64,000 nt of DNA from assembly GCF_000172155.1 (NCBI RefSeq), contig NZ_ABIZ01000001.1:4435105-4499104 (forward strand). Reading direction: 5' to 3'. How positions within the stretch are numbered: position 1 is the stretch's first letter; each line of letters begins with the position of its first letter. Shown in pieces: positions 1 through 64,000 of the stretch. The notes below the pieces were generated by a model. It was not told the DNA's origin, made no database searches, and saw only the letters and a program-made list of their open reading frames with translations. This DNA comes from Verrucomicrobium spinosum DSM 4136 = JCM 18804. GTDB lineage: Bacteria; Verrucomicrobiota; Verrucomicrobiia; Verrucomicrobiales; Verrucomicrobiaceae. Made by a program: the position numbers and the translations under genes.

Positions 1-1256
1 CCGAACTCGGAGCGGATCTTGTCACGATAGTACACCGCATCGTTGTAGATCTCCTGAAGGAACTCTGAGGTGAGCTTCTGGCCGTTCTTGCGCACGCGTT
101 CACAGAGCTCGAAGACATTCTTCAGCAGCGGCGGCGACTTGGCCGGGAGCTTCTTGATGCCGGAGGCCTCGTAGCGGTTGATGTCCAGCACGTTGATGAC
201 GAGCACGGAATAGTAGGCCACGATGGCACGACCGGATTCCGAGATGATGTTGGGGTGCGGGATGCCAGCCTCATCGGTGACTTCACTGATGGCCTCGATG
301 ACGTCCGCGCAGTACTCCTTCATGCCGTAGTCGGCGCTGCTGGTCTCGTTGGACTTCAGTCCGTCATAGCTGATGGCCAGACCGCCGCCGAGGTCCAGGA
401 TGCCCATCTTGGCACCTTCCTGCACCAGGCCGACATAGACGCGGGCAGCCTCCACCGCCGCGTTACGAATGGCGCGAATGCTCGGGATCTGGGAGCCCTG
501 GTGGTAGTGAAGCATCTGTAGGCAGTCGAGCATGCCCTTCTCGCGCAGGACGTCCACGGTCCGCATCACCTGGCTGATGTTCAGACCAAAGACGCTCTGG
601 TCCCCACCGCTCTCGCTCCAGTGACCGGCGCTCTCCGTGGAAAGTCGAATGCGCACACCGAGCTGCGGCGTGATGCCGAGCAGCCTCGATCGCTCCAAAA
701 TGAGATCAAGCTCACTGGGCATCTCCAGCACGAGGATGACCTGCAGGCCCATCTTCTGCGCACGCAGGGCGAGATCAATAAACTCCTCGTCCTTGTACCC
801 GTTGCACACGATGTAGGCCTCTGGATCCTGCATGTAGGCCAGGGCGGCGATGAGTTCCGGCTTGCTGCCAGCCTCGAGACCGTAGTGATACTTGCGACCA
901 TAGCGGGTGACTTCCTCAATCACCTCCTGCTGCTGGTTTACCTTGATGGGATAGACGCCACGATAGACGCCCTTGTAGTTAGCCTCACGGATGGCGTTGT
1001 TGAAGCTCTCGTTGAGCTCCTCAATCCGCCAGCGAAGCAGATCACCAAAACGGATCAGCACGGGAAGCTGCATGCCACGCTCGCGCATGCCGCGAACGAT
1101 GTCGGGCAGACTGACCGGTTTCGTCTTTGTCCCATCCTTCAGATTCACCACGACTTCGCCTTTGGCGGAGACGTCAAAGTATCCATTGCCCCAGTCGCGA
1201 ATGCCGTAGGTGGTGGCGGATTCCTCGATGGACCACGGGGGGAGTTTTTTGCTCAT
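1..1256 (-). CDS. speA: Biosynthetic arginine decarboxylase, 3' end cut by the window edge
   Basis: PLP enzyme converting arginine to agmatine for polyamine synthesis; cytoplasmic. Reading the minus strand from the ATG at 1256 gives 418 uninterrupted codons before the window ends, so about the last third of the roughly 630-residue family is missing. The opening (MSKKLPPWSIEESATTYGI) and the PLP-lysine motif GVYPIKVNQQ are typical of the SpeA-type alanine-racemase-fold barrel, as are HYGLEAGSKPEL and the glycine-rich ILDLGGGLAISYDG stretch. It lies downstream of mnmE and hisC on the same strand with a gap of about 120 bp, so it may be the last gene of that run. The family assignment is strong. 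Confidence 0.93.
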   Translation of the reverse strand, partial: MSKKLPPWSIEESATTYGIRDWGNGYFDVSAKGEVVVNLKDGTKTKPVSLPDIVRGMRERGMQLPVLIRFGDLLRWRIEELNESFNNAIREANYKGVYRGVYPIKVNQQQEVIEEVTRYGRKYHYGLEAGSKPELIAALAYMQDPEAYIVCNGYKDEEFIDLALRAQKMGLQVILVLEMPSELDLILERSRLLGITPQLGVRIRLSTESAGHWSESGGDQSVFGLNISQVMRTVDVLREKGMLDCLQMLHYHQGSQIPSIRAIRNAAVEAARVYVGLVQEGAKMGILDLGGGLAISYDGLKSNETSSADYGMKEYCADVIEAISEVTDEAGIPHPNIISESGRAIVAYYSVLVINVLDINRYEASGIKKLPAKSPPLLKNVFELCERVRKNGQKLTSEFLQEIYNDAVYYRDKIRSEF

Positions 1257-1379
1257 TTCTGGATTGTAGGGAACTGGCGAGGGTGACTGGCTCTAAAGAG
1301 GGCCGATTGTGGACACATTTTGCCGGATTGGAAAGTGAACTTTACGGAAACAAATAGCGGACGGACGGGGTCATTCCCA

Positions 1380-2735
1380 TCATTTGCCAATGCAGAAACG
1401 GCTGAAGATGGCTCCGAGGATTTCCTCAACGTCCACCCGACCGGTGACTTCGCCGACCGCCTCCATCGCTTCACGGAGAAAAACCGCGACAAACTCGGGG
1501 GCCTCTCCCCGCTTCAGCGCCGCAGCTCCATGCACCAACGACTCCGCCGCACGCTGGAAACAAGCCTGATGCCGGGCATTGATCGCTACCATCTGGGAAT
1601 TACCCGCCCCTGCCCCGGTCCATACGGCATCGCGCATGGCCGCACGCAGAGGATCAAGCCCCTCTTGGTTTTCACAGGATAAGAGAATCGCCCCGCGCTC
1701 CACATCAGGCAGCCAGCTTGGATGAAGTCCCAGATCGCTCTTGTTCAAGATCAGCAGATAGCCACGGCGATCCTCCAGCCCCGGCACGCGGCGGGCAGCG
1801 TCGCGAGGAAGACTGCCATCCACGACCTCAAGGATCACATCCGCACGAGCCATTTCCCGGTTGGTCCGGTCGATCCCGCTCTGCTCGATGCTGCCAGCGC
1901 CCTCGCGGATGCCGGCAGTATCCACCAGCACAAACGGCAGCCCGTGAATATGGAGCACTTCCTCGATCGTGTCCCGTGTCGTCCCCGCTTCGGCACTGAC
2001 GATGGCACGGTCAAAACCACTGAGCAGATTGAGGAGCGAGGACTTGCCCACATTGGGCTCCCCGCAGATCACGGTGCGAGCCCCGCTGCGGAGGATGCGA
2101 CCGTGATGGGCCGTGTCGAGCAACGATCCAACCCGCAGATGGATCGATGCCAGACGCTTCTGCATGGCAGCACCGGTGTCGGGATCGATGTCCTCATCCG
2201 GGAAGTCGATGTAGGCCTCCACGTGAGCGAGAAGTTCGATCAAGTCCGCCCGCAGATGCTCGGATTCCTTGCCCAAGCGCCCCTCCAGCTGCTGCGTCGC
2301 CGCCTTGAGCGCCATTTCGCTCTGCGCGTGAATTAGATCCATCACCGCCTCGGCCTGTGTGAGATCCATCTTCCCATTCACGAAGGCCCGTTGGGTAAAC
2401 TCACCCGCTTCGGCAGCGCGCGCGCCATGGTGCATGAGCAACTCAAAAATGCGCCGCGTCACCAGGATGCCACCGTGGCAGGAGATTTCCACGACGTCCT
2501 CGCCCGTGTAGCTGGCCGGGGCCCGGAAATGGCTGAGCAGAACAGAGTCCACCACCGCGCCTTCCTCATCCAAAATGTTCCCAAAGTGCTGCACGCGAGG
2601 CTCCAGCGCCTCCAGGACTCGCTTCCCCTTAAAGACCCGCTGGGCCACCTGCAGGGCATGTTCCCCTGACAGGCGCAGGACGCTGATGGCTGCCTCACCG
2701 AAGGCAGTGCTGATCGCGGCGATCGTATCGTGCAT
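1380..2735 (-). CDS. mnmE: tRNA uridine-5-carboxymethylaminomethyl(34) GTPase MnmE
   Basis: With MnmG, this cytoplasmic GTPase modifies the wobble uridine of several tRNAs. The 451-residue protein matches the family length of about 450. The N-terminal tetrahydrofolate-binding domain starts MHDTIAAISTAFG. The G domain follows: P-loop GEPNVGKSS at residues 225-233, TTRD near 252-255, DTAGI at 272-276 and an NKSD guanine-specificity motif near 337. The protein ends in FCIGK, carrying the catalytic cysteine. An in-frame start 23 codons upstream exists, but family alignment supports the ATG at 2735. It sits between hisC and speA on the same strand with 117- and 123-bp gaps, which suggests co-transcription. 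Confidence 0.97.
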   Translation of the reverse strand: MHDTIAAISTAFGEAAISVLRLSGEHALQVAQRVFKGKRVLEALEPRVQHFGNILDEEGAVVDSVLLSHFRAPASYTGEDVVEISCHGGILVTRRIFELLMHHGARAAEAGEFTQRAFVNGKMDLTQAEAVMDLIHAQSEMALKAATQQLEGRLGKESEHLRADLIELLAHVEAYIDFPDEDIDPDTGAAMQKRLASIHLRVGSLLDTAHHGRILRSGARTVICGEPNVGKSSLLNLLSGFDRAIVSAEAGTTRDTIEEVLHIHGLPFVLVDTAGIREGAGSIEQSGIDRTNREMARADVILEVVDGSLPRDAARRVPGLEDRRGYLLILNKSDLGLHPSWLPDVERGAILLSCENQEGLDPLRAAMRDAVWTGAGAGNSQMVAINARHQACFQRAAESLVHGAAALKRGEAPEFVAVFLREAMEAVGEVTGRVDVEEILGAIFSRFCIGK

Positions 2736-2852
2736 GAACTGGGCTGACTGTACTGGACCAAGGCAGAATGACCCGGCCTGAGATGAGCCAGAGCAGCTCC
2801 TCAAACCGGGTCAGACACATTTAACTCTTTTTAAGGGAATCGAAAGCGACTT

Positions 2853-3947
2853 TCACTTCCCCAAAATGCCCTTCAGGGTGGCGATGCAGCGCTGGTTCTG
2901 CTCCATGGTACCGACCGAAATACGCACCCAGTCGGGCAGCTTGTACTCTGCCATGGCGCGAACGATGACACCCTTGTCCAGCATCTTCTGGAAGACCAGA
3001 TTGCCGTCTCCCACCTTCACCAGCACGAAGTTGGCGTAGCTGGGCACAAACTCCAGGCCCATTTTGCCAAACTCGTCTTGGAGATAGGTGCGACCTTCAT
3101 CGGTGATCTGCTTGGTGCGGTTCTGGTGCTCCTCGTCGGCCAGACCTGCCACGGCACCCGCTTGGGCGATGGCGTTGGCATTGAAGGGCTGACGGGTCTT
3201 ATGCAGCACGGTGATCAGCTCCTCGGGTCCGATCCCGTAACCGATGCGCAGACCGGCCAGGCCCTGGATCTTGGAGAAGGTGCGCAGCAGGATAACGTTC
3301 CGGCCCTCACGCACATACTTCATCGTGTCCGGCGGGTTGTCGAGGAACTCGTAATAGGCCTCATCCAGCACCACGACGACATGGTCGGGCACCTTGTCCA
3401 TGAAGCGATCAAGCGCCTCCATGCTCACCACCGTCCCAGTGGGATTGTTGGGATTGGCGATGAAGAGCTCGCGAGTCCGCGGGGTGATGGCTGCCAGCAT
3501 GGCATCCAGATCATGCACGAGGCCCGGATCGGGCACCTCAATGGTTTCCGCACCGAAGAGCGTGGCCATGAGCTTGTACACCACGAAGGCGTGCTCGGCC
3601 GTCACCACCTGATCGCCCTCACGCAGGAAAGCGTGGCCGATGAGTTCAATGATTTCGTTGGAGCCGTTGCCCAGAACGATCTGACCGAGGGTGACGCCAA
3701 ACTTGTTGGCCAGAGCCTCGCGCAGGCGATAGCCGGCTCCATCCGGGTAGATGTGAGCCTCCGTGAGCGCGTTCTGCATGGCCGCCACCGCCTTGGGCGA
3801 GGGCCCCAAGGGATTTTCATTGGAGGCCATCTTGATGATGTCCCCGGGTTGCAGACCGCGTTCGCGGGCCAGTTCTTCAATCGGCTTGCCTGGCTTGTAA
3901 GCGACCAGGTCTTTCAGTTGGGGATTGGCTTGGGTCCAGACACTCAT
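2853..3947 (-). CDS. hisC: Histidinol-phosphate aminotransferase
   Basis: Class I/II PLP aminotransferase that converts imidazole-acetol phosphate to histidinol phosphate in histidine synthesis. The 364-residue length and layout fit HisC. SNENPLGPSP lies at 42-51, the NPNNPTG cofactor motif at 165-171, DEAYYEF at 195-201, and TFSKIQGLAGLRIGYG at 223-238 with Lys226 as the Schiff-base lysine. It starts at an ATG and is the first gene of the minus-strand run hisC-mnmE-speA, divergent from the ThuA-like gene. No other his genes are near. Related aromatic aminotransferases cannot be fully excluded from sequence alone. Confidence 0.93.
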   Translation of the reverse strand: MSVWTQANPQLKDLVAYKPGKPIEELARERGLQPGDIIKMASNENPLGPSPKAVAAMQNALTEAHIYPDGAGYRLREALANKFGVTLGQIVLGNGSNEIIELIGHAFLREGDQVVTAEHAFVVYKLMATLFGAETIEVPDPGLVHDLDAMLAAITPRTRELFIANPNNPTGTVVSMEALDRFMDKVPDHVVVVLDEAYYEFLDNPPDTMKYVREGRNVILLRTFSKIQGLAGLRIGYGIGPEELITVLHKTRQPFNANAIAQAGAVAGLADEEHQNRTKQITDEGRTYLQDEFGKMGLEFVPSYANFVLVKVGDGNLVFQKMLDKGVIVRAMAEYKLPDWVRISVGTMEQNQRCIATLKGILGK

Positions 3948-4120
3948 GATCGAGTTTGCGGTGAATCGGTTCCTTCCTACGGATTGCCCGGGGACGCAAT
4001 GAGGAAGTGAATTTCATCTCCATCCAGGTTTCTAAGACATTCCCCTTCAACTGGCAGCTAATTGTTGTCCCAATCCGGCGTTTTGTAGCGATCCATTGTG
4101 CTCTCTCCCTGTTGCAACCC

Positions 4121-5107
4121 ATGAAACTGCGAACCTTCCTCATTCTCTCCCTCTGCTTCCTCACGGCCACTCTGGCCTCCGCCCAAATCTCCTTCCAGGG
4201 CAAAGAGGGCCCGGGCAAGGGCAAGAAGATCGTCCTTCTCGCCGGGGATGAAGAGTATCGATCCGAAGAAGTGATGCCCATGCTGGCCAAGATCCTGTCC
4301 GAGCGACATGGCTTCGATACCACCGTCGTGTTTTCCATCAACCCCGCCAGCGGCGAAGTGGATCCCGAAGCCAAGGGCAACAATCCCGGCCTGGAAGCCC
4401 TGGATTCCGCCGACCTTTGCATCATGCTCCTGCGCTTCCGCACCTGGCCCGATGAGCAGATGAAGCACTTCGCCGCCTACGCCGCTTCTGGCAAGCCGAT
4501 CATCGCCATCCGCACCAGCACCCATGCGTTTAACGGTCTGAAAGGCCAGTACGCCTCCTTCAACAGCTTCGGCAAAAAAGTCCTTGGCGAGCAGTGGGTC
4601 TCCCACTGGGGCAAACACAAGTCTGAGGCGACCAAGGGCATCATTGAGCCCGGCCAGGAACAGAATGCGCTGCTGCGCGGCGTGAAGGACATCTTCGGCG
4701 ACACCGATGTCTATGAAGCTTATCCCCCAGCGGATGCCAAGATCCTGGTTCGTGGTCAGGTGCTGAATGGCATGACTCCCGAGTCCCCCGCCGCCAGCTA
4801 CTCCAAAAAGCGCGCCAGCGACAAAGCCGAGCAGGATGTGAACAGCCCCATGATGCCGGTGGTCTGGACGCGTGAAGTGAAGACGGAGTCCGGCAAGGAC
4901 GCCAAGATCCTGACCACGACCATGGGCTCCTCCTCGGACTTCCGTAACGACGACCTCCGCCGCCTCATCATCAACGGTGCCTACTGGGCCACCGGACTGG
5001 AAGTGCCAGCCAAGGCCGATGTCAGCTTCGTCGGCGACTTCAAGGGCAGCTTCTACGGCTTCAAGGGCTTCGTAAAAGGTCTGAAGCCTGAGGACTACAA
5101 GAAGTAA
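4121..5107 (+). CDS. Exported ThuA-like domain protein
   Basis: A 328-residue protein starting MKLRTFLILSLCFL with a cleavable-looking signal peptide (hydrophobic core, then ASA-Q near residue 20). The mature part is a ThuA/trehalose-utilisation-like flavodoxin-type domain. Supporting stretches are KIVLLAGDEEYRSEE close to the N-terminus, LCIMLLRFRTWPDEQMKHF, GKPIIAIRTSTHAF and an ILTTTMGSSSDF segment before a helical end. Such secreted ThuA-like proteins are abundant in Planctomycetes and Verrucomicrobia, usually linked to sugar metabolism, but a specific reaction is not established. An upstream in-frame start would bury the signal peptide, so the ATG at 4121 is preferred. The gene stands alone and ends before a strong terminator. 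Confidence 0.85.
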   Translation: MKLRTFLILSLCFLTATLASAQISFQGKEGPGKGKKIVLLAGDEEYRSEEVMPMLAKILSERHGFDTTVVFSINPASGEVDPEAKGNNPGLEALDSADLCIMLLRFRTWPDEQMKHFAAYAASGKPIIAIRTSTHAFNGLKGQYASFNSFGKKVLGEQWVSHWGKHKSEATKGIIEPGQEQNALLRGVKDIFGDTDVYEAYPPADAKILVRGQVLNGMTPESPAASYSKKRASDKAEQDVNSPMMPVVWTREVKTESGKDAKILTTTMGSSSDFRNDDLRRLIINGAYWATGLEVPAKADVSFVGDFKGSFYGFKGFVKGLKPEDYKK

Positions 5108-5133
5108 GTCACCAAGTGATTTTCCGGCACCAG

Positions 5134-5170
5134 AGGGAACGGCGCACCAGCTCCGCCGTTCCCTTTTTCA
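5134..5170 (+). terminator. Rho-independent terminator after the ThuA-like gene
   Basis: An inverted repeat of at least 10 bp (GGGAACGGCG at 5135-5144 with CGCCGTTCCC at 5154-5163) with a 9-nt loop is followed at once by a T-rich tract. It lies 26 bp past the stop codon. Confidence 0.9.
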
Positions 5171-5482
5171 TTTTACGGGAAGAGACGTACGCCGACTGAG
5201 CGGCGAAATAGAGCTATGAATGCAGGCAGGAGTTCATCCCGACTGAACCGGGACCTCACATGGGGTGGTCTGATCAGTCCAAGGAGCGGCGCTTTGTGCT
5301 TCAAGCACAACCAACGAGGTGATCGGAGGGGTCAGCGCAATCGAGCGATCCAGGCGAACGAAGTATCTTCCACTCCCCGCCCTTCTCCCGCCGCATAGCG
5401 GACGGGATCTACTATGTGACCTCTACAAAAGGAGAGTGACGGCACAGCCACCGCCCCCCCCCAGGATCATAGTCCCACCCGA
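5171..5482. other. Gene-poor gap between two convergent genes
   Basis: About 310 bp without a convincing gene. It contains a perfect 8-bp inverted repeat (TTGTGCTT at 5294-5301, AAGCACAA at 5303-5310) with no T tract in either direction, and a run of C near 5453-5462. The short open frames here have no recognisable content. Confidence 0.6.
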
Positions 5483-8400
5483 CTACCGTCTTCTGCGCCG
5501 CAAGAAGAGGCAGCCCAGCCCGAGCAGCAGCAAGCAGGCCTTCGATGGCTCTGGCACCACGACGACCACCACCCCATCCGAGAGGAACAGACTGCGATCC
5601 CACTTCAATCCAGTTCCGAGTGTTGGCAGAATGAGATCCAAGTTTACATCCCACTGCCCGTCCGTCGTCAGGGGGTTGGCCAACGTGGCCCAATCCATAA
5701 GATCCAGCATGTCACCAGCCACAAAGGTACGTGTACCGCCGTCAACCACGATGAGCCCCCCTGCTTCCAGCGTAAGCGTGCCCTTGATATCAAGCTGGTC
5801 ATGAGCACCCAGCCCAAGCTCACGCAAGCTTGTCCCCGATCCGTCGATGTCTGAAAAGTCCAGCCCGGCCAAGTAAGTTGCAATGGCGCTTTCGCTGAGC
5901 GTCTGAATAATCGAATCGTTGTAGAGCATTTCGAAGCTGCTGACTTGGAACAACAACCGGGGCTCGGCAGACAAACCACCTCGCTTGACCATGAGATCTC
6001 CAGCGAAGGTCAAGCGGTCGATTTCCGAAAGCCGGCTGCCAGCATTGATCACCCCTCTCTCACTCACCACCACATTGCTGTTGATCGTTCCCTTGCCGCC
6101 AAGCTGACCACCGGTCACGCTGATCCTGCCAGCTACGGTTCCAGACGAGTAGCCATCCACAAGCAGCCTCCCTGCAGTCACCTTGGATTCGCCCGTCAAG
6201 GCATACCGAGTGGACACCTCCGTGGTACCCGATCCCGCCTGCACCAACGATCCGGCTCCTCCCACATCTCCAAGCACCACATCTCCAGAACTGTTCACCG
6301 CCAGTGTGGCTCCGGTGGCAATCTGCACCGCCCCGCCAAGAACGACGGAGGTGGCCCCGCCATCGCCAAACTGCAATGTCCCGGCAGAAACGGATGTGGA
6401 TCCGGAGTACGTCAACAGGCCCGACAACACCTGCGTGCCCGCGCCAGACTTCTCGATGGAGAGGGGCGAAACCCCATCCTCAATCTTGCCTGCATACTTG
6501 TAAGTCTGCCCGGCAGCCACTGAAACACCCAATACAGAGGCCGATGAGCCTCCGTTTCTGACTGAGCTGGTCGCGTCCACGCCTGACAGGCCGCCCACCG
6601 CTTCTGAATAGCCATCGAGATCAAACATCCCGGTCTGAACCAGAGTGAGGACGGAACTGTTGTTGATCTGATTGGTCTGACCAAGGCGCAAGATCCCAGT
6701 GTTGTTGACCACAATGGATCCGGCAATTGCATCCACTCCGGCGGACTTTCTCAAGAGCAAGACGCCAGCGTTGATCACCGTGTCACCTGTGTAAGTGTTG
6801 GCGACAGTACCCGAAAGTGCCAGAATGCCATTGCCGCTCTTTGTCAGCCCAGCTTCCGCATTGTAGTAACCATCGTTGGTCTCAGTGTCACCGCTGGAGA
6901 TGACACCGCTCAATTCAAGCTCCACACCTGCCGTCCCAATCCGGAATTCACCGCCGCCAGAATACAGGCGAACATTTCTGCTCGTCTGCGCACCCGCTGA
7001 CCCAGTGTACTCAAGGATACCGTTGTTGAACGACAGACCGTTCGATCCCGCTGTGGACTGGCCAATGTTGCTGTCGCCAGTGTCAGAAATCTTTGCGACA
7101 GAGAGAATCCCCCTGGTGGCACCGCCCGAAGAGCCATTGATGTAGGTCCCCCCAGAGTAGGTGTTGCTGCCAGAGAGAACCATCTTCCCGGCTCCTGATT
7201 TGGTCAGCGCCGTAGCACCCGTGTTGTCGGCGATGATGGACTCGATAAAAAAGTCTGCCCCCGCGTTGTTCTGGTGAATGATAAGATCACCACTGACAGA
7301 TCCCATCAGGGTTCCGCCCGTGATGCGCGTCGCGTTCCCAGCGACAGTGGAGGTCACCAGAATACCTCCAGAACTGATGACGTTGGATCCCTGAAGCGTC
7401 AGGGTGACACCTGCTGCGGTGTTGAAACGCAAGCTGTTGATGGTGAAGTTTGCCGCCGGACCCTGGCTGCTGGTGATATCCACATTGTTCGCCGCCACCG
7501 TGAACGAATTGGTCTGAAAGGAGGACAACCCGGAAATGGTGATATCTGTGCCGGAGGCACCGCTCACCGCCCAGGTATTGCCGCCCCAGGTCGCATACCC
7601 GCCAATGATACCGTTGGTGTTGAGGGTGCTGGTCGTGAACGCAACCACCGGCGAAGAGGTATTGGTGATGTTCAACGTGGCACCGACAGCGCGGTTGATG
7701 ACATCAAGGTGAATCACTTGGCTTGTCGCAGTGTGAGTCAGAGCGGAAGCCCCGGCCTCAATGCGCAAGCCCCCACCGGCCACCCGGAAGGTGGTGGCGT
7801 TGCTGCTGCCGTCCCGGATCCAGTTACCTCCGCGCAGCGTGATACCCTTGCTCACAGCAGCCACGTTGTAGAACCTCAGTGTCGCATTGGAGTTGATGTA
7901 GATAGTGTTGCTGGCATTGCCGAGAGCGTTGGCACCACCGCCAAAGGTGAAGTCGCCCTGCTTGACGTAGAGATCTCCCAAGTTGGTCGTCCCCCCGCCT
8001 TCATAAGTGACCTGGGACGAGCCGATCTTCGTAAGGGCGAATCCTGCGGCAGATAGCGTACCATCGAAGTCCAAGCGTTTGGTGCTAGTGTTGATCGTGG
8101 TGTTTCCTGCCAGGATGACGTTGTTTACCCGGACCTGGTCTGCCCCACCACGTAGTGAAGTGACGTTGGCCAGAGAAAGCGCCCCCTGCCGGTTGTACCC
8201 TTCGCCAGTAAGCGTGATGGCTTCCGTGTAGGTGCCCTCCGCTGTGAACTCCAGAGTCGCACCATCCTTCACAACGGTTCCTCCCGCAGTCGTTCCAAGC
8301 GCATTGGCGTGCCCCACCACCAGTTTACCAGCATCAACATTCACCGCTCCCGTGAAGGTGTTGTTGCCAGCCAGTGTGACCGTTCCCAGCCCCACCTTGG

Positions 8401-11400
8401 TCAGCGCTATTCCACCGGTACCATTGATGATGGTGCCGTAGTAACTGCTGGAGGCATCCCCGGAACCCACCGTCAACAGAGCTTGCGTGACGGCCGTGTT
8501 CGTGATCACGCCCAGTGTGGCCTGAGGGCTGGCACTCGAGAGCGCTCCTGCTGTGACATTGTACCCATTGAGGTCCAGCGTGCCGCCTTCAATCGCAAGC
8601 CGGTTGCCCACCGCCACTGCCTGGGCGTTGCCCAAGCGCAAGGTTCCGGCATTCACAGTGATCCCGCCAGTAAAGGTATTGCTTCCCGCGAGAACAACCG
8701 CCCCTGCACCGCTCTTGGTGAAAGCCACCTCACCAGTTCCGTTGTTCCCAATGGATGCCCCAATGGTCAATGTGGAGGCGGCAGCAGTCTGATGCACCAC
8801 CAGTTCACCGGTCGTATTGGCACTGGTTCCCGCTGTGAGGGTGCCATTGGTGATGGCACTGTCAAAGTTACCGCTCACCAACAATCCGCCTGATTCAATC
8901 CGAAGCGTGTTACCGCCCAGATCCACAGTCGTGGCCCCAACCTGCGCGAGGTTCAGGGAGTTCACATTGCGGCTGGATGTGAGCGTGGAACTTGCCGTCT
9001 GCTTGATGTTCTGCTTGAAGGTCCACGTGCTGACAGCGGTGTTCAGCGCATAGTCAGCCCCAGACATGGCGGTCACACCAAAGGAGCCATACTTGGCAAA
9101 CTCCGTGCCCACCGTGGCCCAAGCTCCGATCAGTCCATGATCCTGGGTGGAAGGCACTGTATTGAACCGGATCTGGTTCTGCAAATCTCCGCCCAATCCT
9201 GTCCCGACAAAATCCACTGTGGAATAGTTCAGGCGATTCAGAGAGGCGAATGTGAGCTGGGAGGTAAATCCCCCTGCTGCCTGCGAGCTCGAGATGCTGT
9301 TGGCACCGGATTCCAAGTTCAGGGCGCCTGCGGTCTCTGAGTAACTCGCACTGCCTCCGTTGTGAGAGAACTCCAGCTTGCCACCGACCATGGAAATCGC
9401 GGCGCTGTCGTTGAGCCGGTTCGCAGAATTTGCGCCACTGGTATTGGTCAGACGCAGAGTGCCCCCGGAGGCGACCTGGATCGCCGTCGTACCGCTCAAG
9501 GTACCGCCACCAGAGAGCTCCAGCACACCCGCGCGGACGCTGGTGGCCCCAGTATAGGTGTTGGCACCTGTCAGACTCAAGATGCCATTGTTGATCTTGG
9601 TAAACGCCAAGGTTCCGGCCGCACCATTCTGCAGGATGCCGGAGAAGACATCATTGGTGACATTGTTCACTGTAAGCGTGCTGACCCCCGAGCCTCCATT
9701 TTCGATCACGCCATCACCGTTTGTGCTCCGGATGGTCCCCACCGTTTCGTTAAAGCCAAACAGCTGAAACACGCCACCGCCTGCTCCTGATCCCTTGAAG
9801 CTCAGAACCGTGCCCGTGTCATGAATCTGGTCGCTCGTACCGAGACGAAGGATGTCCCTGCTAGAGCCCACTCCATCACCGATGTTCACCTGGGTGTTCG
9901 TAGTGATGGAATTGAGGAACTGCGTTTTGGCCAGCCGAAGGATGCCTGAATTGACGGAGGTGGCGCCTGTGTAGGTGTTGGAACCGTTGCCCGTGAACTG
10001 CACGATCGCAGCAGGATCCACCGCCGTAATGACTAGGCCGGCACTGCCGCTGATGACGCCACTAAGCGACACCGTACCCGCTTGCGCAGTGATCTGGGAG
10101 TTGGTGGCAACGCTGATGGTCCCGGAGAAGGTGTTGGAGCCGGACTGGTTCGAAATGGCTCCGAGGGAGACACCACCAGATTGATGACCAGACCCATTGA
10201 TCACCAGGTTTTCATTAACGGTGATACCCCCACGGATTTCCAGGGTGGCCCCGCTCATCACAGTAGTGGTACTGCTGGCATTCGGTCCGAGCGCGTTGGC
10301 ATGCCGGACGTCCAGTACGCCCTGCGCAACTGTCACCGTTCCGGTGAAGGCGTTGTTGGCGTTCAGAATGAGACGTCCTTGTCCGGACTTCGTCCAGTTG
10401 GTCCCGGCCAGAATCGCGGTGATGGTGGTGCCCGCCGTGTCTGAGTAGGCATGATTGGTAGCGATCCAGGCCCCGGCAGTGAGCGTCACATTTCCGCCCT
10501 GGATGGTGTAGTTGCTACTCCCAGCATCATTGAAGGTGATGTTGTTGACCAAAACTCCACCCGCCTGGACGCTGACCGCCCCGGCGGCACCTGATCCGCT
10601 GCCGAAAATCACGTTCAGGGTGCCATCGGAAACGAAAGACGTGTTGGCACTGCCAGTCCACCAGTTCGTGTTCGGGGTGACGGCCCAATTACCTGCTCCG
10701 TCTTGAGCACCATTGGTACCGGTGTTCGCATCCCAGACCAGAGCATTGGCCAGCACCACGATGGTGCCGTCCACCAGAAGACGGCTCGTGTCCCAATAGG
10801 TATTGGCGGAATCCGAAAGTTTCATCGCCCCGATATCCAGCAGCATATCGGCGATGCTGCGATCCAGGACCGACATGGTCCCCCAGTCAAAAAGCTTGAG
10901 TGACTGGTTCGCGGTCCAGAGGTTCGAGGAGACCGCGTTGTTGTTGACGATGAGCCTGCCGTTGAGATCCACGGTGCCTGAGCCGGTGAACTTGATTTGA
11001 TCAATGCCGCTGGCCGACCACACATCCAGACTGATCACGCCATCATTCACCAGTGAGCCCGCGAAAGTCAGTGTCTGGGCCACCGTTTGACCAAAGACAC
11101 CCACGCTCAGAAGACCATTGGCCGCGATGGAAGTATTGCCCCCGATAATTCCGTTGCCGGACAGCGTGGCGCTGGCTGCTACCGTGACAGCACCACTTCC
11201 GGAACGAGCCGTGCTGGTTGCCGATCCCGTCCCAGCACCCATCTGCAGAGTGCCTTCATTGATGCTGGTGGTCCCAGTGTAGGTATTCACACCAGAAAGG
11301 ATCTGCGTCCCCGTGCCGACCTTGGTCAGAGACACCGCACCGGATCCTGTCCCATCATTGTCCTGGATGATCCCGGCGTAGCCTGTGCTGGACGCAGAAG

Positions 11401-14074
11401 TCAGGTTTGTGACGCTGGACGCATTGCCATTGCCAAACGTCAGGTTCTGACTGCCTGCGCCGTTATTTCTAATGATGGCACCTGCTGATCCCGACAAGAG
11501 ACCCACACTCTGGCTGGTGCCATTAAGATCCACCACGCCCGCTGCCCCCACCGTGAGGTATCCGATTGAGGCTCCCAGTTTGCCAGCCCCGCTAAGGCGC
11601 AAAATGCCGCCATTGACGATGTTCCCGCCAGTGTAGTCATTGTTCCCATTGCTGATGACAAGAGTGCCAGCTCCGGTTTTCGTCAGTGTACCCTGTGAGG
11701 AGAAAAATCCTTCATCCGCGGCGAGGGCCTCTCCGGAGATCTTTCCAGAGATTTCCACCGTCACCCCGGCAGTGACCACCTCCAAAACTCCGCCCCCTGA
11801 GAGCAGATTCACATCACGGCTGATCGTGCCATTCGCGCTAGTGTTCGAATAGCGGAGCGTGCCGTTGTTGAAGTAGAGATCATTGGTCGCGCTGTTGTCC
11901 CCGAGGTTGTCATTCCCACTCGCCGTCACGTTGGTGACCTGAACCACTCCAGTGCCGATGGTGCCGCTGTTGTTGCCACCGTTGATGTAAGTGCCCCCAC
12001 TGTACGTATTGGTGCCGGAAAGAATCAGCGTTCCCGTGCCCGACTTGGTCAATGCCGTGGCTCCACCGTTGTTGCGAATGGTTGAACTGATCGTGAGCGC
12101 TTGTGATGCATTCTGAATCACCACCAGATCTTGCGAATTACCGCTTTGAAGGAAGCCACCGGCGATACTCGTCGCACCCGCCCCGGTAACCAGCACCCCC
12201 CCGCTCCCAAGAGTCAACGACTCCCCCGCTCCAATGGTCAGATTCGCCAACGCGGTCAAACGCAGAGAATGAATGGTGCGGGTGGAGATGCTGGCCGCAG
12301 GATCACCCGCCAGACTGACGTTCTCCGTCGCCAGCCATGTGGAAGAATCACTGCTCGTCTGGAAGGAAGCATCCACCAGTCCACCGATGGCACCATCGTC
12401 CGTGTCCGGTCCGTTCACCGCCCAGGTGGTGCCGCCGTAGGTAAAATACCCGCCCAAGATTCCATTGGTATTGCGAGTGTCGGTGGTGGCAAGAGTCTTG
12501 TAGGTCGTGGGGCCCACCACGAGAACGTCATGGTCCACTGTGGCCCCCACGCTGCGATTGATCACGTTTAGCCCCCAGATCAAACCGTGGACGGTTGAGT
12601 TGCGGGCGATGCTGGATGCCCCAGCGTTCAGGGTGATGCCTCCCGTTATGCCGATCGTCGTGACGTTGACGTTGGTGCTGCCACCGCCGCGGCGCAGCGT
12701 ACCACCGTTCAGAGTGATCCGCTTCAGGTCGCTTCCCTTGTCGTAGGTTTGCAGGACAGCTCCCGTGTTGATGAAGATCGTGTTCCCAAACGTGGCACTG
12801 GCATCATAGCCCATGTCCGCGCCGCCACTGAAGTTCAGCGTCCCCTGCTTCACGAAGACGTTGCCCAGGTTTCTGGTGTTGCCCCCTTCCAGCGGCAGTT
12901 CCCCAGTTCCCAACTTGGTGAGACTGAACCCTGCCGCGTCAAAGACGTTGTCCATATCGATGCGGGAGTTGTTGAAGATGGTCGTGTGTCCGGTCAGGTA
13001 CACGTTCATGGCGCTCTGGTTTTGGCCGCCATTTTTGATGAGGGCCCCCTGCCCGTTCACCCCGCGTCCTTCCAGAGCGATGTACTCATTGAAGGGCTCA
13101 TTTGCGGTTCCCCCGCCGGAAAGGTCCAAGGTGGCCCCATTCTTCACAAGAACCCCGTTGACCGCCGTGCTCCCTGAAGTTCCTAGAATGGTAGCCGTCG
13201 TACCCGTAGTAGCTGGGTTGATGGCCAAAGTACCCTCATTCACCACAATCTGCCCGGTGTAGCTCGGGCTCGCCGCGTTGAGCACCAGGATTCCGGTTCC
13301 CTGCTTGGTCAGCGTGCCACTCCCAGACAATGCACTGGAAAAGTTGATCAATCCTCCATTGGTGTTGATCACAGCTCCACCTGCGCCAATGGGGTCCAAC
13401 TGGTCAGATACATCATCGGCCACACCACGCCCATATCGAAGCGTCGCTCCATTGATGATCAATCTACCTGTGCCAAGCGCCGCAGCAGACCCGATTTCGG
13501 TCACACCACCTGAGAGAGTGATGTTGCCCGTCAAGACATTGGCACGATTCAGGTACAATGTCCCACTGCCGGTCTTTTCAAGCGCACTGCCCCCCTTCAA
13601 TACCGCATCGATCAGAATGTCCGAAGAGGAGGCCCGGAACTCAAACGACAGCCCAGTCGGCTGAATCAGTAGAGACAAGCCAGACAGGAACTGGAGATTG
13701 GAGCCACTCCCGTTGATCACTGCGGCTCCCGTGAGGGTGAGGGTGCCGTTGCCACCCAAGATCGTGGAGGTGCCCGTGACGCTTTGCGTCAAATCCCTGA
13801 CATTGACCTCATTCGTGATGTTGACCAAATTCGTCCCACCTGTCTGGAAGTAGGCGTCCCCGCCGTCTGCCCATGCACCTGGCGGCGTGGTACCAGGAGA
13901 GTCAAACGACTGCCAAACGTTGCTCTGCCAGTTTACCGCCGTGGGTGCAGGTGTTAATCCAGAAGCGCTGCTGCTGTCGAAGTACTGCCCGAAACCTGGT
14001 AGCGATGACATCACGCCGACGGAGGCGAGGATCAAGCAACGGGAGGCGGCAAAGAAGCGTGTCGTGGTCAACAT
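5483..14074 (-). CDS. Giant autotransporter-associated beta-strand repeat protein with PEP-CTERM tail
   Basis: A predicted 2,863-residue exported protein starting MLTTTRFFAASRCLIL with a signal peptide. Almost the whole length is built from beta-strand repeats of the autotransporter-associated type, with recurring motifs such as LTKSGTGTLILSGTNTY, YTGATSVNAGTL and NGGTLRLG every 30-60 residues, implying a long parallel beta-solenoid. Larger modules recur, marked by NTNGILGGYFTYGG / NTNGIIGGYATWGG with TWAV just after. The C-terminus is PEP-CTERM-like: VVPEPSK, a hydrophobic helix (LLLLGLGCLFL) and a terminal RRRRR. There is no C-terminal outer-membrane barrel, so sorting rather than autotransport is likely. 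An in-frame start 26 codons upstream is possible. Probable role: surface or matrix structure or adhesion; the ligand is unknown. No frameshift is seen. Confidence 0.9.
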   Translation of the reverse strand: MLTTTRFFAASRCLILASVGVMSSLPGFGQYFDSSSASGLTPAPTAVNWQSNVWQSFDSPGTTPPGAWADGGDAYFQTGGTNLVNITNEVNVRDLTQSVTGTSTILGGNGTLTLTGAAVINGSGSNLQFLSGLSLLIQPTGLSFEFRASSSDILIDAVLKGGSALEKTGSGTLYLNRANVLTGNITLSGGVTEIGSAAALGTGRLIINGATLRYGRGVADDVSDQLDPIGAGGAVINTNGGLINFSSALSGSGTLTKQGTGILVLNAASPSYTGQIVVNEGTLAINPATTGTTATILGTSGSTAVNGVLVKNGATLDLSGGGTANEPFNEYIALEGRGVNGQGALIKNGGQNQSAMNVYLTGHTTIFNNSRIDMDNVFDAAGFSLTKLGTGELPLEGGNTRNLGNVFVKQGTLNFSGGADMGYDASATFGNTIFINTGAVLQTYDKGSDLKRITLNGGTLRRGGGSTNVNVTTIGITGGITLNAGASSIARNSTVHGLIWGLNVINRSVGATVDHDVLVVGPTTYKTLATTDTRNTNGILGGYFTYGGTTWAVNGPDTDDGAIGGLVDASFQTSSDSSTWLATENVSLAGDPAASISTRTIHSLRLTALANLTIGAGESLTLGSGGVLVTGAGATSIAGGFLQSGNSQDLVVIQNASQALTISSTIRNNGGATALTKSGTGTLILSGTNTYSGGTYINGGNNSGTIGTGVVQVTNVTASGNDNLGDNSATNDLYFNNGTLRYSNTSANGTISRDVNLLSGGGVLEVVTAGVTVEISGKISGEALAADEGFFSSQGTLTKTGAGTLVISNGNNDYTGGNIVNGGILRLSGAGKLGASIGYLTVGAAGVVDLNGTSQSVGLLSGSAGAIIRNNGAGSQNLTFGNGNASSVTNLTSASSTGYAGIIQDNDGTGSGAVSLTKVGTGTQILSGVNTYTGTTSINEGTLQMGAGTGSATSTARSGSGAVTVAASATLSGNGIIGGNTSIAANGLLSVGVFGQTVAQTLTFAGSLVNDGVISLDVWSASGIDQIKFTGSGTVDLNGRLIVNNNAVSSNLWTANQSLKLFDWGTMSVLDRSIADMLLDIGAMKLSDSANTYWDTSRLLVDGTIVVLANALVWDANTGTNGAQDGAGNWAVTPNTNWWTGSANTSFVSDGTLNVIFGSGSGAAGAVSVQAGGVLVNNITFNDAGSSNYTIQGGNVTLTAGAWIATNHAYSDTAGTTITAILAGTNWTKSGQGRLILNANNAFTGTVTVAQGVLDVRHANALGPNASSTTTVMSGATLEIRGGITVNENLVINGSGHQSGGVSLGAISNQSGSNTFSGTISVATNSQITAQAGTVSLSGVISGSAGLVITAVDPAAIVQFTGNGSNTYTGATSVNSGILRLAKTQFLNSITTNTQVNIGDGVGSSRDILRLGTSDQIHDTGTVLSFKGSGAGGGVFQLFGFNETVGTIRSTNGDGVIENGGSGVSTLTVNNVTNDVFSGILQNGAAGTLAFTKINNGILSLTGANTYTGATSVRAGVLELSGGGTLSGTTAIQVASGGTLRLTNTSGANSANRLNDSAAISMVGGKLEFSHNGGSASYSETAGALNLESGANSISSSQAAGGFTSQLTFASLNRLNYSTVDFVGTGLGGDLQNQIRFNTVPSTQDHGLIGAWATVGTEFAKYGSFGVTAMSGADYALNTAVSTWTFKQNIKQTASSTLTSSRNVNSLNLAQVGATTVDLGGNTLRIESGGLLVSGNFDSAITNGTLTAGTSANTTGELVVHQTAAASTLTIGASIGNNGTGEVAFTKSGAGAVVLAGSNTFTGGITVNAGTLRLGNAQAVAVGNRLAIEGGTLDLNGYNVTAGALSSASPQATLGVITNTAVTQALLTVGSGDASSSYYGTIINGTGGIALTKVGLGTVTLAGNNTFTGAVNVDAGKLVVGHANALGTTAGGTVVKDGATLEFTAEGTYTEAITLTGEGYNRQGALSLANVTSLRGGADQVRVNNVILAGNTTINTSTKRLDFDGTLSAAGFALTKIGSSQVTYEGGGTTNLGDLYVKQGDFTFGGGANALGNASNTIYINSNATLRFYNVAAVSKGITLRGGNWIRDGSSNATTFRVAGGGLRIEAGASALTHTATSQVIHLDVINRAVGATLNITNTSSPVVAFTTSTLNTNGIIGGYATWGGNTWAVSGASGTDITISGLSSFQTNSFTVAANNVDITSSQGPAANFTINSLRFNTAAGVTLTLQGSNVISSGGILVTSTVAGNATRITGGTLMGSVSGDLIIHQNNAGADFFIESIIADNTGATALTKSGAGKMVLSGSNTYSGGTYINGSSGGATRGILSVAKISDTGDSNIGQSTAGSNGLSFNNGILEYTGSAGAQTSRNVRLYSGGGEFRIGTAGVELELSGVISSGDTETNDGYYNAEAGLTKSGNGILALSGTVANTYTGDTVINAGVLLLRKSAGVDAIAGSIVVNNTGILRLGQTNQINNSSVLTLVQTGMFDLDGYSEAVGGLSGVDATSSVRNGGSSASVLGVSVAAGQTYKYAGKIEDGVSPLSIEKSGAGTQVLSGLLTYSGSTSVSAGTLQFGDGGATSVVLGGAVQIATGATLAVNSSGDVVLGDVGGAGSLVQAGSGTTEVSTRYALTGESKVTAGRLLVDGYSSGTVAGRISVTGGQLGGKGTINSNVVVSERGVINAGSRLSEIDRLTFAGDLMVKRGGLSAEPRLLFQVSSFEMLYNDSIIQTLSESAIATYLAGLDFSDIDGSGTSLRELGLGAHDQLDIKGTLTLEAGGLIVVDGGTRTFVAGDMLDLMDWATLANPLTTDGQWDVNLDLILPTLGTGLKWDRSLFLSDGVVVVVVPEPSKACLLLLGLGCLFLRRRRR

Positions 14075-14354
14075 GGCTAGGGGAGGGGCCAAATAAGAAC
14101 AGAATTTTCCCGGGAATTCATACAAAAACTTGGATGTACGAGATAAATGCAAAAGTCTGGTGTTGAGGGTCTGCCGACTTACTGGCCACCACGCCCCGTA
14201 ATACAGGCTTTTCCCTACCTCAAGCCAAGCAAACCATTTAACCCAGGAGAGCCCAAGCTCTCAAATTCCATGAGTTTGGTCCGAATGTCCCCAATAATCG
14301 GCACCGCTTCTCCGTTTAGCCTTGTCCCGCCGGAGGTGCCGTAGGCACCAGGCG

Positions 14355-16823
14355 ATGCCTGCCCTACCCACTACCGTGACCCTGCAAAGACTCGTCTTCA
14401 GCTCTATGTGCGTCGCGCCGTTGTGCCAGGCTGCGCCCGATACCAAGGCCTTTTTCGGCAATCACTGCCTGGAGTGCCACGATACGGAAACCAGAAAAGG
14501 CGGCGTGGACCTGGAGGCACTACGCTGGGCTCCGAATGAGAAAGCTGCCTACGACAAGTGGGTGAAAGTTTACGACGTGGTGCAAAAGGGTGAGATGCCC
14601 CCCAAGAAGGAAGACCGCCCCGCTGCCGATGCCTCCAGAGCCTTTCTGACCGACCTCGGTGACAACCTGAGCACGGTGGACAAGCAGAAGATTGCCGCGA
14701 ATGGACGCACCGTTCTGCGCCGACTCAACCGCGAAGAGTACGAGCGGACGGTGCAGGATCTGCTGAGCATCAGCCTCCCTCTCACGGCCATGCTGCCAGC
14801 CGACACGCCGCTTTACGGGTTCGACACTGTATCAGAGGGCCTGCGCCTCTCCACCCTCCAGATGGAGAAGTACCTGGAGGCCGCGGACGCCGCCGTCGAT
14901 GCTGCGATCAATCTCGGACCAGAACCCGCTCCCATCAGCGGCCACTGGCTGGTCAAGAACGAGGAGGGCGTGCGCAAAAACATCGACACTCCTGAAGGCA
15001 CTCTGACCAACCCCAATGACCCCAAAAGCAAGCACCGCCAGCTATTACGGGAACTGCCGGACGGGGCCATCGTCTTCTTTGATCAGGGCTATCCTGCGGC
15101 GCAGATTCGCCAGGTGGAGCGCCATCCGGCCGGACTGTTCCGCATCCGCGTGAGCGCCTACGGCTTTCAGAGAAAGGGCGAGAGCATCCCCATGCGGGTT
15201 TACGGAGATAACTTCAAGGACAAGCAGCTCCTAGGCTGGTTCGACATGCCGGCCGACAAGCCTCGCGTGGTGGAGTTCGTGGGCCGTCTCCGAGCCAATG
15301 AACATTTGCGCATCGAGCCGACCAACACGGGCGTGGATGAAAAGGGGCAGAACGTGTACAATATTGGGGCCAAGGAGTTTGGAGGATCGGGCCTGGCCAT
15401 CCAGTGGGTGGAGGTGGAAGGCCCGCTCAAAGAAACCTGGCCTCCCCGCAGCATGGAGGCCCTCTTTGGCGACACGCCGATCACCAAGATCGAGGAAGGT
15501 CGCAAGAACCGCGACAAACGGGTGGCTTATGAAATCAAGCCGGAAGATCCCAAGGCCAGCGCCAAGGCGGTTTTGGAACGCTTTGCCACCAAGGCCTTCC
15601 GCCGCCCGCTGGAACCGGGTGAGGCAGACCGTTATGTGAAGCTGACGACGGATGCGCTGGATGAACAACTGAGCTATCTCGACGCCATCCGCATCGGTTT
15701 TCGCGCCATTCTCACCGCTCCGCAGTTCCTTTTCCTTGAGGAGCACACCGGCAAGCTGACCGACTACGCCCTGGCTTCCCGGCTCTCCTACTTCCTCTGG
15801 AGCACCATGCCGGATGAAGAACTGCTCAAGCTGGCAACCGAGAAGAAACTCAGTGATCCCCAAGTGCTGCGGGGCCAGGTGGAGCGGATGCTCAAAAACG
15901 AACGGGCCAAGGCCTTTGTCACCAACTTCACCGGCCAGTGGCTGGACCTCCGCAACATCGACGCCACCACGCCGGACAAGAAGCTCTATCCCGAGGCGGA
16001 CGAGCTCCTGCGGGTTTCCATGGTGGACGAGACCGAGGCCTTCTTCACCGAACTCCTTGCCTCGAACCTCCCGGTCACCAACATCATCCACTCAGACTTT
16101 GCCATGCTCAACAGCCGGCTGGCCGCGCATTACCAGATTGACGGTGTGGATGGCGAGCAGATCCGCAAGGTCACCCTGCCCGCCAACAGTCCGCGGGGCG
16201 GCATCATCACCCAGGCCAGTGTCCTCAAAGTCACGGCAAACGGCACCACCACCTCGCCCGTCTTGCGCGGTGCCTGGGTCATGAAGAAGCTGCTGGGGCA
16301 GCCTCCCTCCCCACCCCCACCGGGCGTCGGCTCCCTGGAGCCAGACACTCGCGGTGCCACCACGGTGCGCGAGCAGCTGGACAAGCATCGCAACTCGGAA
16401 ACGTGCAAGGGCTGCCATAGCAAGATCGACCCACCCGGTTTCGCGCTGGAGAGCTTCGATGTCATCGGCGGCTTCCGGGACCGCTACCGTTCCCAGGACA
16501 AAGGTGACACTGCCACCGTGTCGAATACCCGGAAGAAGCGCCTCTACATCAAGCTCGGCCCAGCCGTGGATGCCAGCGGTGCACTGGCGGATGGAGCCGC
16601 CTTTACCGGGATCATCGACTTCAAGAGTCTGCTCATGGCCAATCCCCAACCGGTGGTCCGTGCACTGACTGAAAAGCTCGTCATCTATTCCACCGGCGCA
16701 GGCATCGGATTCTCCGACCGCCCCGCCATTGATGCCATCGTTGCCAAAACGGAGGAACAGGGCGGCGGACTCCGCACTCTGGTTCAGGAAATTGTGCAAA
16801 GCCCGCTCTTCCAGTCCAAGTAA
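14355..16823 (+). CDS. Cytochrome c / DUF1587-DUF1592-DUF1588-DUF1585 protein
   Basis: An exported multidomain protein of 822 residues, typical of Planctomycetes and Verrucomicrobia. After a hydrophobic N-terminus comes a planctomycete cytochrome c motif (NHCLECHDTETRKGG, haem CxxCH). It is followed by a DUF1587-like part (VLRRLNREEYERTVQDLL), a long sugar-binding-like middle, DUF1595 (KAFRRPLEPGEADRYVKL), DUF1592 (ASRLSYFLWSTMPDEEL, FTGQWLDLRNI), DUF1588 (RGGIITQASVLKVTANGT, then a second CKGCH haem site) and C-terminal DUF1585 (RALTEKLVIYSTG). The next gene, 29 bp downstream, is its usual DUF1552 partner, so the two are almost surely one operon. The function of this pair is not experimentally settled; a periplasmic redox role is inferred. 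ATG 14355 is chosen to expose the export signal. Confidence 0.92.
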   Translation: MPALPTTVTLQRLVFSSMCVAPLCQAAPDTKAFFGNHCLECHDTETRKGGVDLEALRWAPNEKAAYDKWVKVYDVVQKGEMPPKKEDRPAADASRAFLTDLGDNLSTVDKQKIAANGRTVLRRLNREEYERTVQDLLSISLPLTAMLPADTPLYGFDTVSEGLRLSTLQMEKYLEAADAAVDAAINLGPEPAPISGHWLVKNEEGVRKNIDTPEGTLTNPNDPKSKHRQLLRELPDGAIVFFDQGYPAAQIRQVERHPAGLFRIRVSAYGFQRKGESIPMRVYGDNFKDKQLLGWFDMPADKPRVVEFVGRLRANEHLRIEPTNTGVDEKGQNVYNIGAKEFGGSGLAIQWVEVEGPLKETWPPRSMEALFGDTPITKIEEGRKNRDKRVAYEIKPEDPKASAKAVLERFATKAFRRPLEPGEADRYVKLTTDALDEQLSYLDAIRIGFRAILTAPQFLFLEEHTGKLTDYALASRLSYFLWSTMPDEELLKLATEKKLSDPQVLRGQVERMLKNERAKAFVTNFTGQWLDLRNIDATTPDKKLYPEADELLRVSMVDETEAFFTELLASNLPVTNIIHSDFAMLNSRLAAHYQIDGVDGEQIRKVTLPANSPRGGIITQASVLKVTANGTTTSPVLRGAWVMKKLLGQPPSPPPPGVGSLEPDTRGATTVREQLDKHRNSETCKGCHSKIDPPGFALESFDVIGGFRDRYRSQDKGDTATVSNTRKKRLYIKLGPAVDASGALADGAAFTGIIDFKSLLMANPQPVVRALTEKLVIYSTGAGIGFSDRPAIDAIVAKTEEQGGGLRTLVQEIVQSPLFQSK

Positions 16824-16852
16824 GACGCCCACCCGATCCCGCCACCGCCACT

Positions 16853-18130
16853 ATGAACCGCCCATCATCCCCCCTTTCCCGCCGCGGCTTCCTGCGTGGC
16901 AGCGGCGTCTCCCTGGCTCTGCCCTTCCTGGACGCCATGTTGCCTCACAAAGCTGCCGCTGCCGCTGCCGCATCGCCCAAGCGGATGGTGGCCGTCTGCA
17001 CGAGTCTCGGCATCTACGGCCCGGCCTTCTTCCCCACCCAGGCCGGTCGCGGCTATGTCGCCACAGAGTACCTGGACCTGATGAAGGAGCACCGCAATGA
17101 CTTCACCGTCTTCTCCGGGCTCTCCCACCCGGACCAGTCTGGCGCCGATGGCCACTCCTCAGAGATGACCTGGCTCACCTCCGCCCGCCATCCCGGCTTG
17201 GGAGGATTCCGCAACACCATCTCTCTGGACCAGTATGTGGCGGAAAAGATCGGTGTGGAGACACGCTACCCCTCGCTCACACTGGGCACGAACAATGTCA
17301 GCCAGAGCTACACCCGCAGCGGCGTGATGATCCCGGCAGAGACGCGCCCCTCCGTCGTCTTCGCCAAGCTCTTCACCAACGGCTCCCAGTGGGAGGTGCA
17401 GCAGCAGATGCGCAAGCTCAAGGACGGACGCAGCATCATGGATACCGTCCGCGAAGAGGCCAAACGGTTCGGCTCCCGAGTTGGCTCCTCAGACCGCGAG
17501 AAGCTGGACGAGTACTTCACCTCTGTGCGGGAGATGGAACTGCGCCTGGCCAAGCAAGAGGAATGGGTGCAGAAGCCCAAGCCCGTGATCGACGCCAAGG
17601 CTCCCTCCGATATCGCAGAGAATGCCGACATCATCGGCCGCATGCAGTTGCTCTTTGAACTGGTCCCCCTCGCCCTTCAGACAGACAGCACCCGCCTCAT
17701 CACCATCTTGGTGCAAGGACGCGGCGACGTGCCACCGGTGCCCGGCGTGAGCATCGATCACCACAACCTCTCCCACCACGGCCAGGATCCCGAAAAGATC
17801 CGCCAGCTTGAGCTGGTGGAAAAGGCCGAGATGAACGCCTGCAACAAGCTGCTCGGCGCTCTCAAGCAGAAGAAGGAAGGTGACAAGTGCCTGCTGGACA
17901 ACACGATGGTGCTCTTCGGCAGCAACCTCGGCAACGCCAACAGCCACGACTGGCGCAACCTGCCCGTGCTGCTGGCCGGCGGTGGCTTCCAACACGGTCA
18001 GCACGTGGCGCGCGATGCCAAGGACAACACCCCGCTCTGCAACCTCTATGTGCAGATGCTCCAGAAGATGGGCATCGAAGGCGACACCTTCGGCACCAGC
18101 AGCGCCGCCAGCGTGCCCGGGTTTGTGTGA
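16853..18130 (+). CDS. DUF1552 family exported protein with a Tat-like signal
   Basis: A 425-residue protein beginning with a twin-arginine-type signal (SRRGFLRGSGVSLALPFLDA), so probably exported folded through Tat. The remainder matches the DUF1552 layout: MVAVCTSLGIYGPAFFPTQAG, a GADGHSSEMTWLT stretch, TRSGVMIPAETRPSVVF, SDREKLDEYFTSVREMELRL, SIDHHNLSHHGQDPEK and VLFGSNLGNANSHDW. The many His, Asp and Ser residues resemble alkaline-phosphatase-superfamily or sulfatase-related DUF1501/1552 proteins. The gene follows the DUF1592 protein by 29 bp; this pairing is highly conserved in the phylum. Catalytic activity is not proven for the family. Confidence 0.92.
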   Translation: MNRPSSPLSRRGFLRGSGVSLALPFLDAMLPHKAAAAAAASPKRMVAVCTSLGIYGPAFFPTQAGRGYVATEYLDLMKEHRNDFTVFSGLSHPDQSGADGHSSEMTWLTSARHPGLGGFRNTISLDQYVAEKIGVETRYPSLTLGTNNVSQSYTRSGVMIPAETRPSVVFAKLFTNGSQWEVQQQMRKLKDGRSIMDTVREEAKRFGSRVGSSDREKLDEYFTSVREMELRLAKQEEWVQKPKPVIDAKAPSDIAENADIIGRMQLLFELVPLALQTDSTRLITILVQGRGDVPPVPGVSIDHHNLSHHGQDPEKIRQLELVEKAEMNACNKLLGALKQKKEGDKCLLDNTMVLFGSNLGNANSHDWRNLPVLLAGGGFQHGQHVARDAKDNTPLCNLYVQMLQKMGIEGDTFGTSSAASVPGFV

Positions 18131-18205
18131 GACCTGCTGCGCGGGAGACTCCAGACTAGAAGACACAAGACGCAAGACCTGACGCCGGGGGGGCGATGCC
18201 ACCCC

Positions 18206-18250
18206 GTAGCGCAGATTGGCAATCTGCTGTGCCGTCGATTGGCAATCGGC
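18206..18250. repeat. Paired GATTGGCAATC imperfect palindromes
   Basis: Two copies of GATTGGCAATC (18214-18224 and 18237-18247) lie 12 bp apart, each flanked by a base pair that extends the palindrome (CAGATTGGCAATCTG, CGATTGGCAATCGG). This looks like a small REP-type dispersed element. Confidence 0.7.
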
Positions 18251-18336
18251 AACATTCGCCAGCGGGGTTGGCTTGCATTTACCAGAACACCAACAGGGCG
18301 TTGGACTCTCCATGTGGCGGATCGAGGTCCGAGCCG

Positions 18337-18361
18337 GGGTTGGAGTACCGCTTTAAAGCGG
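18337..18361 (+). repeat. GGGTTGGAGTA stem-loop repeat, copy 1
   Basis: A conserved head GGGTTGGAGTA is followed by the stem CCGCTT-TA-AAGCGG at 18348-18361. The same head with a differently paired stem occurs at 43379-43441, and an inverted copy lies at 18863-18885. Confidence 0.75.
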
Positions 18362-18626
18362 AATCACGCCTCACATGTTCCTTGAAGTGAATATCTCCCC
18401 AAAATACCCAGTCATCGCCAACCGGTCCTGCGCATCCCAGCGACGCAAAATCAGAGAACACGCGCCTCCTGATTCCGCTTAAAAGCCAATGCCATCAGGG
18501 AAATCGGAGCCTTGGTTCCATCATCGCATCAAAGCTAGCATCTGGCTTTTGCATGGCATTTACCAAGCGGCTTGATTCGCGGTGACGGAGCCGAAGCTGA
18601 GGGCCAAAGGCCCGGATTCATACCAG

Positions 18627-18645
18627 CCCTGGGCAGCGCCCAGGG
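18627..18645. repeat. CCCTGGGC/GCCCAGGG hairpin
   Basis: A perfect 8-bp stem (18627-18634 and 18638-18645) with a 3-nt loop sits in a longer context (GGCCAAAGGCCCGGATTCAT just upstream) that has the look of a dispersed intergenic repeat. Confidence 0.6.
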
Positions 18646-18666
18646 TTTGGGATTCCTCAATACATT

Positions 18667-18739
18667 CAGGGCTGTAGGCCCGGCCTCATCAAGCCTGCGC
18701 ACGACGAGCATCCCTGCACGACGCCGGGCCTGCAGCCCT
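18667..18739. repeat. Long inverted repeat around 'GGGCTGTAGGCCCGGC'
   Basis: The arm at 18667-18684 pairs with 18723-18739 with about two mismatches over 17-18 bp, leaving a loop of about 38 nt. It adjoins the hairpin at 18627. Confidence 0.55.
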
Positions 18740-18862
18740 CAACATCTAAAACCAACGCCAACCTTGAGCGTTGCCCAAGGCTGTTATGACTCCGGGCTTT
18801 CAGCCCTCAGCTCTTTCGCAAAGAGGATCATCAGCCTCGCCACACTTTCCCTGATGGTATTG

Positions 18863-18885
18863 GCTTAAAAGCGGTACTCCAACCC
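18863..18885 (-). repeat. GGGTTGGAGTA stem-loop repeat, inverted copy
   Basis: On the minus strand the GGGTTGGAGTA head is followed by CCGCTTTTAAGCC, an imperfect version of the same stem. It is inverted relative to the copy at 18337. Confidence 0.7.
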
Positions 18886-18976
18886 TGCTGCGAAGCGTGG
18901 TGGTGATTTGAAAGGGCCAGTTGGAGAAAAGCCGAAAGCGACACTTGATCCCGTCCCCGCTTCGCCCATCCCACAG

Positions 18977-19021
18977 ACCGCGGGGCCAGAGACCCCGCCT
19001 CCTTTACTCCGCGACCAAGTC
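18977..19021 (+). repeat. CCCCGCCTCC element, copy 1
   Basis: The sequence begins ACCGCGGGGCCAGAGACCCC and continues GCCTCCTTTACTCCGCGACC. It can fold on GGGG/CCCC arms. It is closely similar to copies at 19121 and 43521. Confidence 0.75.
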
Positions 19022-19039
19022 GCCTCGCAGCTTGTTCGT

Positions 19040-19071
19040 GAGTACAGGAGGCGGTGGTTCCCAGCCCCGCT
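19040..19071 (-). repeat. CCCCGCCTCC element, inverted divergent copy
   Basis: Read on the minus strand it gives GCGGGGCTGGGAACCACCGC followed by CTCCTGTACTC, a divergent copy of the elements on either side, in opposite orientation. Confidence 0.65.
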
Positions 19072-19120
19072 CACGCTCCAAACGTCTCTTGCTCCAGTTC
19101 CCGCTCCGCACACCAACAAG

Positions 19121-19165
19121 ACCGCAGGGCCGGAGCCCCCGCCTCCTGTACTCTGCGGCCAAGTC
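19121..19165 (+). repeat. CCCCGCCTCC element, copy 2
   Basis: The sequence begins ACCGCAGGGCCGGAGCCCCC and continues GCCTCCTGTACTCTGCGGCC. It is aligned with the copy at 18977, and the similarity extends downstream (AAGTC.TCTCGCAG..TGTTCG-like). Confidence 0.75.
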
Positions 19166-19196
19166 ATCTCGCAGTTCGTTCGCAACGCCCCCCTCC

Positions 19197-20087
19197 CTAC
19201 GCGCCCTTCTTCTGCTCCTTCATCGCCTTCTTGACGCTCTCTTCCATCGCGGCGTATTCATCGCGATAGTCATCACTCTGGAGTGTGAGTGCCCGCCCCG
19301 CTGTCCGAAGCGCTTTCCAGGCCAGCTCAAGCTGGTTCGCCTTCTGAGACTCCCGGACGAAAGGCGTCAGCATGTCTGAAAAGACGGGACCGCTGCTGGC
19401 TTTACCCAGCTTGCCCATGGCCCAGTCCAGTTGCTTGTAGGCCTCATCCCATTTGCCCTCTTTCATGAGTTCTTTCATCTTCCGGTTGGCAGTGTCCAGA
19501 CTGAGGTCAGTGCGTTCCTTGGAGTTCGCGGAAACCACACCACGCTCCAGCTTGTCCGCCATGTCGGTCTGCCCGGTTTCCCGCAGCAGCGCCACGTACT
19601 TGGTGGTGTATTCGGCCTTCAGGTCTGCATTGCGACTGAACTGGCGAATGGCTGCCTCGTAGTGCTGGGTCATTTGCGCAGGCACTGCCCCGGTGCCTTT
19701 GAGGATGTCCGTCCGACGGTCCCAAGCATCCGCATCATTGGGGCAAAGCCCAATCGCCGTCTCGATGGCAGCCTTTTCCCGAGGCAGATCGTTGGACGCC
19801 TTGAATAGATCCGCCATCTCCACATGGAAACGCGCCGTCAGATACTCCGGACGGTTACGGAAGCGGCTGGCCAGATACAGCAAATCGTGATCGGTCATCT
19901 TCTTCCCCGTCTGCGGATCTCGTGCGGAACCAGTCGCATAGTTGTCGTAGGAATAACGCCCCTCGTTGAGCTCCCAATGATCGTCAGACTTCATGTAGCC
20001 AAACCAAGCATGAGCTCCGCGATTGCCCTCCCCCACAAAAAGAATGGAGGGAAGCCCCCGTGCCTTGCCTGAGGTCCAGGCGAAGTA
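19197..20087 (-). pseudogene. 3' part of an IS-interrupted gene (exported Cys/His-motif protein)
   Basis: These 296 codons plus stop continue the frame of the fragment at 21523-22365. Removing the IS4-family element and one copy of the 9-bp duplication joins GGICIDQA directly to YFAWTSGKARGLP, so this is not an independent gene. An apparent TTG start at 20120 lies inside the insertion sequence. The segment has GNRGAHAWFGYM (a His at restored residue 307, spaced like the His of transglutaminase-like Cys-His folds), WELNEGRYSYDNY, then a helical, TPR-like C-terminal half (LYLASRFRNRPEYLTARF, AAIETAIGLCPNDADAWDRR). The restored protein would have 577 residues. No internal stop or frameshift is seen, so the insertion may be recent. 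Confidence 0.88.
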
Positions 20088-20096
20088 AGCCTGATC
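20088..20096. repeat. Target-site duplication of the IS4-family element, left copy
   Basis: AGCCTGATC is identical to the copy at 21523-21531 and directly abuts the left inverted repeat. Confidence 0.92.
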
Positions 20097-20203
20097 CACA
20101 GTCATCCCATAGCCCTGCAAAAGCAGCGCCAGAGGCTTGAGTTGGTGATGTTTTGAAGTGCCTTTTGCGAAAGTGATTTCTCAAACGGGGCGGTCCTGCT
20201 CCG

Positions 20204-21457
20204 TTATGCGACGCCTGCTGTCCCATAGACGGGGGGCTCCAGCCCAGGCAGATACACGCTTTGCGGGCTGGCTCGCATCTTCCATGGACCGCCTGCTGTC
20301 CCATAGAACGCCAGCAATCTGAGCAGATCCACCCGGCTCCAAGTCACCCCTCGGATCATCGTGAAGAGGCGGGTGAAGCTGTGCGGCCAGCCCGATACTT
20401 GTGCCAGGAACCGCAGCAGCACATAGAGCAACAGGGCCGCCCAGAGCTGCCAGCGGATCGCGTTTTTGCTATGTCCCAAAAAATCACAGATGCAGAGCGT
20501 TTGCTTGATCTGCTTGAAGAACACTTCAATGCCCCAGCGGCTCTGGTAGAGTTCTCCTACCGTGCTGGCGGCCCATTCTGTCTGGTTGGTGATAAAGGCC
20601 ATGCGCACTTCCTTGCCGTCAAGCTCCACGAGCATCTCCACCCGGCGCAGCGGGCCGGGATGTTGCGAAAGGCTCCTGGCTCCTTTGAGCACAATGAGGT
20701 CATCGCGCAGCACCTTGCCTTGCGGCCGTGCCTGGAGCTTGCGCGTCACCCGGTAGCTCATGTTGTCCTTGGCACGGGTGACCCAGAAGATGCCCCGCCC
20801 AGTCAACTCCCAGAGGTGGGCAAAGTTGATGTAAGCCTTGTCAAACAAGGCAATTTCCCCGTCTTTGAGGCTGGCACAAAGCGCGCGGGAGCGCGAGTCA
20901 TCATGATGAGAGGCTTCTTCGATGATGGCAAAGGCTGGCAGGAAGGTTTGCAGGTTGAGACGCAAATGGAGCTTGGCCGCCGCCTTGCGCTGCCGGTGCT
21001 TGGCCCAACTCATACAGTTGGCCACCAGGGCGATGGTGCTGGAGTCGATGGCGTAGATGGCCCGTCTAAACCGCCGGGGCAGTCCTTCATAGCGCAGGCC
21101 AAACCCGGGGTGCCGATGCTGGAGATGATCCAACATCTTCCAAAAGAGGGTCTCCATCAGGTCGCTGTCCCGATTCTTATTGGCATGGGACAGGGTGTTG
21201 CGGGCTGGCGGTGTCGCTCCGCGGATGGCAGCGAGGGCCCCGGCATGATGCCTCAAGCTGTCGCACACATCGTTGAGACTGATGGAGTGTGTCAGTTGCG
21301 CGTAGAGCAGGCTGACCACGTGACTCCAGGAACTGAAGGTGCGCGGCTGGCTGCCGTGGTGGTGTTGAGCGCAGAGGTTCGCGACCAAGTGCCCGGGAAT
21401 GAGCTTGCAAAGCTGCCCCAGAACGCTTCCAATGACTTTGGCTGGTTTGAATTTCAT
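20204..21457 (-). CDS. IS4-family DDE transposase
   Basis: A 417-residue transposase with an N-terminal DUF4372-like helical part (GHLVANLCAQHH, SWSHVVSLLYAQLTH) and a DDE domain. The putative triad is Asp138 (YAIDSSTIAL), Asp206 (ALFDKAYINF) and Glu311. The IS4 signature Y-x2-R-x3-E-x6-K is present as Tyr304, Arg307, Glu311 and Lys318 (YQSRWGIEVFFKQIK). The frame is intact and of normal length, so it may be functional. The C-terminal tail runs close to the left end and carries a short repeated YGTAG motif. It starts at ATG 21457, 65 bp inside the right terminus. Confidence 0.95.
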   Translation of the reverse strand: MKFKPAKVIGSVLGQLCKLIPGHLVANLCAQHHHGSQPRTFSSWSHVVSLLYAQLTHSISLNDVCDSLRHHAGALAAIRGATPPARNTLSHANKNRDSDLMETLFWKMLDHLQHRHPGFGLRYEGLPRRFRRAIYAIDSSTIALVANCMSWAKHRQRKAAAKLHLRLNLQTFLPAFAIIEEASHHDDSRSRALCASLKDGEIALFDKAYINFAHLWELTGRGIFWVTRAKDNMSYRVTRKLQARPQGKVLRDDLIVLKGARSLSQHPGPLRRVEMLVELDGKEVRMAFITNQTEWAASTVGELYQSRWGIEVFFKQIKQTLCICDFLGHSKNAIRWQLWAALLLYVLLRFLAQVSGWPHSFTRLFTMIRGVTWSRVDLLRLLAFYGTAGGPWKMRASPQSVYLPGLEPPVYGTAGVA

Positions 21458-21461
21458 CTCA

Positions 21462-21485
21462 GGCCTACCCTGTGTGGGGTAGGCC
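21462..21485 (-). promoter_or_regulatory. Hairpin immediately upstream of the transposase start
   Basis: A perfect 9-bp stem (GGCCTACCC at 21462-21470, GGGTAGGCC at 21477-21485) with a 6-nt loop ends 4 nt before the ATG on the minus strand. In other insertion sequences, similar hairpins hide the start from read-through transcripts. Confidence 0.6.
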
Positions 21486-21522
21486 GCCAGTCACCTTTTT
21501 GTTTCGCTGTGGGACGGCTGTG

Positions 21523-21531
21523 AGCCTGATC
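21523..21531. repeat. Target-site duplication of the IS4-family element, right copy
   Basis: AGCCTGATC is identical to 20088-20096. It encodes the DQA of the GGICIDQA motif of the split gene on the minus strand. Confidence 0.92.
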
Positions 21532-22365
21532 AATACAGATGCCGCCGGTCTTTTCGATATCGACCAGCTTGTAGCTTTCACCCAACCAGGAGAGCTTGCC
21601 CTCTTCGTACCGCGGAGTGTCGTAGTTGATGCACGAGAAGGCGCGACCAAAATCATTCCGGGGAAAACGCACGTTCTTCTGCGCCCAGCGCAGTTCATCG
21701 AAGCTGATCCAGGTGTCCACGATGAACTTGATCTGCTCCACCTCAAGCTTCTTGATATCCAGCATGAGCTTGCCTGCCGTGTCGCTCTCCAGCCAGAAGT
21801 TGAAACGGTCCACGTTGGTGACGCTGTCCGACTCCAACGGCACTGCGGACGACTTCACTTGATGGTGAGGCCATGAGTCAGGGCGGTTCCGGTCAAAGAC
21901 CACGGCCACCGCAATGGCCAGCGCCTTGTACACCTTCCAGGCCTCCGGCTTGGCGTGGCGAATGGCGGCCAGCGTTCCCAGTACCTTGGAGGCATCGTCC
22001 TCGGTACGAAGATTGGCGAACAGCTGATAACTCAGCGATTCGTCCCCTATGAACTCATCCACAATGGCCGTGGGAATCTCAGCCGTACCGTCCTTGGGAT
22101 ACTTCGCCTGATCAAGGAACGCGCACCATTGCTGAATGCGACGCCAGCGGCCAAACGCCGGATCGGTGCCCGAAGTGGACTTGTACCCCGTGCGCAGGAC
22201 GCCGCCCAACTGGAACGCCGCCGTATTCCACCCCAGGGACTTGATGGCTGCAATTTCGGGTGCCGTCGGGACCTTGCTGATATCAGCAGCCTTGGCAGCC
22301 GACTGGGTTCCCAGGGCAGCCGCGAGGTGAGCGCCGAGAGAGAGGAGGAAGCGGGTGGTGCGCAT
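21523..22365 (-). pseudogene. 5' part of an IS-interrupted gene (exported Cys/His-motif protein)
   Basis: These 281 codons begin MRTTRFLLSLGAHLAAALG, a signal peptide, and run to GGICIDQA, where the insertion sequence enters. Translation then reads into the element and stops at 21454. The segment includes WRRIQQWCAFLDQAKYPKDG, helical stretches, RFNFWLESDTAGKL and the motif IEKTGGICIDQA with Cys277. Joined to the distal part it has GGxCxDQAYFA followed by GAHAWFGY, a spacing like the Cys and His of transglutaminase/papain-like folds. The third residue of such a triad is uncertain: LNEGRY stands where an Asp might be expected. The enzyme call is inference; the interruption is seen directly. 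Confidence 0.88.
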
Positions 22366-22458
22366 AGGGTCAAAATCCCTGATCCAGGGACGTTTTATAG
22401 TGAGAAATCCCCCACCCAGCGTTGGAAAAAAGCCAATCCGGGGCAGTCTTTGCCTCCA

Positions 22459-22731
22459 CTACTTGCCATCCTGCGCCTTGAGGACGACAACGGAGCCGTT
22501 TTTGGCCAGATCCTTGCCAAAGGCAAGTTCCACCTTGGCCTGGGCATCTTTCACCCCATCCACGGTGACTTGGGGCACCGAGCTATAGCCCGCACCGGCA
22601 TCCACCAGCTCAAAGGCGGTGACCTTGCCATCCTTCACCAGTGCGTTGGCCACCGCTTCGCGATGCACCCAAGTGCATCGCGCCTCCGGGCGAAGCGGTT
22701 TGCACCAGACAAGCTGAATTTTCGCCAACAC
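22459..22731 (-). pseudogene. Small open frame, probable C-terminal remnant
   Basis: The 90-codon frame ends DAGAGYSSVPQVTVDGVKDA and a Lys-rich tail. The GAGYSSVPxVTV motif recurs at the ends of larger exported verrucomicrobial proteins, so this may be a truncated remnant. Its first 26 codons run through a hairpin repeat (22652-22699) and look non-coding in composition. A 93-bp gap separates it from the interrupted gene. It could be a real small protein using an internal start, but no good start is visible. Confidence 0.4.
22652..22699. repeat. Two-tier stem-loop repeat
   Basis: Inner stem CGCGATGCAC (22659-22668) pairs with GTGCATCGCG (22673-22682) around a 4-nt loop. An outer stem ACCGCTTCG (22652-22660) pairs with CGAAGCGGT (22691-22699). 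It resembles a REP-type element. Confidence 0.7.
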
Positions 22732-22836
22732 ACAATGCCGAGTCAGGATTGCTTAGCCTCTGCCAGCACCGCCCGACAACCCACAATTAGTTTTGGACTC
22801 TTTTTAGCTCGTCCGTGCCACTGTTTCGCGCAAAGA

Positions 22837-23373
22837 TTACCTCCTAACATATCCAAATTGACCCATCTCGCCTGCTGGCACGAAACCCATAATCAGCGCC
22901 CCTTTCATGTCGGGTGATCTCGAAAAATAACCGTCGATCAATGTATGCCTGCGCCTGGGGACTGCTATGACTGACAATTCCTCCATCTCTTTCGCCAAAT
23001 CAAGATCCAAGCGGCCACAGCAGTCATCAATAATACCAAGCGCCCTCAGGATGTCCTTTGAATCCACCAACGCATCATCCAGAATCAAACAGACAAGCAC
23101 GCTTCTAATCAACTTAATTTCACATTTCCTCACTGCAAGCACTGACATGCGGACGGCAAATGTGACAAATGCATATGCTTGCTCTGGATCCAATTTTCCG
23201 CGCAGCAAAAGGATCGCAGCGCTGTCCAGAGCATGCAATTCAAATGCCCGGGCAAGCTGAATCTCCACTTCCAATGGAATTTCAACCCCTTCGCCAAGTG
23301 GAAAGTCATAACATTTTGGCCGAGAACTAGCCCATTGGTCAATTGCCGAGTTGAGATCCGCATCTGTACGCAT
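22837..23373 (-). CDS. Probable immunity protein of the RHS polymorphic toxin
   Basis: A 178-residue protein without signal peptide or membrane segment, predicted mostly helical (FAVRMSVLAVRKCEIKLIRSV, GIIDDCCGRLDLDLAKEMEEL). I do not recognise a specific immunity family. The call comes from position: the ATG at 23373 lies 9 bp after the stop of the giant RHS protein, on the same strand, the classical toxin-immunity order, where the immunity protein neutralises the toxin tip in the producing cell or its siblings. The gene looks more AT-rich by eye than its neighbours, consistent with exchangeable toxin/immunity cassettes. The next gene fragment is about 100 bp away. Confidence 0.72.
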   Translation of the reverse strand: MRTDADLNSAIDQWASSRPKCYDFPLGEGVEIPLEVEIQLARAFELHALDSAAILLLRGKLDPEQAYAFVTFAVRMSVLAVRKCEIKLIRSVLVCLILDDALVDSKDILRALGIIDDCCGRLDLDLAKEMEELSVIAVPRRRHTLIDGYFSRSPDMKGALIMGFVPAGEMGQFGYVRR

Positions 23374-23382
23374 GGGTACATT

Positions 23383-26300
23383 CTACTCAGAAATCAATTT
23401 ACCACCACGACTAAGAACACGATTTATCTCTCCCCAGGTAACGGATCCTCTACGCACAGCGTCAAAAGGAGTCACCAGCCTCACAGGGAGACCTGCATCA
23501 ACGCCACCATCGATCCACGCATCGTTGATTCCCGGAGTCCAATCACGATCGGCCATTCGAAGCGCCTGCCATCCGTCCTTGGCCTGTTCAATTGCTGAAT
23601 CGCCATGCCCTATGACCAGCCCGGATTTTGCTTTGCTGGCATTTTGGTATACTTCCCAGGCTTTTTCCGCCTCTTTCGGATTTGCAAAGGTTCGTCCCTT
23701 CGCAAACGCTTCGAACGACGCGGCGATCCTATCAGAAGCTACTTTTGCGGCTCGCTTGGTTCCAGCTTTTATCCCGTCATCACCGTGCCTGAACAATCCA
23801 GTTAGCTTCTTGCCCACAGTTCTACCGAAAGGCAATACACCCAACAAAGTGGCACCCCCGCTCACCCATTGATTAACTGACTCTCCCGTAAGTGGGTCTG
23901 AACCTGTTACCGTCTCCCACACTCCCTTCGCTGACCCCGCAAAAGGAAGAGCGTCACTAACCGTAGAATACATCTGTCTTCCAGCCTTGCCGTCATTCTC
24001 AAAACCAAACGCGTGTTCATGCCGTGAGCCGTGTGGAGTCGTCCAATCTAGTCGCGTTCCATTGTCGTCAATCGTCCAACGAACCTTCGAACCATCAGGC
24101 ACGTCGACCTTCTCTCCACTAGCTTCCACCTCCAATAGTCCCTCTGGATCAAAGCTCGTCCACGGATTCTGCCGCACGTACGCATACAAGTTGGGGCCAT
24201 CCACAAACCCCGCAGGATCCTTGGTCAAGAATGTACCCGTCTCCAGATCACGGTACCGGAATCCCTCATTCAGCAGCCTTGTCGGATCTTCATCTTTCGA
24301 ATTCGCCTTTTGCCGATCCAACGTGCTGCCAGCCTCGACGGTACGCGTTCCGAAGGCCTCATAGCTGGCTTGATAGGTTAGCGCCCCCCCCTCATCGGTC
24401 TTGGCGATGATGTCACCCCGCACGTTGTTGTGCGAGTAGCTCGGCACGCTGGCACGCAGACTGTAGAGCATGCCTCCCACGCCGCCCCCCATTCCATTCC
24501 CACGAAGGTATTCCACGCTCAATACCGCGTCCTCAAACTCCTGCACAGCCAGTCCACCACTAAAGACGACTTTTCTGGTCTTGGTTGTGGGACCGTCGAT
24601 CTCAACCACTTCCACCCGCCGGGTCCGGTAGTCATAGGCATGCAGGAACTCCCTGTCGTTTGCCCTTGGATCATAGACCCTCACCAGTCGGTTCTCATAG
24701 TCATAGTCGTACTCGGCGTCATCCTCCCCGGCGAACTCCCGGGTCCGGCGATTGCCATTGAGATCATAGGTGTAGACAGTGGTATCGGCCCCCGTGGTCG
24801 ACGAAGTCAACTGATTTGCAGCGTTGTAGGCATAGCTGGTTGTCCCTGGTGTTGAACCACCGGTAATCACCCGCAACGAGCGGTTGTTGGCTGTGTCATA
24901 GCTGTAGGCCGTCGTTACAGTCCCGCTGCCGGTCGTGGTGGTGGACTCATTCACCAGGCGATAGACATCATCATAGGTGTTGACCACGGTGCGATTGGCC
25001 AGACCGGAGGGATAGACCTCGGACACCTGAACGACATTGCCTACCAAGTCGTGCTTAATGGTCTGCGTATAAAGCAGGCCAGAAGTAACAGTCAGCCCCT
25101 GAATCTGTGTCGCCCTATTCAGCGCGTCATAGAGGGTGGTAGTGGCATCGCCGTTGGGCAGAGTGCGAATGGATACCGCCCCGCTCGCATTGTAGGCATA
25201 GCTCGTGGTTCGGCCGTTTTCCGTCATCGTGGCCAACCGGTTAAGTGAGTCATAGGTGCTTACAATCTCCCGGCCCGTACCGCCGTAGGTCACCAGGGTT
25301 CGATTGCCTGCCAAGTCATAGCGATACTGATGAGTAACGCCGCCGGAAGTTTCGCTCTGCGGACGATTGAGTGCATCATAGGTGTAGGCTACATCGGCCT
25401 TGCCGCCCTTCCCCGCCTCCGTCACGGTGAGCAAGTTGCCCACCGCGTCGTAGCCATAGACCCGATTGTCCACCGTGCGCCCTATATAGGTCACCGTCTG
25501 CAGCCGGTGGCGGTCGTCATAGCCGTACTCTGTCCGTTGCCCTTCGGCATCCACACGAGCGGCCTTGTTTAGATCGTTGTATTCAAAGACCGTCTCTCTG
25601 TTCAAAGCGTCCCGGACGACAGTGTTGCGGCTCAACCCGTCGTATTCAAACTCCGTGCGCTGGTTCTTGCCATCAATCACCGCGGTGCGATTCCCCACTT
25701 TATCGTATTCATTCGTCACCACCATGCCCTCAGCGTCCGTGGTTGTATGCAGTCGATTCAGGGCGTCGTAGGTATTGGTCGTCACCTTGCCATTGGGATC
25801 GGTGACCGTTCTCACATTGCCATTTTTGTCATAGGTCGTAGTCACCACAGGTCTCGCCGTGGTGCCGTCAGGCTTGATCACGAGAGGTGCCGTCACTGTA
25901 TGGACCCGGTTGGCCTCGTCGTAGACCGTGTCCGTGGTGAACCCTCTCGCGTCTGTGACCGCTACGACATTGCCCACGGCGTCATATCCTGTAGACGTAG
26001 TAGGCCGCATGAATACAGCATTCTCCGCATCCCACACTTCAGGCTGCTGCTCCCACACTTTTCGGTTGCGTGAGTCATACCCGATATCCGTGCGCTGTCC
26101 CAGAGCAGTGACTGCTGCCACGACGTTGCCCGCCTCATCGTACTCACTACGAATCACTGGATTTCTATTCTCTCCGGAGATGGCATCCAGCACAGATGGC
26201 TGCGTCACCTTCACTGGCCGGCCCGCCCCGTCGAATTCGGTCACCGTTTGCCGACCCAGCTCATCCTCCACCTTCCATTTGAGTCCCGTTCCCGTATAGA

Positions 26301-29300
26301 ACATCTTTTGGGTGGTCGAGTCCGCAAATGTAACCTGCTTGGGCCGGTTGAGAGCGTCATAGGCAGTGTGGGTTGTCTTGTTGAGCGAATCTGTGACCGC
26401 AGTGACATTGCCCACATCATCATAGTCAGTGATGGTGGTCGCAAAGATGCCAGCCCCTCCGTACTGGACGCGCGTTTCAGTGGGCCGGTAGAGCGCATCA
26501 TAGGTCACACCCGAGACATAGCCCCGGGGATCCTCCGTACGGGTGGGCTTGAACGGAGTGGTAGCAAACACTCCGCCTCCGCTGTTGGCTCCATACTGAT
26601 ACACAGTCACCTGGCTCAGCGGGGCGTGAATTTCCTTCAATCTCTGCAGCCCGTCGTAGACATAGCTGGTGGTGTTTCCTTCAGGATCGGTCGAACTTTC
26701 GCAGGAACCCACCGCATTCCAGGTCTTCGTGGTGACCAGATCGGGCCCATCCATCACACGCGTCTCGGTATCAATCCGGTTAAGCGCGTCATAGGTCCAC
26801 TTGGTGAGGCGATTGTTCTCATCCGTTTCCTCCGTCTTGTTCCCACGCAGATCGTATTCAAACTCCTTGTCCGCGCCTCCAGGGTAGGTGACTTTCTTCA
26901 GACGGTTTCGCCGGTCGTATTCAAAGTACGTGGTCTTCCCGCGAGGGTCTGTAGCGGAGACCTTGTTCCCGTTGGAAGCATATTCATAGACCGTGACCAG
27001 ATCAGGTCCGTCCATCTCAACAACCTCGCTGGCGACGCGTCCCGCAGAGTCTGGGATGAAACGGGTGATCAGGTCTGATGCCCAGCCAGGATCCCCTGAA
27101 GCGCTGCGCACGATGCGCTTGGTGACAAAGCCTGGGAAGATCGAGTTCCCATACTCAAAGTCTGTCTGCTGGGCCAGCGCTCCATTGCTGCCATAGATGG
27201 ATTCCCGGGTACGGCGGCCAAGATGGTCCGTGAGGTAGCGGGATTCCCGCCCTTCCTCATCGGTCACCTTGGTCATGATGCGCCGGGGATCATATTCAAA
27301 TCTTTTGCTCTTGCCCAAGGCGTTGGTCTGCTCCGTGGGATCGTCATAAACCCCGTTTAACCCGGTTTCCAGCAACGGAAGGATCTGACGGTAAGTCTGG
27401 GGGGCATTCCAGACGTCCTCGTATTTATACGTCGTGATATTGCCTGACAAGTCACGGGCCATCACCAAGGAAAGCCCGGCCTCTTCATCAAACGTAAATT
27501 CTTCAAAGCCATGCCCCTCATGCGTGACTTTCATCTTCCGATAGTAAACAATCTTGGGATCGGCAATGGAGCTGCCAATGGGAGCATACTCATGGAAGTT
27601 GCCTATCTCACAAACCACCCCATCCGACCATTCGTAGCTTCGTGCGTGCCCTTCAGCGTCGATGACCCGGGTCTTACGCAAGCTGTCTCCAGCAAGACGG
27701 GCAAACCCCAGGTTATCACGCTCAATCTTCGTGGTAGAATAGTTCTGGAATTCCGCAGTCCCCAACCCATCCGGCAGAAACACCTTCTTGATCATCCTGG
27801 GGAGCCCGGTGGTCACGTAGTAGCCGTTCAGCGACATGTCTTGTGAGTTCCATTGAAAGGCATACTTCCCCTTCCCTAGATTGTTCCCATCATGATTGAA
27901 CATGTACTCGAACTCATAGCGATTGCCGTTGGAGTCCTGCACCGAGGCCATATCACAGTGCAGGTAGGCCATGCCGGGATCGGTGGAATCCGGAGGTCGT
28001 GGTGCCAGGTCGTCTTCTGTAGCAACGTTATATGTATAGCGAGTGTCTGCACCATTTGCGTCAGTGACCTTTTTCAACAACCAGACATATCGATTGGGAT
28101 TGGTTGCATAGACAAATTGCTCGTACTCAAACTCCGTCTTGTTCCAATTGGGATCCCAAATGGCAGTGATCAACCCCGCATCATTCTGACTGATAAAGAT
28201 GGCCTGGTCGGATCTGCCCTCCACGCTTATGACCTTGGGAACCAGTGTATGACTAGACTGGTAGTCGTAGACCAATTTTTGCCCCAGGCGGTCTGTCACG
28301 GAAGCCAGACGATAGAATACGGAGGAATCAGGAAGGCTCCCCCCAGTGAGCCGGTCTGCCTCGATATGATAGTTCAAAGAAGTCGGAGTGAAGAGGGCGA
28401 CAGAACCAAATTTCTTTTTGAAAATCAGATTCCCATCGGCCGTTTCCTCAAGACTGGTCAGGAACGTGGAACGCTCGTGTTTGGCCGTTGGAAACGGAAC
28501 GTACCGCGTCTTGTACTGCTGATTCACCAGTTCCGAATACATGGCGAATCGGTGCGTGGAGCCATTTTCATCCGTCACGCTGGCAAATCCCGGGTCCGTA
28601 GCTGTGGCGCCCACAAACTTGATATGAGCAGTCAAGTTGGACCCCCAGGCCGCTCCGAAAGGAAGATCGGGCCGCTCATGCGGTCTCAAGCCACTGCGCA
28701 GACTCCATATTTCGGACTGGGAGCTGCGCCTTACCTCAAGGGGCAACTCACTTCCCGGCACTGAGACAAAGGCATCCGTGACCTGGTGGCGGAATCCCAA
28801 GGTCATGGCATCGATGAAGGTTTCTTCTGATTGCTGATCGTCCTCCGCTTCAGCTTGAGGCTTGCTGTCAGGCAACGGCCTGCCGTTCAGTGCTATCTTA
28901 CGATAGCGTGCACCCGAAGCTTCGTCAGACGGCACACTGAGATTCTGACGAAGTTTCTCGTGATAGAACGTGATCTCATCCGTGCCGATCACCGTGCCAT
29001 CCGCTGCGCGGACGGTCAATGTCAGCACCAACTTTTCCCCATGTACTGCATCCTCAGTAGCCCGGATCGACAGCGGCACGCGTGATCCCAAATTTCCGAC
29101 GGTGTAGCCGCTGGATATTTCTCCACCAGCATACAGATGAAAGCGACTGGCATTGGTCCAGGTCAATGTCACCGTCGTCCCAGGTATCCTCCCGCCTTCA
29201 ATCGAAAACCCTGGACTGCCGTTTACAATCTCATCCAGGTCTTCTAGAACGGTAGTCTGGACTCTGCGACCCTCAGCCTCACGCTCCTCCAAATCCAATG

Positions 29301-32300
29301 TTCCGCTCCGGTCCCAAACTTCCAATCTCTGGGCCCGCGCCAGGTAGTATCGTCCATTTTTCTGAGAATGCGTCGGGTCGATTTCGTACTCTTGAGTTTC
29401 CGGATTCGAACTTCCACCTGCGACGAAGGTTCGCTTGGCGACGATGGTTGTACGCTGTTCACGAGAGAGAGGATTCTCTGGATCATACTCCTCTTCGAAC
29501 ACTTCATACCATTCGATCGTCCTCGAACCTGAAGGATTAAACTCTATTTTGTATTTGAGTTTCAGCACCCCAAAAATTTCCCAACCAGGACTCAAATGTC
29601 GGGATGCCACGACTCCTCCGAGTTCACTCCTGTCCAAGGCAATATAGTCTCCTTCCGCTCCTTGCGCCAAGCCTGTGTCATCATACGACTGAGACCCCCA
29701 CAATCTCTGCCATTCCGCCGGATAGTCGGGCATCAGTCCCAGAACGTCTGCAATAAAGTCTTCATGCAGATATTCATCTGATAATTCGATCTCCTCATCG
29801 CCAGAAACGTCGGGATCATTTCGATGCGACACAAAATGTGTCGGCGTAGCAACTACTTCACCTCCTACAGATGGGTCCCAATAGCCCCTGAAGTACTGGC
29901 CAGCTCCGTCATACCACCCTCCCTCGAATGGATCCATGTAATAACTATCTACAGTTACCTCATCAGGATCTGGCCATGTGTCTCTAGTCGTGATGGTCGC
30001 ATCTCCATCAAACAGGGTCAGGTACTGAAGCCGCCCAGTGGCTGGATCTGGCGCTGGATCTATCAACGTTTCAGAAAAGAAGCTCACGCTTGTAATCGTG
30101 TGGTCTATTTCGGTTTCAGACGACACCCGGCGAACTTCCCTGAGATAAACTTTGGGTGGCGAGGATGGATTCGTGAGTTCCCAGAATCCCATCTTCTCCC
30201 CTCCGGTCCCAGCTTGCTTGTAGAGCACGCTCTTGACAAACGGCAATCGATACCTCCCCTCTGGCGACGGTTCAGCACGATATCCCCTCAGAGAGGCTAC
30301 AATCCTGTAGTGATAGCGCACTCCGGAGAGCAGTCCCGAGTCACTGAACTCCATGTCTCCAGAGCTGCTTTTGGTGGCCACTACCCTCCAAGATCCGGCA
30401 CCGTCCTTGCGTTCAACAAGATACAGGAGATCCGGCTGCGGTGGAGCGGATGCGTCCCATCGCACCGTCACCTTCGTGGCATCATAGTCACCACCTTCCG
30501 TCGGTGGCCAATCTTCCCGATCTGTGGGATACACCGTAATGGTCTGTACACGAAGAGGCGAGACTGGAGGGTCCATGACCGGGATCAGGCCGTTGCCGCC
30601 GGGGTTGGGGGGAGCATTTGGGTTGGGCACAGTGCCTCCTGAGTCACCACCCAAAGTGCCTTGAGATACATAAGCCGTCAGTTCCGATGCAATTGGCGGA
30701 ATAGTGCCCGCTCTCACAGCGATTTTCTGGATGGTGTCAGAGCTAAGGGTGTAGCTCAATGAAAGCCCCCCATTGACGTCAGTCGCATTTGCCAGTGCCG
30801 ATGGCTGGCCCGCGCCCCCCTGAATCTCCCCAGCGCCCCGAGTGACCAGGCAATTGAGAGGGAGTCCTACAACAGCCAAGCCACTCTGCGTAGTGACCCG
30901 GACAGCCATCGGCACCGGAAGAAGCTGTCCCGACTGGCCAATTTGATTATTGCCGGCCACGATGGCCATCTGCGGCCGAGACCCTTCTTCCAGAACTATT
31001 CTCACCGGCTCAGACACTCCATACCCGCCGATGTTGTCGTAGGCACGAGCTGTAAGCATGTGCTCACCGGCGGGCAGATTGGGCCACCACTCCAGAGCAT
31101 ACGGAACGGAATTGTCCTCGGCCAGTAGTACTTCCCCTGCGTAGAATTCCACCTTGGCGATCACGCCACTGTTATCCGAAGCAACCGCCTCAAGTGCGAC
31201 ACTTGAGGTACCATTGAAGACGACATCCGACTCTGGGCTGACGAGTGCCACGGTGGGAATGGGGTCCACTTCCATCGTCACCGGCACCACCACATCCGCA
31301 AGTCCAGGAACATGGTGCAACACCCGGATTACCCCTTCAAAAGTCCCTCCCTCGAGAGGCCCAGATTCACAGATCACTTCTAGCTGCTCGCTTTGACCTA
31401 CAGGAACACTCCCCATCAAAGGCGCAACTTTCAGCCATTCATGCTGAGGAGCCAGACGGACGGCCAACGCCGGCTTCACATAGGCTTCATTTGCCGCCAC
31501 CGTCTGTCCATGCTGTGAATCATCCTGAACTCCCACCACCACACCGCTGTCAACCGGACCGGAGATGGTTTTGTAGTAGAAAAATATTGAACCGTCTTTC
31601 TTAAGCACCACTTGAAAGGTTGCCGCACCAGCAACGCCGTGAAACGGAACATTCTCAAACTGGATGATGCAGTAAGTACCGTAGTCCAATACATAGACAC
31701 TTCCCCCGGCAAGAGCATCAATCTTGCCCGCGAGTGGTGCGATGATGTGCTGTGGCAAATCCCAAGTGGGCATCGCATTCCCATAGGATGCTCCCTGGAT
31801 CGAACTTCCTGGTGCCCCCAGCGTGACAAAGCCACTGGCATTGACATGGACCTCTGAATACTCACGTCCATAGAACGGGAATGAAAAACCAAGCTCCAGA
31901 CGTTGGAAATTCCTGCCTGCCGCAACATCGGGGACCAACTGCACGCCCGTCGCACTAATGTCATTCCACTGGTAGAGCGGGCCATTCTCCGCGTCAGAAT
32001 CTGCCCATTGATAAGACTTGCCCTTGGCAGTCTCCGCTGAAGCGTTTTCAACAAAGATCTCGTACTCGACCGCCTCTGTTCCTTGGTTGGTTAGAGTCAG
32101 CGTGATGATCTCAGAATTCCCCGCAGAGAGCACAGTCTCAATGGGGCTGGGCGTCGCATACACACTTGGCAGCGGGATCTCAAAGACAACGGGGGCGCCA
32201 CTGCCAGCCGTGGCCGCTACCTGGCACCCTGGCACCGCCTGGGACGCACGCTTGAAGAAGATCTGGCATTTTCCATCTCCGCCTGAGCGCACCCCCTGAG

Positions 32301-35253
32301 ATTCGGCATAGCCGCTTTCCCCATTCACCAAGGTGGCGATGACACCTCCCGCATTGACCCGAAACGTTACCGGCGCGTTCGGCAATACTGCCATTCCCGC
32401 TGCATTCACCACACGGACGACCATTGGCGCAGCGGCTGCACTCCCGGGAGCCACTCGCTGATTGTCACCACTGACCACCTCCAGTACTGGGACGATCAGA
32501 TTGCTACCCTGGCTGTAGTAGTTGCTTGGATCGCTTCCGCTTTGGTGCTCCTGAATGGTAGTGAGAAGATCCCCATCGTCATCGTCAGCTGCGCCATGAT
32601 TCAAATTTCCAAAATGTTTCAGTTCCCACCAGTCTGGCAGTTCGTCGTTGTCATGATCGTAAGGAACATGGATGGTGAATGGCGATGACCGAAGCGAACG
32701 AGTCCCGTTGACGTCGATTCCGACGACGGCGATCTCAAAGTCGCCCCAGGTCCAGGGAACAAAGTTGAAGTTGAACGGCGCGGTGGAGGACGAACCCAGC
32801 AACACACCGTGGTGGTAAAACTCCACGGAGTGCGGAGTCGCCCCACCTGTCATGGTGGCACCAATCACCTGACTCGAGCCCAGTGCGATGGTGACATCCC
32901 CACTTGGCGAATTGATCGCTGCCGTTGGCACCGAATGGATCAAGCTGAAGCCAAGGATGCAGATGGGTTGGGGAAAATCCAAAGAAACAGCCTCGCTCAA
33001 CTGCCCACCGGCCCCCTCCCCCCAACAGGCGACATGTCCGTCCTCTTTTAGTGCGACCGAATGCGTATTGCCTGCCGCAATTCCAACCACACCCTTCATG
33101 CCCGGTACTTGCACAGGTACCGACGAATGCGACATACCACCCACACCAAGCTGTCCCGAGGCATTTTCCCCAAATGTCCAGATCGTACCGTCTCTCTTAA
33201 GAGCAAGAGAATGTCTAAGACCTGCAGAAATTGCTGACACTTCGTCCAACCCGTTCACCATAGCTGCAACGTTCCGTGCGGTTGTCGTGCCGTCCCCCAA
33301 ATGGCCAGCGATATTGCCACCGAAAGTCCAAACGGTGCCATCGTCTTTTAACGCCATCGAATGATCACCACCGGCTGAGATCATGGTCACACCAGCCAGT
33401 CCAGTCACCCTCACACGTGTTCTCCTCGTCGTGTAGGTGCCATCGCCCAATTGCCCCAACCCGTTTGAACCAAAGGCCCAAACCGAACCGTCTGATTTTA
33501 GGACCAGGGAATGATAGCCTCCTGCGGCAACCGTCACCACGTCCGAAAGTCCCAGCACCTGCACAGGAGTTAGCTGATTGATGAAATTGTTGATTCCCAA
33601 TTGCCCTTCACTATTGAACCCAAATGCCCAAACTCTGCCATCTTCTCCTGCAACCAGGCTGTGGCCACCGCCTGCGGACACCGACACTGAATTGCCGCTT
33701 ATGGGTACTTGAGCAGGGAGCCAGTGATCGATTACAGAGCCATTTCCAATCTGACCGTAGAAGTTTCCCCCAAAGGCAAATACCTCTCCACTACTAGCAA
33801 GAGCCAGACCGTGCGCCCCCCCCCCTGAAGCCGCGATGATACTGCTCAAACCTTCCGCTTTTGCAGGAAACCTGCGGCTGACATTTGTACCATCGCCCAG
33901 GCCACCCCTATCATTATTGCCAAACCCAACCAGGTCTCCATTCTCCTTTATCGCCAAAGAGGTTGCCGATCCTCCAGAAACCGACCTTATGCCCTCCAAG
34001 CTGCTAACCTCTATTGGCTTGCCCTGTTCGGTCGACAAGCTTTGGCCAAACATCCCCGTCTCGTTATATCCAAAGCCCCAAATCGTTCCGCTACTAGTAA
34101 GGACTACGCTGTATGCATACCCCCCAGCAGCGGCCACAGCATCATAAACTCCTTCAACTTTTCTCGGAGATGATCGATTGATGCGCGTTCCATCCCCCAA
34201 CTGGCCCAGGTCGTTGTTCCCACACGTCCATACCGATCCATCGCCCGCAATGATCAGCGTGTGAAATTCGGCAGCTGCAATTTCCCGCACTCCAGTCACA
34301 CCCATTACCTGCACCGGCGTATGATGGTCTAAGGTCGTGCCGTCCCCCAATTGACCGCATTCATTCGAACCAAAGGACCAAACGGTTCCATCGTTTCGAA
34401 GTGCCAAAGTATGGCACTCCCCTGCCTCAACCGCCACGATGTTGTTCAGCCCGACAATCTGTACGGGAGACACACGATCTGTTGTCGTTCCATCTCCCAA
34501 CTGCCCAGCCTCGTTCGAACCAAATGCCCAAACGGTGCCGTCACTTTTGACCGCAACTGTGTGACAGGCACCTGCAGCGACCCCAACTACTCCGCTCAAT
34601 CCAGAAACTTGCACTGGCACTGTGCTGTATTCCACCGTGCCACCCTCTCCCAATTGCCCCAGGCCGTTACCCCCTACAGTCCACACGGTTCCATCCACCT
34701 TCAGGATCACGGTATGCGCCTCTCCGACATCTACGGACTTCGCTTCGGTCATTCCCAAAACCTGGGTCGGTGTGGAATGATCTGTTGTTGTTCCGTCCCC
34801 CAACTGCCCCAGATGATTGGCCCCAAATGCCCACACAGTCCCGTCACTTTTGACCGCTACCGAGTGAGACTCCTCTGCAGCGACCTCAATCACTCCAGTC
34901 AATCCAACCGACTGCACCGGCACACTGCTGCTGTTGGAAGTTCCGTCTCCCAGCGTACCATTCCAATTGCCTCCGAGGCTCCAAACGGTACCATCGCTCT
35001 TCAGCATCACCGTATGCGAGCTACCCGCCGCAATGTTTCTGGAACTCAGCGTCTGGGCATTGATTCCACCAGCGCCACCAAGCATGAGAAAGATCGAAAC
35101 GGCCATGAAGCATTTCAGCAGCCATGACAGGCTTGCTTGCTCCCGAGGTCTCTTCCTTCGGAGATCGTCCGACGCGCGGTTTTCAGCTTGTCCGGCTACG
35201 GCCGACCGCACGATTTTCCGCCTTGCCACCGTATCCGTGTAGATTGCAATCAT
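23383..35253 (-). CDS. Giant RCC1-RHS/YD-repeat polymorphic-toxin-like protein
   Basis: About 3,956 residues. After a long charged N-region and a hydrophobic export segment (MAVSIFLMLGGAGGINAQ) come 14 RCC1-type repeats of about 52 residues (roughly 70-800; motifs HTVAVKSDGTVWAFGSN and GQLGDGT), enough for two seven-bladed propellers. Next are Ig-like and Big-type domains, an FN3-like domain near 1,600, and about 1,300 residues of YD repeats (near 2,390-3,640). The RHS core ends with RYRDLETGTFLTKDPAGF, NLYAYVRQNPW and FDPEGL (3,701-3,706). The last 250 residues hold a pretoxin-like hydrophobic stretch (ALPFAGSAKGVWETVTGSDP, VSGGATLLGVLPFGRTVGKK) and an unrecognised tip domain (GLVIGHGDSAIEQAKDGW, WTPGINDAWIDGG). 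Starts at 35331 or 35106 are also possible. The architecture implies a secreted, cell-contact toxin carrier. Confidence 0.88.
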   Translation of the reverse strand: MIAIYTDTVARRKIVRSAVAGQAENRASDDLRRKRPREQASLSWLLKCFMAVSIFLMLGGAGGINAQTLSSRNIAAGSSHTVMLKSDGTVWSLGGNWNGTLGDGTSNSSSVPVQSVGLTGVIEVAAEESHSVAVKSDGTVWAFGANHLGQLGDGTTTDHSTPTQVLGMTEAKSVDVGEAHTVILKVDGTVWTVGGNGLGQLGEGGTVEYSTVPVQVSGLSGVVGVAAGACHTVAVKSDGTVWAFGSNEAGQLGDGTTTDRVSPVQIVGLNNIVAVEAGECHTLALRNDGTVWSFGSNECGQLGDGTTLDHHTPVQVMGVTGVREIAAAEFHTLIIAGDGSVWTCGNNDLGQLGDGTRINRSSPRKVEGVYDAVAAAGGYAYSVVLTSSGTIWGFGYNETGMFGQSLSTEQGKPIEVSSLEGIRSVSGGSATSLAIKENGDLVGFGNNDRGGLGDGTNVSRRFPAKAEGLSSIIAASGGGAHGLALASSGEVFAFGGNFYGQIGNGSVIDHWLPAQVPISGNSVSVSAGGGHSLVAGEDGRVWAFGFNSEGQLGINNFINQLTPVQVLGLSDVVTVAAGGYHSLVLKSDGSVWAFGSNGLGQLGDGTYTTRRTRVRVTGLAGVTMISAGGDHSMALKDDGTVWTFGGNIAGHLGDGTTTARNVAAMVNGLDEVSAISAGLRHSLALKRDGTIWTFGENASGQLGVGGMSHSSVPVQVPGMKGVVGIAAGNTHSVALKEDGHVACWGEGAGGQLSEAVSLDFPQPICILGFSLIHSVPTAAINSPSGDVTIALGSSQVIGATMTGGATPHSVEFYHHGVLLGSSSTAPFNFNFVPWTWGDFEIAVVGIDVNGTRSLRSSPFTIHVPYDHDNDELPDWWELKHFGNLNHGAADDDDGDLLTTIQEHQSGSDPSNYYSQGSNLIVPVLEVVSGDNQRVAPGSAAAAPMVVRVVNAAGMAVLPNAPVTFRVNAGGVIATLVNGESGYAESQGVRSGGDGKCQIFFKRASQAVPGCQVAATAGSGAPVVFEIPLPSVYATPSPIETVLSAGNSEIITLTLTNQGTEAVEYEIFVENASAETAKGKSYQWADSDAENGPLYQWNDISATGVQLVPDVAAGRNFQRLELGFSFPFYGREYSEVHVNASGFVTLGAPGSSIQGASYGNAMPTWDLPQHIIAPLAGKIDALAGGSVYVLDYGTYCIIQFENVPFHGVAGAATFQVVLKKDGSIFFYYKTISGPVDSGVVVGVQDDSQHGQTVAANEAYVKPALAVRLAPQHEWLKVAPLMGSVPVGQSEQLEVICESGPLEGGTFEGVIRVLHHVPGLADVVVPVTMEVDPIPTVALVSPESDVVFNGTSSVALEAVASDNSGVIAKVEFYAGEVLLAEDNSVPYALEWWPNLPAGEHMLTARAYDNIGGYGVSEPVRIVLEEGSRPQMAIVAGNNQIGQSGQLLPVPMAVRVTTQSGLAVVGLPLNCLVTRGAGEIQGGAGQPSALANATDVNGGLSLSYTLSSDTIQKIAVRAGTIPPIASELTAYVSQGTLGGDSGGTVPNPNAPPNPGGNGLIPVMDPPVSPLRVQTITVYPTDREDWPPTEGGDYDATKVTVRWDASAPPQPDLLYLVERKDGAGSWRVVATKSSSGDMEFSDSGLLSGVRYHYRIVASLRGYRAEPSPEGRYRLPFVKSVLYKQAGTGGEKMGFWELTNPSSPPKVYLREVRRVSSETEIDHTITSVSFFSETLIDPAPDPATGRLQYLTLFDGDATITTRDTWPDPDEVTVDSYYMDPFEGGWYDGAGQYFRGYWDPSVGGEVVATPTHFVSHRNDPDVSGDEEIELSDEYLHEDFIADVLGLMPDYPAEWQRLWGSQSYDDTGLAQGAEGDYIALDRSELGGVVASRHLSPGWEIFGVLKLKYKIEFNPSGSRTIEWYEVFEEEYDPENPLSREQRTTIVAKRTFVAGGSSNPETQEYEIDPTHSQKNGRYYLARAQRLEVWDRSGTLDLEEREAEGRRVQTTVLEDLDEIVNGSPGFSIEGGRIPGTTVTLTWTNASRFHLYAGGEISSGYTVGNLGSRVPLSIRATEDAVHGEKLVLTLTVRAADGTVIGTDEITFYHEKLRQNLSVPSDEASGARYRKIALNGRPLPDSKPQAEAEDDQQSEETFIDAMTLGFRHQVTDAFVSVPGSELPLEVRRSSQSEIWSLRSGLRPHERPDLPFGAAWGSNLTAHIKFVGATATDPGFASVTDENGSTHRFAMYSELVNQQYKTRYVPFPTAKHERSTFLTSLEETADGNLIFKKKFGSVALFTPTSLNYHIEADRLTGGSLPDSSVFYRLASVTDRLGQKLVYDYQSSHTLVPKVISVEGRSDQAIFISQNDAGLITAIWDPNWNKTEFEYEQFVYATNPNRYVWLLKKVTDANGADTRYTYNVATEDDLAPRPPDSTDPGMAYLHCDMASVQDSNGNRYEFEYMFNHDGNNLGKGKYAFQWNSQDMSLNGYYVTTGLPRMIKKVFLPDGLGTAEFQNYSTTKIERDNLGFARLAGDSLRKTRVIDAEGHARSYEWSDGVVCEIGNFHEYAPIGSSIADPKIVYYRKMKVTHEGHGFEEFTFDEEAGLSLVMARDLSGNITTYKYEDVWNAPQTYRQILPLLETGLNGVYDDPTEQTNALGKSKRFEYDPRRIMTKVTDEEGRESRYLTDHLGRRTRESIYGSNGALAQQTDFEYGNSIFPGFVTKRIVRSASGDPGWASDLITRFIPDSAGRVASEVVEMDGPDLVTVYEYASNGNKVSATDPRGKTTYFEYDRRNRLKKVTYPGGADKEFEYDLRGNKTEETDENNRLTKWTYDALNRIDTETRVMDGPDLVTTKTWNAVGSCESSTDPEGNTTSYVYDGLQRLKEIHAPLSQVTVYQYGANSGGGVFATTPFKPTRTEDPRGYVSGVTYDALYRPTETRVQYGGAGIFATTITDYDDVGNVTAVTDSLNKTTHTAYDALNRPKQVTFADSTTQKMFYTGTGLKWKVEDELGRQTVTEFDGAGRPVKVTQPSVLDAISGENRNPVIRSEYDEAGNVVAAVTALGQRTDIGYDSRNRKVWEQQPEVWDAENAVFMRPTTSTGYDAVGNVVAVTDARGFTTDTVYDEANRVHTVTAPLVIKPDGTTARPVVTTTYDKNGNVRTVTDPNGKVTTNTYDALNRLHTTTDAEGMVVTNEYDKVGNRTAVIDGKNQRTEFEYDGLSRNTVVRDALNRETVFEYNDLNKAARVDAEGQRTEYGYDDRHRLQTVTYIGRTVDNRVYGYDAVGNLLTVTEAGKGGKADVAYTYDALNRPQSETSGGVTHQYRYDLAGNRTLVTYGGTGREIVSTYDSLNRLATMTENGRTTSYAYNASGAVSIRTLPNGDATTTLYDALNRATQIQGLTVTSGLLYTQTIKHDLVGNVVQVSEVYPSGLANRTVVNTYDDVYRLVNESTTTTGSGTVTTAYSYDTANNRSLRVITGGSTPGTTSYAYNAANQLTSSTTGADTTVYTYDLNGNRRTREFAGEDDAEYDYDYENRLVRVYDPRANDREFLHAYDYRTRRVEVVEIDGPTTKTRKVVFSGGLAVQEFEDAVLSVEYLRGNGMGGGVGGMLYSLRASVPSYSHNNVRGDIIAKTDEGGALTYQASYEAFGTRTVEAGSTLDRQKANSKDEDPTRLLNEGFRYRDLETGTFLTKDPAGFVDGPNLYAYVRQNPWTSFDPEGLLEVEASGEKVDVPDGSKVRWTIDDNGTRLDWTTPHGSRHEHAFGFENDGKAGRQMYSTVSDALPFAGSAKGVWETVTGSDPLTGESVNQWVSGGATLLGVLPFGRTVGKKLTGLFRHGDDGIKAGTKRAAKVASDRIAASFEAFAKGRTFANPKEAEKAWEVYQNASKAKSGLVIGHGDSAIEQAKDGWQALRMADRDWTPGINDAWIDGGVDAGLPVRLVTPFDAVRRGSVTWGEINRVLSRGGKLISE

Positions 35254-35440
35254 GAAGAGGGGAAATCTTGTTTCATCGAACCAATGAACCCAGCCAATCC
35301 AAGGAGTTGGTTCGGGAAGGGCTTTTCTCAATCCGCATGTATTCTTAATTTACCCACCCCTCATCGGCAAGCGGGCCTTTCGGCCTCTGCTGCAAACAAA
35401 TCGTTGCATTCAGAATTGCGATGCGGCGACGCGATCTTGC

Positions 35441-35478
35441 AAAAAAACAGAAAGGCCGGAGCTATGTGCTCCGGCCTT
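35441..35478 (-). terminator. Rho-independent terminator of the lipoprotein gene
   Basis: An 11-bp perfect stem (AAGGCCGGAGC at 35452-35462, GCTCCGGCCTT at 35468-35478) with a 5-nt loop. On the minus strand it is followed by TCTGTTTTTTT. It lies 34 bp past the stop at 35512. Confidence 0.92.
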
Positions 35479-35511
35479 CAAAGTTGTGGAATATGCAGTT
35501 CCCGCTCGCGC

Positions 35512-36291
35512 TTACTTCAGCTTGATCGTGAGCTTCTCTTTGCCTTCGATCTTGATGCCATCATAGCCCTTGAACTCTTCAGCAGCCTGCTGAGGGGTCA
35601 TGTCCTTCTTGTCCATGAGCTCGGCGAACTTTTTGAAGCCTTCCGGTTTTTCCAGAAGCTTGTCCATGTTCATCTCCATGAGCGTCACGGTGTCACCGCT
35701 CACGTGGGTGGCATCCGTGCTGGCGATGCCGCTGGCGGACTTGAAGGCGAAGTGGAAACGCATGCCGGCGAACATGGGCTTCATCATGGCCATCTGGGCC
35801 TCAAGATCCTTGGGCACTTCCGGCTTGGGTGCGTTCGGGTCAGCCTCTTTGGGCTTGTCCTGGGGCAGGTTCACCGTCAGGGTGTCACCTTCCATACCGA
35901 AGGTAATGGACTTCTCGTCATCCTTCACATCGCCAGGCGCATACTTGAGCTTGCGCACATCCGGGAAGGCATAGGTCAGTTTCACACCTTCGCGACCATC
36001 GGGAGCTTTGATTTCCTCGTAGGACTTGAGCGTGACCCCCTCACCCAGCTTCGCGGCTTTCTCGCCAGCCTTCTCCTTGGTGGGCAGGATGTCCATTTTC
36101 GGACCGCCTTCCCCTCCCTGGGCACCCGCGCCTGCGGCCATCATGGCCTTGAGCTGAGCGCTGACGAGTGTGGTCTCTTCCACCACGCCGGAGCCGTCTT
36201 TGTTCACAGTCACAACGGAAGAAAGCTCAAAACAGCTCGCCAGGAAGAGCGACGCCGTCACGGCACCAAGGAGTCGAAAGAATTTTTTCAT
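35512..36291 (-). CDS. Predicted lipoprotein of unknown function
   Basis: A 259-residue protein whose N-terminus MKKFFRLLGAVTASLFLASC is a lipoprotein signal with lipobox LASC, so Cys20 would be acylated. The mature part starts with a short beta-rich section (FELSSVVTVNKDGSGVVEET), reminiscent of small Verrucomicrobia/Planctomycetes lipoproteins with a VxxxGSGxxxxT opening, then an alternating strand-helix section rich in Lys and Asp and an IKIEGKEKLTIKL end. I do not recognise an enzymatic family. It is a single-gene unit: its own terminator follows, and a 424-bp gap precedes it. Confidence 0.8.
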   Translation of the reverse strand: MKKFFRLLGAVTASLFLASCFELSSVVTVNKDGSGVVEETTLVSAQLKAMMAAGAGAQGGEGGPKMDILPTKEKAGEKAAKLGEGVTLKSYEEIKAPDGREGVKLTYAFPDVRKLKYAPGDVKDDEKSITFGMEGDTLTVNLPQDKPKEADPNAPKPEVPKDLEAQMAMMKPMFAGMRFHFAFKSASGIASTDATHVSGDTVTLMEMNMDKLLEKPEGFKKFAELMDKKDMTPQQAAEEFKGYDGIKIEGKEKLTIKLK

Positions 36292-36715
36292 CGCGCCACC
36301 TTATCAATGCGAGGAACGCCCGCACAAGGTGGATTTGGGGGAATTTTCGACAGGATAAGAAAAATTGCGGCCTGGAATGCGGGGTGAGATGCAGGAAAGA
36401 GTATCCGGGGCTGTCAAGGAGAGCCAGAACGACTTCTCAGCATCGCCGAGGGTGTAGTCCGATGGTCCCCATCGGCTCAGTCGCCGCGGGGTCACATGCC
36501 CAACCCTACAATGATTATCCCCCTCAGCCAGCCAGACCGCCGAAACTCCTTCGGAGTAAATGCCCGTCACGACTACACCCGACGTAGGCTCGCACAGAGC
36601 TCACCAACGTCGGGCTTATGGCACCATCCTCTTCGAGGAAAAGCTTCGACTGAGCCTCTGCGCGGCGCACGTTTCTCAATCTCCGCCCAATCGCCAAGCA
36701 GTTGCTTCATCCTCC
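36292..36715. other. Intergenic region with small inverted repeats
   Basis: 424 bp without a supported gene. Inverted repeats seen: ACTCC-TTC-GGAGT at 36545-36557, and CCCGACGT (36578-36585) with ACGTCGGG (36607-36614). They may be decayed dispersed repeats. The promoter of the lipoprotein gene should lie at the left end, but no clear -10/-35 pair is visible. Confidence 0.55.
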
Positions 36716-38035
36716 TCACGGAGTCGATTTCCAATTCTCCTTCACCCACGCCATGGCCTCCTCGGACGAGGTGAGCACACCTTCCAGTTGAAGATTCTGC
36801 ACGGCCGTGAGCAACTCTCCCACTTGGGGCCCTTTGGGGATGCCCAAGCTCATGAGTTCGTGACCGTTGATCAGCGGCTTGGGGATGAGCGGGAGCGGAT
36901 CATGACCGAACTCCTCCTGCTTCTGCCGGATGAAGTCGTAGTTGTCCGAAAAGCCGTTGCTGCTCTGGCAGTCCACGCGGTGCAGCTCCATCTCGTCTTC
37001 GAACCCGGGGCGGGCCATGAAGCGCTTGAGGCGCGAAATCCGCATTTTCTGCACGTCCTTGAAGACCATGTGATTGGCCACGGCCTCGACGGTCGGTTCG
37101 ATCACGTCGTTCGGATATTTCAGGCGTCGCAGGATTTCCTCCGCCATCTCGGCACCGAGTTTATCGTGGCCATTGAAGCGGATGCGACCGTCCGGATCCC
37201 TGCTGAAGGTGGCCGGCTTGGCAATGTCATGCAGCAGGACCGACCACACCAGCGACAGGGAAACCTGCTCAGGCAGCAAGCCAAGCATGATGCGGGTGTG
37301 GATGAACACATCCCCTTCAGGGTGGAACTGCGGTGGCTGCTCGCACCCCTGCAGCACGAGAATCTCGGGCAGAACCGAAGCCATGAGGCCGCTGCTGACC
37401 AGCAGATCGAACCCACGCACGCGGTTCGGGTGCAGCAGGATTCGCGAGAGCTCCTCGCGGATGCGCTCGGCGCTGATGCTCGTGATCTTGGGAGCCATCT
37501 CCAGCATGGCGGCCCAAGTCCCCGGCTCGATCTCAAAACCCAACACGGTGGCAAAGCGCACGGCCCGCAAGAGGCGCAAGTGGTCTTCCTCGAACCGCTT
37601 CCGTGGATCGCCGATGGCTCGCAACACCTGCCGGGCAAGATCCTGCCTCCCCCCGACATAGTCGAGCACCTCGTCATTGATGGGATCGTAGAACAGCCCA
37701 TTGACCGTGAAGTCACGACGGTGGGCGTCTTCCTCCGCCGTGGTGAAGGTCACAGATTCCGGCCGCCGACCGTCAGCGTACTCACCATCATTGCGGAATG
37801 TGGCGATCTCAAAAGAATGCTGCCCTTCCCGCACCAGAATGACTCCGAAATGCGCGCCCACGGCAAAGGACTTGGGAAAGAGGCGCTGGACCTCGTCAGG
37901 TCGCGCACTGGTGGCGATGTCGTAGTCCTTGGGCTCCTTGCCCATCAAATGATCACGGACACAGCCGCCCGCAAAGACGGCCTGATGGCCTGCCTCTACG
38001 AGACGTCTGACGATGCTGACAGCAGTTTTTTGCAT
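36716..38035 (-). CDS. cca: CCA-adding-type tRNA nucleotidyltransferase (class II, poly(A)-polymerase family)
   Basis: A 439-residue class II nucleotidyltransferase that adds or repairs the tRNA CCA end, or a relative such as poly(A) polymerase. Hallmarks: GGCVRDHLMG at 23-32, catalytic DYD at 37-39 in EPKDYDIATSA, RRDFTVNGLFYDP, an RFEEDHLRLLRAVRFA stretch and an HD-type motif LHDIAKPAT. The C-terminal helical body contains HMVFKDVQKMRISRLKRF. Substrate discrimination between CCA-adding, A-adding and PAP enzymes is not possible by eye. It ends close to the 424-bp gap; the VanX-like gene lies 51 bp upstream on the same strand, so the two may share a transcript. Confidence 0.9.
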   Translation of the reverse strand: MQKTAVSIVRRLVEAGHQAVFAGGCVRDHLMGKEPKDYDIATSARPDEVQRLFPKSFAVGAHFGVILVREGQHSFEIATFRNDGEYADGRRPESVTFTTAEEDAHRRDFTVNGLFYDPINDEVLDYVGGRQDLARQVLRAIGDPRKRFEEDHLRLLRAVRFATVLGFEIEPGTWAAMLEMAPKITSISAERIREELSRILLHPNRVRGFDLLVSSGLMASVLPEILVLQGCEQPPQFHPEGDVFIHTRIMLGLLPEQVSLSLVWSVLLHDIAKPATFSRDPDGRIRFNGHDKLGAEMAEEILRRLKYPNDVIEPTVEAVANHMVFKDVQKMRISRLKRFMARPGFEDEMELHRVDCQSSNGFSDNYDFIRQKQEEFGHDPLPLIPKPLINGHELMSLGIPKGPQVGELLTAVQNLQLEGVLTSSEEAMAWVKENWKSTP

Positions 38036-38086
38036 TGGGGGCTTTGAAACAGATGATCCCGCAAGATACCCCCAAGTCCTTGCTTC

Positions 38087-38842
38087 TCAAGATGCGCGGC
38101 GTTTTTTGATCACTGGCAGAGTGAGGCCGACGTCCCTGGCAAAGACCACCGGCGGCACACCACCGTTGTCGAACTCCGCATCGTCAAAATGCCACCACTC
38201 CGTGTCCAGCATGCTGAACCCTGCCGCAGTCATCGCGAGCTGGAGAGACATGCGGCGGGATTTCACCTCCTCGCTGGGCAGCGGAGAGTTGTGCGACGTT
38301 TTGGCGTCCGCTTCGTCAAAACCCGTGGGCATTTCCAGCTCCCGGCCCGTGGCATCTACCAAGGTGACGTCCACAGCAGTGCCGGAACAATGGCGGGACC
38401 ACATGAGACTGGGGGGAGTGAACATGCCGGTGTAGCCACCGTGTTCAAAAAGCGACTCCTGCACCTCGGGCGGACGCCAGGCATCCCAGATCTTCAAACC
38501 AAACCCTTTGGACCGCAGGATCTCCTGGGCCACCCGCAGCTTTTCCACCGTGCGGATGTGCAGCAGGCACGGCATGTCCTGGGGGTACAGCGGCTGCCAG
38601 CACACATTTTTCTTGGTGCGATACGGCAGGTCATACTGGATGTCGGGAATGTAAATCCGCACGTCCACCAGACCACGCTGGCTGGCCGCTGAGATCACTT
38701 CATGCAGTTGAGCTGCGCCCAGCCAAACTTCCTTCTTCCCGTCCGTCTTGCCTGTGTATTTGGACTTGGGTGGCGTGCTGCCACAATGCGTGAGCAAGCA
38801 GGCAGAAAAAGCGGCCAGGGCAATTAGTTTGGTCCTCACCAT
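38087..38842 (-). CDS. VanX/DdpX-type D-Ala-D-Ala dipeptidase, lipoprotein
   Basis: A 251-residue zinc dipeptidase of peptidase family M15D. The start MVRTKLIALAAFSACLLTHC carries a lipobox (LTHC, Cys20), so the mature enzyme is probably anchored in the envelope, unlike cytoplasmic VanX of resistance operons. Zinc and active-site motifs are seen: WDAWRPPEVQESLF, SRHCSGTAVDVTL (SxHxxGxAxD) and EWWHFDD. An in-frame start 66 codons upstream would add low-complexity sequence before the lipobox and is rejected. A periplasmic role in peptidoglycan dipeptide recycling is likely; a vancomycin-resistance role is not suggested, since no VanH/VanA-type genes are adjacent. Confidence 0.9.
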   Translation of the reverse strand: MVRTKLIALAAFSACLLTHCGSTPPKSKYTGKTDGKKEVWLGAAQLHEVISAASQRGLVDVRIYIPDIQYDLPYRTKKNVCWQPLYPQDMPCLLHIRTVEKLRVAQEILRSKGFGLKIWDAWRPPEVQESLFEHGGYTGMFTPPSLMWSRHCSGTAVDVTLVDATGRELEMPTGFDEADAKTSHNSPLPSEEVKSRRMSLQLAMTAAGFSMLDTEWWHFDDAEFDNGGVPPVVFARDVGLTLPVIKKRRAS

Positions 38843-38919
38843 CGTGGGCAGTTTACAATCGTTGCAGATCAGGGTTCGTTTGTTGGGCGAACCGTTTCCT
38901 ACACCATCCCGCCCCCCTC

Positions 38920-39963
38920 GTGACCGAAATTCTTGCTCACTCACTGATTTTTCTCCTGGGGCTGATCGCAGGGGTGGGCGTCCTCCGCACGGTGGAGCGA
39001 TTCCCCTTCCCGTTCTACCGTTTGGGCCAGTCGGCCACACGCTCGGGCACAGGACGTCGGACTCTCGTTGTCCTTGTCACAGCCGGACTCTATCTGGCTG
39101 CATTTGCTGCGGTCCGGGGCCCGTGGGAGTCCTGGCCATCGTGGGGCCCCCTGTTGGCGCTCCATTGGATCTTCATCACGCTGCTCATCGCAGGCACCTT
39201 CATCGATCTCGACCACTTCCTTTTACCGCATGAGATCACCTTTGGCGGCTTGGCGGTCGGGCTGGCAGGCACCGCCTTGGTGCCCGGACTGCTGCATGAG
39301 TCCACCACCTGGAGGGGCTTTCTGGCCTCGGTCGCGGGTGCTTGCGTCGGAGCCCTTCTCATCTGGCTGATCATCCAGCTGGGCAAGCTGGCATTTGGCA
39401 GGCTGAGCAGGCAGTTTAAGGAACCCCTGTCCTGGAGCGTCACCCAACCTACTGAGGAACAGCCGCCCCAATTCAATCTGGGTGATGAGACGCTTTCGTG
39501 GGAGGACATCTTCTTTCGCCCTACCGACCAGCTCCTCCTGTCATGCTCAGAACTCACGATCAATGACCAACAATGTGGCCCATGCGAGCTGAAGGTCTGG
39601 AGAGACCGGCTGGAGACTCGGGCAAGAAACAACCAGGTCATCGTCCAGCAGTCCATGGAGTCCGTGACGATCCTGAAAGGTCAGTGCACGAAGGTAGTCA
39701 TCCCTCGCGAGGCCATGGGTTACGGTGACCTCTTTCTGCTGGCCATGATCGGCAGTTTTCTGGGCTGGCAGGGAGCGCTGTTCACGCTGGTAGGAGCATC
39801 CTTTCTGGGGTCTGCCATCCCTCTGTTGGGGGCGGCGGTCCTTCGCAGCAAGGAATGGAGCAGCAAGATCCCCTTCGGCCCCTATCTGGCCGCGGCGGCT
39901 GTGATCTGGCTCTTCTTCCGCGTCAGGCTGCTGGAATTCCTGAGCCCGTTCTTTGTGGTTTGA
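38920..39963 (+). CDS. Prepilin-peptidase (A24) paralog lacking the N-terminal zinc domain
   Basis: A 347-residue polytopic membrane protein clearly homologous to the complete prepilin peptidase encoded just downstream. It retains the catalytic aspartates of family A24: Asp96/Asp98 in GTFIDLDHFLLPHEITFGG, and Asp270 in REAMGYGDLFLLAM. In place of the CxxC...CxxC cytosolic loop it has a short basic stretch (RLGQSATRSGTGRR), so it cannot bind zinc there and may lack N-methylation activity. Like its neighbour it carries a soluble insert of about 100 residues between the two aspartate motifs. The start is GTG (GTG ACC GAA). The next gene begins 102 bp downstream. Its substrate is unknown. Confidence 0.82.
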   Translation: MTEILAHSLIFLLGLIAGVGVLRTVERFPFPFYRLGQSATRSGTGRRTLVVLVTAGLYLAAFAAVRGPWESWPSWGPLLALHWIFITLLIAGTFIDLDHFLLPHEITFGGLAVGLAGTALVPGLLHESTTWRGFLASVAGACVGALLIWLIIQLGKLAFGRLSRQFKEPLSWSVTQPTEEQPPQFNLGDETLSWEDIFFRPTDQLLLSCSELTINDQQCGPCELKVWRDRLETRARNNQVIVQQSMESVTILKGQCTKVVIPREAMGYGDLFLLAMIGSFLGWQGALFTLVGASFLGSAIPLLGAAVLRSKEWSSKIPFGPYLAAAAVIWLFFRVRLLEFLSPFFVV

Positions 39964-40065
39964 GAGCGGTGCCTGGAAGCTTTGGACGGGCGATGAATTA
40001 ACTTTCCCCGTCGGCGGCTTCCGCTAAGCTGGCGACCACATTTCCCCTTTCTTCACCCCTGCCTC

Positions 40066-41232
40066 ATGACCCGGATTGCTGTGCTCGAGTTCCTTATCCA
40101 CCTGCTGATTTTCTTTTTGGGGGCAGGCATCGGTTCATTCCTCAATGTGGTCATCTACCGGCTGCCGCTAGGTATCTCGGTGAACAATCCCAAGCGGTCC
40201 TTCTGCCCGCAGTGCAAGAAGCAAATCCCCTGGTTCCAGAACCTGCCGCTCATCAGCTGGCTCTCGCTGCGTGGCAAGTGCGCCGCCTGCAAGTCCCCCA
40301 TCCCCTTCCGCTACTTCTTTGTGGAGCTGCTCACCGGGTGCATCTTCTACGCGATCTTCATCAAGTTCCGCGGTTCCTGGGACTACCGGCTGGATTGGGG
40401 TGACATGGTGATTCTCTACTGGATCTTTGCCGCCCTCCTCATCGCTGGCACGTTCATCGATATCGATCACTACATCCTGCCGCATGAGATCACCTTCGGC
40501 GGCCTGGCCGTGGGCCTGATTGGCAGCTGGATCGAACCTCAGCTCATGGGTGAGTTCATCCGCAGCCGTGGCCTGGTTGCCTCGCTGGCGGGGGCCTGCA
40601 TCGGCGCGACCCTCATCTGGGTGATCATTCAACTGGGGAAAATGGCCTTTGGTCGCATCAAAAGAAAGTTCCAGTCCCCCGAAGCGTGGACGATCTCCCA
40701 GCCGAAGGAAGACGAGCCCCCGCTCTTCGAGATCGCCAAGGAGTCCTTCACCTGGCACGACATCTTTTTCCGCCCCTCTGACCGTCTGGTCATGACTTGC
40801 ACAGAACTCAAGGTAAACGAAACCAGCTATGGCCCCTGCCAGTTGGAACTGCGGGAGAATGCCATGAAGATCCGCCCGGAGTCCGGTGCCGAGGTACAGC
40901 ACACCACGCTGGAGGATATCAAGAAGCTGGAAGGCCAGGCCACCCAGGTCCTCATCCCCCGCGAGGCCATGGGCTACGGGGACATTTACCTGCTGGCCAT
41001 GATCGGCAGCTTCCTTGGTTGGCAGGCGGTGCTTTTTACTGTCGTCGCCGCCTCGGTCCTCGGCAGCATCATTGGCGTGGTGCCCCGCCTCTTTGGCAAG
41101 ACGGAATGGAGCAGCAAGATCCCCTTTGGCCCGTACCTCGCAGGCGGAGCGATGATCTGGCTCTTCTACGGGCCCCAACTCGTGGAGTGGTATATGAACC
41201 GCCTCGTTGTCCGGGAAATTCTGGATGTGTAA
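40066..41232 (+). CDS. Type IV prepilin peptidase / N-methyltransferase with an inserted domain
   Basis: A 388-residue bifunctional membrane enzyme that cleaves and methylates type IV prepilins or type II pseudopilins. The N-terminus has GAGIGSFLNVVIYRLP, and the zinc loop has CPQC at 47-50 and CAAC at 72-75. Catalytic aspartates are Asp132/Asp134 (GTFIDIDHYILPHE) and Asp306 (AMGYGDIYLLAMIGSF). Between them (about 197-300) lies an atypical soluble insert (EAWTISQPKEDEPP, FTWHDIFFRPSDRLVM) absent from standard PilD. It lies downstream of a zinc-less paralog; no pilus genes are in the window. It probably serves a dispersed type IV pilus or secretion system. Confidence 0.92.
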   Translation: MTRIAVLEFLIHLLIFFLGAGIGSFLNVVIYRLPLGISVNNPKRSFCPQCKKQIPWFQNLPLISWLSLRGKCAACKSPIPFRYFFVELLTGCIFYAIFIKFRGSWDYRLDWGDMVILYWIFAALLIAGTFIDIDHYILPHEITFGGLAVGLIGSWIEPQLMGEFIRSRGLVASLAGACIGATLIWVIIQLGKMAFGRIKRKFQSPEAWTISQPKEDEPPLFEIAKESFTWHDIFFRPSDRLVMTCTELKVNETSYGPCQLELRENAMKIRPESGAEVQHTTLEDIKKLEGQATQVLIPREAMGYGDIYLLAMIGSFLGWQAVLFTVVAASVLGSIIGVVPRLFGKTEWSSKIPFGPYLAGGAMIWLFYGPQLVEWYMNRLVVREILDV

Positions 41233-41331
41233 GCGTCGGGAGGCAGTTCAGTTTTGATCACCGAGGAGGCATAGCTGTATTGCGTTAGCATACTTGGACA
41301 GGTCACTCCTACGTATTACCCTGCCGCCATC

Positions 41332-41979
41332 ATGAGGATCCTCATCACCGCTGGCCCCACCCGTGAGCCACTCGACCCCGTTCGCTACCTCACCAACCGG
41401 TCCTCCGGTCGGATGGGATATGCCCTGGCTGAAGCCGCCGTGGCAGAGGGTCACTTGGTGGATCTTGTGAGTGGGCCAGTAGGCCTGCCACCCACCGATG
41501 GCGTGAAGATGCACTTTGTGGAAACAGCCCAACAAATGTGGGAAAAAGTGCGCCAACTCACTCTGGGTGAACCTCCACCGCAACTGGCAATTCACGCTGC
41601 CGCAGTGTCCGACTACAGACCAAAGATCGTGGCGGAACAAAAGATCAAAAAGCAGGCAGACACCTTGGTTCTCGAGCTTGAGCGCAATCCGGATGTGCTG
41701 GGATCCATGCGTGGAGCCTTCGGTTTCAAGGGCTATTTGGTAGGCTTTGCTGCTGAAACTCAGAACCTGGTCGCCAACGCCCAGGAAAAACTGAAACGCA
41801 AGGGGTGCGATCTGGTCATTGCCAATGACGTGAGCCGCAAGGACACGGGGTTTGACAGCGCGGAAAACGAAGTCATGCTTTGCCTCCCTTCGGGCGAAAC
41901 GGAGCTAATTCCCAAACAGTCCAAGCAAACGCTGGCGCGCGAGATCATCCGAAGGGTCGTCGCGCTGGCTTCCCAGTAG
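41332..41979 (+). CDS. coaB: Stand-alone phosphopantothenate-cysteine ligase
   Basis: A 215-residue Rossmann-type ligase joining 4'-phosphopantothenate to cysteine in CoA synthesis. The hallmark is MRILITAGPTREPLDPVRYLTNRSSGRMG, split here as the start ITAGPTREPLDPVR and the NRSSGRMGYALAEA motif; AAVSDYRPK and the NDVS loop with KDTGFDSAEN follow. In most bacteria this is the C-terminal half of a CoaBC fusion. Here the protein begins directly with the CoaB nucleotide motif, and no CoaC domain precedes it in any frame. It is 13 bp upstream of the inositol monophosphatase gene and likely co-transcribed with it. Confidence 0.92.
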   Translation: MRILITAGPTREPLDPVRYLTNRSSGRMGYALAEAAVAEGHLVDLVSGPVGLPPTDGVKMHFVETAQQMWEKVRQLTLGEPPPQLAIHAAAVSDYRPKIVAEQKIKKQADTLVLELERNPDVLGSMRGAFGFKGYLVGFAAETQNLVANAQEKLKRKGCDLVIANDVSRKDTGFDSAENEVMLCLPSGETELIPKQSKQTLAREIIRRVVALASQ

Positions 41980-41992
41980 TCCCCTTCCCTCC

Positions 41993-42751
41993 ATGAGTTC
42001 GAGTTCCCTCCTGAGTGTCGCCCTTGAAGCCGCCCACGCCGCCGGCCAGCTACAACGCGAGAACCTGGGGTCCGACCTCGCCGTGAATGAGATGCTGCAG
42101 TACGACATCAAGCTCGATCTCGATGTGCGCTGCCAGACCCTGATCACGGACATCATCCTGAAGAACTTCCCCGACCATGCGGTACTTGGTGAGGAAGGGA
42201 ACGCGGGCAATCCCGACGGCACCACCCAGTGGATCGTGGACCCCATCGATGGCACGGTGAATTTCTTCTACGGCATCCCGCACTTCTGCGTCTCCATCGG
42301 TGTGAAGGTGAATGGTGAACTGGTCGCCGGCGTCATTTACGATCCGAACCAGGACGAGACCTGGGCCGTGGAAAAGGGCTCCGCCCCCACGCTCAATGGC
42401 AAAACCATCCGCACCAGTTCCCGGACGAAAATCAGCGACGCCGTGGTGACCTGCGGTTTCTCCAAGAGCGAGGAGGCCATCCTCGCCAGCTTTGAGCGCT
42501 ACAAGCGCATTTCCCTGGCGGTGAAAAAGACCCGCATGCTTGGCAGCGCAGCCTTGGCCCTGGCTTACATTGCCTGCGGTCGTCTGGACGCCTATGTGGA
42601 GGAGCAGATCAGCGAGTGGGACGTGGCCGCTGGCCGTCTCATCCTGGAAGGCGCAGGAGGCACATTTATCGAGCAGCCCAGCCGCACTCACGAGGGCAAG
42701 ATGTTCATCGTCGCCACCAACGGCAAGATCGACATGAATCCGTACCTCTAA
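41993..42751 (+). CDS. Inositol monophosphatase family protein
   Basis: A 252-residue Mg-dependent sugar-phosphate phosphatase of the IMPase/SuhB superfamily. Metal-binding motifs: GEEG at 66-69, DPIDGTVNF at 83-91 and SEWDVAAGRLILEGAGG near the C-terminus. The substrate could be inositol-1-phosphate or another sugar or nucleotide phosphate; close SuhB, HisN and CysQ relatives are hard to separate by eye. The gene starts 13 bp after coaB. A 48-bp array of six 8-bp repeats lies between its stop and the ispF start. Confidence 0.88.
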   Translation: MSSSSLLSVALEAAHAAGQLQRENLGSDLAVNEMLQYDIKLDLDVRCQTLITDIILKNFPDHAVLGEEGNAGNPDGTTQWIVDPIDGTVNFFYGIPHFCVSIGVKVNGELVAGVIYDPNQDETWAVEKGSAPTLNGKTIRTSSRTKISDAVVTCGFSKSEEAILASFERYKRISLAVKKTRMLGSAALALAYIACGRLDAYVEEQISEWDVAAGRLILEGAGGTFIEQPSRTHEGKMFIVATNGKIDMNPYL

Positions 42752-42766
42752 GGTGCAGGCTTAAGG

Positions 42767-42814
42767 CACTGATCCACTGAGTTACTGAATCACCGATTTA
42801 CTGATTTACCGAAA
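42767..42814. repeat. 48-bp array of six degenerate 8-bp repeats (YACYGANT)
   Basis: Six units in exact 8-bp phase: CACTGATC, CACTGAGT, TACTGAAT, CACCGATT, TACTGATT, TACCGAAA. The array fills most of the gap between the inositol monophosphatase and ispF, and its last base is the A of the ispF start codon. A similar 48-bp array is at 54030-54077. Confidence 0.85.
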
Positions 42815-43293
42815 TGTCCACCCGTGTCGGCATAGGCTACGACGTCCACCAGTATGCAGAAGGCCGCGCCTTCATTCTCGGCGGTGTGGAGATCCCGCAC
42901 CATCGGGGCTTGAAGGGCCACTCTGACGCCGACGTGCTAAGCCATGCTATTGCAGACGCAGTCCTGGGGGCCCTGGGTGAGCCGGACATTGGCTACTGGT
43001 TCCCGCCAACCGACGCCAGCATCGAAGGCATCAGCAGCCTCAAGATCCTGGAGAAAGTCGCCCAGATCGCAGCCGACAAGGGCATGAAGATTGTGAATGT
43101 GGACAGCACCGTGGTGGCCGAGGCTCCCAAGGTGAATCCCCATCGCCTGGCGATGAAAGAGAAGATCGCCGCCGCATTGGGGGTCACGCCAGATCTCGTC
43201 GGGGTGAAAGCCACGACCAACGAGCGCATGGGATTTGTGGGGCGTGAGGAAGGCGTGGCAGCCATGGCCGTGGCAAGCGTGGAGAAGGCGTAG
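42814..43293 (+). CDS. ispF: 2-C-methyl-D-erythritol 2,4-cyclodiphosphate synthase
   Basis: Non-mevalonate isoprenoid enzyme forming MEcPP. At 159 residues it has the family's usual length. The metal site is visible as Asp10, His12 (GYDVHQY) and His44 (GHSDADVLSHA). GALGEPDIGYWFP, KATTNERMGFVGR and the EGVAAMAVA end are typical. The start ATG is fused to the end of an 8-bp repeat array, so there is no ordinary Shine-Dalgarno sequence before it. It may be the last gene of coaB-IMPase-ispF. It ends in a region of stem-loop repeats. Confidence 0.97.
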   Translation: MSTRVGIGYDVHQYAEGRAFILGGVEIPHHRGLKGHSDADVLSHAIADAVLGALGEPDIGYWFPPTDASIEGISSLKILEKVAQIAADKGMKIVNVDSTVVAEAPKVNPHRLAMKEKIAAALGVTPDLVGVKATTNERMGFVGREEGVAAMAVASVEKA

Positions 43294-43343
43294 GGAAGAG
43301 AGTAGGCCTAGAGGGTAGAGAAGCCACCGCCTCCGGGAGAAGA

Positions 43344-43360
43344 CGCGTTCTTTGAACGCG
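43344..43360. repeat. CGCGTTC-TTT-GAACGCG hairpin
   Basis: A perfect 7-bp stem with a 3-nt loop, 50 bp after ispF. It belongs to a block of dispersed repeats; there is no T tract, so it is unlikely to be a terminator. Confidence 0.55.
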
Positions 43361-43374
43361 CATTGAATCCGCGC

Positions 43375-43441
43375 CCGCATAAATGCGGAACTCCAACCCT
43401 CTCCGGTCCAACTACAGGGTTGGAGTACCGCATTGATGCGG
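43375..43441. repeat. Inverted pair of GGGTTGGAGTA stem-loop repeats
   Basis: Two copies face each other. The minus-strand copy has stem CCGCAT-AA-ATGCGG at 43375-43388 followed by ACTCCAACCC. The plus-strand copy has GGGTTGGAGTA at 43418-43428 and stem CCGCAT-TG-ATGCGG at 43428-43441. The copy at 18337 has CCGCTT-TA-AAGCGG instead, so the stem changes while pairing is kept. Confidence 0.8.
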
Positions 43442-43520
43442 CTCAGGACGCGGTTCCCCTGACGCGACAATCCCGGCCACACCGTCCATCAGCAAACACA
43501 CACCACCTCCTCCGCTCTCA

Positions 43521-43559
43521 CGCGGGGCCGGAGTCCCCGCCTCCTTTAACTCTACGGCG
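43521..43559 (+). repeat. CCCCGCCTCC element, copy 3
   Basis: The sequence begins CGCGGGGCCGGAGTCCCCGC and continues CTCCTTTAACTCTACGGCG. It matches the elements at 18977 and 19121. Confidence 0.75.
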
Positions 43560-43579
43560 CTCCATCCATTCCAACAAAA

Positions 43580-43606
43580 AACGCGCCCCGTGTCACAGGG
43601 CGCGTT
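43580..43606 (-). terminator. Rho-independent terminator of the aspartate aminotransferase gene
   Basis: A 9-bp perfect stem (AACGCGCCC at 43580-43588, GGGCGCGTT at 43598-43606). On the minus strand it is followed by a T run, 43 bp past the stop. Confidence 0.9.
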
Positions 43607-43648
43607 CTCTGCAAATCAATCTAAAATCCTCGAACCCAACCAGCTGTC

Positions 43649-44815
43649 TTAGTGCTGGTTGCAGAACTCTTCGAAGCGGTCCATACCGGCGTTGATCACG
43701 TCGAGGCTGGTCGCGTAGCTGAAGCGGATCGTGTAGTCTTCACCGAAAGCAATGCCAGGAACGGCGGCAACCTTCTGCTTGCTGAGCAGTTTCTCGGCAA
43801 AGTTCACGGACTTGATGCCGATGGGCTCGATGTTCACCAAGAAGTAAAAAGCTCCCCAAGGCTCGACCACGCGGATGTTCTTGATCCCCTGAAGGCGGCC
43901 CAACATGAATTCACGACGCACATTGAACTCTTCACGCATGTCCGCCACGATCTGCTGGTCTCCGTTGAGGGCGGCAATCGCGCCGTATTGGGCAAAGGTC
44001 GTGGGGTTCGAGGTCGTGTGGCTCTGGATGGTGTCGATCGCGTCGGCAATGGCCTTCGGAGCGGCGGTGTAACCAAGGCGCCAGCCAGTCATGGCATAGG
44101 CTTTGGAGAAGCCGTTGACGGTGATCGTCAGGTCCGAAACTTCCTTGCCCAAAGAGGCGATGCTGATGTGCTTGTTGTCACCATAAACGAGCTTCTCATA
44201 AATCTCGTCGGAGAGGATCACGATGTCTTCGCCCACGGCGATTTCAGCGATCTTCTCAAGCTCGTCTTTGGAGTACACAGACCCGGTCGGATTGCCAGGG
44301 CTGTTGAGGATGATCATCTTCGTGAGAGGAGACATCGCCTCTTCGAACTGCTCGGGAGTGATTTTCCAACCGTCTTCGGCCTTGGTCTCGACGATGACCG
44401 GCACGGCACCCACGAGGCGCACCATTTCAGGATAGCTGGTCCAGTAGGGAGCCGGGATAATGACTTCATCTCCCGGATTGCACACTGCCAGGATCGCGTT
44501 GTAACAGGAGTGCTTGGCACCACAGTTCACGCTGATCTGAGAGGGCGAATACTTGAGTCCGTTGTCCATCTCGAACTTGGCAGAAATCGCCTCACGCAGC
44601 TCGATCAGCCCGGAGCTCTCTGTATAACGGGTCTGGCCATCCTGGAGTGCCTTGATGGCCGCCTCCGTGATGTGGGCCGGGGTATTGAAGTCAGGCTCCC
44701 CCGCGCCAAAGCTCAAAACGTCCACGCCCTGTTTCTTCAGCGCTTTGGCCTGGCTGGTAATGGAAAGCGTCAGAGAAGGAGCCAGTTCAGATACGTTTTT
44801 GGAGATGAAGTCCAT
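43649..44815 (-). CDS. Class I aminotransferase, aspartate aminotransferase type
   Basis: A 388-residue PLP enzyme of the Ibeta subgroup, interconverting aspartate and 2-oxoglutarate with oxaloacetate and glutamate; some members also use prephenate. SFGAGEPDFNTP lies at 35-46, PAPYWTSYPEM at 121-131, NSPGNPTGSVYS at 171-182 and DEIYEKLVYGD at 203-213. NGFSKAYAMTGWRLGY carries the Schiff-base Lys238. The ATG at 44815 is chosen over an upstream in-frame start because homologs begin near MDFISKNVSE. It lies convergent to ispF, downstream of prmA on the same strand with a gap of about 117 bp. Confidence 0.93.
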   Translation of the reverse strand: MDFISKNVSELAPSLTLSITSQAKALKKQGVDVLSFGAGEPDFNTPAHITEAAIKALQDGQTRYTESSGLIELREAISAKFEMDNGLKYSPSQISVNCGAKHSCYNAILAVCNPGDEVIIPAPYWTSYPEMVRLVGAVPVIVETKAEDGWKITPEQFEEAMSPLTKMIILNSPGNPTGSVYSKDELEKIAEIAVGEDIVILSDEIYEKLVYGDNKHISIASLGKEVSDLTITVNGFSKAYAMTGWRLGYTAAPKAIADAIDTIQSHTTSNPTTFAQYGAIAALNGDQQIVADMREEFNVRREFMLGRLQGIKNIRVVEPWGAFYFLVNIEPIGIKSVNFAEKLLSKQKVAAVPGIAFGEDYTIRFSYATSLDVINAGMDRFEEFCNQH

Positions 44816-44932
44816 TTGGGCGTGCTGTTTAAAAATTGGAGGGAGGGGTACAAAGGAGAGGCAGGCGGCTTTGTCAACCACCGTAAAGCAATGATGAGGT
44901 CATCTGTGAAGGCAATTTTGGGTGAAACCGCC

Positions 44933-45781
44933 TCACTTCCTCCCCGCCAGACGACCCCGTGCGGTGACCCATTTTCCACGGATGACCACCTCCTCGAAGA
45001 CCAGCCCCGCCTTCTCTCCCAGCTTGAGGCAGTCGTCCGCCTGGGTCCTGAGGATGCCGCTGACAAAAACGATGCTGTGCTTGGACATGGACTTCACTAT
45101 TTTGGGGAACACGTCCTCCAGGATGTCGTAGAAGAGATTCGCTGCCACGCAGTCCCAGCGACGGGAGGGTTTCCACTTCAATACATCGGCCTCTTCAATC
45201 ACGACATTTTGGGTCCGATTGCGCACCAGATTTTCCTGCGCCACGCGCACGGCTTTGTCGTCAAAGTCGCAACCCCAGGCCTCACTGGCACCGAGCTTCT
45301 CGGCGGCGATGGCGAGCACACCGCTACCGGTGCCAAGATCCAACATCGTCCAGGGCTGACCTTCCTTGCTCTTCGCATAGTCCACCAGCATGCGCAACAC
45401 GGTGGCCGTGGTAGCGTGGTGGCCGGTGCCAAACGCCATGTCCGCAGGAATGCTGATCACTTGAAGCTTGGGATGGGCCTTCTCGATCTCCTTGAGCTTG
45501 GTCTTGGCCTTCTCCGCCACCACCAGCAGACGTCCCCTCACTTTCACCGGCGGCGGTTGCTCCTGGCTCATCGCCGCCCAGTTCTGCGCCTTCAGTTCGC
45601 GCACGCTGCCGCCGAACTGCTTCGAGATGGCCTCTGCCTCTTTCTTCTTCTCGCAATAGACTTCAATGCGGATGGTGCTGCGGCCCGCGATCCGCGTGAT
45701 GACAGCACGGGGCTCCCCGGCGAAACGTTCCTCCCAGGCATCTGCCCACTTTTCTGATGACAACTTAGACCACACAAACAT
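44933..45781 (-). CDS. prmA: Ribosomal protein L11 methyltransferase
   Basis: A 282-residue SAM-dependent methyltransferase that trimethylates L11. Signature pieces: IPADMAFGTGHHATTATVLRM, the SAM motif LDLGTGSGVLAIAAEKLG, WGCDFDDKAVRVA, a WDCVAANLFYDIL catalytic-loop-like stretch and a FVSGILRTQADD end. The N-terminal substrate-recognition part is shorter and more divergent than in E. coli. ANLF stands where most members have ANIL, so function on another substrate is conceivable. It starts at an ATG (45781) and precedes the aspartate aminotransferase on the same strand. Confidence 0.88.
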   Translation of the reverse strand: MFVWSKLSSEKWADAWEERFAGEPRAVITRIAGRSTIRIEVYCEKKKEAEAISKQFGGSVRELKAQNWAAMSQEQPPPVKVRGRLLVVAEKAKTKLKEIEKAHPKLQVISIPADMAFGTGHHATTATVLRMLVDYAKSKEGQPWTMLDLGTGSGVLAIAAEKLGASEAWGCDFDDKAVRVAQENLVRNRTQNVVIEEADVLKWKPSRRWDCVAANLFYDILEDVFPKIVKSMSKHSIVFVSGILRTQADDCLKLGEKAGLVFEEVVIRGKWVTARGRLAGRK

Positions 45782-45846
45782 GGCGGGATGCTAGAGGCAA
45801 TCCTTCCTTCCGTCACCTATTCTTATCGGGGGCAGGCGGCCCCTCG

Positions 45847-46821
45847 CTACACAGGCCTGAAGACGATCAGCCCCATATTGTCCGATTTTTCGCCCAGGTA
45901 CGCGGAAATTCTCGTATCCACAATGCAGCAGCGTCCTTTGTCGTAGTTGGAGGTGGCGTGCATGAAACGGCAGGTGTTGCCATGGCGAACGGCCAGCCCC
46001 ACATGGGAGGTGTAGCCCGTGTCGTCCTTGGAGGCGATCGCCAGCACATCACCGTCCTGGAGCCGGGACTCGATGCCCGCGACACGATTTTTTGGAATGT
46101 AGCTCACAGGAAGCCGGGACACCCTGCCTTCCACATTGGCAATGCCACTGCGCAACGAGGGGTTGTTACGAAGATAGCGATAGTTCCGCCACGCAATCTG
46201 CATCTCCCGCACGTTCCTCCGCACCGGCACTCCACCAAGAGACCGAGTCACATTGGTGCCCAGTCCGCGCCGTTGGTTGTCGGCAAACACCTCTTCCAAA
46301 TGGTGCATGCGACTGAGGTAGGAGCCATCGCACAGACCGTTTCGATAGCGCTCCATTTCTACCATCCGGAGCAACTCGACGGGCGACCACGGCCCAGGGT
46401 GGGTGCCAATCACGCGGGCAAAGGCGAGCGACACCTCATAGAAGGTCCAGCAGTCCAACGCGTACAAATTCACCGACGGCGCCTCAACGCGGTCGTCAAT
46501 CTCCAGGGTGTAGTTGCCGTATCGTGTTCCGGCAAGCGCCCGGCCCACAGTCGCCGTTCGACGGGCGAGGGGCAACGCAGCCCAGTTTTCACTCTGGGCA
46601 CGGGCTGTGAGCGCATAGAACTTGTCCTCGCCTTTGAAGACCGTGTTCCACGGCAGCCTGCCATGGTACACGGGCACAGGTTGAGGTGCCGGGACGCCGG
46701 GTGGAACGGACGTCACCGGAATGATGGGCGGCGGCGGCGGAGTGGAGCACTGTGAGAGCAGCAGTGCGGAGAAGTTGGCAGCAACAAGGGTGCAGAAATC
46801 GCGGCGGTCAAAAGAGGACAT
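45847..46821 (-). CDS. DUF1460 (N-acetylmuramoyl-L-alanine amidase-like) exported protein
   Basis: A 324-residue protein with signal MSSFDRRDFCTLVAANFSAL and SQC, looking like a combined Tat-type (RRDF) and lipoprotein signal, then a proline-rich linker (CSTPPPPP). The catalytic part matches the DUF1460 NlpC/P60-like fold: RTATVGRALAGTRYGNYTLE, the Cys motif LYALDCWTFYEVSLAFARV, DGDVLAIASKDDTGYTSHVG with the likely catalytic His, and FMHATSNYDKG. Known relatives cleave cell-wall peptides. The frame extends 30 codons further upstream, but that part lacks signal-like features. It is divergent from the inverse-autotransporter-like gene across 402 bp. Confidence 0.86.
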   Translation of the reverse strand: MSSFDRRDFCTLVAANFSALLLSQCSTPPPPPIIPVTSVPPGVPAPQPVPVYHGRLPWNTVFKGEDKFYALTARAQSENWAALPLARRTATVGRALAGTRYGNYTLEIDDRVEAPSVNLYALDCWTFYEVSLAFARVIGTHPGPWSPVELLRMVEMERYRNGLCDGSYLSRMHHLEEVFADNQRRGLGTNVTRSLGGVPVRRNVREMQIAWRNYRYLRNNPSLRSGIANVEGRVSRLPVSYIPKNRVAGIESRLQDGDVLAIASKDDTGYTSHVGLAVRHGNTCRFMHATSNYDKGRCCIVDTRISAYLGEKSDNMGLIVFRPV

Positions 46822-47223
46822 CTTGAATGGCTGACACGGGTTGAGAGGGCCGGTGAATACAAGCTCGGGAGAAAAAACTGGATATGAGCCCCAGGAATAC
46901 CTGAGGTCCACAGGTGGACAGTCCGCAAGCGCTTCTGCTCAAACTCCAGCATGGAAGGCCTGCCGCTCCACATGCTGGAAAGCTGACACAAGTCAGATCA
47001 GCCCCTCTCCCAAGCCTCATAGCAAAAACCTTGCCACGCAAGCCACCCCCTTTGAAGTATGAAATAACTTGAAACGCATTTGACACTATTTGCGATTGCC
47101 AACAAATATCCCAACCCCGGGCAACACGTGCAAAAACTGCCAGTCACAATGCCCACCAGCTCAACACTCCCTGCCCCCATGCCACTCCCTGATCCCTCCG
47201 GTCCAGCACCTGCGCGAATGCCC
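46822..47223. other. Divergent intergenic region with inverted repeats
   Basis: It separates the DUF1460 and barrel genes. A perfect palindromic pair GTCCAC-AG-GTGGAC lies at 46906-46919, and a 9-bp stem TCCAGCATG (46945-46953) / CATGCTGGA (46971-46979) with a 17-nt loop follows. A TTGACA hexamer at 47080-47085 could be a -35 element for the plus-strand gene, but the -10 is weak. The plus-strand frame runs open from 47080; its first 48 codons are Pro-rich and unlike a signal peptide. Confidence 0.5.
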
Positions 47224-50200
47224 ATGAAACCGCAATTCACCACTCCCTTGCTGCTCAAGAGCCTGGTCGGCGCAGTGCTCGCCCTCAGTCTATCCGGTAC
47301 CGGCATTCAAGCTGGCCCACCAGATGCCAAGGGCGCTGCGACCATCGAGCCATCAGGTCACCCGATGTACCTGGGCACCGTGACCGCGGGATTGAAGACC
47401 AGCGATGCCTACACCGACGGGCACTTTTCCATCGTCGCACCGCTCTACAGCACCCTGGGGGCAGACGCCACCCTGGAAGGCAGCGTGTTGTTTATCGAAC
47501 CTTATGTCTCCTACGGTGAGGGCGGGGAGATCGCCTCATCCCTGGGCTTGGGGTTCCGGCATCTCTTTGGCTCCCAACCTCTCACGGCACTCTCTGCAAA
47601 CAACACTGCCCAAGCCGGCTTCCTTGATGAAGGGGTCTTTGTGGGTTCAAGCGTGTTTGTGGACATGCTGGACACAGAGGCCAACAATCAATTTTGGCAA
47701 CTGGGCGTCGGCATTGAGGCTGGCACGCGTTATGTGGAAGTTCGCGGCAACTATTATATTCCTCTCTCCGACAAGCAACTCGCAGAAGAGACTCGCACTC
47801 GCGAGACTATTCGCAACTCCAGGAGTCGCAGCACTTCCTATCTGACTGGTGTAAGCGATCCTTACGCCACGGGCAATACGATCGCCCAAGATGCGGCGTT
47901 TACCACCCGTACCACCACCACCACCTATACCACGACCATCGAGCGCCTCTTCCGCCGCTATGAAGAGGGCATGGAAGGCTGGGATGCTGAAGTGGCCGTG
48001 TTGGTACCGGGCCTGGACCGCTACCTTGATGTCCGCGTGATCGGCGGCTACTACAGCTTTGACAACCAGCCCTTTGGCCCCCAGCAGGGCGGCACTGGCA
48101 ATGTGGAAGGCTGGAAGGCCGGCCTGGAGCTACGCCCGGTACCAGCCGTCATCCTGACCGGCACCTGGTACGAGGACGCCCGGCTCACCGGCAGTGACTG
48201 GACAGTAGGCGTGCAGCTCCAGATTCCGTTCGAAGCGGGCGACCTTGGAGATGGAAAGAACTTCCTCTCCCGAGTCGGAGATGCATTTAAACCACGCCGT
48301 CGCCACCTGGCCGAACGGATGGCTGAGCCCGTCCGCCGCCAGAACGCCGCTGTCAAGCTGGCCAGCACCGTGGAATCTAGCTCCCGCAGCCAGACAACAC
48401 GGAACACGGACACCAGCACCTCCCAGTCCACCAAGATGATCGTCCTCACCGATGACGTGGTTTTTGTAAACAACGGTGATGCGGTCGGTAACGGCATCCA
48501 GGCTGGTGACACGAGTGGCAATGGCGCCAACGGGACGGCTGAGCGCCCCTACAACAGTCTGGTGGACGGCGCGAACACCGCGAGCATCAGAAGCAATGCG
48601 AGCGGCCAAATCTGGAAAGTGTACACCCAGGGCGATACCGATCTGCCGTACACGGGCAGTGTGATCGTAACGGGAAGCACAGACTTCATCAGCTCCTTCG
48701 AGGTGGTGACGGGCATGAACGGGCTGACTTTTGGCGGCAACACCGGCCGACCAGAGCTCACCGGCCTGATCGACGTCCAGAACGTGGCCCACTTTGGCAT
48801 CCGCGGCTACGAAGTCACCAACTCTTCCAAGGGCAGCGCCCTTTTCGTCTCTGAAGTGGCGGAGTTCACTGCCTCCAAGAACGTCTTCACCGCCTCCGAC
48901 ATCGGCATTCATGTGGAAAACGATGCCATCGAAATGGCGGCGGAGATTAGGGAGAACCAGTTCAATGGCGCGTCGACCGCGATCAAGTTGGATGTCCACA
49001 CTACAGGCGACCTGACGGCGGAGATCGACCGCAACGAGTTCTCCGGATCTTTTCAGGACGGGCTCTATGGCTATAACAGTGGCAACTCGAACTTGGTCGT
49101 GTTGCTTACCAACAACGACTTCAGCGGAAGCTACGTGAGCTCTCTCGGTGCATTCGAAAACGGTGGCACATCAAACCTCGATGTCACGATCACGGGGAAC
49201 ACGGCGGCGGCAGCAGCCACCCTTTCTGATGACGGATTTCAATTCAAGTCCTCCGGCACTGCCACGAACACCCTCCTCGTGGAAGGCAACGAGTTTCTGG
49301 GCACGTCTGGAGATTCGCTTGTTGAGATTAACACAGCAGACAGTTCCACTTTCACCGCGACGATCCATGACAACACCTTTGACGGCGTGGTCGATGGCCA
49401 GGCTGTGGACCTGATCTCCAACGGCACATCTTCTCTTACCGCCTACGTTACGGAGAACCTGTTCGACGGGGAAATGGAACAGGCTCTAAACGTGGACAAG
49501 CTGGGCTCCTCCAAGCTGAACCTCACCTTCAACGACAACACCCTGGCTGCTTCATTCTCTGACGATGCGCTGAGCATCGCCAGCAATGGCGACGGTGTCG
49601 GGAGCTCCCTGCTCAAAGCCCTGGTACAGGGCAATACCTTCAGCGGCACCTTCGACCTTGATGGCATTGATGCCGACCAGGTCGCCCAGGGCCCGATTGA
49701 ATTGACCCTCAAAGAGAACATCTTCAGCGGCACATTCACGGAGAGCGCCATCGATCTGACCGGGGCCGACAGCACTGGGACCTCGGTGCTCATGACGGCA
49801 TTCATTGAAGACAATGACTTCTCAGGCTCTTACAGCAGCGGCAACTCCGCCGGGGCTGTTCACATTATCGCCAACAGCGCCGCCAAGATCTCCGCCACCC
49901 TCAGTGGAAACGAATTCTCCGGCACTTACAGCACGGATGTCGTGAGTCTTCGCAGCTCGTCCACCTCACAGCTGACCGTCACCGTGGCAGACAACACGCT
50001 TCTGCTGGGCTCGACTGTCACAGATGCCTTCCTGGATGTTCAGAGCAGTGACACCTCCACCATGACCATCACGGGGCTCGACCGGAATGCCGTCAACGGC
50101 ACCGTCGTCAGGGGGTTTTCCCTGCGCGAACAGGGTAGCAGCATCATGACGGTCAACGGCACGCTGGATCCGGCCGCCAACAACACGGTCACCACCGGCA

Positions 50201-50268
50201 CAGCAACCCAGACCACCGGCACACCTACCGGAAGCTTCCAGCTCAACGGCAGCCAGAAGAACCTGTAA
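47224..50268 (+). CDS. Inverse-autotransporter-like barrel plus beta-helix surface protein
   Basis: A 1,014-residue exported protein starting MKPQFTTPLLLKSLVGAVLA with a signal peptide. Residues of about 40-370 alternate amphipathic beta strands with aromatic ends (LEGSVLFIEPYVSYGEGG, FWQLGVGIEAGTRYVEVRGN, YLDVRVIGGYYSF, GWKAGLELRP, WTVGVQLQIPFEAG), like the N-terminal barrel of intimin/invasin-type inverse autotransporters. A linker (VRRQNAAVKLASTVESSSRS) follows. The rest is a right-handed beta-helix: short repeats such as ITGNT, VEGNEFLGTSG, LKENIFSGTF and IEDNDFSGSYSSG every 25-35 residues. That order gives a surface-exposed passenger with the barrel anchored in the outer membrane. The ATG at 47224 gives a clean signal. 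A bidirectional terminator follows. Adhesion is the probable role. Confidence 0.8.
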   Translation: MKPQFTTPLLLKSLVGAVLALSLSGTGIQAGPPDAKGAATIEPSGHPMYLGTVTAGLKTSDAYTDGHFSIVAPLYSTLGADATLEGSVLFIEPYVSYGEGGEIASSLGLGFRHLFGSQPLTALSANNTAQAGFLDEGVFVGSSVFVDMLDTEANNQFWQLGVGIEAGTRYVEVRGNYYIPLSDKQLAEETRTRETIRNSRSRSTSYLTGVSDPYATGNTIAQDAAFTTRTTTTTYTTTIERLFRRYEEGMEGWDAEVAVLVPGLDRYLDVRVIGGYYSFDNQPFGPQQGGTGNVEGWKAGLELRPVPAVILTGTWYEDARLTGSDWTVGVQLQIPFEAGDLGDGKNFLSRVGDAFKPRRRHLAERMAEPVRRQNAAVKLASTVESSSRSQTTRNTDTSTSQSTKMIVLTDDVVFVNNGDAVGNGIQAGDTSGNGANGTAERPYNSLVDGANTASIRSNASGQIWKVYTQGDTDLPYTGSVIVTGSTDFISSFEVVTGMNGLTFGGNTGRPELTGLIDVQNVAHFGIRGYEVTNSSKGSALFVSEVAEFTASKNVFTASDIGIHVENDAIEMAAEIRENQFNGASTAIKLDVHTTGDLTAEIDRNEFSGSFQDGLYGYNSGNSNLVVLLTNNDFSGSYVSSLGAFENGGTSNLDVTITGNTAAAAATLSDDGFQFKSSGTATNTLLVEGNEFLGTSGDSLVEINTADSSTFTATIHDNTFDGVVDGQAVDLISNGTSSLTAYVTENLFDGEMEQALNVDKLGSSKLNLTFNDNTLAASFSDDALSIASNGDGVGSSLLKALVQGNTFSGTFDLDGIDADQVAQGPIELTLKENIFSGTFTESAIDLTGADSTGTSVLMTAFIEDNDFSGSYSSGNSAGAVHIIANSAAKISATLSGNEFSGTYSTDVVSLRSSSTSQLTVTVADNTLLLGSTVTDAFLDVQSSDTSTMTITGLDRNAVNGTVVRGFSLREQGSSIMTVNGTLDPAANNTVTTGTATQTTGTPTGSFQLNGSQKNL

Positions 50269-50300
50269 TCCGGGCTTTCAGGTCAAAGCAGACCTCACGC

Positions 50301-50331
50301 AAAAGGGCAGCCACACTGGCTGCCCTTTTTT
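50301..50331. terminator. Bidirectional rho-independent terminator between convergent genes
   Basis: An 11-bp perfect stem (AAGGGCAGCCA at 50303-50313, TGGCTGCCCTT at 50317-50327) with a 3-nt loop, flanked by A's and T's so that both strands end in a T tract. It serves the barrel protein (stop 50268) and the glycoside hydrolase (stop 50359). Confidence 0.92.
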
Positions 50332-50358
50332 CATGGTCATCACAGAGTCCGGTTTCGA

Positions 50359-52956
50359 TCAACGGGTCATCAGCCACCAGACCGTCTTCTGCTCAGGCGA
50401 CAACTTGAAGTGGCTTCCTTCAATCGGCACCTCCTGCCGGGGATTTCCCTTCGCGTCCAGCGCCTGCACCTTCCACTTGCGCCCATCGGGCAGGCCCACA
50501 ACGGCCTTCACGCCTAAGACTTCGGCGGGACCTTTGCCCCACTGGGTGCCCACGGTCGTACGGTTGGCATCCCACCCCATCCCGACATTTTCTGCACGGC
50601 TCACCACAGCAAGCCAGATGCGTTTGGAGTCAGCCAGAGACTTGTCGTCCAGAGCTGCGGCCATCAGGGTCACATTGCTGGCAGGCGAATCGTTCTCCAG
50701 CGCTACCGAGATGGCCCCGAGCTGTTGCTTACCTGGTCCCAGGGTTCCGCTGAAAACCACCGCCTTGCGGTCCACCACGCTCAACCCGGGGTTTTTCCCT
50801 TCAGCGACCCAATTCACCTTCACCGTGTCGCCCCCCTTCCTCAACACACCCACGGAGGGAGTGAGTTCCCACGCCCTGTCTTCACTCAGCTCCAAGCCCA
50901 CCCGCTCCGTCCACGCGACGGCTCCCGTCTTGCCCACCTTGTCCCACACGGGACGCCAGCTCCCCCACACATCGCCCGCCTTCTCCCCGGCATAGTCGAG
51001 AATCGGGCACTTGCCGAGCTTCAAGGTTGAGCCCCGGCTGAAGGGGGTGATCAGGCCCATCCGATAAACCAGGGCCGCGATGGGCATCATCGCCTGTTTG
51101 GCCGGATGTCCAGGCAGATCGAAGAAGCTCGTGATGCGATCGCTGTCATAGGGAGTGTTGTGCTTGAAAGCGAAGTGATACACCGCACTCCAGTCTTGCA
51201 CGGAGGCCATGGCGGAAAGCAGAGGGAACGTCTCCGCGGCATAGTCATTGGGGGCCGGCACATCGTACTCACTCAAGCTGTACGGCTTGCCCACAGGACG
51301 TTGCATGGCGATCTCCGCCAGGGTTCCTCCGCTCTTTTCCACGACCTGGGATACGTTGTTCACATACCAGTCGTTCATATCCCAGGACTTCCGGGGGAAA
51401 GACGGGTGATGCCAGTAGCCGTGCGTGTCCACCAAGTCGCTCACCGCGAACTCGCGACGCGCCCCCGCAATGCCCCCGAAGAGCAACTGCGAATGCGTGA
51501 TCATCTGCCTGGCCCCGATCTCCTCCCGGATGAACCTCTTCATCTCCAGCGCGTGCTCGATCTCCAGATCCGCCAGAAAGGCGATGAAATCCCGGCGTAC
51601 CGCCACATTGGCACTGCGCTCTGGGATGGGGATGGTGCCAGCCTCCAGCGTCTGATCCGATTTGAGGAAACCATTGGGCACCGTGTGCAGTCGGATGTCC
51701 CTGAGCTCCACGGTGGTGATCTTGTTGAGCAGGCCGAACCCGACGCGGTTCTTGCCATCTGGCAGCACAGAGTGCGGGGCGAAATCCAGGTGGTACTCCT
51801 GCCACTCTGGCGTGAGCGACACGTTTTCACTGAGCCCAAGCTGGGCCCACGGGGCAGCGGAGTTCATCGCAGTGATGCTGATGGTGCTCTTGTCCTCGGA
51901 CCGCGCCTTGAAGGTGAGTCGATAGCTCGCCCTTTCATCCAGATTCAGCCCGACCTGATAGAACTGAAGGCTCCAGGGCACACTGCCGATCGCAGTACTC
52001 GTCCAGCGCACCGCCCCATCTCCGATGGCCTTCGCAGTGGCCTGGGCTCCGTTGGTAGCTTCCACGAACCATTCCTTGGCTCCGTCCGTGAAGGAACCGT
52101 TCTTGATCAGTTCCGGTCCCGTGCTGCCGTCATTCACACCCCACGCCGCCTGGAGCGCTGCGGTGTCTTTGTACTGCCCCTTCAGGTACTTGAGGAACAT
52201 CCCCTGCAGCTCTCCTTTGAAAGGCTCCGGCAGGCTGGCCGTCCACCAGGGATTGAGCAGGATCGAGTTTTCATTGTTCATCTCGATCACCGCGACGCCG
52301 GGTTCGTCCTTGTAGGCTCGACCCGTGTGGGGATTCACGTGATTGAGCAACACCTTGGCGAAGGCCTGAAACTGCGCAATGAAAGGCCGGTGGAAGTGAT
52401 CCAGCCCTTTGCTATAGCTGGGCGCACCCTTGGGCGTGCCAGGATACGTTCGGCTGACGTGCAGGTTAATGTTAAGATAAATGCCTTGAGCGATCAGCTC
52501 TGCCGCCAGCTTGTCCAGGCGGGCGAGGTTCTGCTCATCAAGCGTGGTAGCTTCATTGTCACCGATGATGGAGCTCCCCTTCCCCCAGTCGTTGTCCATG
52601 TGGTGGAGTCGCACGACGTTCACGCCGTTCTTGGCCAGGTGGGCGGCGATCTGAGGAGCCAGTTCCTCAGGTGGGAAGCATGCGGTGCCGCAGAAATTGG
52701 TTCCGAAGAGGCGCACCTTTCGCCCCCTTCCATCCACCAGCCACTCCCCTTCCACCTTCAGAATGCCTGAAGCTCCCGCCGGTTTTTCGTTCAGGGCAGA
52801 GAGATCAATGGGACTTGGCGAAGCATCCTGCGTGCTGATGGTGAACGGAAACCACCCCGGCTGTCCCGGAGCGGTCGCACTTTGGGCGACAGCGATGCCG
52901 CCCCCCAGCCCTAGAAGGGCCATACAGCCAAAAGCACGGAATGAGGAAAGATGCAT
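50359..52956 (-). CDS. Exported glycoside hydrolase, GH5/clan-A-like, with a carbohydrate-binding-like module
   Basis: An 865-residue protein with signal peptide (RAFGCMALLGLGGGIAVAQS). After an N-terminal segment with VDGRGRKVRLFGTNFCGTACF, it shows a TIM-barrel glycosidase of the cellulase-like clan: HLAKNGVNVVRLHHMDND, LINLHVS-type strand, YKDEPGVAVIEMNNENS (likely acid/base Glu) and PYSLSEYDVP (candidate nucleophile Glu). In between, GAKEWFVEATNGAQATAKA and YRLTFKARSEDKSTISITAM look like a CBM4/9-type module inserted into the barrel. C-terminal beta domains complete it. The family is known for attack on plant-type or algal beta-glycans; the substrate here is not determinable. It stands alone, convergent to the barrel gene. 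Confidence 0.85.
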   Translation of the reverse strand: MHLSSFRAFGCMALLGLGGGIAVAQSATAPGQPGWFPFTISTQDASPSPIDLSALNEKPAGASGILKVEGEWLVDGRGRKVRLFGTNFCGTACFPPEELAPQIAAHLAKNGVNVVRLHHMDNDWGKGSSIIGDNEATTLDEQNLARLDKLAAELIAQGIYLNINLHVSRTYPGTPKGAPSYSKGLDHFHRPFIAQFQAFAKVLLNHVNPHTGRAYKDEPGVAVIEMNNENSILLNPWWTASLPEPFKGELQGMFLKYLKGQYKDTAALQAAWGVNDGSTGPELIKNGSFTDGAKEWFVEATNGAQATAKAIGDGAVRWTSTAIGSVPWSLQFYQVGLNLDERASYRLTFKARSEDKSTISITAMNSAAPWAQLGLSENVSLTPEWQEYHLDFAPHSVLPDGKNRVGFGLLNKITTVELRDIRLHTVPNGFLKSDQTLEAGTIPIPERSANVAVRRDFIAFLADLEIEHALEMKRFIREEIGARQMITHSQLLFGGIAGARREFAVSDLVDTHGYWHHPSFPRKSWDMNDWYVNNVSQVVEKSGGTLAEIAMQRPVGKPYSLSEYDVPAPNDYAAETFPLLSAMASVQDWSAVYHFAFKHNTPYDSDRITSFFDLPGHPAKQAMMPIAALVYRMGLITPFSRGSTLKLGKCPILDYAGEKAGDVWGSWRPVWDKVGKTGAVAWTERVGLELSEDRAWELTPSVGVLRKGGDTVKVNWVAEGKNPGLSVVDRKAVVFSGTLGPGKQQLGAISVALENDSPASNVTLMAAALDDKSLADSKRIWLAVVSRAENVGMGWDANRTTVGTQWGKGPAEVLGVKAVVGLPDGRKWKVQALDAKGNPRQEVPIEGSHFKLSPEQKTVWWLMTR

Positions 52957-53000
52957 GGCTCATCTTGCCCAAACTCCGCCGGAAACACAAGACGTCAGGG

Positions 53001-53360
53001 TCAGGCCAGGGCTTTTGCCCACTCGTCCTGCTTGAACCCCACGAGAGCCACCCCCGCACTCTTATCCAGCGCAACGGGTCGTTTCACAAGATTCCCGTGG
53101 CTCGCCAGGAGTTGCAAAGCCTCCTCTTCACTCAATCCCGGGAGCTTCTCTTTCATCCCCATGGCCCGGTAGTCCTGGCCAGAAGTATTGAAGAGCGGTC
53201 GGAGATCCCCACCCTTCGCCTTCAACACGACCTTCAGCTCTGCCACTGTGGGCGGGGTCTCACGGATGGGTTTCTCATCGAAAGCAATGTCATTTTGCTT
53301 GAGCCACTTCACCGCGTTTTTGCAGGTGGAGCATCCAGAGTAGGTGTAGATCTTGAGCAT
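53001..53360 (-). CDS. ArsC/Spx-like thioredoxin-fold protein (YffB type)
   Basis: A 119-residue thioredoxin-fold protein of the ArsC/Spx/MgsR family. The start MLKIYTYSGCSTCKNAVKWL has a CxxC at Cys10/Cys13; RETPPTVAELKVVLKAKGG and LVKRPVALDKSAGVALVGF are typical. Family members include arsenate reductases, the RNAP-binding regulator Spx and YffB-type proteins of unknown role. The missing arsenate-reductase arginine set and the CxxC point to the Spx/YffB side, but not firmly. An in-frame start 8 codons upstream is less likely than ATG 53360. It has no operon partner. Confidence 0.85.
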   Translation of the reverse strand: MLKIYTYSGCSTCKNAVKWLKQNDIAFDEKPIRETPPTVAELKVVLKAKGGDLRPLFNTSGQDYRAMGMKEKLPGLSEEEALQLLASHGNLVKRPVALDKSAGVALVGFKQDEWAKALA

Positions 53361-53429
53361 GGGGAAGACGCCCACGCTACGCAACGGAGCGGGTGGCTCA
53401 AGGACATTCCATGGATGATCCAGGCCGGC

Positions 53430-53920
53430 TCAGGGCTCATTCAACCAGTTCACAAACTCAGGATGGTTGGGGGCCACTGAATTGAAGAACACGCCCTGGA
53501 TCTCGCGGAAGAACTGGGCCGAGGCCTTGATGCCATCGGTGGGCGGCCCCTCCGTCAGGGCAGGCCAGTTCCCAGCACTGCTCCTCGCCACCTGAAGATC
53601 TGCCTGGCTGAGGGGCCGGGCCCCTGGAAGCCCAGCGGGACGATCCCTTTCTGCAACCAGACAAGCTGCAACGGTCGGCACGGATCTGCCTCTTGAGTCA
53701 CTGTGGCCCAGGCCTGAGAAACCTCCACGCCATTCGGCGACTGGGTACTGCTCCGGTCTGCGTACGCATACCAGACGGTGGGCGTGGGCTGGCCATTCCA
53801 ACTCTGTGGAAAAGGCATGCTCACCCGCAAGGACCAGCCCTCATTCCCCTGCGTTTCTGGGAACACCGTAGCCAGATAGTCCGTTACCTGCTTCTTGAGA
53901 TCGGTGGCGGCATCACCCAT
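53430..53920 (-). pseudogene. Small hypothetical gene with an apparent frameshift
   Basis: Two overlapping frames together make one coherent protein of about 163 residues. The 5' frame reads MGDAATDLKKQVTDYLATVF ... LVWLQKGIVPLGFQG and ends after a non-native tail (ARQIFRWRGAVLGTGLP). The 3' part reads on in another frame as SQADLQVARSSAGNWPALTEG ... FREIQGVFFNSVAPNHP ... NWLNEP. The switch lies in or near the C/G-rich run at about 53620. It may be a disrupted gene, a sequencing error or programmed shifting. No family is recognised. An open frame also extends upstream to a GTG at 54040, but the ATG at 53920 is preferred. Confidence 0.5.
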
Positions 53921-54029
53921 ACATCCGCCAAAACGCCCAAAAACTGGCGCTAGGCAACGCTCATTTTTATAGACAACACCACCGACCACCTGGAAGGCCG
54001 ACCCATAATACAACGCATCAAGATCGGCG

Positions 54030-54077
54030 CACTGACCCACTGGCTTACAGAATTACCGGACTACTGAATCACCGAAC
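54030..54077. repeat. 48-bp array of six degenerate 8-bp repeats (YACYGANT)
   Basis: Six units in exact 8-bp phase: CACTGACC, CACTGGCT, TACAGAAT, TACCGGAC, TACTGAAT, CACCGAAC. The last base lies in the stop codon of the fucose-isomerase-like gene. It has the same length, phase and consensus as the array at 42767-42814, on the same (plus) strand. Confidence 0.85.
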
Positions 54078-55708
54078 TACCATCCCTTCTTGCGAGACCG
54101 CCCGCCGCAGACATTCACCTTCATGCCGAGCTCATTGGCAAACGCTGCCTTGGCCAGCAGGCAGGCGTCGGCTGACTTGGCGTCGTCGGCATAGGCCACC
54201 TGAATGTGGTTGGCCTGGTGCTTGGCCATCAGCTGATCGCGAGACACGCCATACGTCACAGCGTGCATGATGGGCCACTGTGGCGTGGTGTTCTGCCAGC
54301 GCCGTTCGGTCTCCTCCTTCGGCAACTCCACCACCGCGCCACGACCGATGTCCATGTGCAGCGACTCGTCTTCGACATAGATGCGGGACCACACAATCTC
54401 ACCTGGTTTGGAAATTCCCCGGAGCGTGCTCCCGCCGTTCGGGAAATACATGGGCGGCTGGCGGAAGCCCTCGGCCCCTTTCCACCCCTTGACGAAGTGC
54501 GCCGGGGGCGCGGCTCCACTGATCAGCAGCACCCAGACGTAGTCACCGCCAAAGGCCTCGCCCCACCGTATGTCGTGCAAGGTACTTTCCACCGGCTGGC
54601 CCAGGGCCTGATGCACCCGGCAGGTCATAAGACCATCCAGCCCCGCGCATTCGTCCACCTCGTTGAAGTGCACCAGCGGCTCGCCTTTATAGAGCACCCG
54701 CTTGCCATCACGCGATTTCACCGGCGGGCGGTCGCTGTTGTTGAGGATGCCTTCCACCAGATCGCTCGCCGGAAGCAGATCCTTCAGCCCCTGCTGGTAC
54801 TGGATGCCGATGGTGTCGCAGCCGAAGTCGTCCGCGAGCCGCACGGCGGAAATGTACATCTGGCATTGCTTCAGCACTTGGGCCTCGGTCAGCTCTGTGG
54901 CGTGGTCCTTGCCCAGATGAAATTTCATCCCCTTCTTCACGAGCCACTGGTACACCTCCCGGGCCTCGGTCTCGGAGGTCTGGGTCGTCTCGTGATAGAG
55001 GCTGGACTGGCTGAGCCTCTCCTTGAAGACACCGCACGCGTGCAGCGCATGATCTGGGATGATCGCGTTGAACATGCCCATGCAGCCTTCATCGAACACA
55101 CCCATGATGGCCTTCTGTAGCCGGAGCTCAGCAGCCAGTTGTCCGCCCAGTTGCGCGGACTTCGGCGGCACGGTCACGTCTTCGAGCGGTCGCACGTGGG
55201 AGAGATCCTGCTTCACCTTGCCCGTCTTCAGCCAGCGGCGCAGTTCGGTGCGGAAGAATTCGTCTGTGAAGTCCTCGCTCCACAAGGTGGAGTACTCCAC
55301 ACCCGCCTTGGTCAGAGAACCGTTGAGGTTCAGCATGCCCACCAGACCCGGCCACTGACCGGACCAGTTGGCCACCGTGAGAATGGGGCCGCGATGCGTC
55401 GTCAGCCCCGCCAGCACATGGTGAGAATACTGCCAGACCGCCTCCGCCACGATGAGCGGTGCATCCGGGTCCACATTGCGGAACACTTCAATCCCCTCGC
55501 GCTGGGAAGCGATGAATCCATGCCCCTCATCCTCCTTGTAGGGATGAGCGCGCACCAGGTCGTAGCCTTCTGCCGCCACCGCCGCTGCCAGGGCCTTTTC
55601 CATGGCATCCTGCGCAGCCCAGCAAGTCTGGTTGGCCGAGAGCCTCAAGTCCCCGCTCGCCACCAGTTGCACCACCTTCGTCTCAACATTCTTCAAGGCT
55701 TTTTTCAT
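54077..55708 (-). CDS. L-fucose-isomerase-like protein
   Basis: A 543-residue protein resembling L-fucose isomerase and related metal-dependent ketol isomerases (aldose to ketose, Mn-dependent). Supporting stretches: [20 protein letters not shown]-like glycine-rich region, [25 protein letters not shown] with the expected acidic metal ligands, [21 protein letters not shown], and a C-terminal Gly/Pro-rich domain with [18 protein letters not shown]. It is the last gene of the apparent catabolic cluster, downstream of the DHDPS-like aldolase by about 150 bp. The start ATG 55708 ([15 protein letters not shown]) is chosen over an in-frame start 17 codons upstream. Distant relatives have other sugars as substrates, so fucose is not proven. 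Confidence 0.72.
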
Positions 55709-55860
55709 AGTCAGAAAATTCAATTCAACGAGCATCCCTGTCCCAATTCTAAAGAGCAATTCCGATAATTCTGTGAATTCTGTCTCAACTTCAGAATCAA
55801 TGCCACCCTCTGTGTTCCCTGTGCCTCTGCGGTTAATTCCTCATACCCACCTTTCCTCCC

Positions 55861-56811
55861 CTACACCTCCACCGCCGCAGGCCACGCCCGCTCCCGCGTG
55901 ATCTCAAACTCCTCCAAGTACGTTCCAACCCGCAGGCGCTCCTCGTCACGGAAGCGGTGAAACGGCTCAGCCAGGAAGTCATCGCAAACCCCCAGCACGC
56001 TCAGCGCACACTTCACGCTCTTGATGAAGGCTGAACCGTGGCGGCCCACCTTGTAGATGCTGCTGGAGATCCGCATCACTTGAGCGTGAAGCTCCAACAC
56101 CCGCGGCACATCCCGCTTCCGCGCCGCCTCATACAGGGCCACGTAGAGTTTTGGGCAGAGATTGGCCCCACCACAAACGCCACCGTGCCCGCCCAGGAGC
56201 ACGCTCTCCCCGAGCAACTCTTCAGGTCCCACCAACAGACTCCAGTCCGGACGGTGCTCCAGCTCCCGCACGAGTTGGTGGAAATAAACCATGTTGCCCG
56301 AGCTGTCCTTCATCCCCACCACGCCGGGCAGGTCCATGGCACGGCGGACAGTGCTCAGCTCAAAAGTCACCTTGGTATGGCTGGGCATGTTGTAGAGGAA
56401 GACCGGGAGAGGAAGTTCCGGCACCAAGTCTTCCACATACTCGGTCAATTCCGGCTGGCCAACAGGAAAGTAATAAGGAGCCGAAAGCACCACCGCAGTA
56501 GCCCCCTGCTCAGCCGAGTGCTGAGCGAGGTTCACCGATTCCACAAAGGAGGTGTCCGTGATGCCCACCAGCACCGGCACCCGCCCCGCCACCTGCTTGC
56601 AGGTGCGCTCCACCATCTCCCGCCGCAGCCGGTAGCTCAGGCTGGGGGCCTCACCGGTGGTGCCCAGGGCAAAGATGCCATGCACTCCGCCTCCCACGAG
56701 GTGCTCGATCAAGTTCTCCAACCCCGCCACATCCAGCGTGTCGCGGTCTTTGAGCGGAGTGATGATGGGAGGAATGATGCCGTGGTAGGCGGGTGCAGAT
56801 GATGTCTTCAT
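55861..56811 (-). CDS. DHDPS/NanA-family class I aldolase
   Basis: A 316-residue TIM-barrel lyase of the dihydrodipicolinate synthase / N-acetylneuraminate lyase superfamily. The phosphate-like loop GTTGEAP sits at 50-56, the conserved Tyr140 in PVFLYNMPSHT and the Schiff-base Lys168 in GVVGMKDSSGN. The family cleaves or forms 2-keto acids. Given its neighbours (isomerase, MFS permease, sialidase-like proteins, GntR regulator) a sugar-acid or sialic-acid-like aldolase is more likely than lysine synthesis. It is 8 bp from the MFS gene stop and clearly in the same operon. The substrate remains inference. Confidence 0.87.
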   Translation of the reverse strand: MKTSSAPAYHGIIPPIITPLKDRDTLDVAGLENLIEHLVGGGVHGIFALGTTGEAPSLSYRLRREMVERTCKQVAGRVPVLVGITDTSFVESVNLAQHSAEQGATAVVLSAPYYFPVGQPELTEYVEDLVPELPLPVFLYNMPSHTKVTFELSTVRRAMDLPGVVGMKDSSGNMVYFHQLVRELEHRPDWSLLVGPEELLGESVLLGGHGGVCGGANLCPKLYVALYEAARKRDVPRVLELHAQVMRISSSIYKVGRHGSAFIKSVKCALSVLGVCDDFLAEPFHRFRDEERLRVGTYLEEFEITRERAWPAAVEV

Positions 56812-56819
56812 GTCGAAAT

Positions 56820-58115
56820 TCAGGGAGCAGCGCCACCGTCGCGCTCAGTGTCGCGGGGGCGGATCAGCAGCACCAGGACGGTGGAAAGCACGCAGATGCC
56901 GGCAAAGGTGGAGAAGATGATGTTGAGGCCCACACCGCGATCCCGCATGATGCCAAAGATCCAGTCCGCCATGCCGCCAGCGGTCATGCTCACGAAGTTC
57001 ATGAACCCATAGCCCGTGGCCCGCTGTTGGGGACCCACGATCTGGGAGAGGATGGGCATGTTGTTGCAGTCAAAGAAGCCCCAGCCAATGCCGAAGAGGA
57101 TCAGGCCAAAGATGGCCAGACCAAACGAGTGTTGCCCAGGGGCATTGCCGACGCTGAAGAGAGCGGGCACGATGAGCATCATGCCCATGGCGCTCACATA
57201 GATGCGTCCCCGCTGAGTACGCCGCATGAGCCGGTCTGCGAGGACCCCAGCCCCCACCGCCGCCACCAGAGCTGCGGCCTGCCAGTAGAGTGCGGCAGAG
57301 ACCCCGGCATGCCCCTGGCTGATGTTAAACTCCTTCTGCAAAATGGCCGGCATCCAGTCCCGGACCACCCACGCGGCAATGGCCGGCAACGTGAAGTAGA
57401 GCACCAGCAGGAGGTAAGAACTGTTCGAGAACAAGGCACCGAGCGCCTTCCCCATTTTCCCAAACTCGCCCGATTTCGAAGGAGCCACTGGGACCCATGC
57501 CTCAACTGGTTTGTCTCGCAGCAGCATCAACAGCGGCACGGCGTAGAGCACCCCGACCAGACCCGTGACATCGAATGCAATACGCCACCCCAACGAAGGT
57601 GCGTCCGCAACATATCCCGCGAAGCCCCCCACGATCACGCCGCAATAGATGCCCATCTGGTGAATGCTGACCGCTTTCGACCGGGTGAGTACCCCATGAT
57701 AGTCGGCAATCAAAGCCAGCGCAGCCGGAATATAGAAGGCCTCACTGATGCCCATCAGAGACCGGGCCCAGATCAGTTCCTCGAACGACTGCACATGCCC
57801 TGTCCACCAGGTAATCCCCGACCAGACGAACAAGCTCGCGCAGATGGTGTATCGCTTGCTGAATCGGTCGGCAATGTACCCGCCAACCACACTGAAGACG
57901 GCATAAACCCACTTGAACTGCGCCAGCATGTGCCCCCAGTTCGCCTCGGACCCCACGCTGGGAATGTCCCGCATGACGGAGACCTTCATGGAGGCGATCA
58001 TCTGCCGGTCCAGGTAGTTCAAGAGGGCCACAGGAAATAACAGAGCCACCACCGTCCAGGCATAGCGGCTGGTGGTCATGGCGGCGGAAGGCTTGAGAGT
58101 GTCGGGATGGCTCAT
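56820..58115 (-). CDS. MFS transporter, anion:cation symporter (sugar-acid) type
   Basis: A 431-residue permease with 12 predicted membrane segments, related to the ACS family (hexuronate, galactonate and similar). The first helix FPVALLNYLDRQMIASMKVS and the loop YIADRFSKRYTICASLFVW carry the MFS motif region. SLMGISEAFYIPAALALIADY and GFAGYVADAPSLGWRIAF follow, and a GIGWGFFDCNNMPI stretch. It probably imports the sugar acid released by the upstream-encoded sialidase-like proteins, feeding the aldolase whose gene begins 8 bp after this stop. The start ATG at 58115 is preferred; the next gene is about 64 bp away. Confidence 0.9.
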   Translation of the reverse strand: MSHPDTLKPSAAMTTSRYAWTVVALLFPVALLNYLDRQMIASMKVSVMRDIPSVGSEANWGHMLAQFKWVYAVFSVVGGYIADRFSKRYTICASLFVWSGITWWTGHVQSFEELIWARSLMGISEAFYIPAALALIADYHGVLTRSKAVSIHQMGIYCGVIVGGFAGYVADAPSLGWRIAFDVTGLVGVLYAVPLLMLLRDKPVEAWVPVAPSKSGEFGKMGKALGALFSNSSYLLLVLYFTLPAIAAWVVRDWMPAILQKEFNISQGHAGVSAALYWQAAALVAAVGAGVLADRLMRRTQRGRIYVSAMGMMLIVPALFSVGNAPGQHSFGLAIFGLILFGIGWGFFDCNNMPILSQIVGPQQRATGYGFMNFVSMTAGGMADWIFGIMRDRGVGLNIIFSTFAGICVLSTVLVLLIRPRDTERDGGAAP

Positions 58116-58179
58116 GGACTCGTTCTAACGACTGAGGATCTTCCGCCTCTTGCATGTCATAAAATCTGACAAGTTCAGA

Positions 58180-59391
58180 TCAGGGGGCCAGCACCACGAT
58201 TTCGCCCCGCTCCAGGCGGTCAATCTCATCCAGGCTGACGGAGACAACCTCAATGCCCCGCTTGCCCCGGGAGTAGGCAATCAGCAAACTCCCATCATGC
58301 TCGATGACATGGGGGTACTGCAGGGAAGGCACCTCTGCCACCGGCACGGGCAGTCGCCCCATGCGAGTGAAGGTCACGCCATCCCTGGAAACCGAAAGGC
58401 AGAGCGGATAGCGCCCGGCAGGATTGGCGTTGGAAACCAGCACATAGGAGCCTCGAGAGGTGCGAAGACCAAAGAACTTGGAGGTCGCATCGGGGAAGTT
58501 CGTGAGCTCTGGCGTGCTCCAGGTGCGCCCATTGTCGCTGGAGAGGGTGCGAAACAGCCGCTTGGAGCCGCCATTGTCGCGAATGATGCCCAGCGACCGG
58601 CCATCCGGCAACTGCCACCACTCCGGTTCATCAGGCTTGAAGGCATTTGCCCGGGTACGATCGAACACCGGACGGGACTCCCATTTCAACGGAGACTCCA
58701 CCCCGCCAATGAGCATGGAGACATTGTTCAGGTGATCCCGCCGCATCATGGCCCACTCACCGGTGGCCAACTTCTGCGGAGGAAAGTTGTTGATGGCGTC
58801 GTCAAACATCACGCCTAGTGGCCGCCATGTACCGGAATCAGGCAGCCATTCGAAGGCGAGAAGCTGCAGGCTATTGCCAAAGAAATGCACCTTCCCCATC
58901 TCGTTGTAAGCCTCATCATGACTGGCCAGCGCGAGCAGTTTGCCATCCCGTACCCAGAATCCACGAGCGATGTAACGAAAGCCTTCTTTTGACGAGGAGG
59001 GCATGATCTCCTGAGGCTCACTCCACTTCACGCCATCCGGGCTGGTGGCATAGCGCACGTGCTGGGTGGGATGATCCTCCACCCGGGGGCCGTGGCTCCA
59101 CATGCACCAGTACCTGCCGTCATAAAAGGCCAGGTAGTTGTGCAGGCGAAACTGCCAGGCGGCGTCCCCTTGAGTTACCAGAGCACAGGTGCCGGAAAGC
59201 TCCGGCAGGAGGTTGTAGTCGATCTTGGCGGGATCGGTGCCAGCCCCCGCCAGATCGAGCATGGGTGGCAGGCCCGAGGGGCCGGGCTCTGCCAGTGCGA
59301 CACCGGCCATCACCCATGACAGCAGTGCCATGCCCAATCTTCGAGGAAGGACCGGGCGGCGCATGATGTCTTGGATGCTGGCCAGATGCAT
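58180..59391 (-). CDS. Exported sialidase-like (BNR/Asp-box) protein
   Basis: A 403-residue exported protein with a signal peptide (MALLSWVMAGVALAEP after a basic N-region) and a six-bladed-propeller type layout. Asp-box-like elements recur: SSDNGRTWSTPE, SPDGVKWSEP and SRDGVTFTRM. Conserved WCMWSHGPRVED, YIARGFWVRDGKLLALA and AFKPDEPEWWQLPDGRSLG appear. It may be a true glycosidase or a glycan-binding paralog; the sialidase triad (Arg, Tyr, Glu) cannot be confirmed by eye. Start ATG 59391 (MHLASIQDIM) or 59364 are both possible. It overlaps neither neighbour and lies in the operon with the MFS gene downstream. Confidence 0.78.
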   Translation of the reverse strand: MHLASIQDIMRRPVLPRRLGMALLSWVMAGVALAEPGPSGLPPMLDLAGAGTDPAKIDYNLLPELSGTCALVTQGDAAWQFRLHNYLAFYDGRYWCMWSHGPRVEDHPTQHVRYATSPDGVKWSEPQEIMPSSSKEGFRYIARGFWVRDGKLLALASHDEAYNEMGKVHFFGNSLQLLAFEWLPDSGTWRPLGVMFDDAINNFPPQKLATGEWAMMRRDHLNNVSMLIGGVESPLKWESRPVFDRTRANAFKPDEPEWWQLPDGRSLGIIRDNGGSKRLFRTLSSDNGRTWSTPELTNFPDATSKFFGLRTSRGSYVLVSNANPAGRYPLCLSVSRDGVTFTRMGRLPVPVAEVPSLQYPHVIEHDGSLLIAYSRGKRGIEVVSVSLDEIDRLERGEIVVLAP

Positions 59392-59413
59392 GGAGGTCTT
59401 TCGATCTTGACGA

Positions 59414-59881
59414 TTATTTGGCTGGAGCTTCTGCCGGAGGCAGCTTGCAGGACTGCCAGGCAAGGAACTTCCACTGCCCCTTTTCCTCACGCCAAACGGC
59501 GAGGTAGCTCATGGCGAGGTCACTGGTTTCCGCGCCTTTGCCAACCTTCAGATTCACGCGACCGTGCATGAGGGCGATGCCCGGTGCCGGGAACGAGAAG
59601 TTCTGGCTCTCATAGTTGAAGCCGAGGTACTTCGTCTTGCCACTGAGCACCAGGTCAATGAGTGATGCCTTGGTATCCACCACTCCGCTGGAGTGGGCAT
59701 AGTTCAGGTCGTCAGACAGCACCGCTTCCAGCGCCTCCTTGGTGGGGGCTTGCATGGCTTTCACGCGGGCGGCGTCAGCCGCCTTGACCGCCGTGAGTGC
59801 GGCGTCATCAGCAGCAGACAGGGATCCGGTGAGCAATGCACCGAGGCAAACAATAGCGGCGAAGAAGGAGGATCGGGTCAT
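59414..59881 (-). CDS. Exported NTF2-like (DUF4440-type) protein
   Basis: A 155-residue small protein with signal peptide (MTRSSFFAAIVCLGALLTGSLSAAD; cleavage after SAA) and a mature cone-like alpha+beta fold of the SnoaL/DUF4440/NTF2 type. Features: AADAARVKAMQAPTKEALEA helix, LSDDLNYAHSSGVVDTKASL with a central Asp, and strands ALMHGRVNLKVG and AVWREEKGQWKFLAWQ. In other bacteria such proteins are ligand-binding or small hydrolase-like. The gene sits 32 bp after the VCBS-sialidase gene and 22 bp before the sialidase-like gene, so it belongs to the cluster, but its role is unknown. Confidence 0.8.
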   Translation of the reverse strand: MTRSSFFAAIVCLGALLTGSLSAADDAALTAVKAADAARVKAMQAPTKEALEAVLSDDLNYAHSSGVVDTKASLIDLVLSGKTKYLGFNYESQNFSFPAPGIALMHGRVNLKVGKGAETSDLAMSYLAVWREEKGQWKFLAWQSCKLPPAEAPAK

Positions 59882-59913
59882 GATAGTAGGTAATTTCACA
59901 ATGCCCAGTCTGC

Positions 59914-62900
59914 TCACTGAGGCCAGTTGCCGTCAACCAAGTCTTTTGGCTCAAGCTTTGCCGGATCGATCACGGCGTGCTTCACCTTCTCACGCTTCCA
60001 GGTGTAGGTGACATGCACCTTGCCATCCGGCGTCTGGATGATCGCCGGGTAGGAATACTCCCCCTTCTCACTCTCCAGCACCAGGGCGGCCTGCCAGGTC
60101 ACCCCGTCCTTGGAAATGGCCAGATTCAGAGGCGAGCGCCCCTTGGACGTGTGGTTGTAGATCAGCAGGTGCCGTCCGTCCTTCAGTGTCACCGCATCCG
60201 TGCCGGAGTTGGGGTTGGGCAGCGAGCCGAGACGAATCGTGCCCCAGGTTTTCCCAAGATCGTTGGATTCGATCTCAAAGACCTTCCCCTGGGCAGAGCG
60301 GCCCAGCGCAATGAGCTTGTCACCTCCGGCAAGAAGGACGCTGGGCTGGATGGCGCGAATGGCCTCCCCGTCGTGAAGAGCTGGGGTCGCAGTCCACGTC
60401 TTGCCCATGTCGGAGGTCCGCTCAAAATGGACGGCCCATTTGCTGGGCTTGGTGGGAGATTCCGTGCTGGTCGGGCAGAGGATGTCCCCGTTGGCCAGTT
60501 GCACCGGCTTGTTCTTGATCGGTCCAAGGATGCCGTCAGGGAGACGCACGGCCTCACCCCAGGTCTTGCCACCGTCCGTGCTGGTGCGCAACATGCCCCA
60601 CCAGGTTTGCGGAGAAGGTCCCACCTTGTAGAAGAGCCAGAGCGGGCCTTGCTTGGGCTGGAAGAGCACGGGGTTCCAGCAGGGATGGCGCGTGCCGTCT
60701 GCCTGCAATCCATTGGCCACTTCCACGGGCTCGCTCCACTTGCCACCGACTTGACGGGACACCCAGATCCCTACATCCGGCTTCCCTTCTGCGGTGCCGC
60801 CAAACCATGAGGTGAGGAGCGTGCCGTCTGCAGCCTGGGCAATGGTGGAGGCGTGACAGGACGGGAAAGGTGCCTTGTCATAAATGAACTCACTTGATGT
60901 CAGACCAGCCGCAGCCGCCTGAGTCTTCGGGACCGGGGCGGCCGAACCAGGATTCTTCAGGTAGTAGAAATAACCATCCTCCGCTCCACCCAGGAAGTCT
61001 GGCACTCCATCCCCATTGAAATCCACCACCGCAGGGCTCACATCATGGCCCTCGATGTTCATGGGCGAGATCAGTCCGCGGTCCTTGAAGTACCACTTGC
61101 CATCTGCCGCCGCCGTCTGCTGGACGAAGCTGGCATTGGCCGCATTGATCAGCAAGTCCAGCTTGCCGTCACCATCCCAATCCGTGGCACAGAGCTTGCG
61201 ACGACCGCTCCCTCCGGCGATCTTTTTGTTCATCCATAGCGGTTCACCCCCACTGGCTTGGAAGAACTTCGGCCCGGCTTCGCCCTCATTGAGCTTGTCA
61301 GCAAGCATGACGCGCTGCGGGGCCAGGAGCTTAAGCTCACCGTCCACCTTCGCCCGTTGGAAGAAGGCCAGATACCCCTCCTGATCCAGCATCACCAAGT
61401 CCGGCAGACCGTCCTTGTTCCAGTCCACCCCCACCGGGGTGGTGCGCCACTGCGTGAGGAGGGCCTTGCCCTGCGGGCGGAGCCAGCCGTACGCCAGTTC
61501 GGGTTGTTTCCCCTTCCACTCCACCGCCACAGGCTTGGCGGCAGCGAGTTTCGGCGCGGTACGGGTGCCGGTGTTTTTGTAGAAGAGCACCTTGCCCCAG
61601 ATGGAGTTCACCAGCAGGTCCGGCAGGCCGTCCAGATCCCAGTCCACCACGGTCTGGGTGGTGTAGCCCCACTTGGCCTCGCAGGGCCCCTGAATGCTGC
61701 CATTCGGTCCGGCCATGATGCGGAGCACCTTGCCACCAGCCTTGAGCAGCTGTGGTTTGTTCCACTTGGGCTTCTCGACGCCTATGCCGCTAAGGTTTTC
61801 AATGAACGCAATGTTACCGGCGGTGTTGCCGCTGATGATGTCGATGTCGCCATCGCCATCCCAGTCAAATCCCACCGGTGTGGCCAGGGAGCCGAACTTC
61901 ACGTCATCCGCCTCCTGCTGGAAATAGCGCGGGGCCAGAAACAACGGCGACTTGTCTTTTTCCTCGAACTTTCCGGTATTCTCCACGAACGCGACGCGAC
62001 CGTCTTCATCCCCCACGATCAGATCCAGGTCTCCGTCCTTGTCCCAGTCGATCGCCGTGGGAGTGATCATCTCCAGATCCATCTTGAGGTACTTGCCCTC
62101 TGCCGTTTTGACTTTTTTGCCGTAGGCGTACTTTGGCTTGTCCCGCGTGCCGGTGTTCTGGAAGTAAGTGAAGCCATCCAGGAATTCACCGCAGAGCAAG
62201 TCCAGATCCCCGTCGCCGTCGAAGTCGGCAAAGTTTGGCGAGGGCCAGCCGAAGGTCTCCACCGGTCGATCCATAGCCATCACCTTCACGGGATTGGCAT
62301 ACTTGGGCTGCTCATTCGTGCCCTCATTGCGGGCCACATACACGTACCCGCGAATGGGTCCATTGCACCAGTGACCGTTCTCATCGTAGGCATTGTCCCA
62401 GCCGTACTCTGTCCAGTCGCCCACGCCCACAATGACGTCCTGCAGACCGTCGCCATCGTAGTCCACCATGCGCCACATGTTGGCCCGGACCTTGTTGGGA
62501 TGCACATTGGCGGGCAAATCCAGCTTCGTTCCCTGATCGATGCCCGTCTTGAGGAAATCGGGATGGATCATGCCAGGGCTCATCACCACCGGCTTGCCAT
62601 CCACGTAGGAGACCTGGACGTTCTGCATCCCCTTGCTGATGCGCCGCCCTGCCTGGAAGACCGGCATCTTGTTCTTGGCCGTGTCCCCAGCCGCATTTTC
62701 AAAGAAGTACGTGCCATTGTAGGGCTTGTCTGGGCAGTTCACCACCAGGTCGAGGTCACCATCGCCGTCGAAGTCCATCGGCAACGGCCAGGCCCACAGC
62801 CCAACACCCAGGTCCACCTTGAGACCTGGGTTGTTGTATTTGAGGCGTTCCAGGCCGGAAGCGGCCCCTGCACAGAGCAAGGAAAGCCCGGCCGCAAGCA

Positions 62901-62934
62901 CGGGAAGACGTGAGGATACGTGTCTCAGGTTCAT
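59914..62934 (-). CDS. Exported VCBS/FG-GAP repeat protein fused to a sialidase-like domain
   Basis: A 1,006-residue exported protein with signal (RLPVLAAGLSLLCAGAASGL). The first about 640 residues are Ca-binding FG-GAP/VCBS repeats with DGDGDLDLVV-type motifs (FDGDGDLDLVVNC, DWDKDGDLDLIVG, DWDLDGLPDLLV, DFNGDGVPDFLG). The last about 330 residues are a BNR_2-like sialidase domain: APFPSCHASTIAQAADGTLL, TSTDGGKTWGEAVRLPDG, AIRAIQPSVLLAGGDKLIAL and SGTDAVTLKDGRHLLIYNHT. The combination implies a secreted or surface propeller with a glycan-cleaving or -binding end. It precedes the NTF2-like gene. Catalytic residues are not verified. Confidence 0.85.
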   Translation of the reverse strand: MNLRHVSSRLPVLAAGLSLLCAGAASGLERLKYNNPGLKVDLGVGLWAWPLPMDFDGDGDLDLVVNCPDKPYNGTYFFENAAGDTAKNKMPVFQAGRRISKGMQNVQVSYVDGKPVVMSPGMIHPDFLKTGIDQGTKLDLPANVHPNKVRANMWRMVDYDGDGLQDVIVGVGDWTEYGWDNAYDENGHWCNGPIRGYVYVARNEGTNEQPKYANPVKVMAMDRPVETFGWPSPNFADFDGDGDLDLLCGEFLDGFTYFQNTGTRDKPKYAYGKKVKTAEGKYLKMDLEMITPTAIDWDKDGDLDLIVGDEDGRVAFVENTGKFEEKDKSPLFLAPRYFQQEADDVKFGSLATPVGFDWDGDGDIDIISGNTAGNIAFIENLSGIGVEKPKWNKPQLLKAGGKVLRIMAGPNGSIQGPCEAKWGYTTQTVVDWDLDGLPDLLVNSIWGKVLFYKNTGTRTAPKLAAAKPVAVEWKGKQPELAYGWLRPQGKALLTQWRTTPVGVDWNKDGLPDLVMLDQEGYLAFFQRAKVDGELKLLAPQRVMLADKLNEGEAGPKFFQASGGEPLWMNKKIAGGSGRRKLCATDWDGDGKLDLLINAANASFVQQTAAADGKWYFKDRGLISPMNIEGHDVSPAVVDFNGDGVPDFLGGAEDGYFYYLKNPGSAAPVPKTQAAAAGLTSSEFIYDKAPFPSCHASTIAQAADGTLLTSWFGGTAEGKPDVGIWVSRQVGGKWSEPVEVANGLQADGTRHPCWNPVLFQPKQGPLWLFYKVGPSPQTWWGMLRTSTDGGKTWGEAVRLPDGILGPIKNKPVQLANGDILCPTSTESPTKPSKWAVHFERTSDMGKTWTATPALHDGEAIRAIQPSVLLAGGDKLIALGRSAQGKVFEIESNDLGKTWGTIRLGSLPNPNSGTDAVTLKDGRHLLIYNHTSKGRSPLNLAISKDGVTWQAALVLESEKGEYSYPAIIQTPDGKVHVTYTWKREKVKHAVIDPAKLEPKDLVDGNWPQ

Positions 62935-62974
62935 GGATTGGTTTTAGGAAACTTGCAAGAATGGCAATAGGGCA

Positions 62975-63772
62975 TCAGGCGGGGCGGCTCCGGCGTCTGG
63001 TCGCACCGGGCTTGGCTTGCTTTTCGATGCGGTGAAACTCGGTGAGCAATTCGTCCGGCAATCCCAGCGACATGTCCTGGGTGCCGATCGCAGCGCTCCG
63101 CGTGTCATAGTGCTCCAGCGCCTCCTCCATGCTGGCGCGGATGTGCTCGCTCATCAAGCGGCGGGCCTGCTCGCCCTTGCCCGTCTCCACCGCCTGGAGA
63201 ATCTCCACGTGGTAGCGGTAGGTCTGCTCGATGACCTTGAGGTCATGCTCCTGGCGGGAGGTGGTAAAGATGCGCGCCAGCACCCGGCTGTCCGCCACGA
63301 TCTTCATCATGCGCCGGTTGCCCGCTGCGCGGATGAGGAGCTGATGGAAGGCCATGTCTGCGGACATCAGTCGTTTCATCATGCCCGCGTCTGGGCGGGT
63401 CTTGCCCTTGTGGCGAAGTTCCCCAGCAATGGTCTTGAACTCCGCACACAGCGCGCGAAGGCGGTCGCGGTCCTCGGGCACCAGTTTCCCGGCTGCCTGC
63501 GCCACGGCATACGGCTCCAACGCTTCACGCAGTTCGTACAGTTCCACCAAGTCGCGCCGGTCCAGCGCCTTCACCCGGGTGCCAAATCTCGGCACCTGCT
63601 CCAGCACCCCCTCCTGCTCAAGGTTGCGAAACGCCTCCCGCACCGGCGTGCGGCTGATGCCCATCTCCTGCGCGACGCTGAGCTCAGAGAGCACATCCCC
63701 GGCGGCCCACTCCCCGGAGAGGAGCTTGCGCTGGATGTGATGATAGGCCTTTTCGCTCAGGGAGTCCGTCAT
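62975..63772 (-). CDS. GntR family regulator, FadR (FCD) subfamily
   Basis: A 265-residue transcription factor. Winged helix at the N-terminus: SEKAYHHIQRKLLSGEWAAG and VAQEMGISRTPVREAFRNLEQEGV. The FCD effector domain has metal-ligand candidates in DMAFHQLLIRAAG, YRYHVEILQAVETG and MSEHIRASMEEALEHY. FCD regulators typically respond to sugar acids or carboxylates, which fits the aldolase/MFS cluster it heads. It lies 40 bp upstream of the VCBS-sialidase gene on the same strand. A palindromic operator sits 11 bp upstream of its start, suggesting autoregulation; the effector is unknown. Confidence 0.92.
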   Translation of the reverse strand: MTDSLSEKAYHHIQRKLLSGEWAAGDVLSELSVAQEMGISRTPVREAFRNLEQEGVLEQVPRFGTRVKALDRRDLVELYELREALEPYAVAQAAGKLVPEDRDRLRALCAEFKTIAGELRHKGKTRPDAGMMKRLMSADMAFHQLLIRAAGNRRMMKIVADSRVLARIFTTSRQEHDLKVIEQTYRYHVEILQAVETGKGEQARRLMSEHIRASMEEALEHYDTRSAAIGTQDMSLGLPDELLTEFHRIEKQAKPGATRRRSRPA

Positions 63773-63782
63773 GGTGCACTAC

Positions 63783-63803
63783 TGGTATACCAGAGATATA
63801 CCA
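63783..63803. promoter_or_regulatory. Candidate GntR/FadR operator
   Basis: A perfect 10-bp palindrome TGGTATACCA (63783-63792) is followed at 63797 by TATACCA, making two overlapping or phased half-site arrangements. UxuR/ExuR-type regulators recognise a TGGTATACCA core. It lies between the GntR gene (start 63772) and the plus-strand gene at 63935. Confidence 0.7.
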
Positions 63804-63934
63804 ACAGTACTTCACCAGGCCAAGCACTCTTTCACGCTTTTCATTTATCTTCTCCGACTTCCTCCTCCACGTGACACCTTTGGCGAAATCCATCAATCCA
63901 GTTGCCATCACAGAACATCCGGGGAGGTTGCGGC

Positions 63935-64000
63935 ATGGAGTTCCAACTTCTGTTAGACTACCTTGGGAAGCAACTCGGCCTCGACACCCTGTCGCTCAAT
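63935..64000 (+). CDS. Start of a CesT-like type III secretion chaperone, cut by the window edge
   Basis: Only 22 codons are in the window: ATG at 63935 and then EFQLLLDYLGKQLGLDTLSLN. A strong Shine-Dalgarno sequence (GGGGAGG near 63920) lies about 8 bp upstream. The opening resembles the N-terminal helix and LGLxxLxL motif of CesT/Tir-type chaperones (short acidic proteins that hold secreted effectors). The family is recognisable only tentatively from so few residues. It is divergent from the GntR gene, so it starts a different unit. Confidence 0.5.
   Translation, partial: MEFQLLLDYLGKQLGLDTLSLN

Follow-up and report, generated by a model that had tools for sequence, protein, structure and literature searches.

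REP sequences and their RAYT enzymes are domesticated single-strand transposases, and the way in which such enzymes read their target has been measured for few of them. The heads already described in the text of PMC3733652 are GTAG, GTGG and the degenerate forms GYAG, GYRG, GTRG and GTMG, and the same text reports REPs and RAYTs from the Verrucomicrobia, in O. terrae. In Marinomonas, REP-Mb is given in PMC8266576 as GTAG, 2 nt, a 5 bp stem and a TTTA loop; according to the measurements in that text T12, T13 and A15 are required, while position 14 is free. REPs are also known as targets of insertion sequences (PMC1525189).

Here we analysed a stretch of 64,000 nucleotides from Verrucomicrobium spinosum, referred to as the window (G000:C1:4435105-4499104), within its own genome of 8,220,857 bp (G000). 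It holds short hairpins at 18337-18885 and 43375-43441, which are very probably REP elements of a GGAG-tagged family, likely copied by a RAYT of the HuH-Y1 class. This reading is directly supported by copy number, covariation, conservation of head and loop, genomic placement, the gene neighbourhood of the RAYT family, and the predicted fold and the motifs of the enzyme.

Hairpins in the window

Five matches to the head with at most one mismatch were observed in the window, three of them exact, as against a mean of 0.72 and a maximum of 4 in 100 shuffled sequences; one of the five, at 56714, counts as a match to the head only. The features, in window positions, are as follows.

18337..18361, plus strand: whole type-A REP, centre TA, with head GGGTTGGAGTA and stem CCGCTT/AAGCGG at 18348-18361
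18342-18345, plus strand: guide-like GGAG of the whole type-A REP, from the sequence
18470..18486, minus strand: second type-A REP, 3' half, on the far side of the insertion, from the sequence
18477..18486, no strand: target-site duplication GCTTAAAAGC, left copy, perfect 10 bp
18487..18862, no strand: MITE-like element of 376 bp with inverted ends CAATRCCATCAGGGAAA / CAATRCCATCAGGG, inside a REP hairpin; relatives lie between paired ends in the sample described below
18863..18872, no strand: target-site duplication GCTTAAAAGC, right copy, perfect 10 bp, part of the REP 5' half
18863..18885, minus strand: second type-A REP, 5' half (head and 5' arm), split by the insertion, from the sequence
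43375..43400, minus strand: type-A REP, stem CCGCAT/ATGCGG, centre TT, 3' of the gene at 42814-43293 (ispF-like, named by eye)
43416..43441, plus strand: type-A REP, stem CCGCAT/ATGCGG, centre TG, inverted partner of 43375..43400, the two heads facing each other

The stems described in an earlier note on this DNA were recovered as claimed, CCGCTT/AAGCGG at 18348-18361 (+) and CCGCAT/ATGCGG at 43375-43388 (-) and 43428-43441 (+). The head, which the note had called constant, is nearly so, its last base being A or T (T in the copy at 43375). The loops of the window copies are TTAA, TTTA and TTGA and differ solely at the third loop position. Each copy was folded as single-stranded DNA and compared with 200 shuffles, and two of the three whole copies clearly surpassed these (6/200 and 1/200 as good). 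The whole copy at 43369-43405 did not stand out (23/200 shuffles as good), which counts against the REP reading. Because the 376-bp element splits its hairpin, the copy that ends at 18885 has one half there, and folded alone this half was no better than the shuffles (152/200 as good). Rfam gave no match in the window at gathering score.

Two long reading frames named by eye lie on the minus strand of the window, one of 2889 residues with autotransporter-like repeats and a PEP-like C-terminal tail (5483-14152), and one of 3982 residues resembling RCC1/RHS proteins (23383-35331).

Covariation of the stem and conservation of head and loop

Covariation was assessed on 170 copies picked by their 5' half (head and 5' arm) without regard to the 3' arm. 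Stem pairs 4 and 5 were both Watson-Crick in 160 of them, against a mean of 41 and a maximum of 61 when the 3' arms were dealt anew 1,000 times. Pair 4 was CG in 135 copies, AT in 26, TA in 2 and non-Watson-Crick in 7, while pair 5 used all four Watson-Crick pairs (CG 88, TA 42, GC 29, AT 7; non-Watson-Crick 4). The 170 copies had 167 distinct flank combinations, and related copies inflate such counts. The earlier note had called for a covariation test over all genomic copies: the stem covaries, and base changes on both sides keep pairing, as it had stated. Uncompensated stem changes, which it had named as contrary evidence, were few: in 16/170 copies one or more of the six pairs is not Watson-Crick, and in 6 of them the last bases pass over into the CCAATGCC end that belongs to the inserted element. 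At the site 3' of the ispF-like gene the same immediate flanks enclose CCGCAT/ATGCGG in G000 and CCGCCT/AGGCGG in G065, a genome of the same genus. In such a sequence comparison mutation and replacement by another copy would look alike.

When copies were picked by stem-loop alone, GGAG stood six to three bases 5' of the stem in 154 of 161. The conserved head GGGTTGGAG lies outside the hairpin and is conserved to 88-99% per position, and the GGGTT before GGAG is also kept. Of 165 copies, 140 had TT at the loop centre and 19 had TC, and the loop was TTTA or TTCA in 159; this variation agrees with the measured needs of REP-Mb, in which the third loop position is free. Type A hence carries a conserved 5' tetranucleotide beside its hairpin, as a REP does. 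Since this head is GGAG and not GTAG or GTGG, we file type A as a REP variant and not as a canonical GTAG REP.

Copy number and genomic placement

The gapped search pattern TTGGAGTWCCG-NN-TTTA-NN-CGG (TTGGAGTWCCGNNTTTANNCGG), with four stem positions open and exact matches counted, gave 156 matches in G000, 96 in G065 and 86 in G066, all of one genus, and none in 65 other genomes of the family (G067, which is 76% complete, and 64 more). The reversed control pattern had no match in any of the 68 genomes. Each unit has GGGTTGGAGTW ahead of a 6-bp stem, the centre of which is TY in nearly all copies, and a related class of hairpins, TCCCGCATGCGGGA, is matched by a gapped pattern one base longer.

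Placement was determined in a merged 1.73-Mb sample of G000, REP-enriched by choice and holding 133 of the 156 pattern copies, on gene calls from a simple codon-usage gene finder of our own. All but two of the 164 type-A copies placed were intergenic (162/164), the two lying inside genes, and one more stood at a segment edge. Convergent gaps held 70 copies (40.5 expected from intergenic length), in-line gaps 76 (90.4 expected) and divergent gaps 16 (31.0 expected). Neighbours less than 700 bp apart formed 60 inverted and 17 direct pairs (n=77), often 90-140 bp apart, and the spacing of inverted neighbours ranged from 24 to 671 bp. Type A is a high-copy palindrome of 20-50 nt, mostly intergenic, and shows the inverted-pair (BIME/REPIN) arrangement of REPs. 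Genes enclosed by REPs were seen in 3 cases in the 1.73-Mb sample, with no transposase among them by eye. The one orthologous place compared is occupied in both relatives of the genus by REPs that are arranged differently, one with a T-G pair in its stem, and so it says nothing firm on movement.

Two further families occur in G000. Type-C REPs (tgtacGGAGTACAGGCTTCAGCCTG or close forms) also have GGAG, and CGGA occurs in them too; type D has GTAG heads and a stem that is mostly CAAACT/AGTTTG, with 21 copies in the 1.73-Mb sample.

Intergenic placement, with enrichment between convergent and depletion between divergent genes, would also fit hairpins kept for a host function, as an RNA or DNA signal (transcript end, mRNA stability, gyrase/IHF site) and not as a transposase substrate. 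However, a terminator would have no use for the conserved head GGGTTGGAG, which lies outside the hairpin; the two orientations both occur often (89 and 67 of the 156 matches); and RAYT genes with matching heads exist. We therefore regard a host function as an improbable explanation of the hairpins, a later host use of REPs being possible. The earlier note had seen selection for structure, as in RNA elements or REP-type sequences; the REP part of this proposal is supported, the evidence pointing to single-stranded DNA as the substrate of a HuH enzyme rather than to a role as RNA.

A candidate RAYT in the genome

A search with NCBIfam NF047646 found a candidate RAYT gene at G000:C1:1764086-1764688, 2.67 Mb from the window, encoding 201 residues with the motifs NHYH and YVHHNP. 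The earlier note had suggested looking for a REP-associated tyrosine transposase elsewhere in the genome, and this gene answers that description. Type-A REPs begin 14 bp past its stop codon, and in G065 and G066 its orthologues are followed by these two REPs at an identical distance. A RAYT gene with adjoining REPs is hence present; these lie on the 3' side only in all three Verrucomicrobium genomes, which counts against the REP/RAYT reading.

The protein scored 74.3 bits with NCBIfam REP_Tyr_transpos, under the cut-off of 80, which two relatives pass, and 13.1 bits with PF01797, far under its cut-off of 23. The profile of its family matched 4er8 (TnpA-REP) with an E of 3.3e-11, and 4er8 was also the best fold match (E 9.7e-10) of the predicted model, which had a mean pLDDT of 89.7. 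The HuH motif and the Y...NP motif of RAYTs (NHYH, YVHHNP) are thus found in a predicted Y1 fold. PF01797 itself had 39 matches in G000, and we rejected this set as a source of the enzyme because no type-A REP was seen within 1.5 kb of those genes and the true neighbour is under the cut-off. Such RAYTs can escape a scan that relies on Pfam alone, and REPs may then be wrongly called orphans.

It is very unlikely that another transposase mobilises the type-A REPs, such as the subclass-1.2-like TnpA at G000:C1:1373783. The inverted repeats of this gene do contain a type-C hairpin (whole on one side, degenerate on the other), and its counterpart in G065 has one on both sides. Against this, GGAGT hairpins stand on both sides in 2 of 80 relatives (the best 80 of 533), so that this TnpA was rejected for want of a general association among them; type-C REPs have their own enzyme in G065 and G066, where a second RAYT (HYH) adjoins them; and the PF01797 genes of G000 are without type-A REPs within 1.5 kb.

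Other genes of this kind were also seen in G000. Two other RAYTs, in L036 (G000:C1:2184232-2187492) and L363 (1665391-1668759), lie among arrayed hairpins that have GTAG heads but another sequence, at spacings of about 96 and 142 bp. The reading frame at 445-3267 (-) of L350 (G000:C1:2071685-2075107) encodes 941 residues with RecG domains at both ends and a RAYT-like mid-part (NF047646, 84.5 bits; no Pfam report), flanked by GGAGCGCACGC hairpins; to judge from the sequence, a RAYT was apparently inserted in frame in recG. About 15 loci (e.g. L045-L048, L052, L056) hold similar copies, several of them shortened, of a 351-residue Y1 protein with NHFH...YIDLNP.

The RAYT family and its heads in Verrucomicrobiota

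Taking an E of at most 1e-25 as the mark of a close family member, we found one in 35 of the 383 Verrucomicrobiota genomes searched, G000 having one member only. Thirteen genomes had at least nine GGAGTWC-type hairpins, and a close member was present in 6 of these 13 as against 29 of the 370 others (Fisher p 4e-4, with relatedness ignored and five of the six positives falling in two genera). The other 7 of the 13 are without a close member, which counts against the REP/RAYT reading; one of them, G264, contains a weak and broken match close to a GGAGTWC hairpin.

We then counted hairpins within 700 bp of the RAYT genes. Among 30 loci, GTAGT hairpins were present at 16 (105 copies) and GGAGT hairpins at 7 (24 copies), with both at none and neither at 7, and fourteen other head words gave 0-5 copies each. 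At 80 control TnpA loci there were 0 GTAGT and 3 GGAGT. With 18 loci added, the 48 comprised 11 with GGAG, 18 with GTAG, 1 with a doubtful GTAG and 18 with none, the two words again never occurring together. That 18/48 family loci lack a G[GT]AGT hairpin inside the 700-bp limit counts against the REP/RAYT reading. Since related RAYTs are accompanied by GTAGT or GGAGT and never by both, we take GGAG to be the canonical GTAG head in altered form.

A profile alignment pairs residues 134, 135 and 138 of the G000 RAYT with an E, an H and an R in the enzyme from E. coli; the W94-Q95 spacing identifies these three as E100, H101 and R104. They are named in the text of PMC6006769 in connection with GTAG recognition, and D and R are given there at the first two of these places in other subclasses. 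The trio D-R-x-x-R is kept in 18/18 GTAG-linked and 2/11 GGAG-linked RAYTs (L377, L399) and altered in 9/11 GGAG-linked ones, a difference with a Fisher p of 5e-6 by plain count (9/11 vs 0/18); the count leaves out L404, whose hairpin is unlike the others, and 17 of the 46 rows of the tree are without a usable label. The head label changes at least twice on the best tree and once on supported branches. With only 1-2 independent contrasts the link between trio and head is not significant once relatedness is allowed for, and we treat it as a lead from sequence comparison, not a result. It may be, although we hold this somewhat less than probable, that this RAYT family has changed its guide between GTAG and GGAG, the enzyme changing along with it (at the trio), and that types A and C (GGAG) and type D (GTAG) in G000 perhaps have separate enzymes without cross-talk. 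If this is true, under the published cross-pairing model a change of guide position 2 from T to G would keep CT sites and trade CA for CC. GTAG and GGAG relatives, together with a short list of candidate residues, make guide recognition testable by swaps of residues and heads.

The element inserted in the second REP

In the 1.73-Mb sample we located 71 ends like those of the inserted element. We classed 65 of them as abutting the arms of a type-A or type-C REP, a grouping drawn up after inspection that carries no chance level. The 29 paired copies had a 10-bp duplication with at most 1 mismatch in 6 cases and with 2-4 mismatches in 4; 19 had none, because a 16-bp palindrome replaces the REP's own stem on one or both sides. 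Such ends, 24 of the 71, consist of the REP head and CCG followed by the palindrome GTCCCGCATGCGGGAC in place of that stem (e.g. G000:C1:455967, 1593485 and 7022546). One copy, of 1,686 bp (G000:C1:1509811-1511496; L156:9811-11496), encodes a DDE transposase (PF01609, E 1.2e-11); its site is a type-C REP, and its 10-bp duplication is perfect. At REP hairpins there are 28 relatives of this insertion sequence, 317-428 bp long, some with 10-bp palindromic duplications. In G000 a DDE insertion sequence and the short elements related to it use the REPs as landing sites.

That the inverted pair at 18337 and 18885 forms the terminal repeats of one 549-bp transposon is hardly credible: the heads are inverted and 549 bp apart end to end, and the internal part of the 18337-18885 stretch has about 40 relatives in the genome, but the spacing of inverted neighbours varies (24-671 bp), and the inserted element is bounded within the REP by ends of its own and comes with 10 bp of REP sequence in duplicate, the position of this duplication contradicting REPs as transposon ends.

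The inserted element contains a GAGGGCCAAAGGCCCGG unit (window 18595-18812), further occurrences of which flank another Y1 transposase gene, at 1583655-1583996 within G000:C1:1583031-1584633. Near the REP region a 417-residue IS4-like transposase reading frame, named by eye, lies at 20204-21457 (-) of the window; its stretch at 20342 (-) also stands at G000:C1:5501174.

A possible mechanism

Returning to REPs copied by a RAYT, we infer the following course for cleavage, the guide role of GGAG and mobilisation in G000. A REP copy that becomes single-stranded, for example during replication, would be bound by the G000 RAYT of the HuH-Y1 class, which may use the 5' tetranucleotide as a guide. Its tyrosine would cut beside the hairpin and the strand would be rejoined elsewhere, the outcome being a spread of REP copies between genes. 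Such an enzyme would read head, loop and pairing and not the letters of the stem, so that the stem may drift while it pairs.

Comparison with known systems

The literature that we searched gave no report of GGAG together with REPIN and RAYT, and none of repetitive palindromes in Verrucomicrobium spinosum. No word that starts with GGAG stands in the main texts of PMC3733652, PMC2817692, PMC6006769 and PMC8266576, in which the consensus sequences are given in the figures.

As for the insertions, IS1397, ISPpu9 and ISPpu10 are likewise elements inside REPs (PMC1525189, PMC8450116); unlike these, ours is a DDE (PF01609) element with short relatives, some with 10-bp duplications.

TnpAY1 class 3, with its CnGA foot, is described in the text of PMC6006769 with atypical high-copy hairpins and listed from other phyla, and CGGA occurs in our type C. 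Its Y motif YV[VI][AENY]EQ, however, is absent from the RAYT family, which mostly has Y[IV]HHNP, and class 3 was rejected on this ground; a scan of the 1.73-Mb sample for the class 3 motif returned only two subclass-1.2-like genes. With subclass 2.8, as given in the same text, the family shares HYH in the HuH motif, a length of about 200 residues, a YIH.NP-like motif and PWH.PPH near the N-terminus. Subclass 2.8, which is defined by HYH, a YIHYNP motif and a proline-rich N-terminus, was described from Cyanobacteria, where its GT[AG]G REPs are long, although the text also mentions relatives in other phyla; here the host phylum is Verrucomicrobiota, the hairpins are short and headed by GTAG or GGAG, and some of the family has HWH. 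Among the 30 labelled rows HYH was found in 20 and HWH in 10, all of the latter GTAG-linked, with a Y motif near that of subclass 2.8.

The REP-Mb hairpins of Marinomonas (group 3 in the text of PMC8266576) share with type A a tetranucleotide, 2 unpaired bases, a short perfect stem, a TTTA loop and a free third position. Their head is GTAG, and the likeness is one of hairpin layout. Like the GTAG REPs and the RAYT/TnpA-REP of the REPtron, type A combines a short hairpin, a 5' tetranucleotide, high copy number, intergenic placement and inverted pairs with a HuH-Y1 enzyme beside cognate copies; it differs in that the head is GGAG and not GT[AG]G and in that the enzyme falls under the Pfam Y1_Tnp cut-off. 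REPs and RAYTs of this genome are thus of a known kind, while the GGAG head and its group of enzymes look new.
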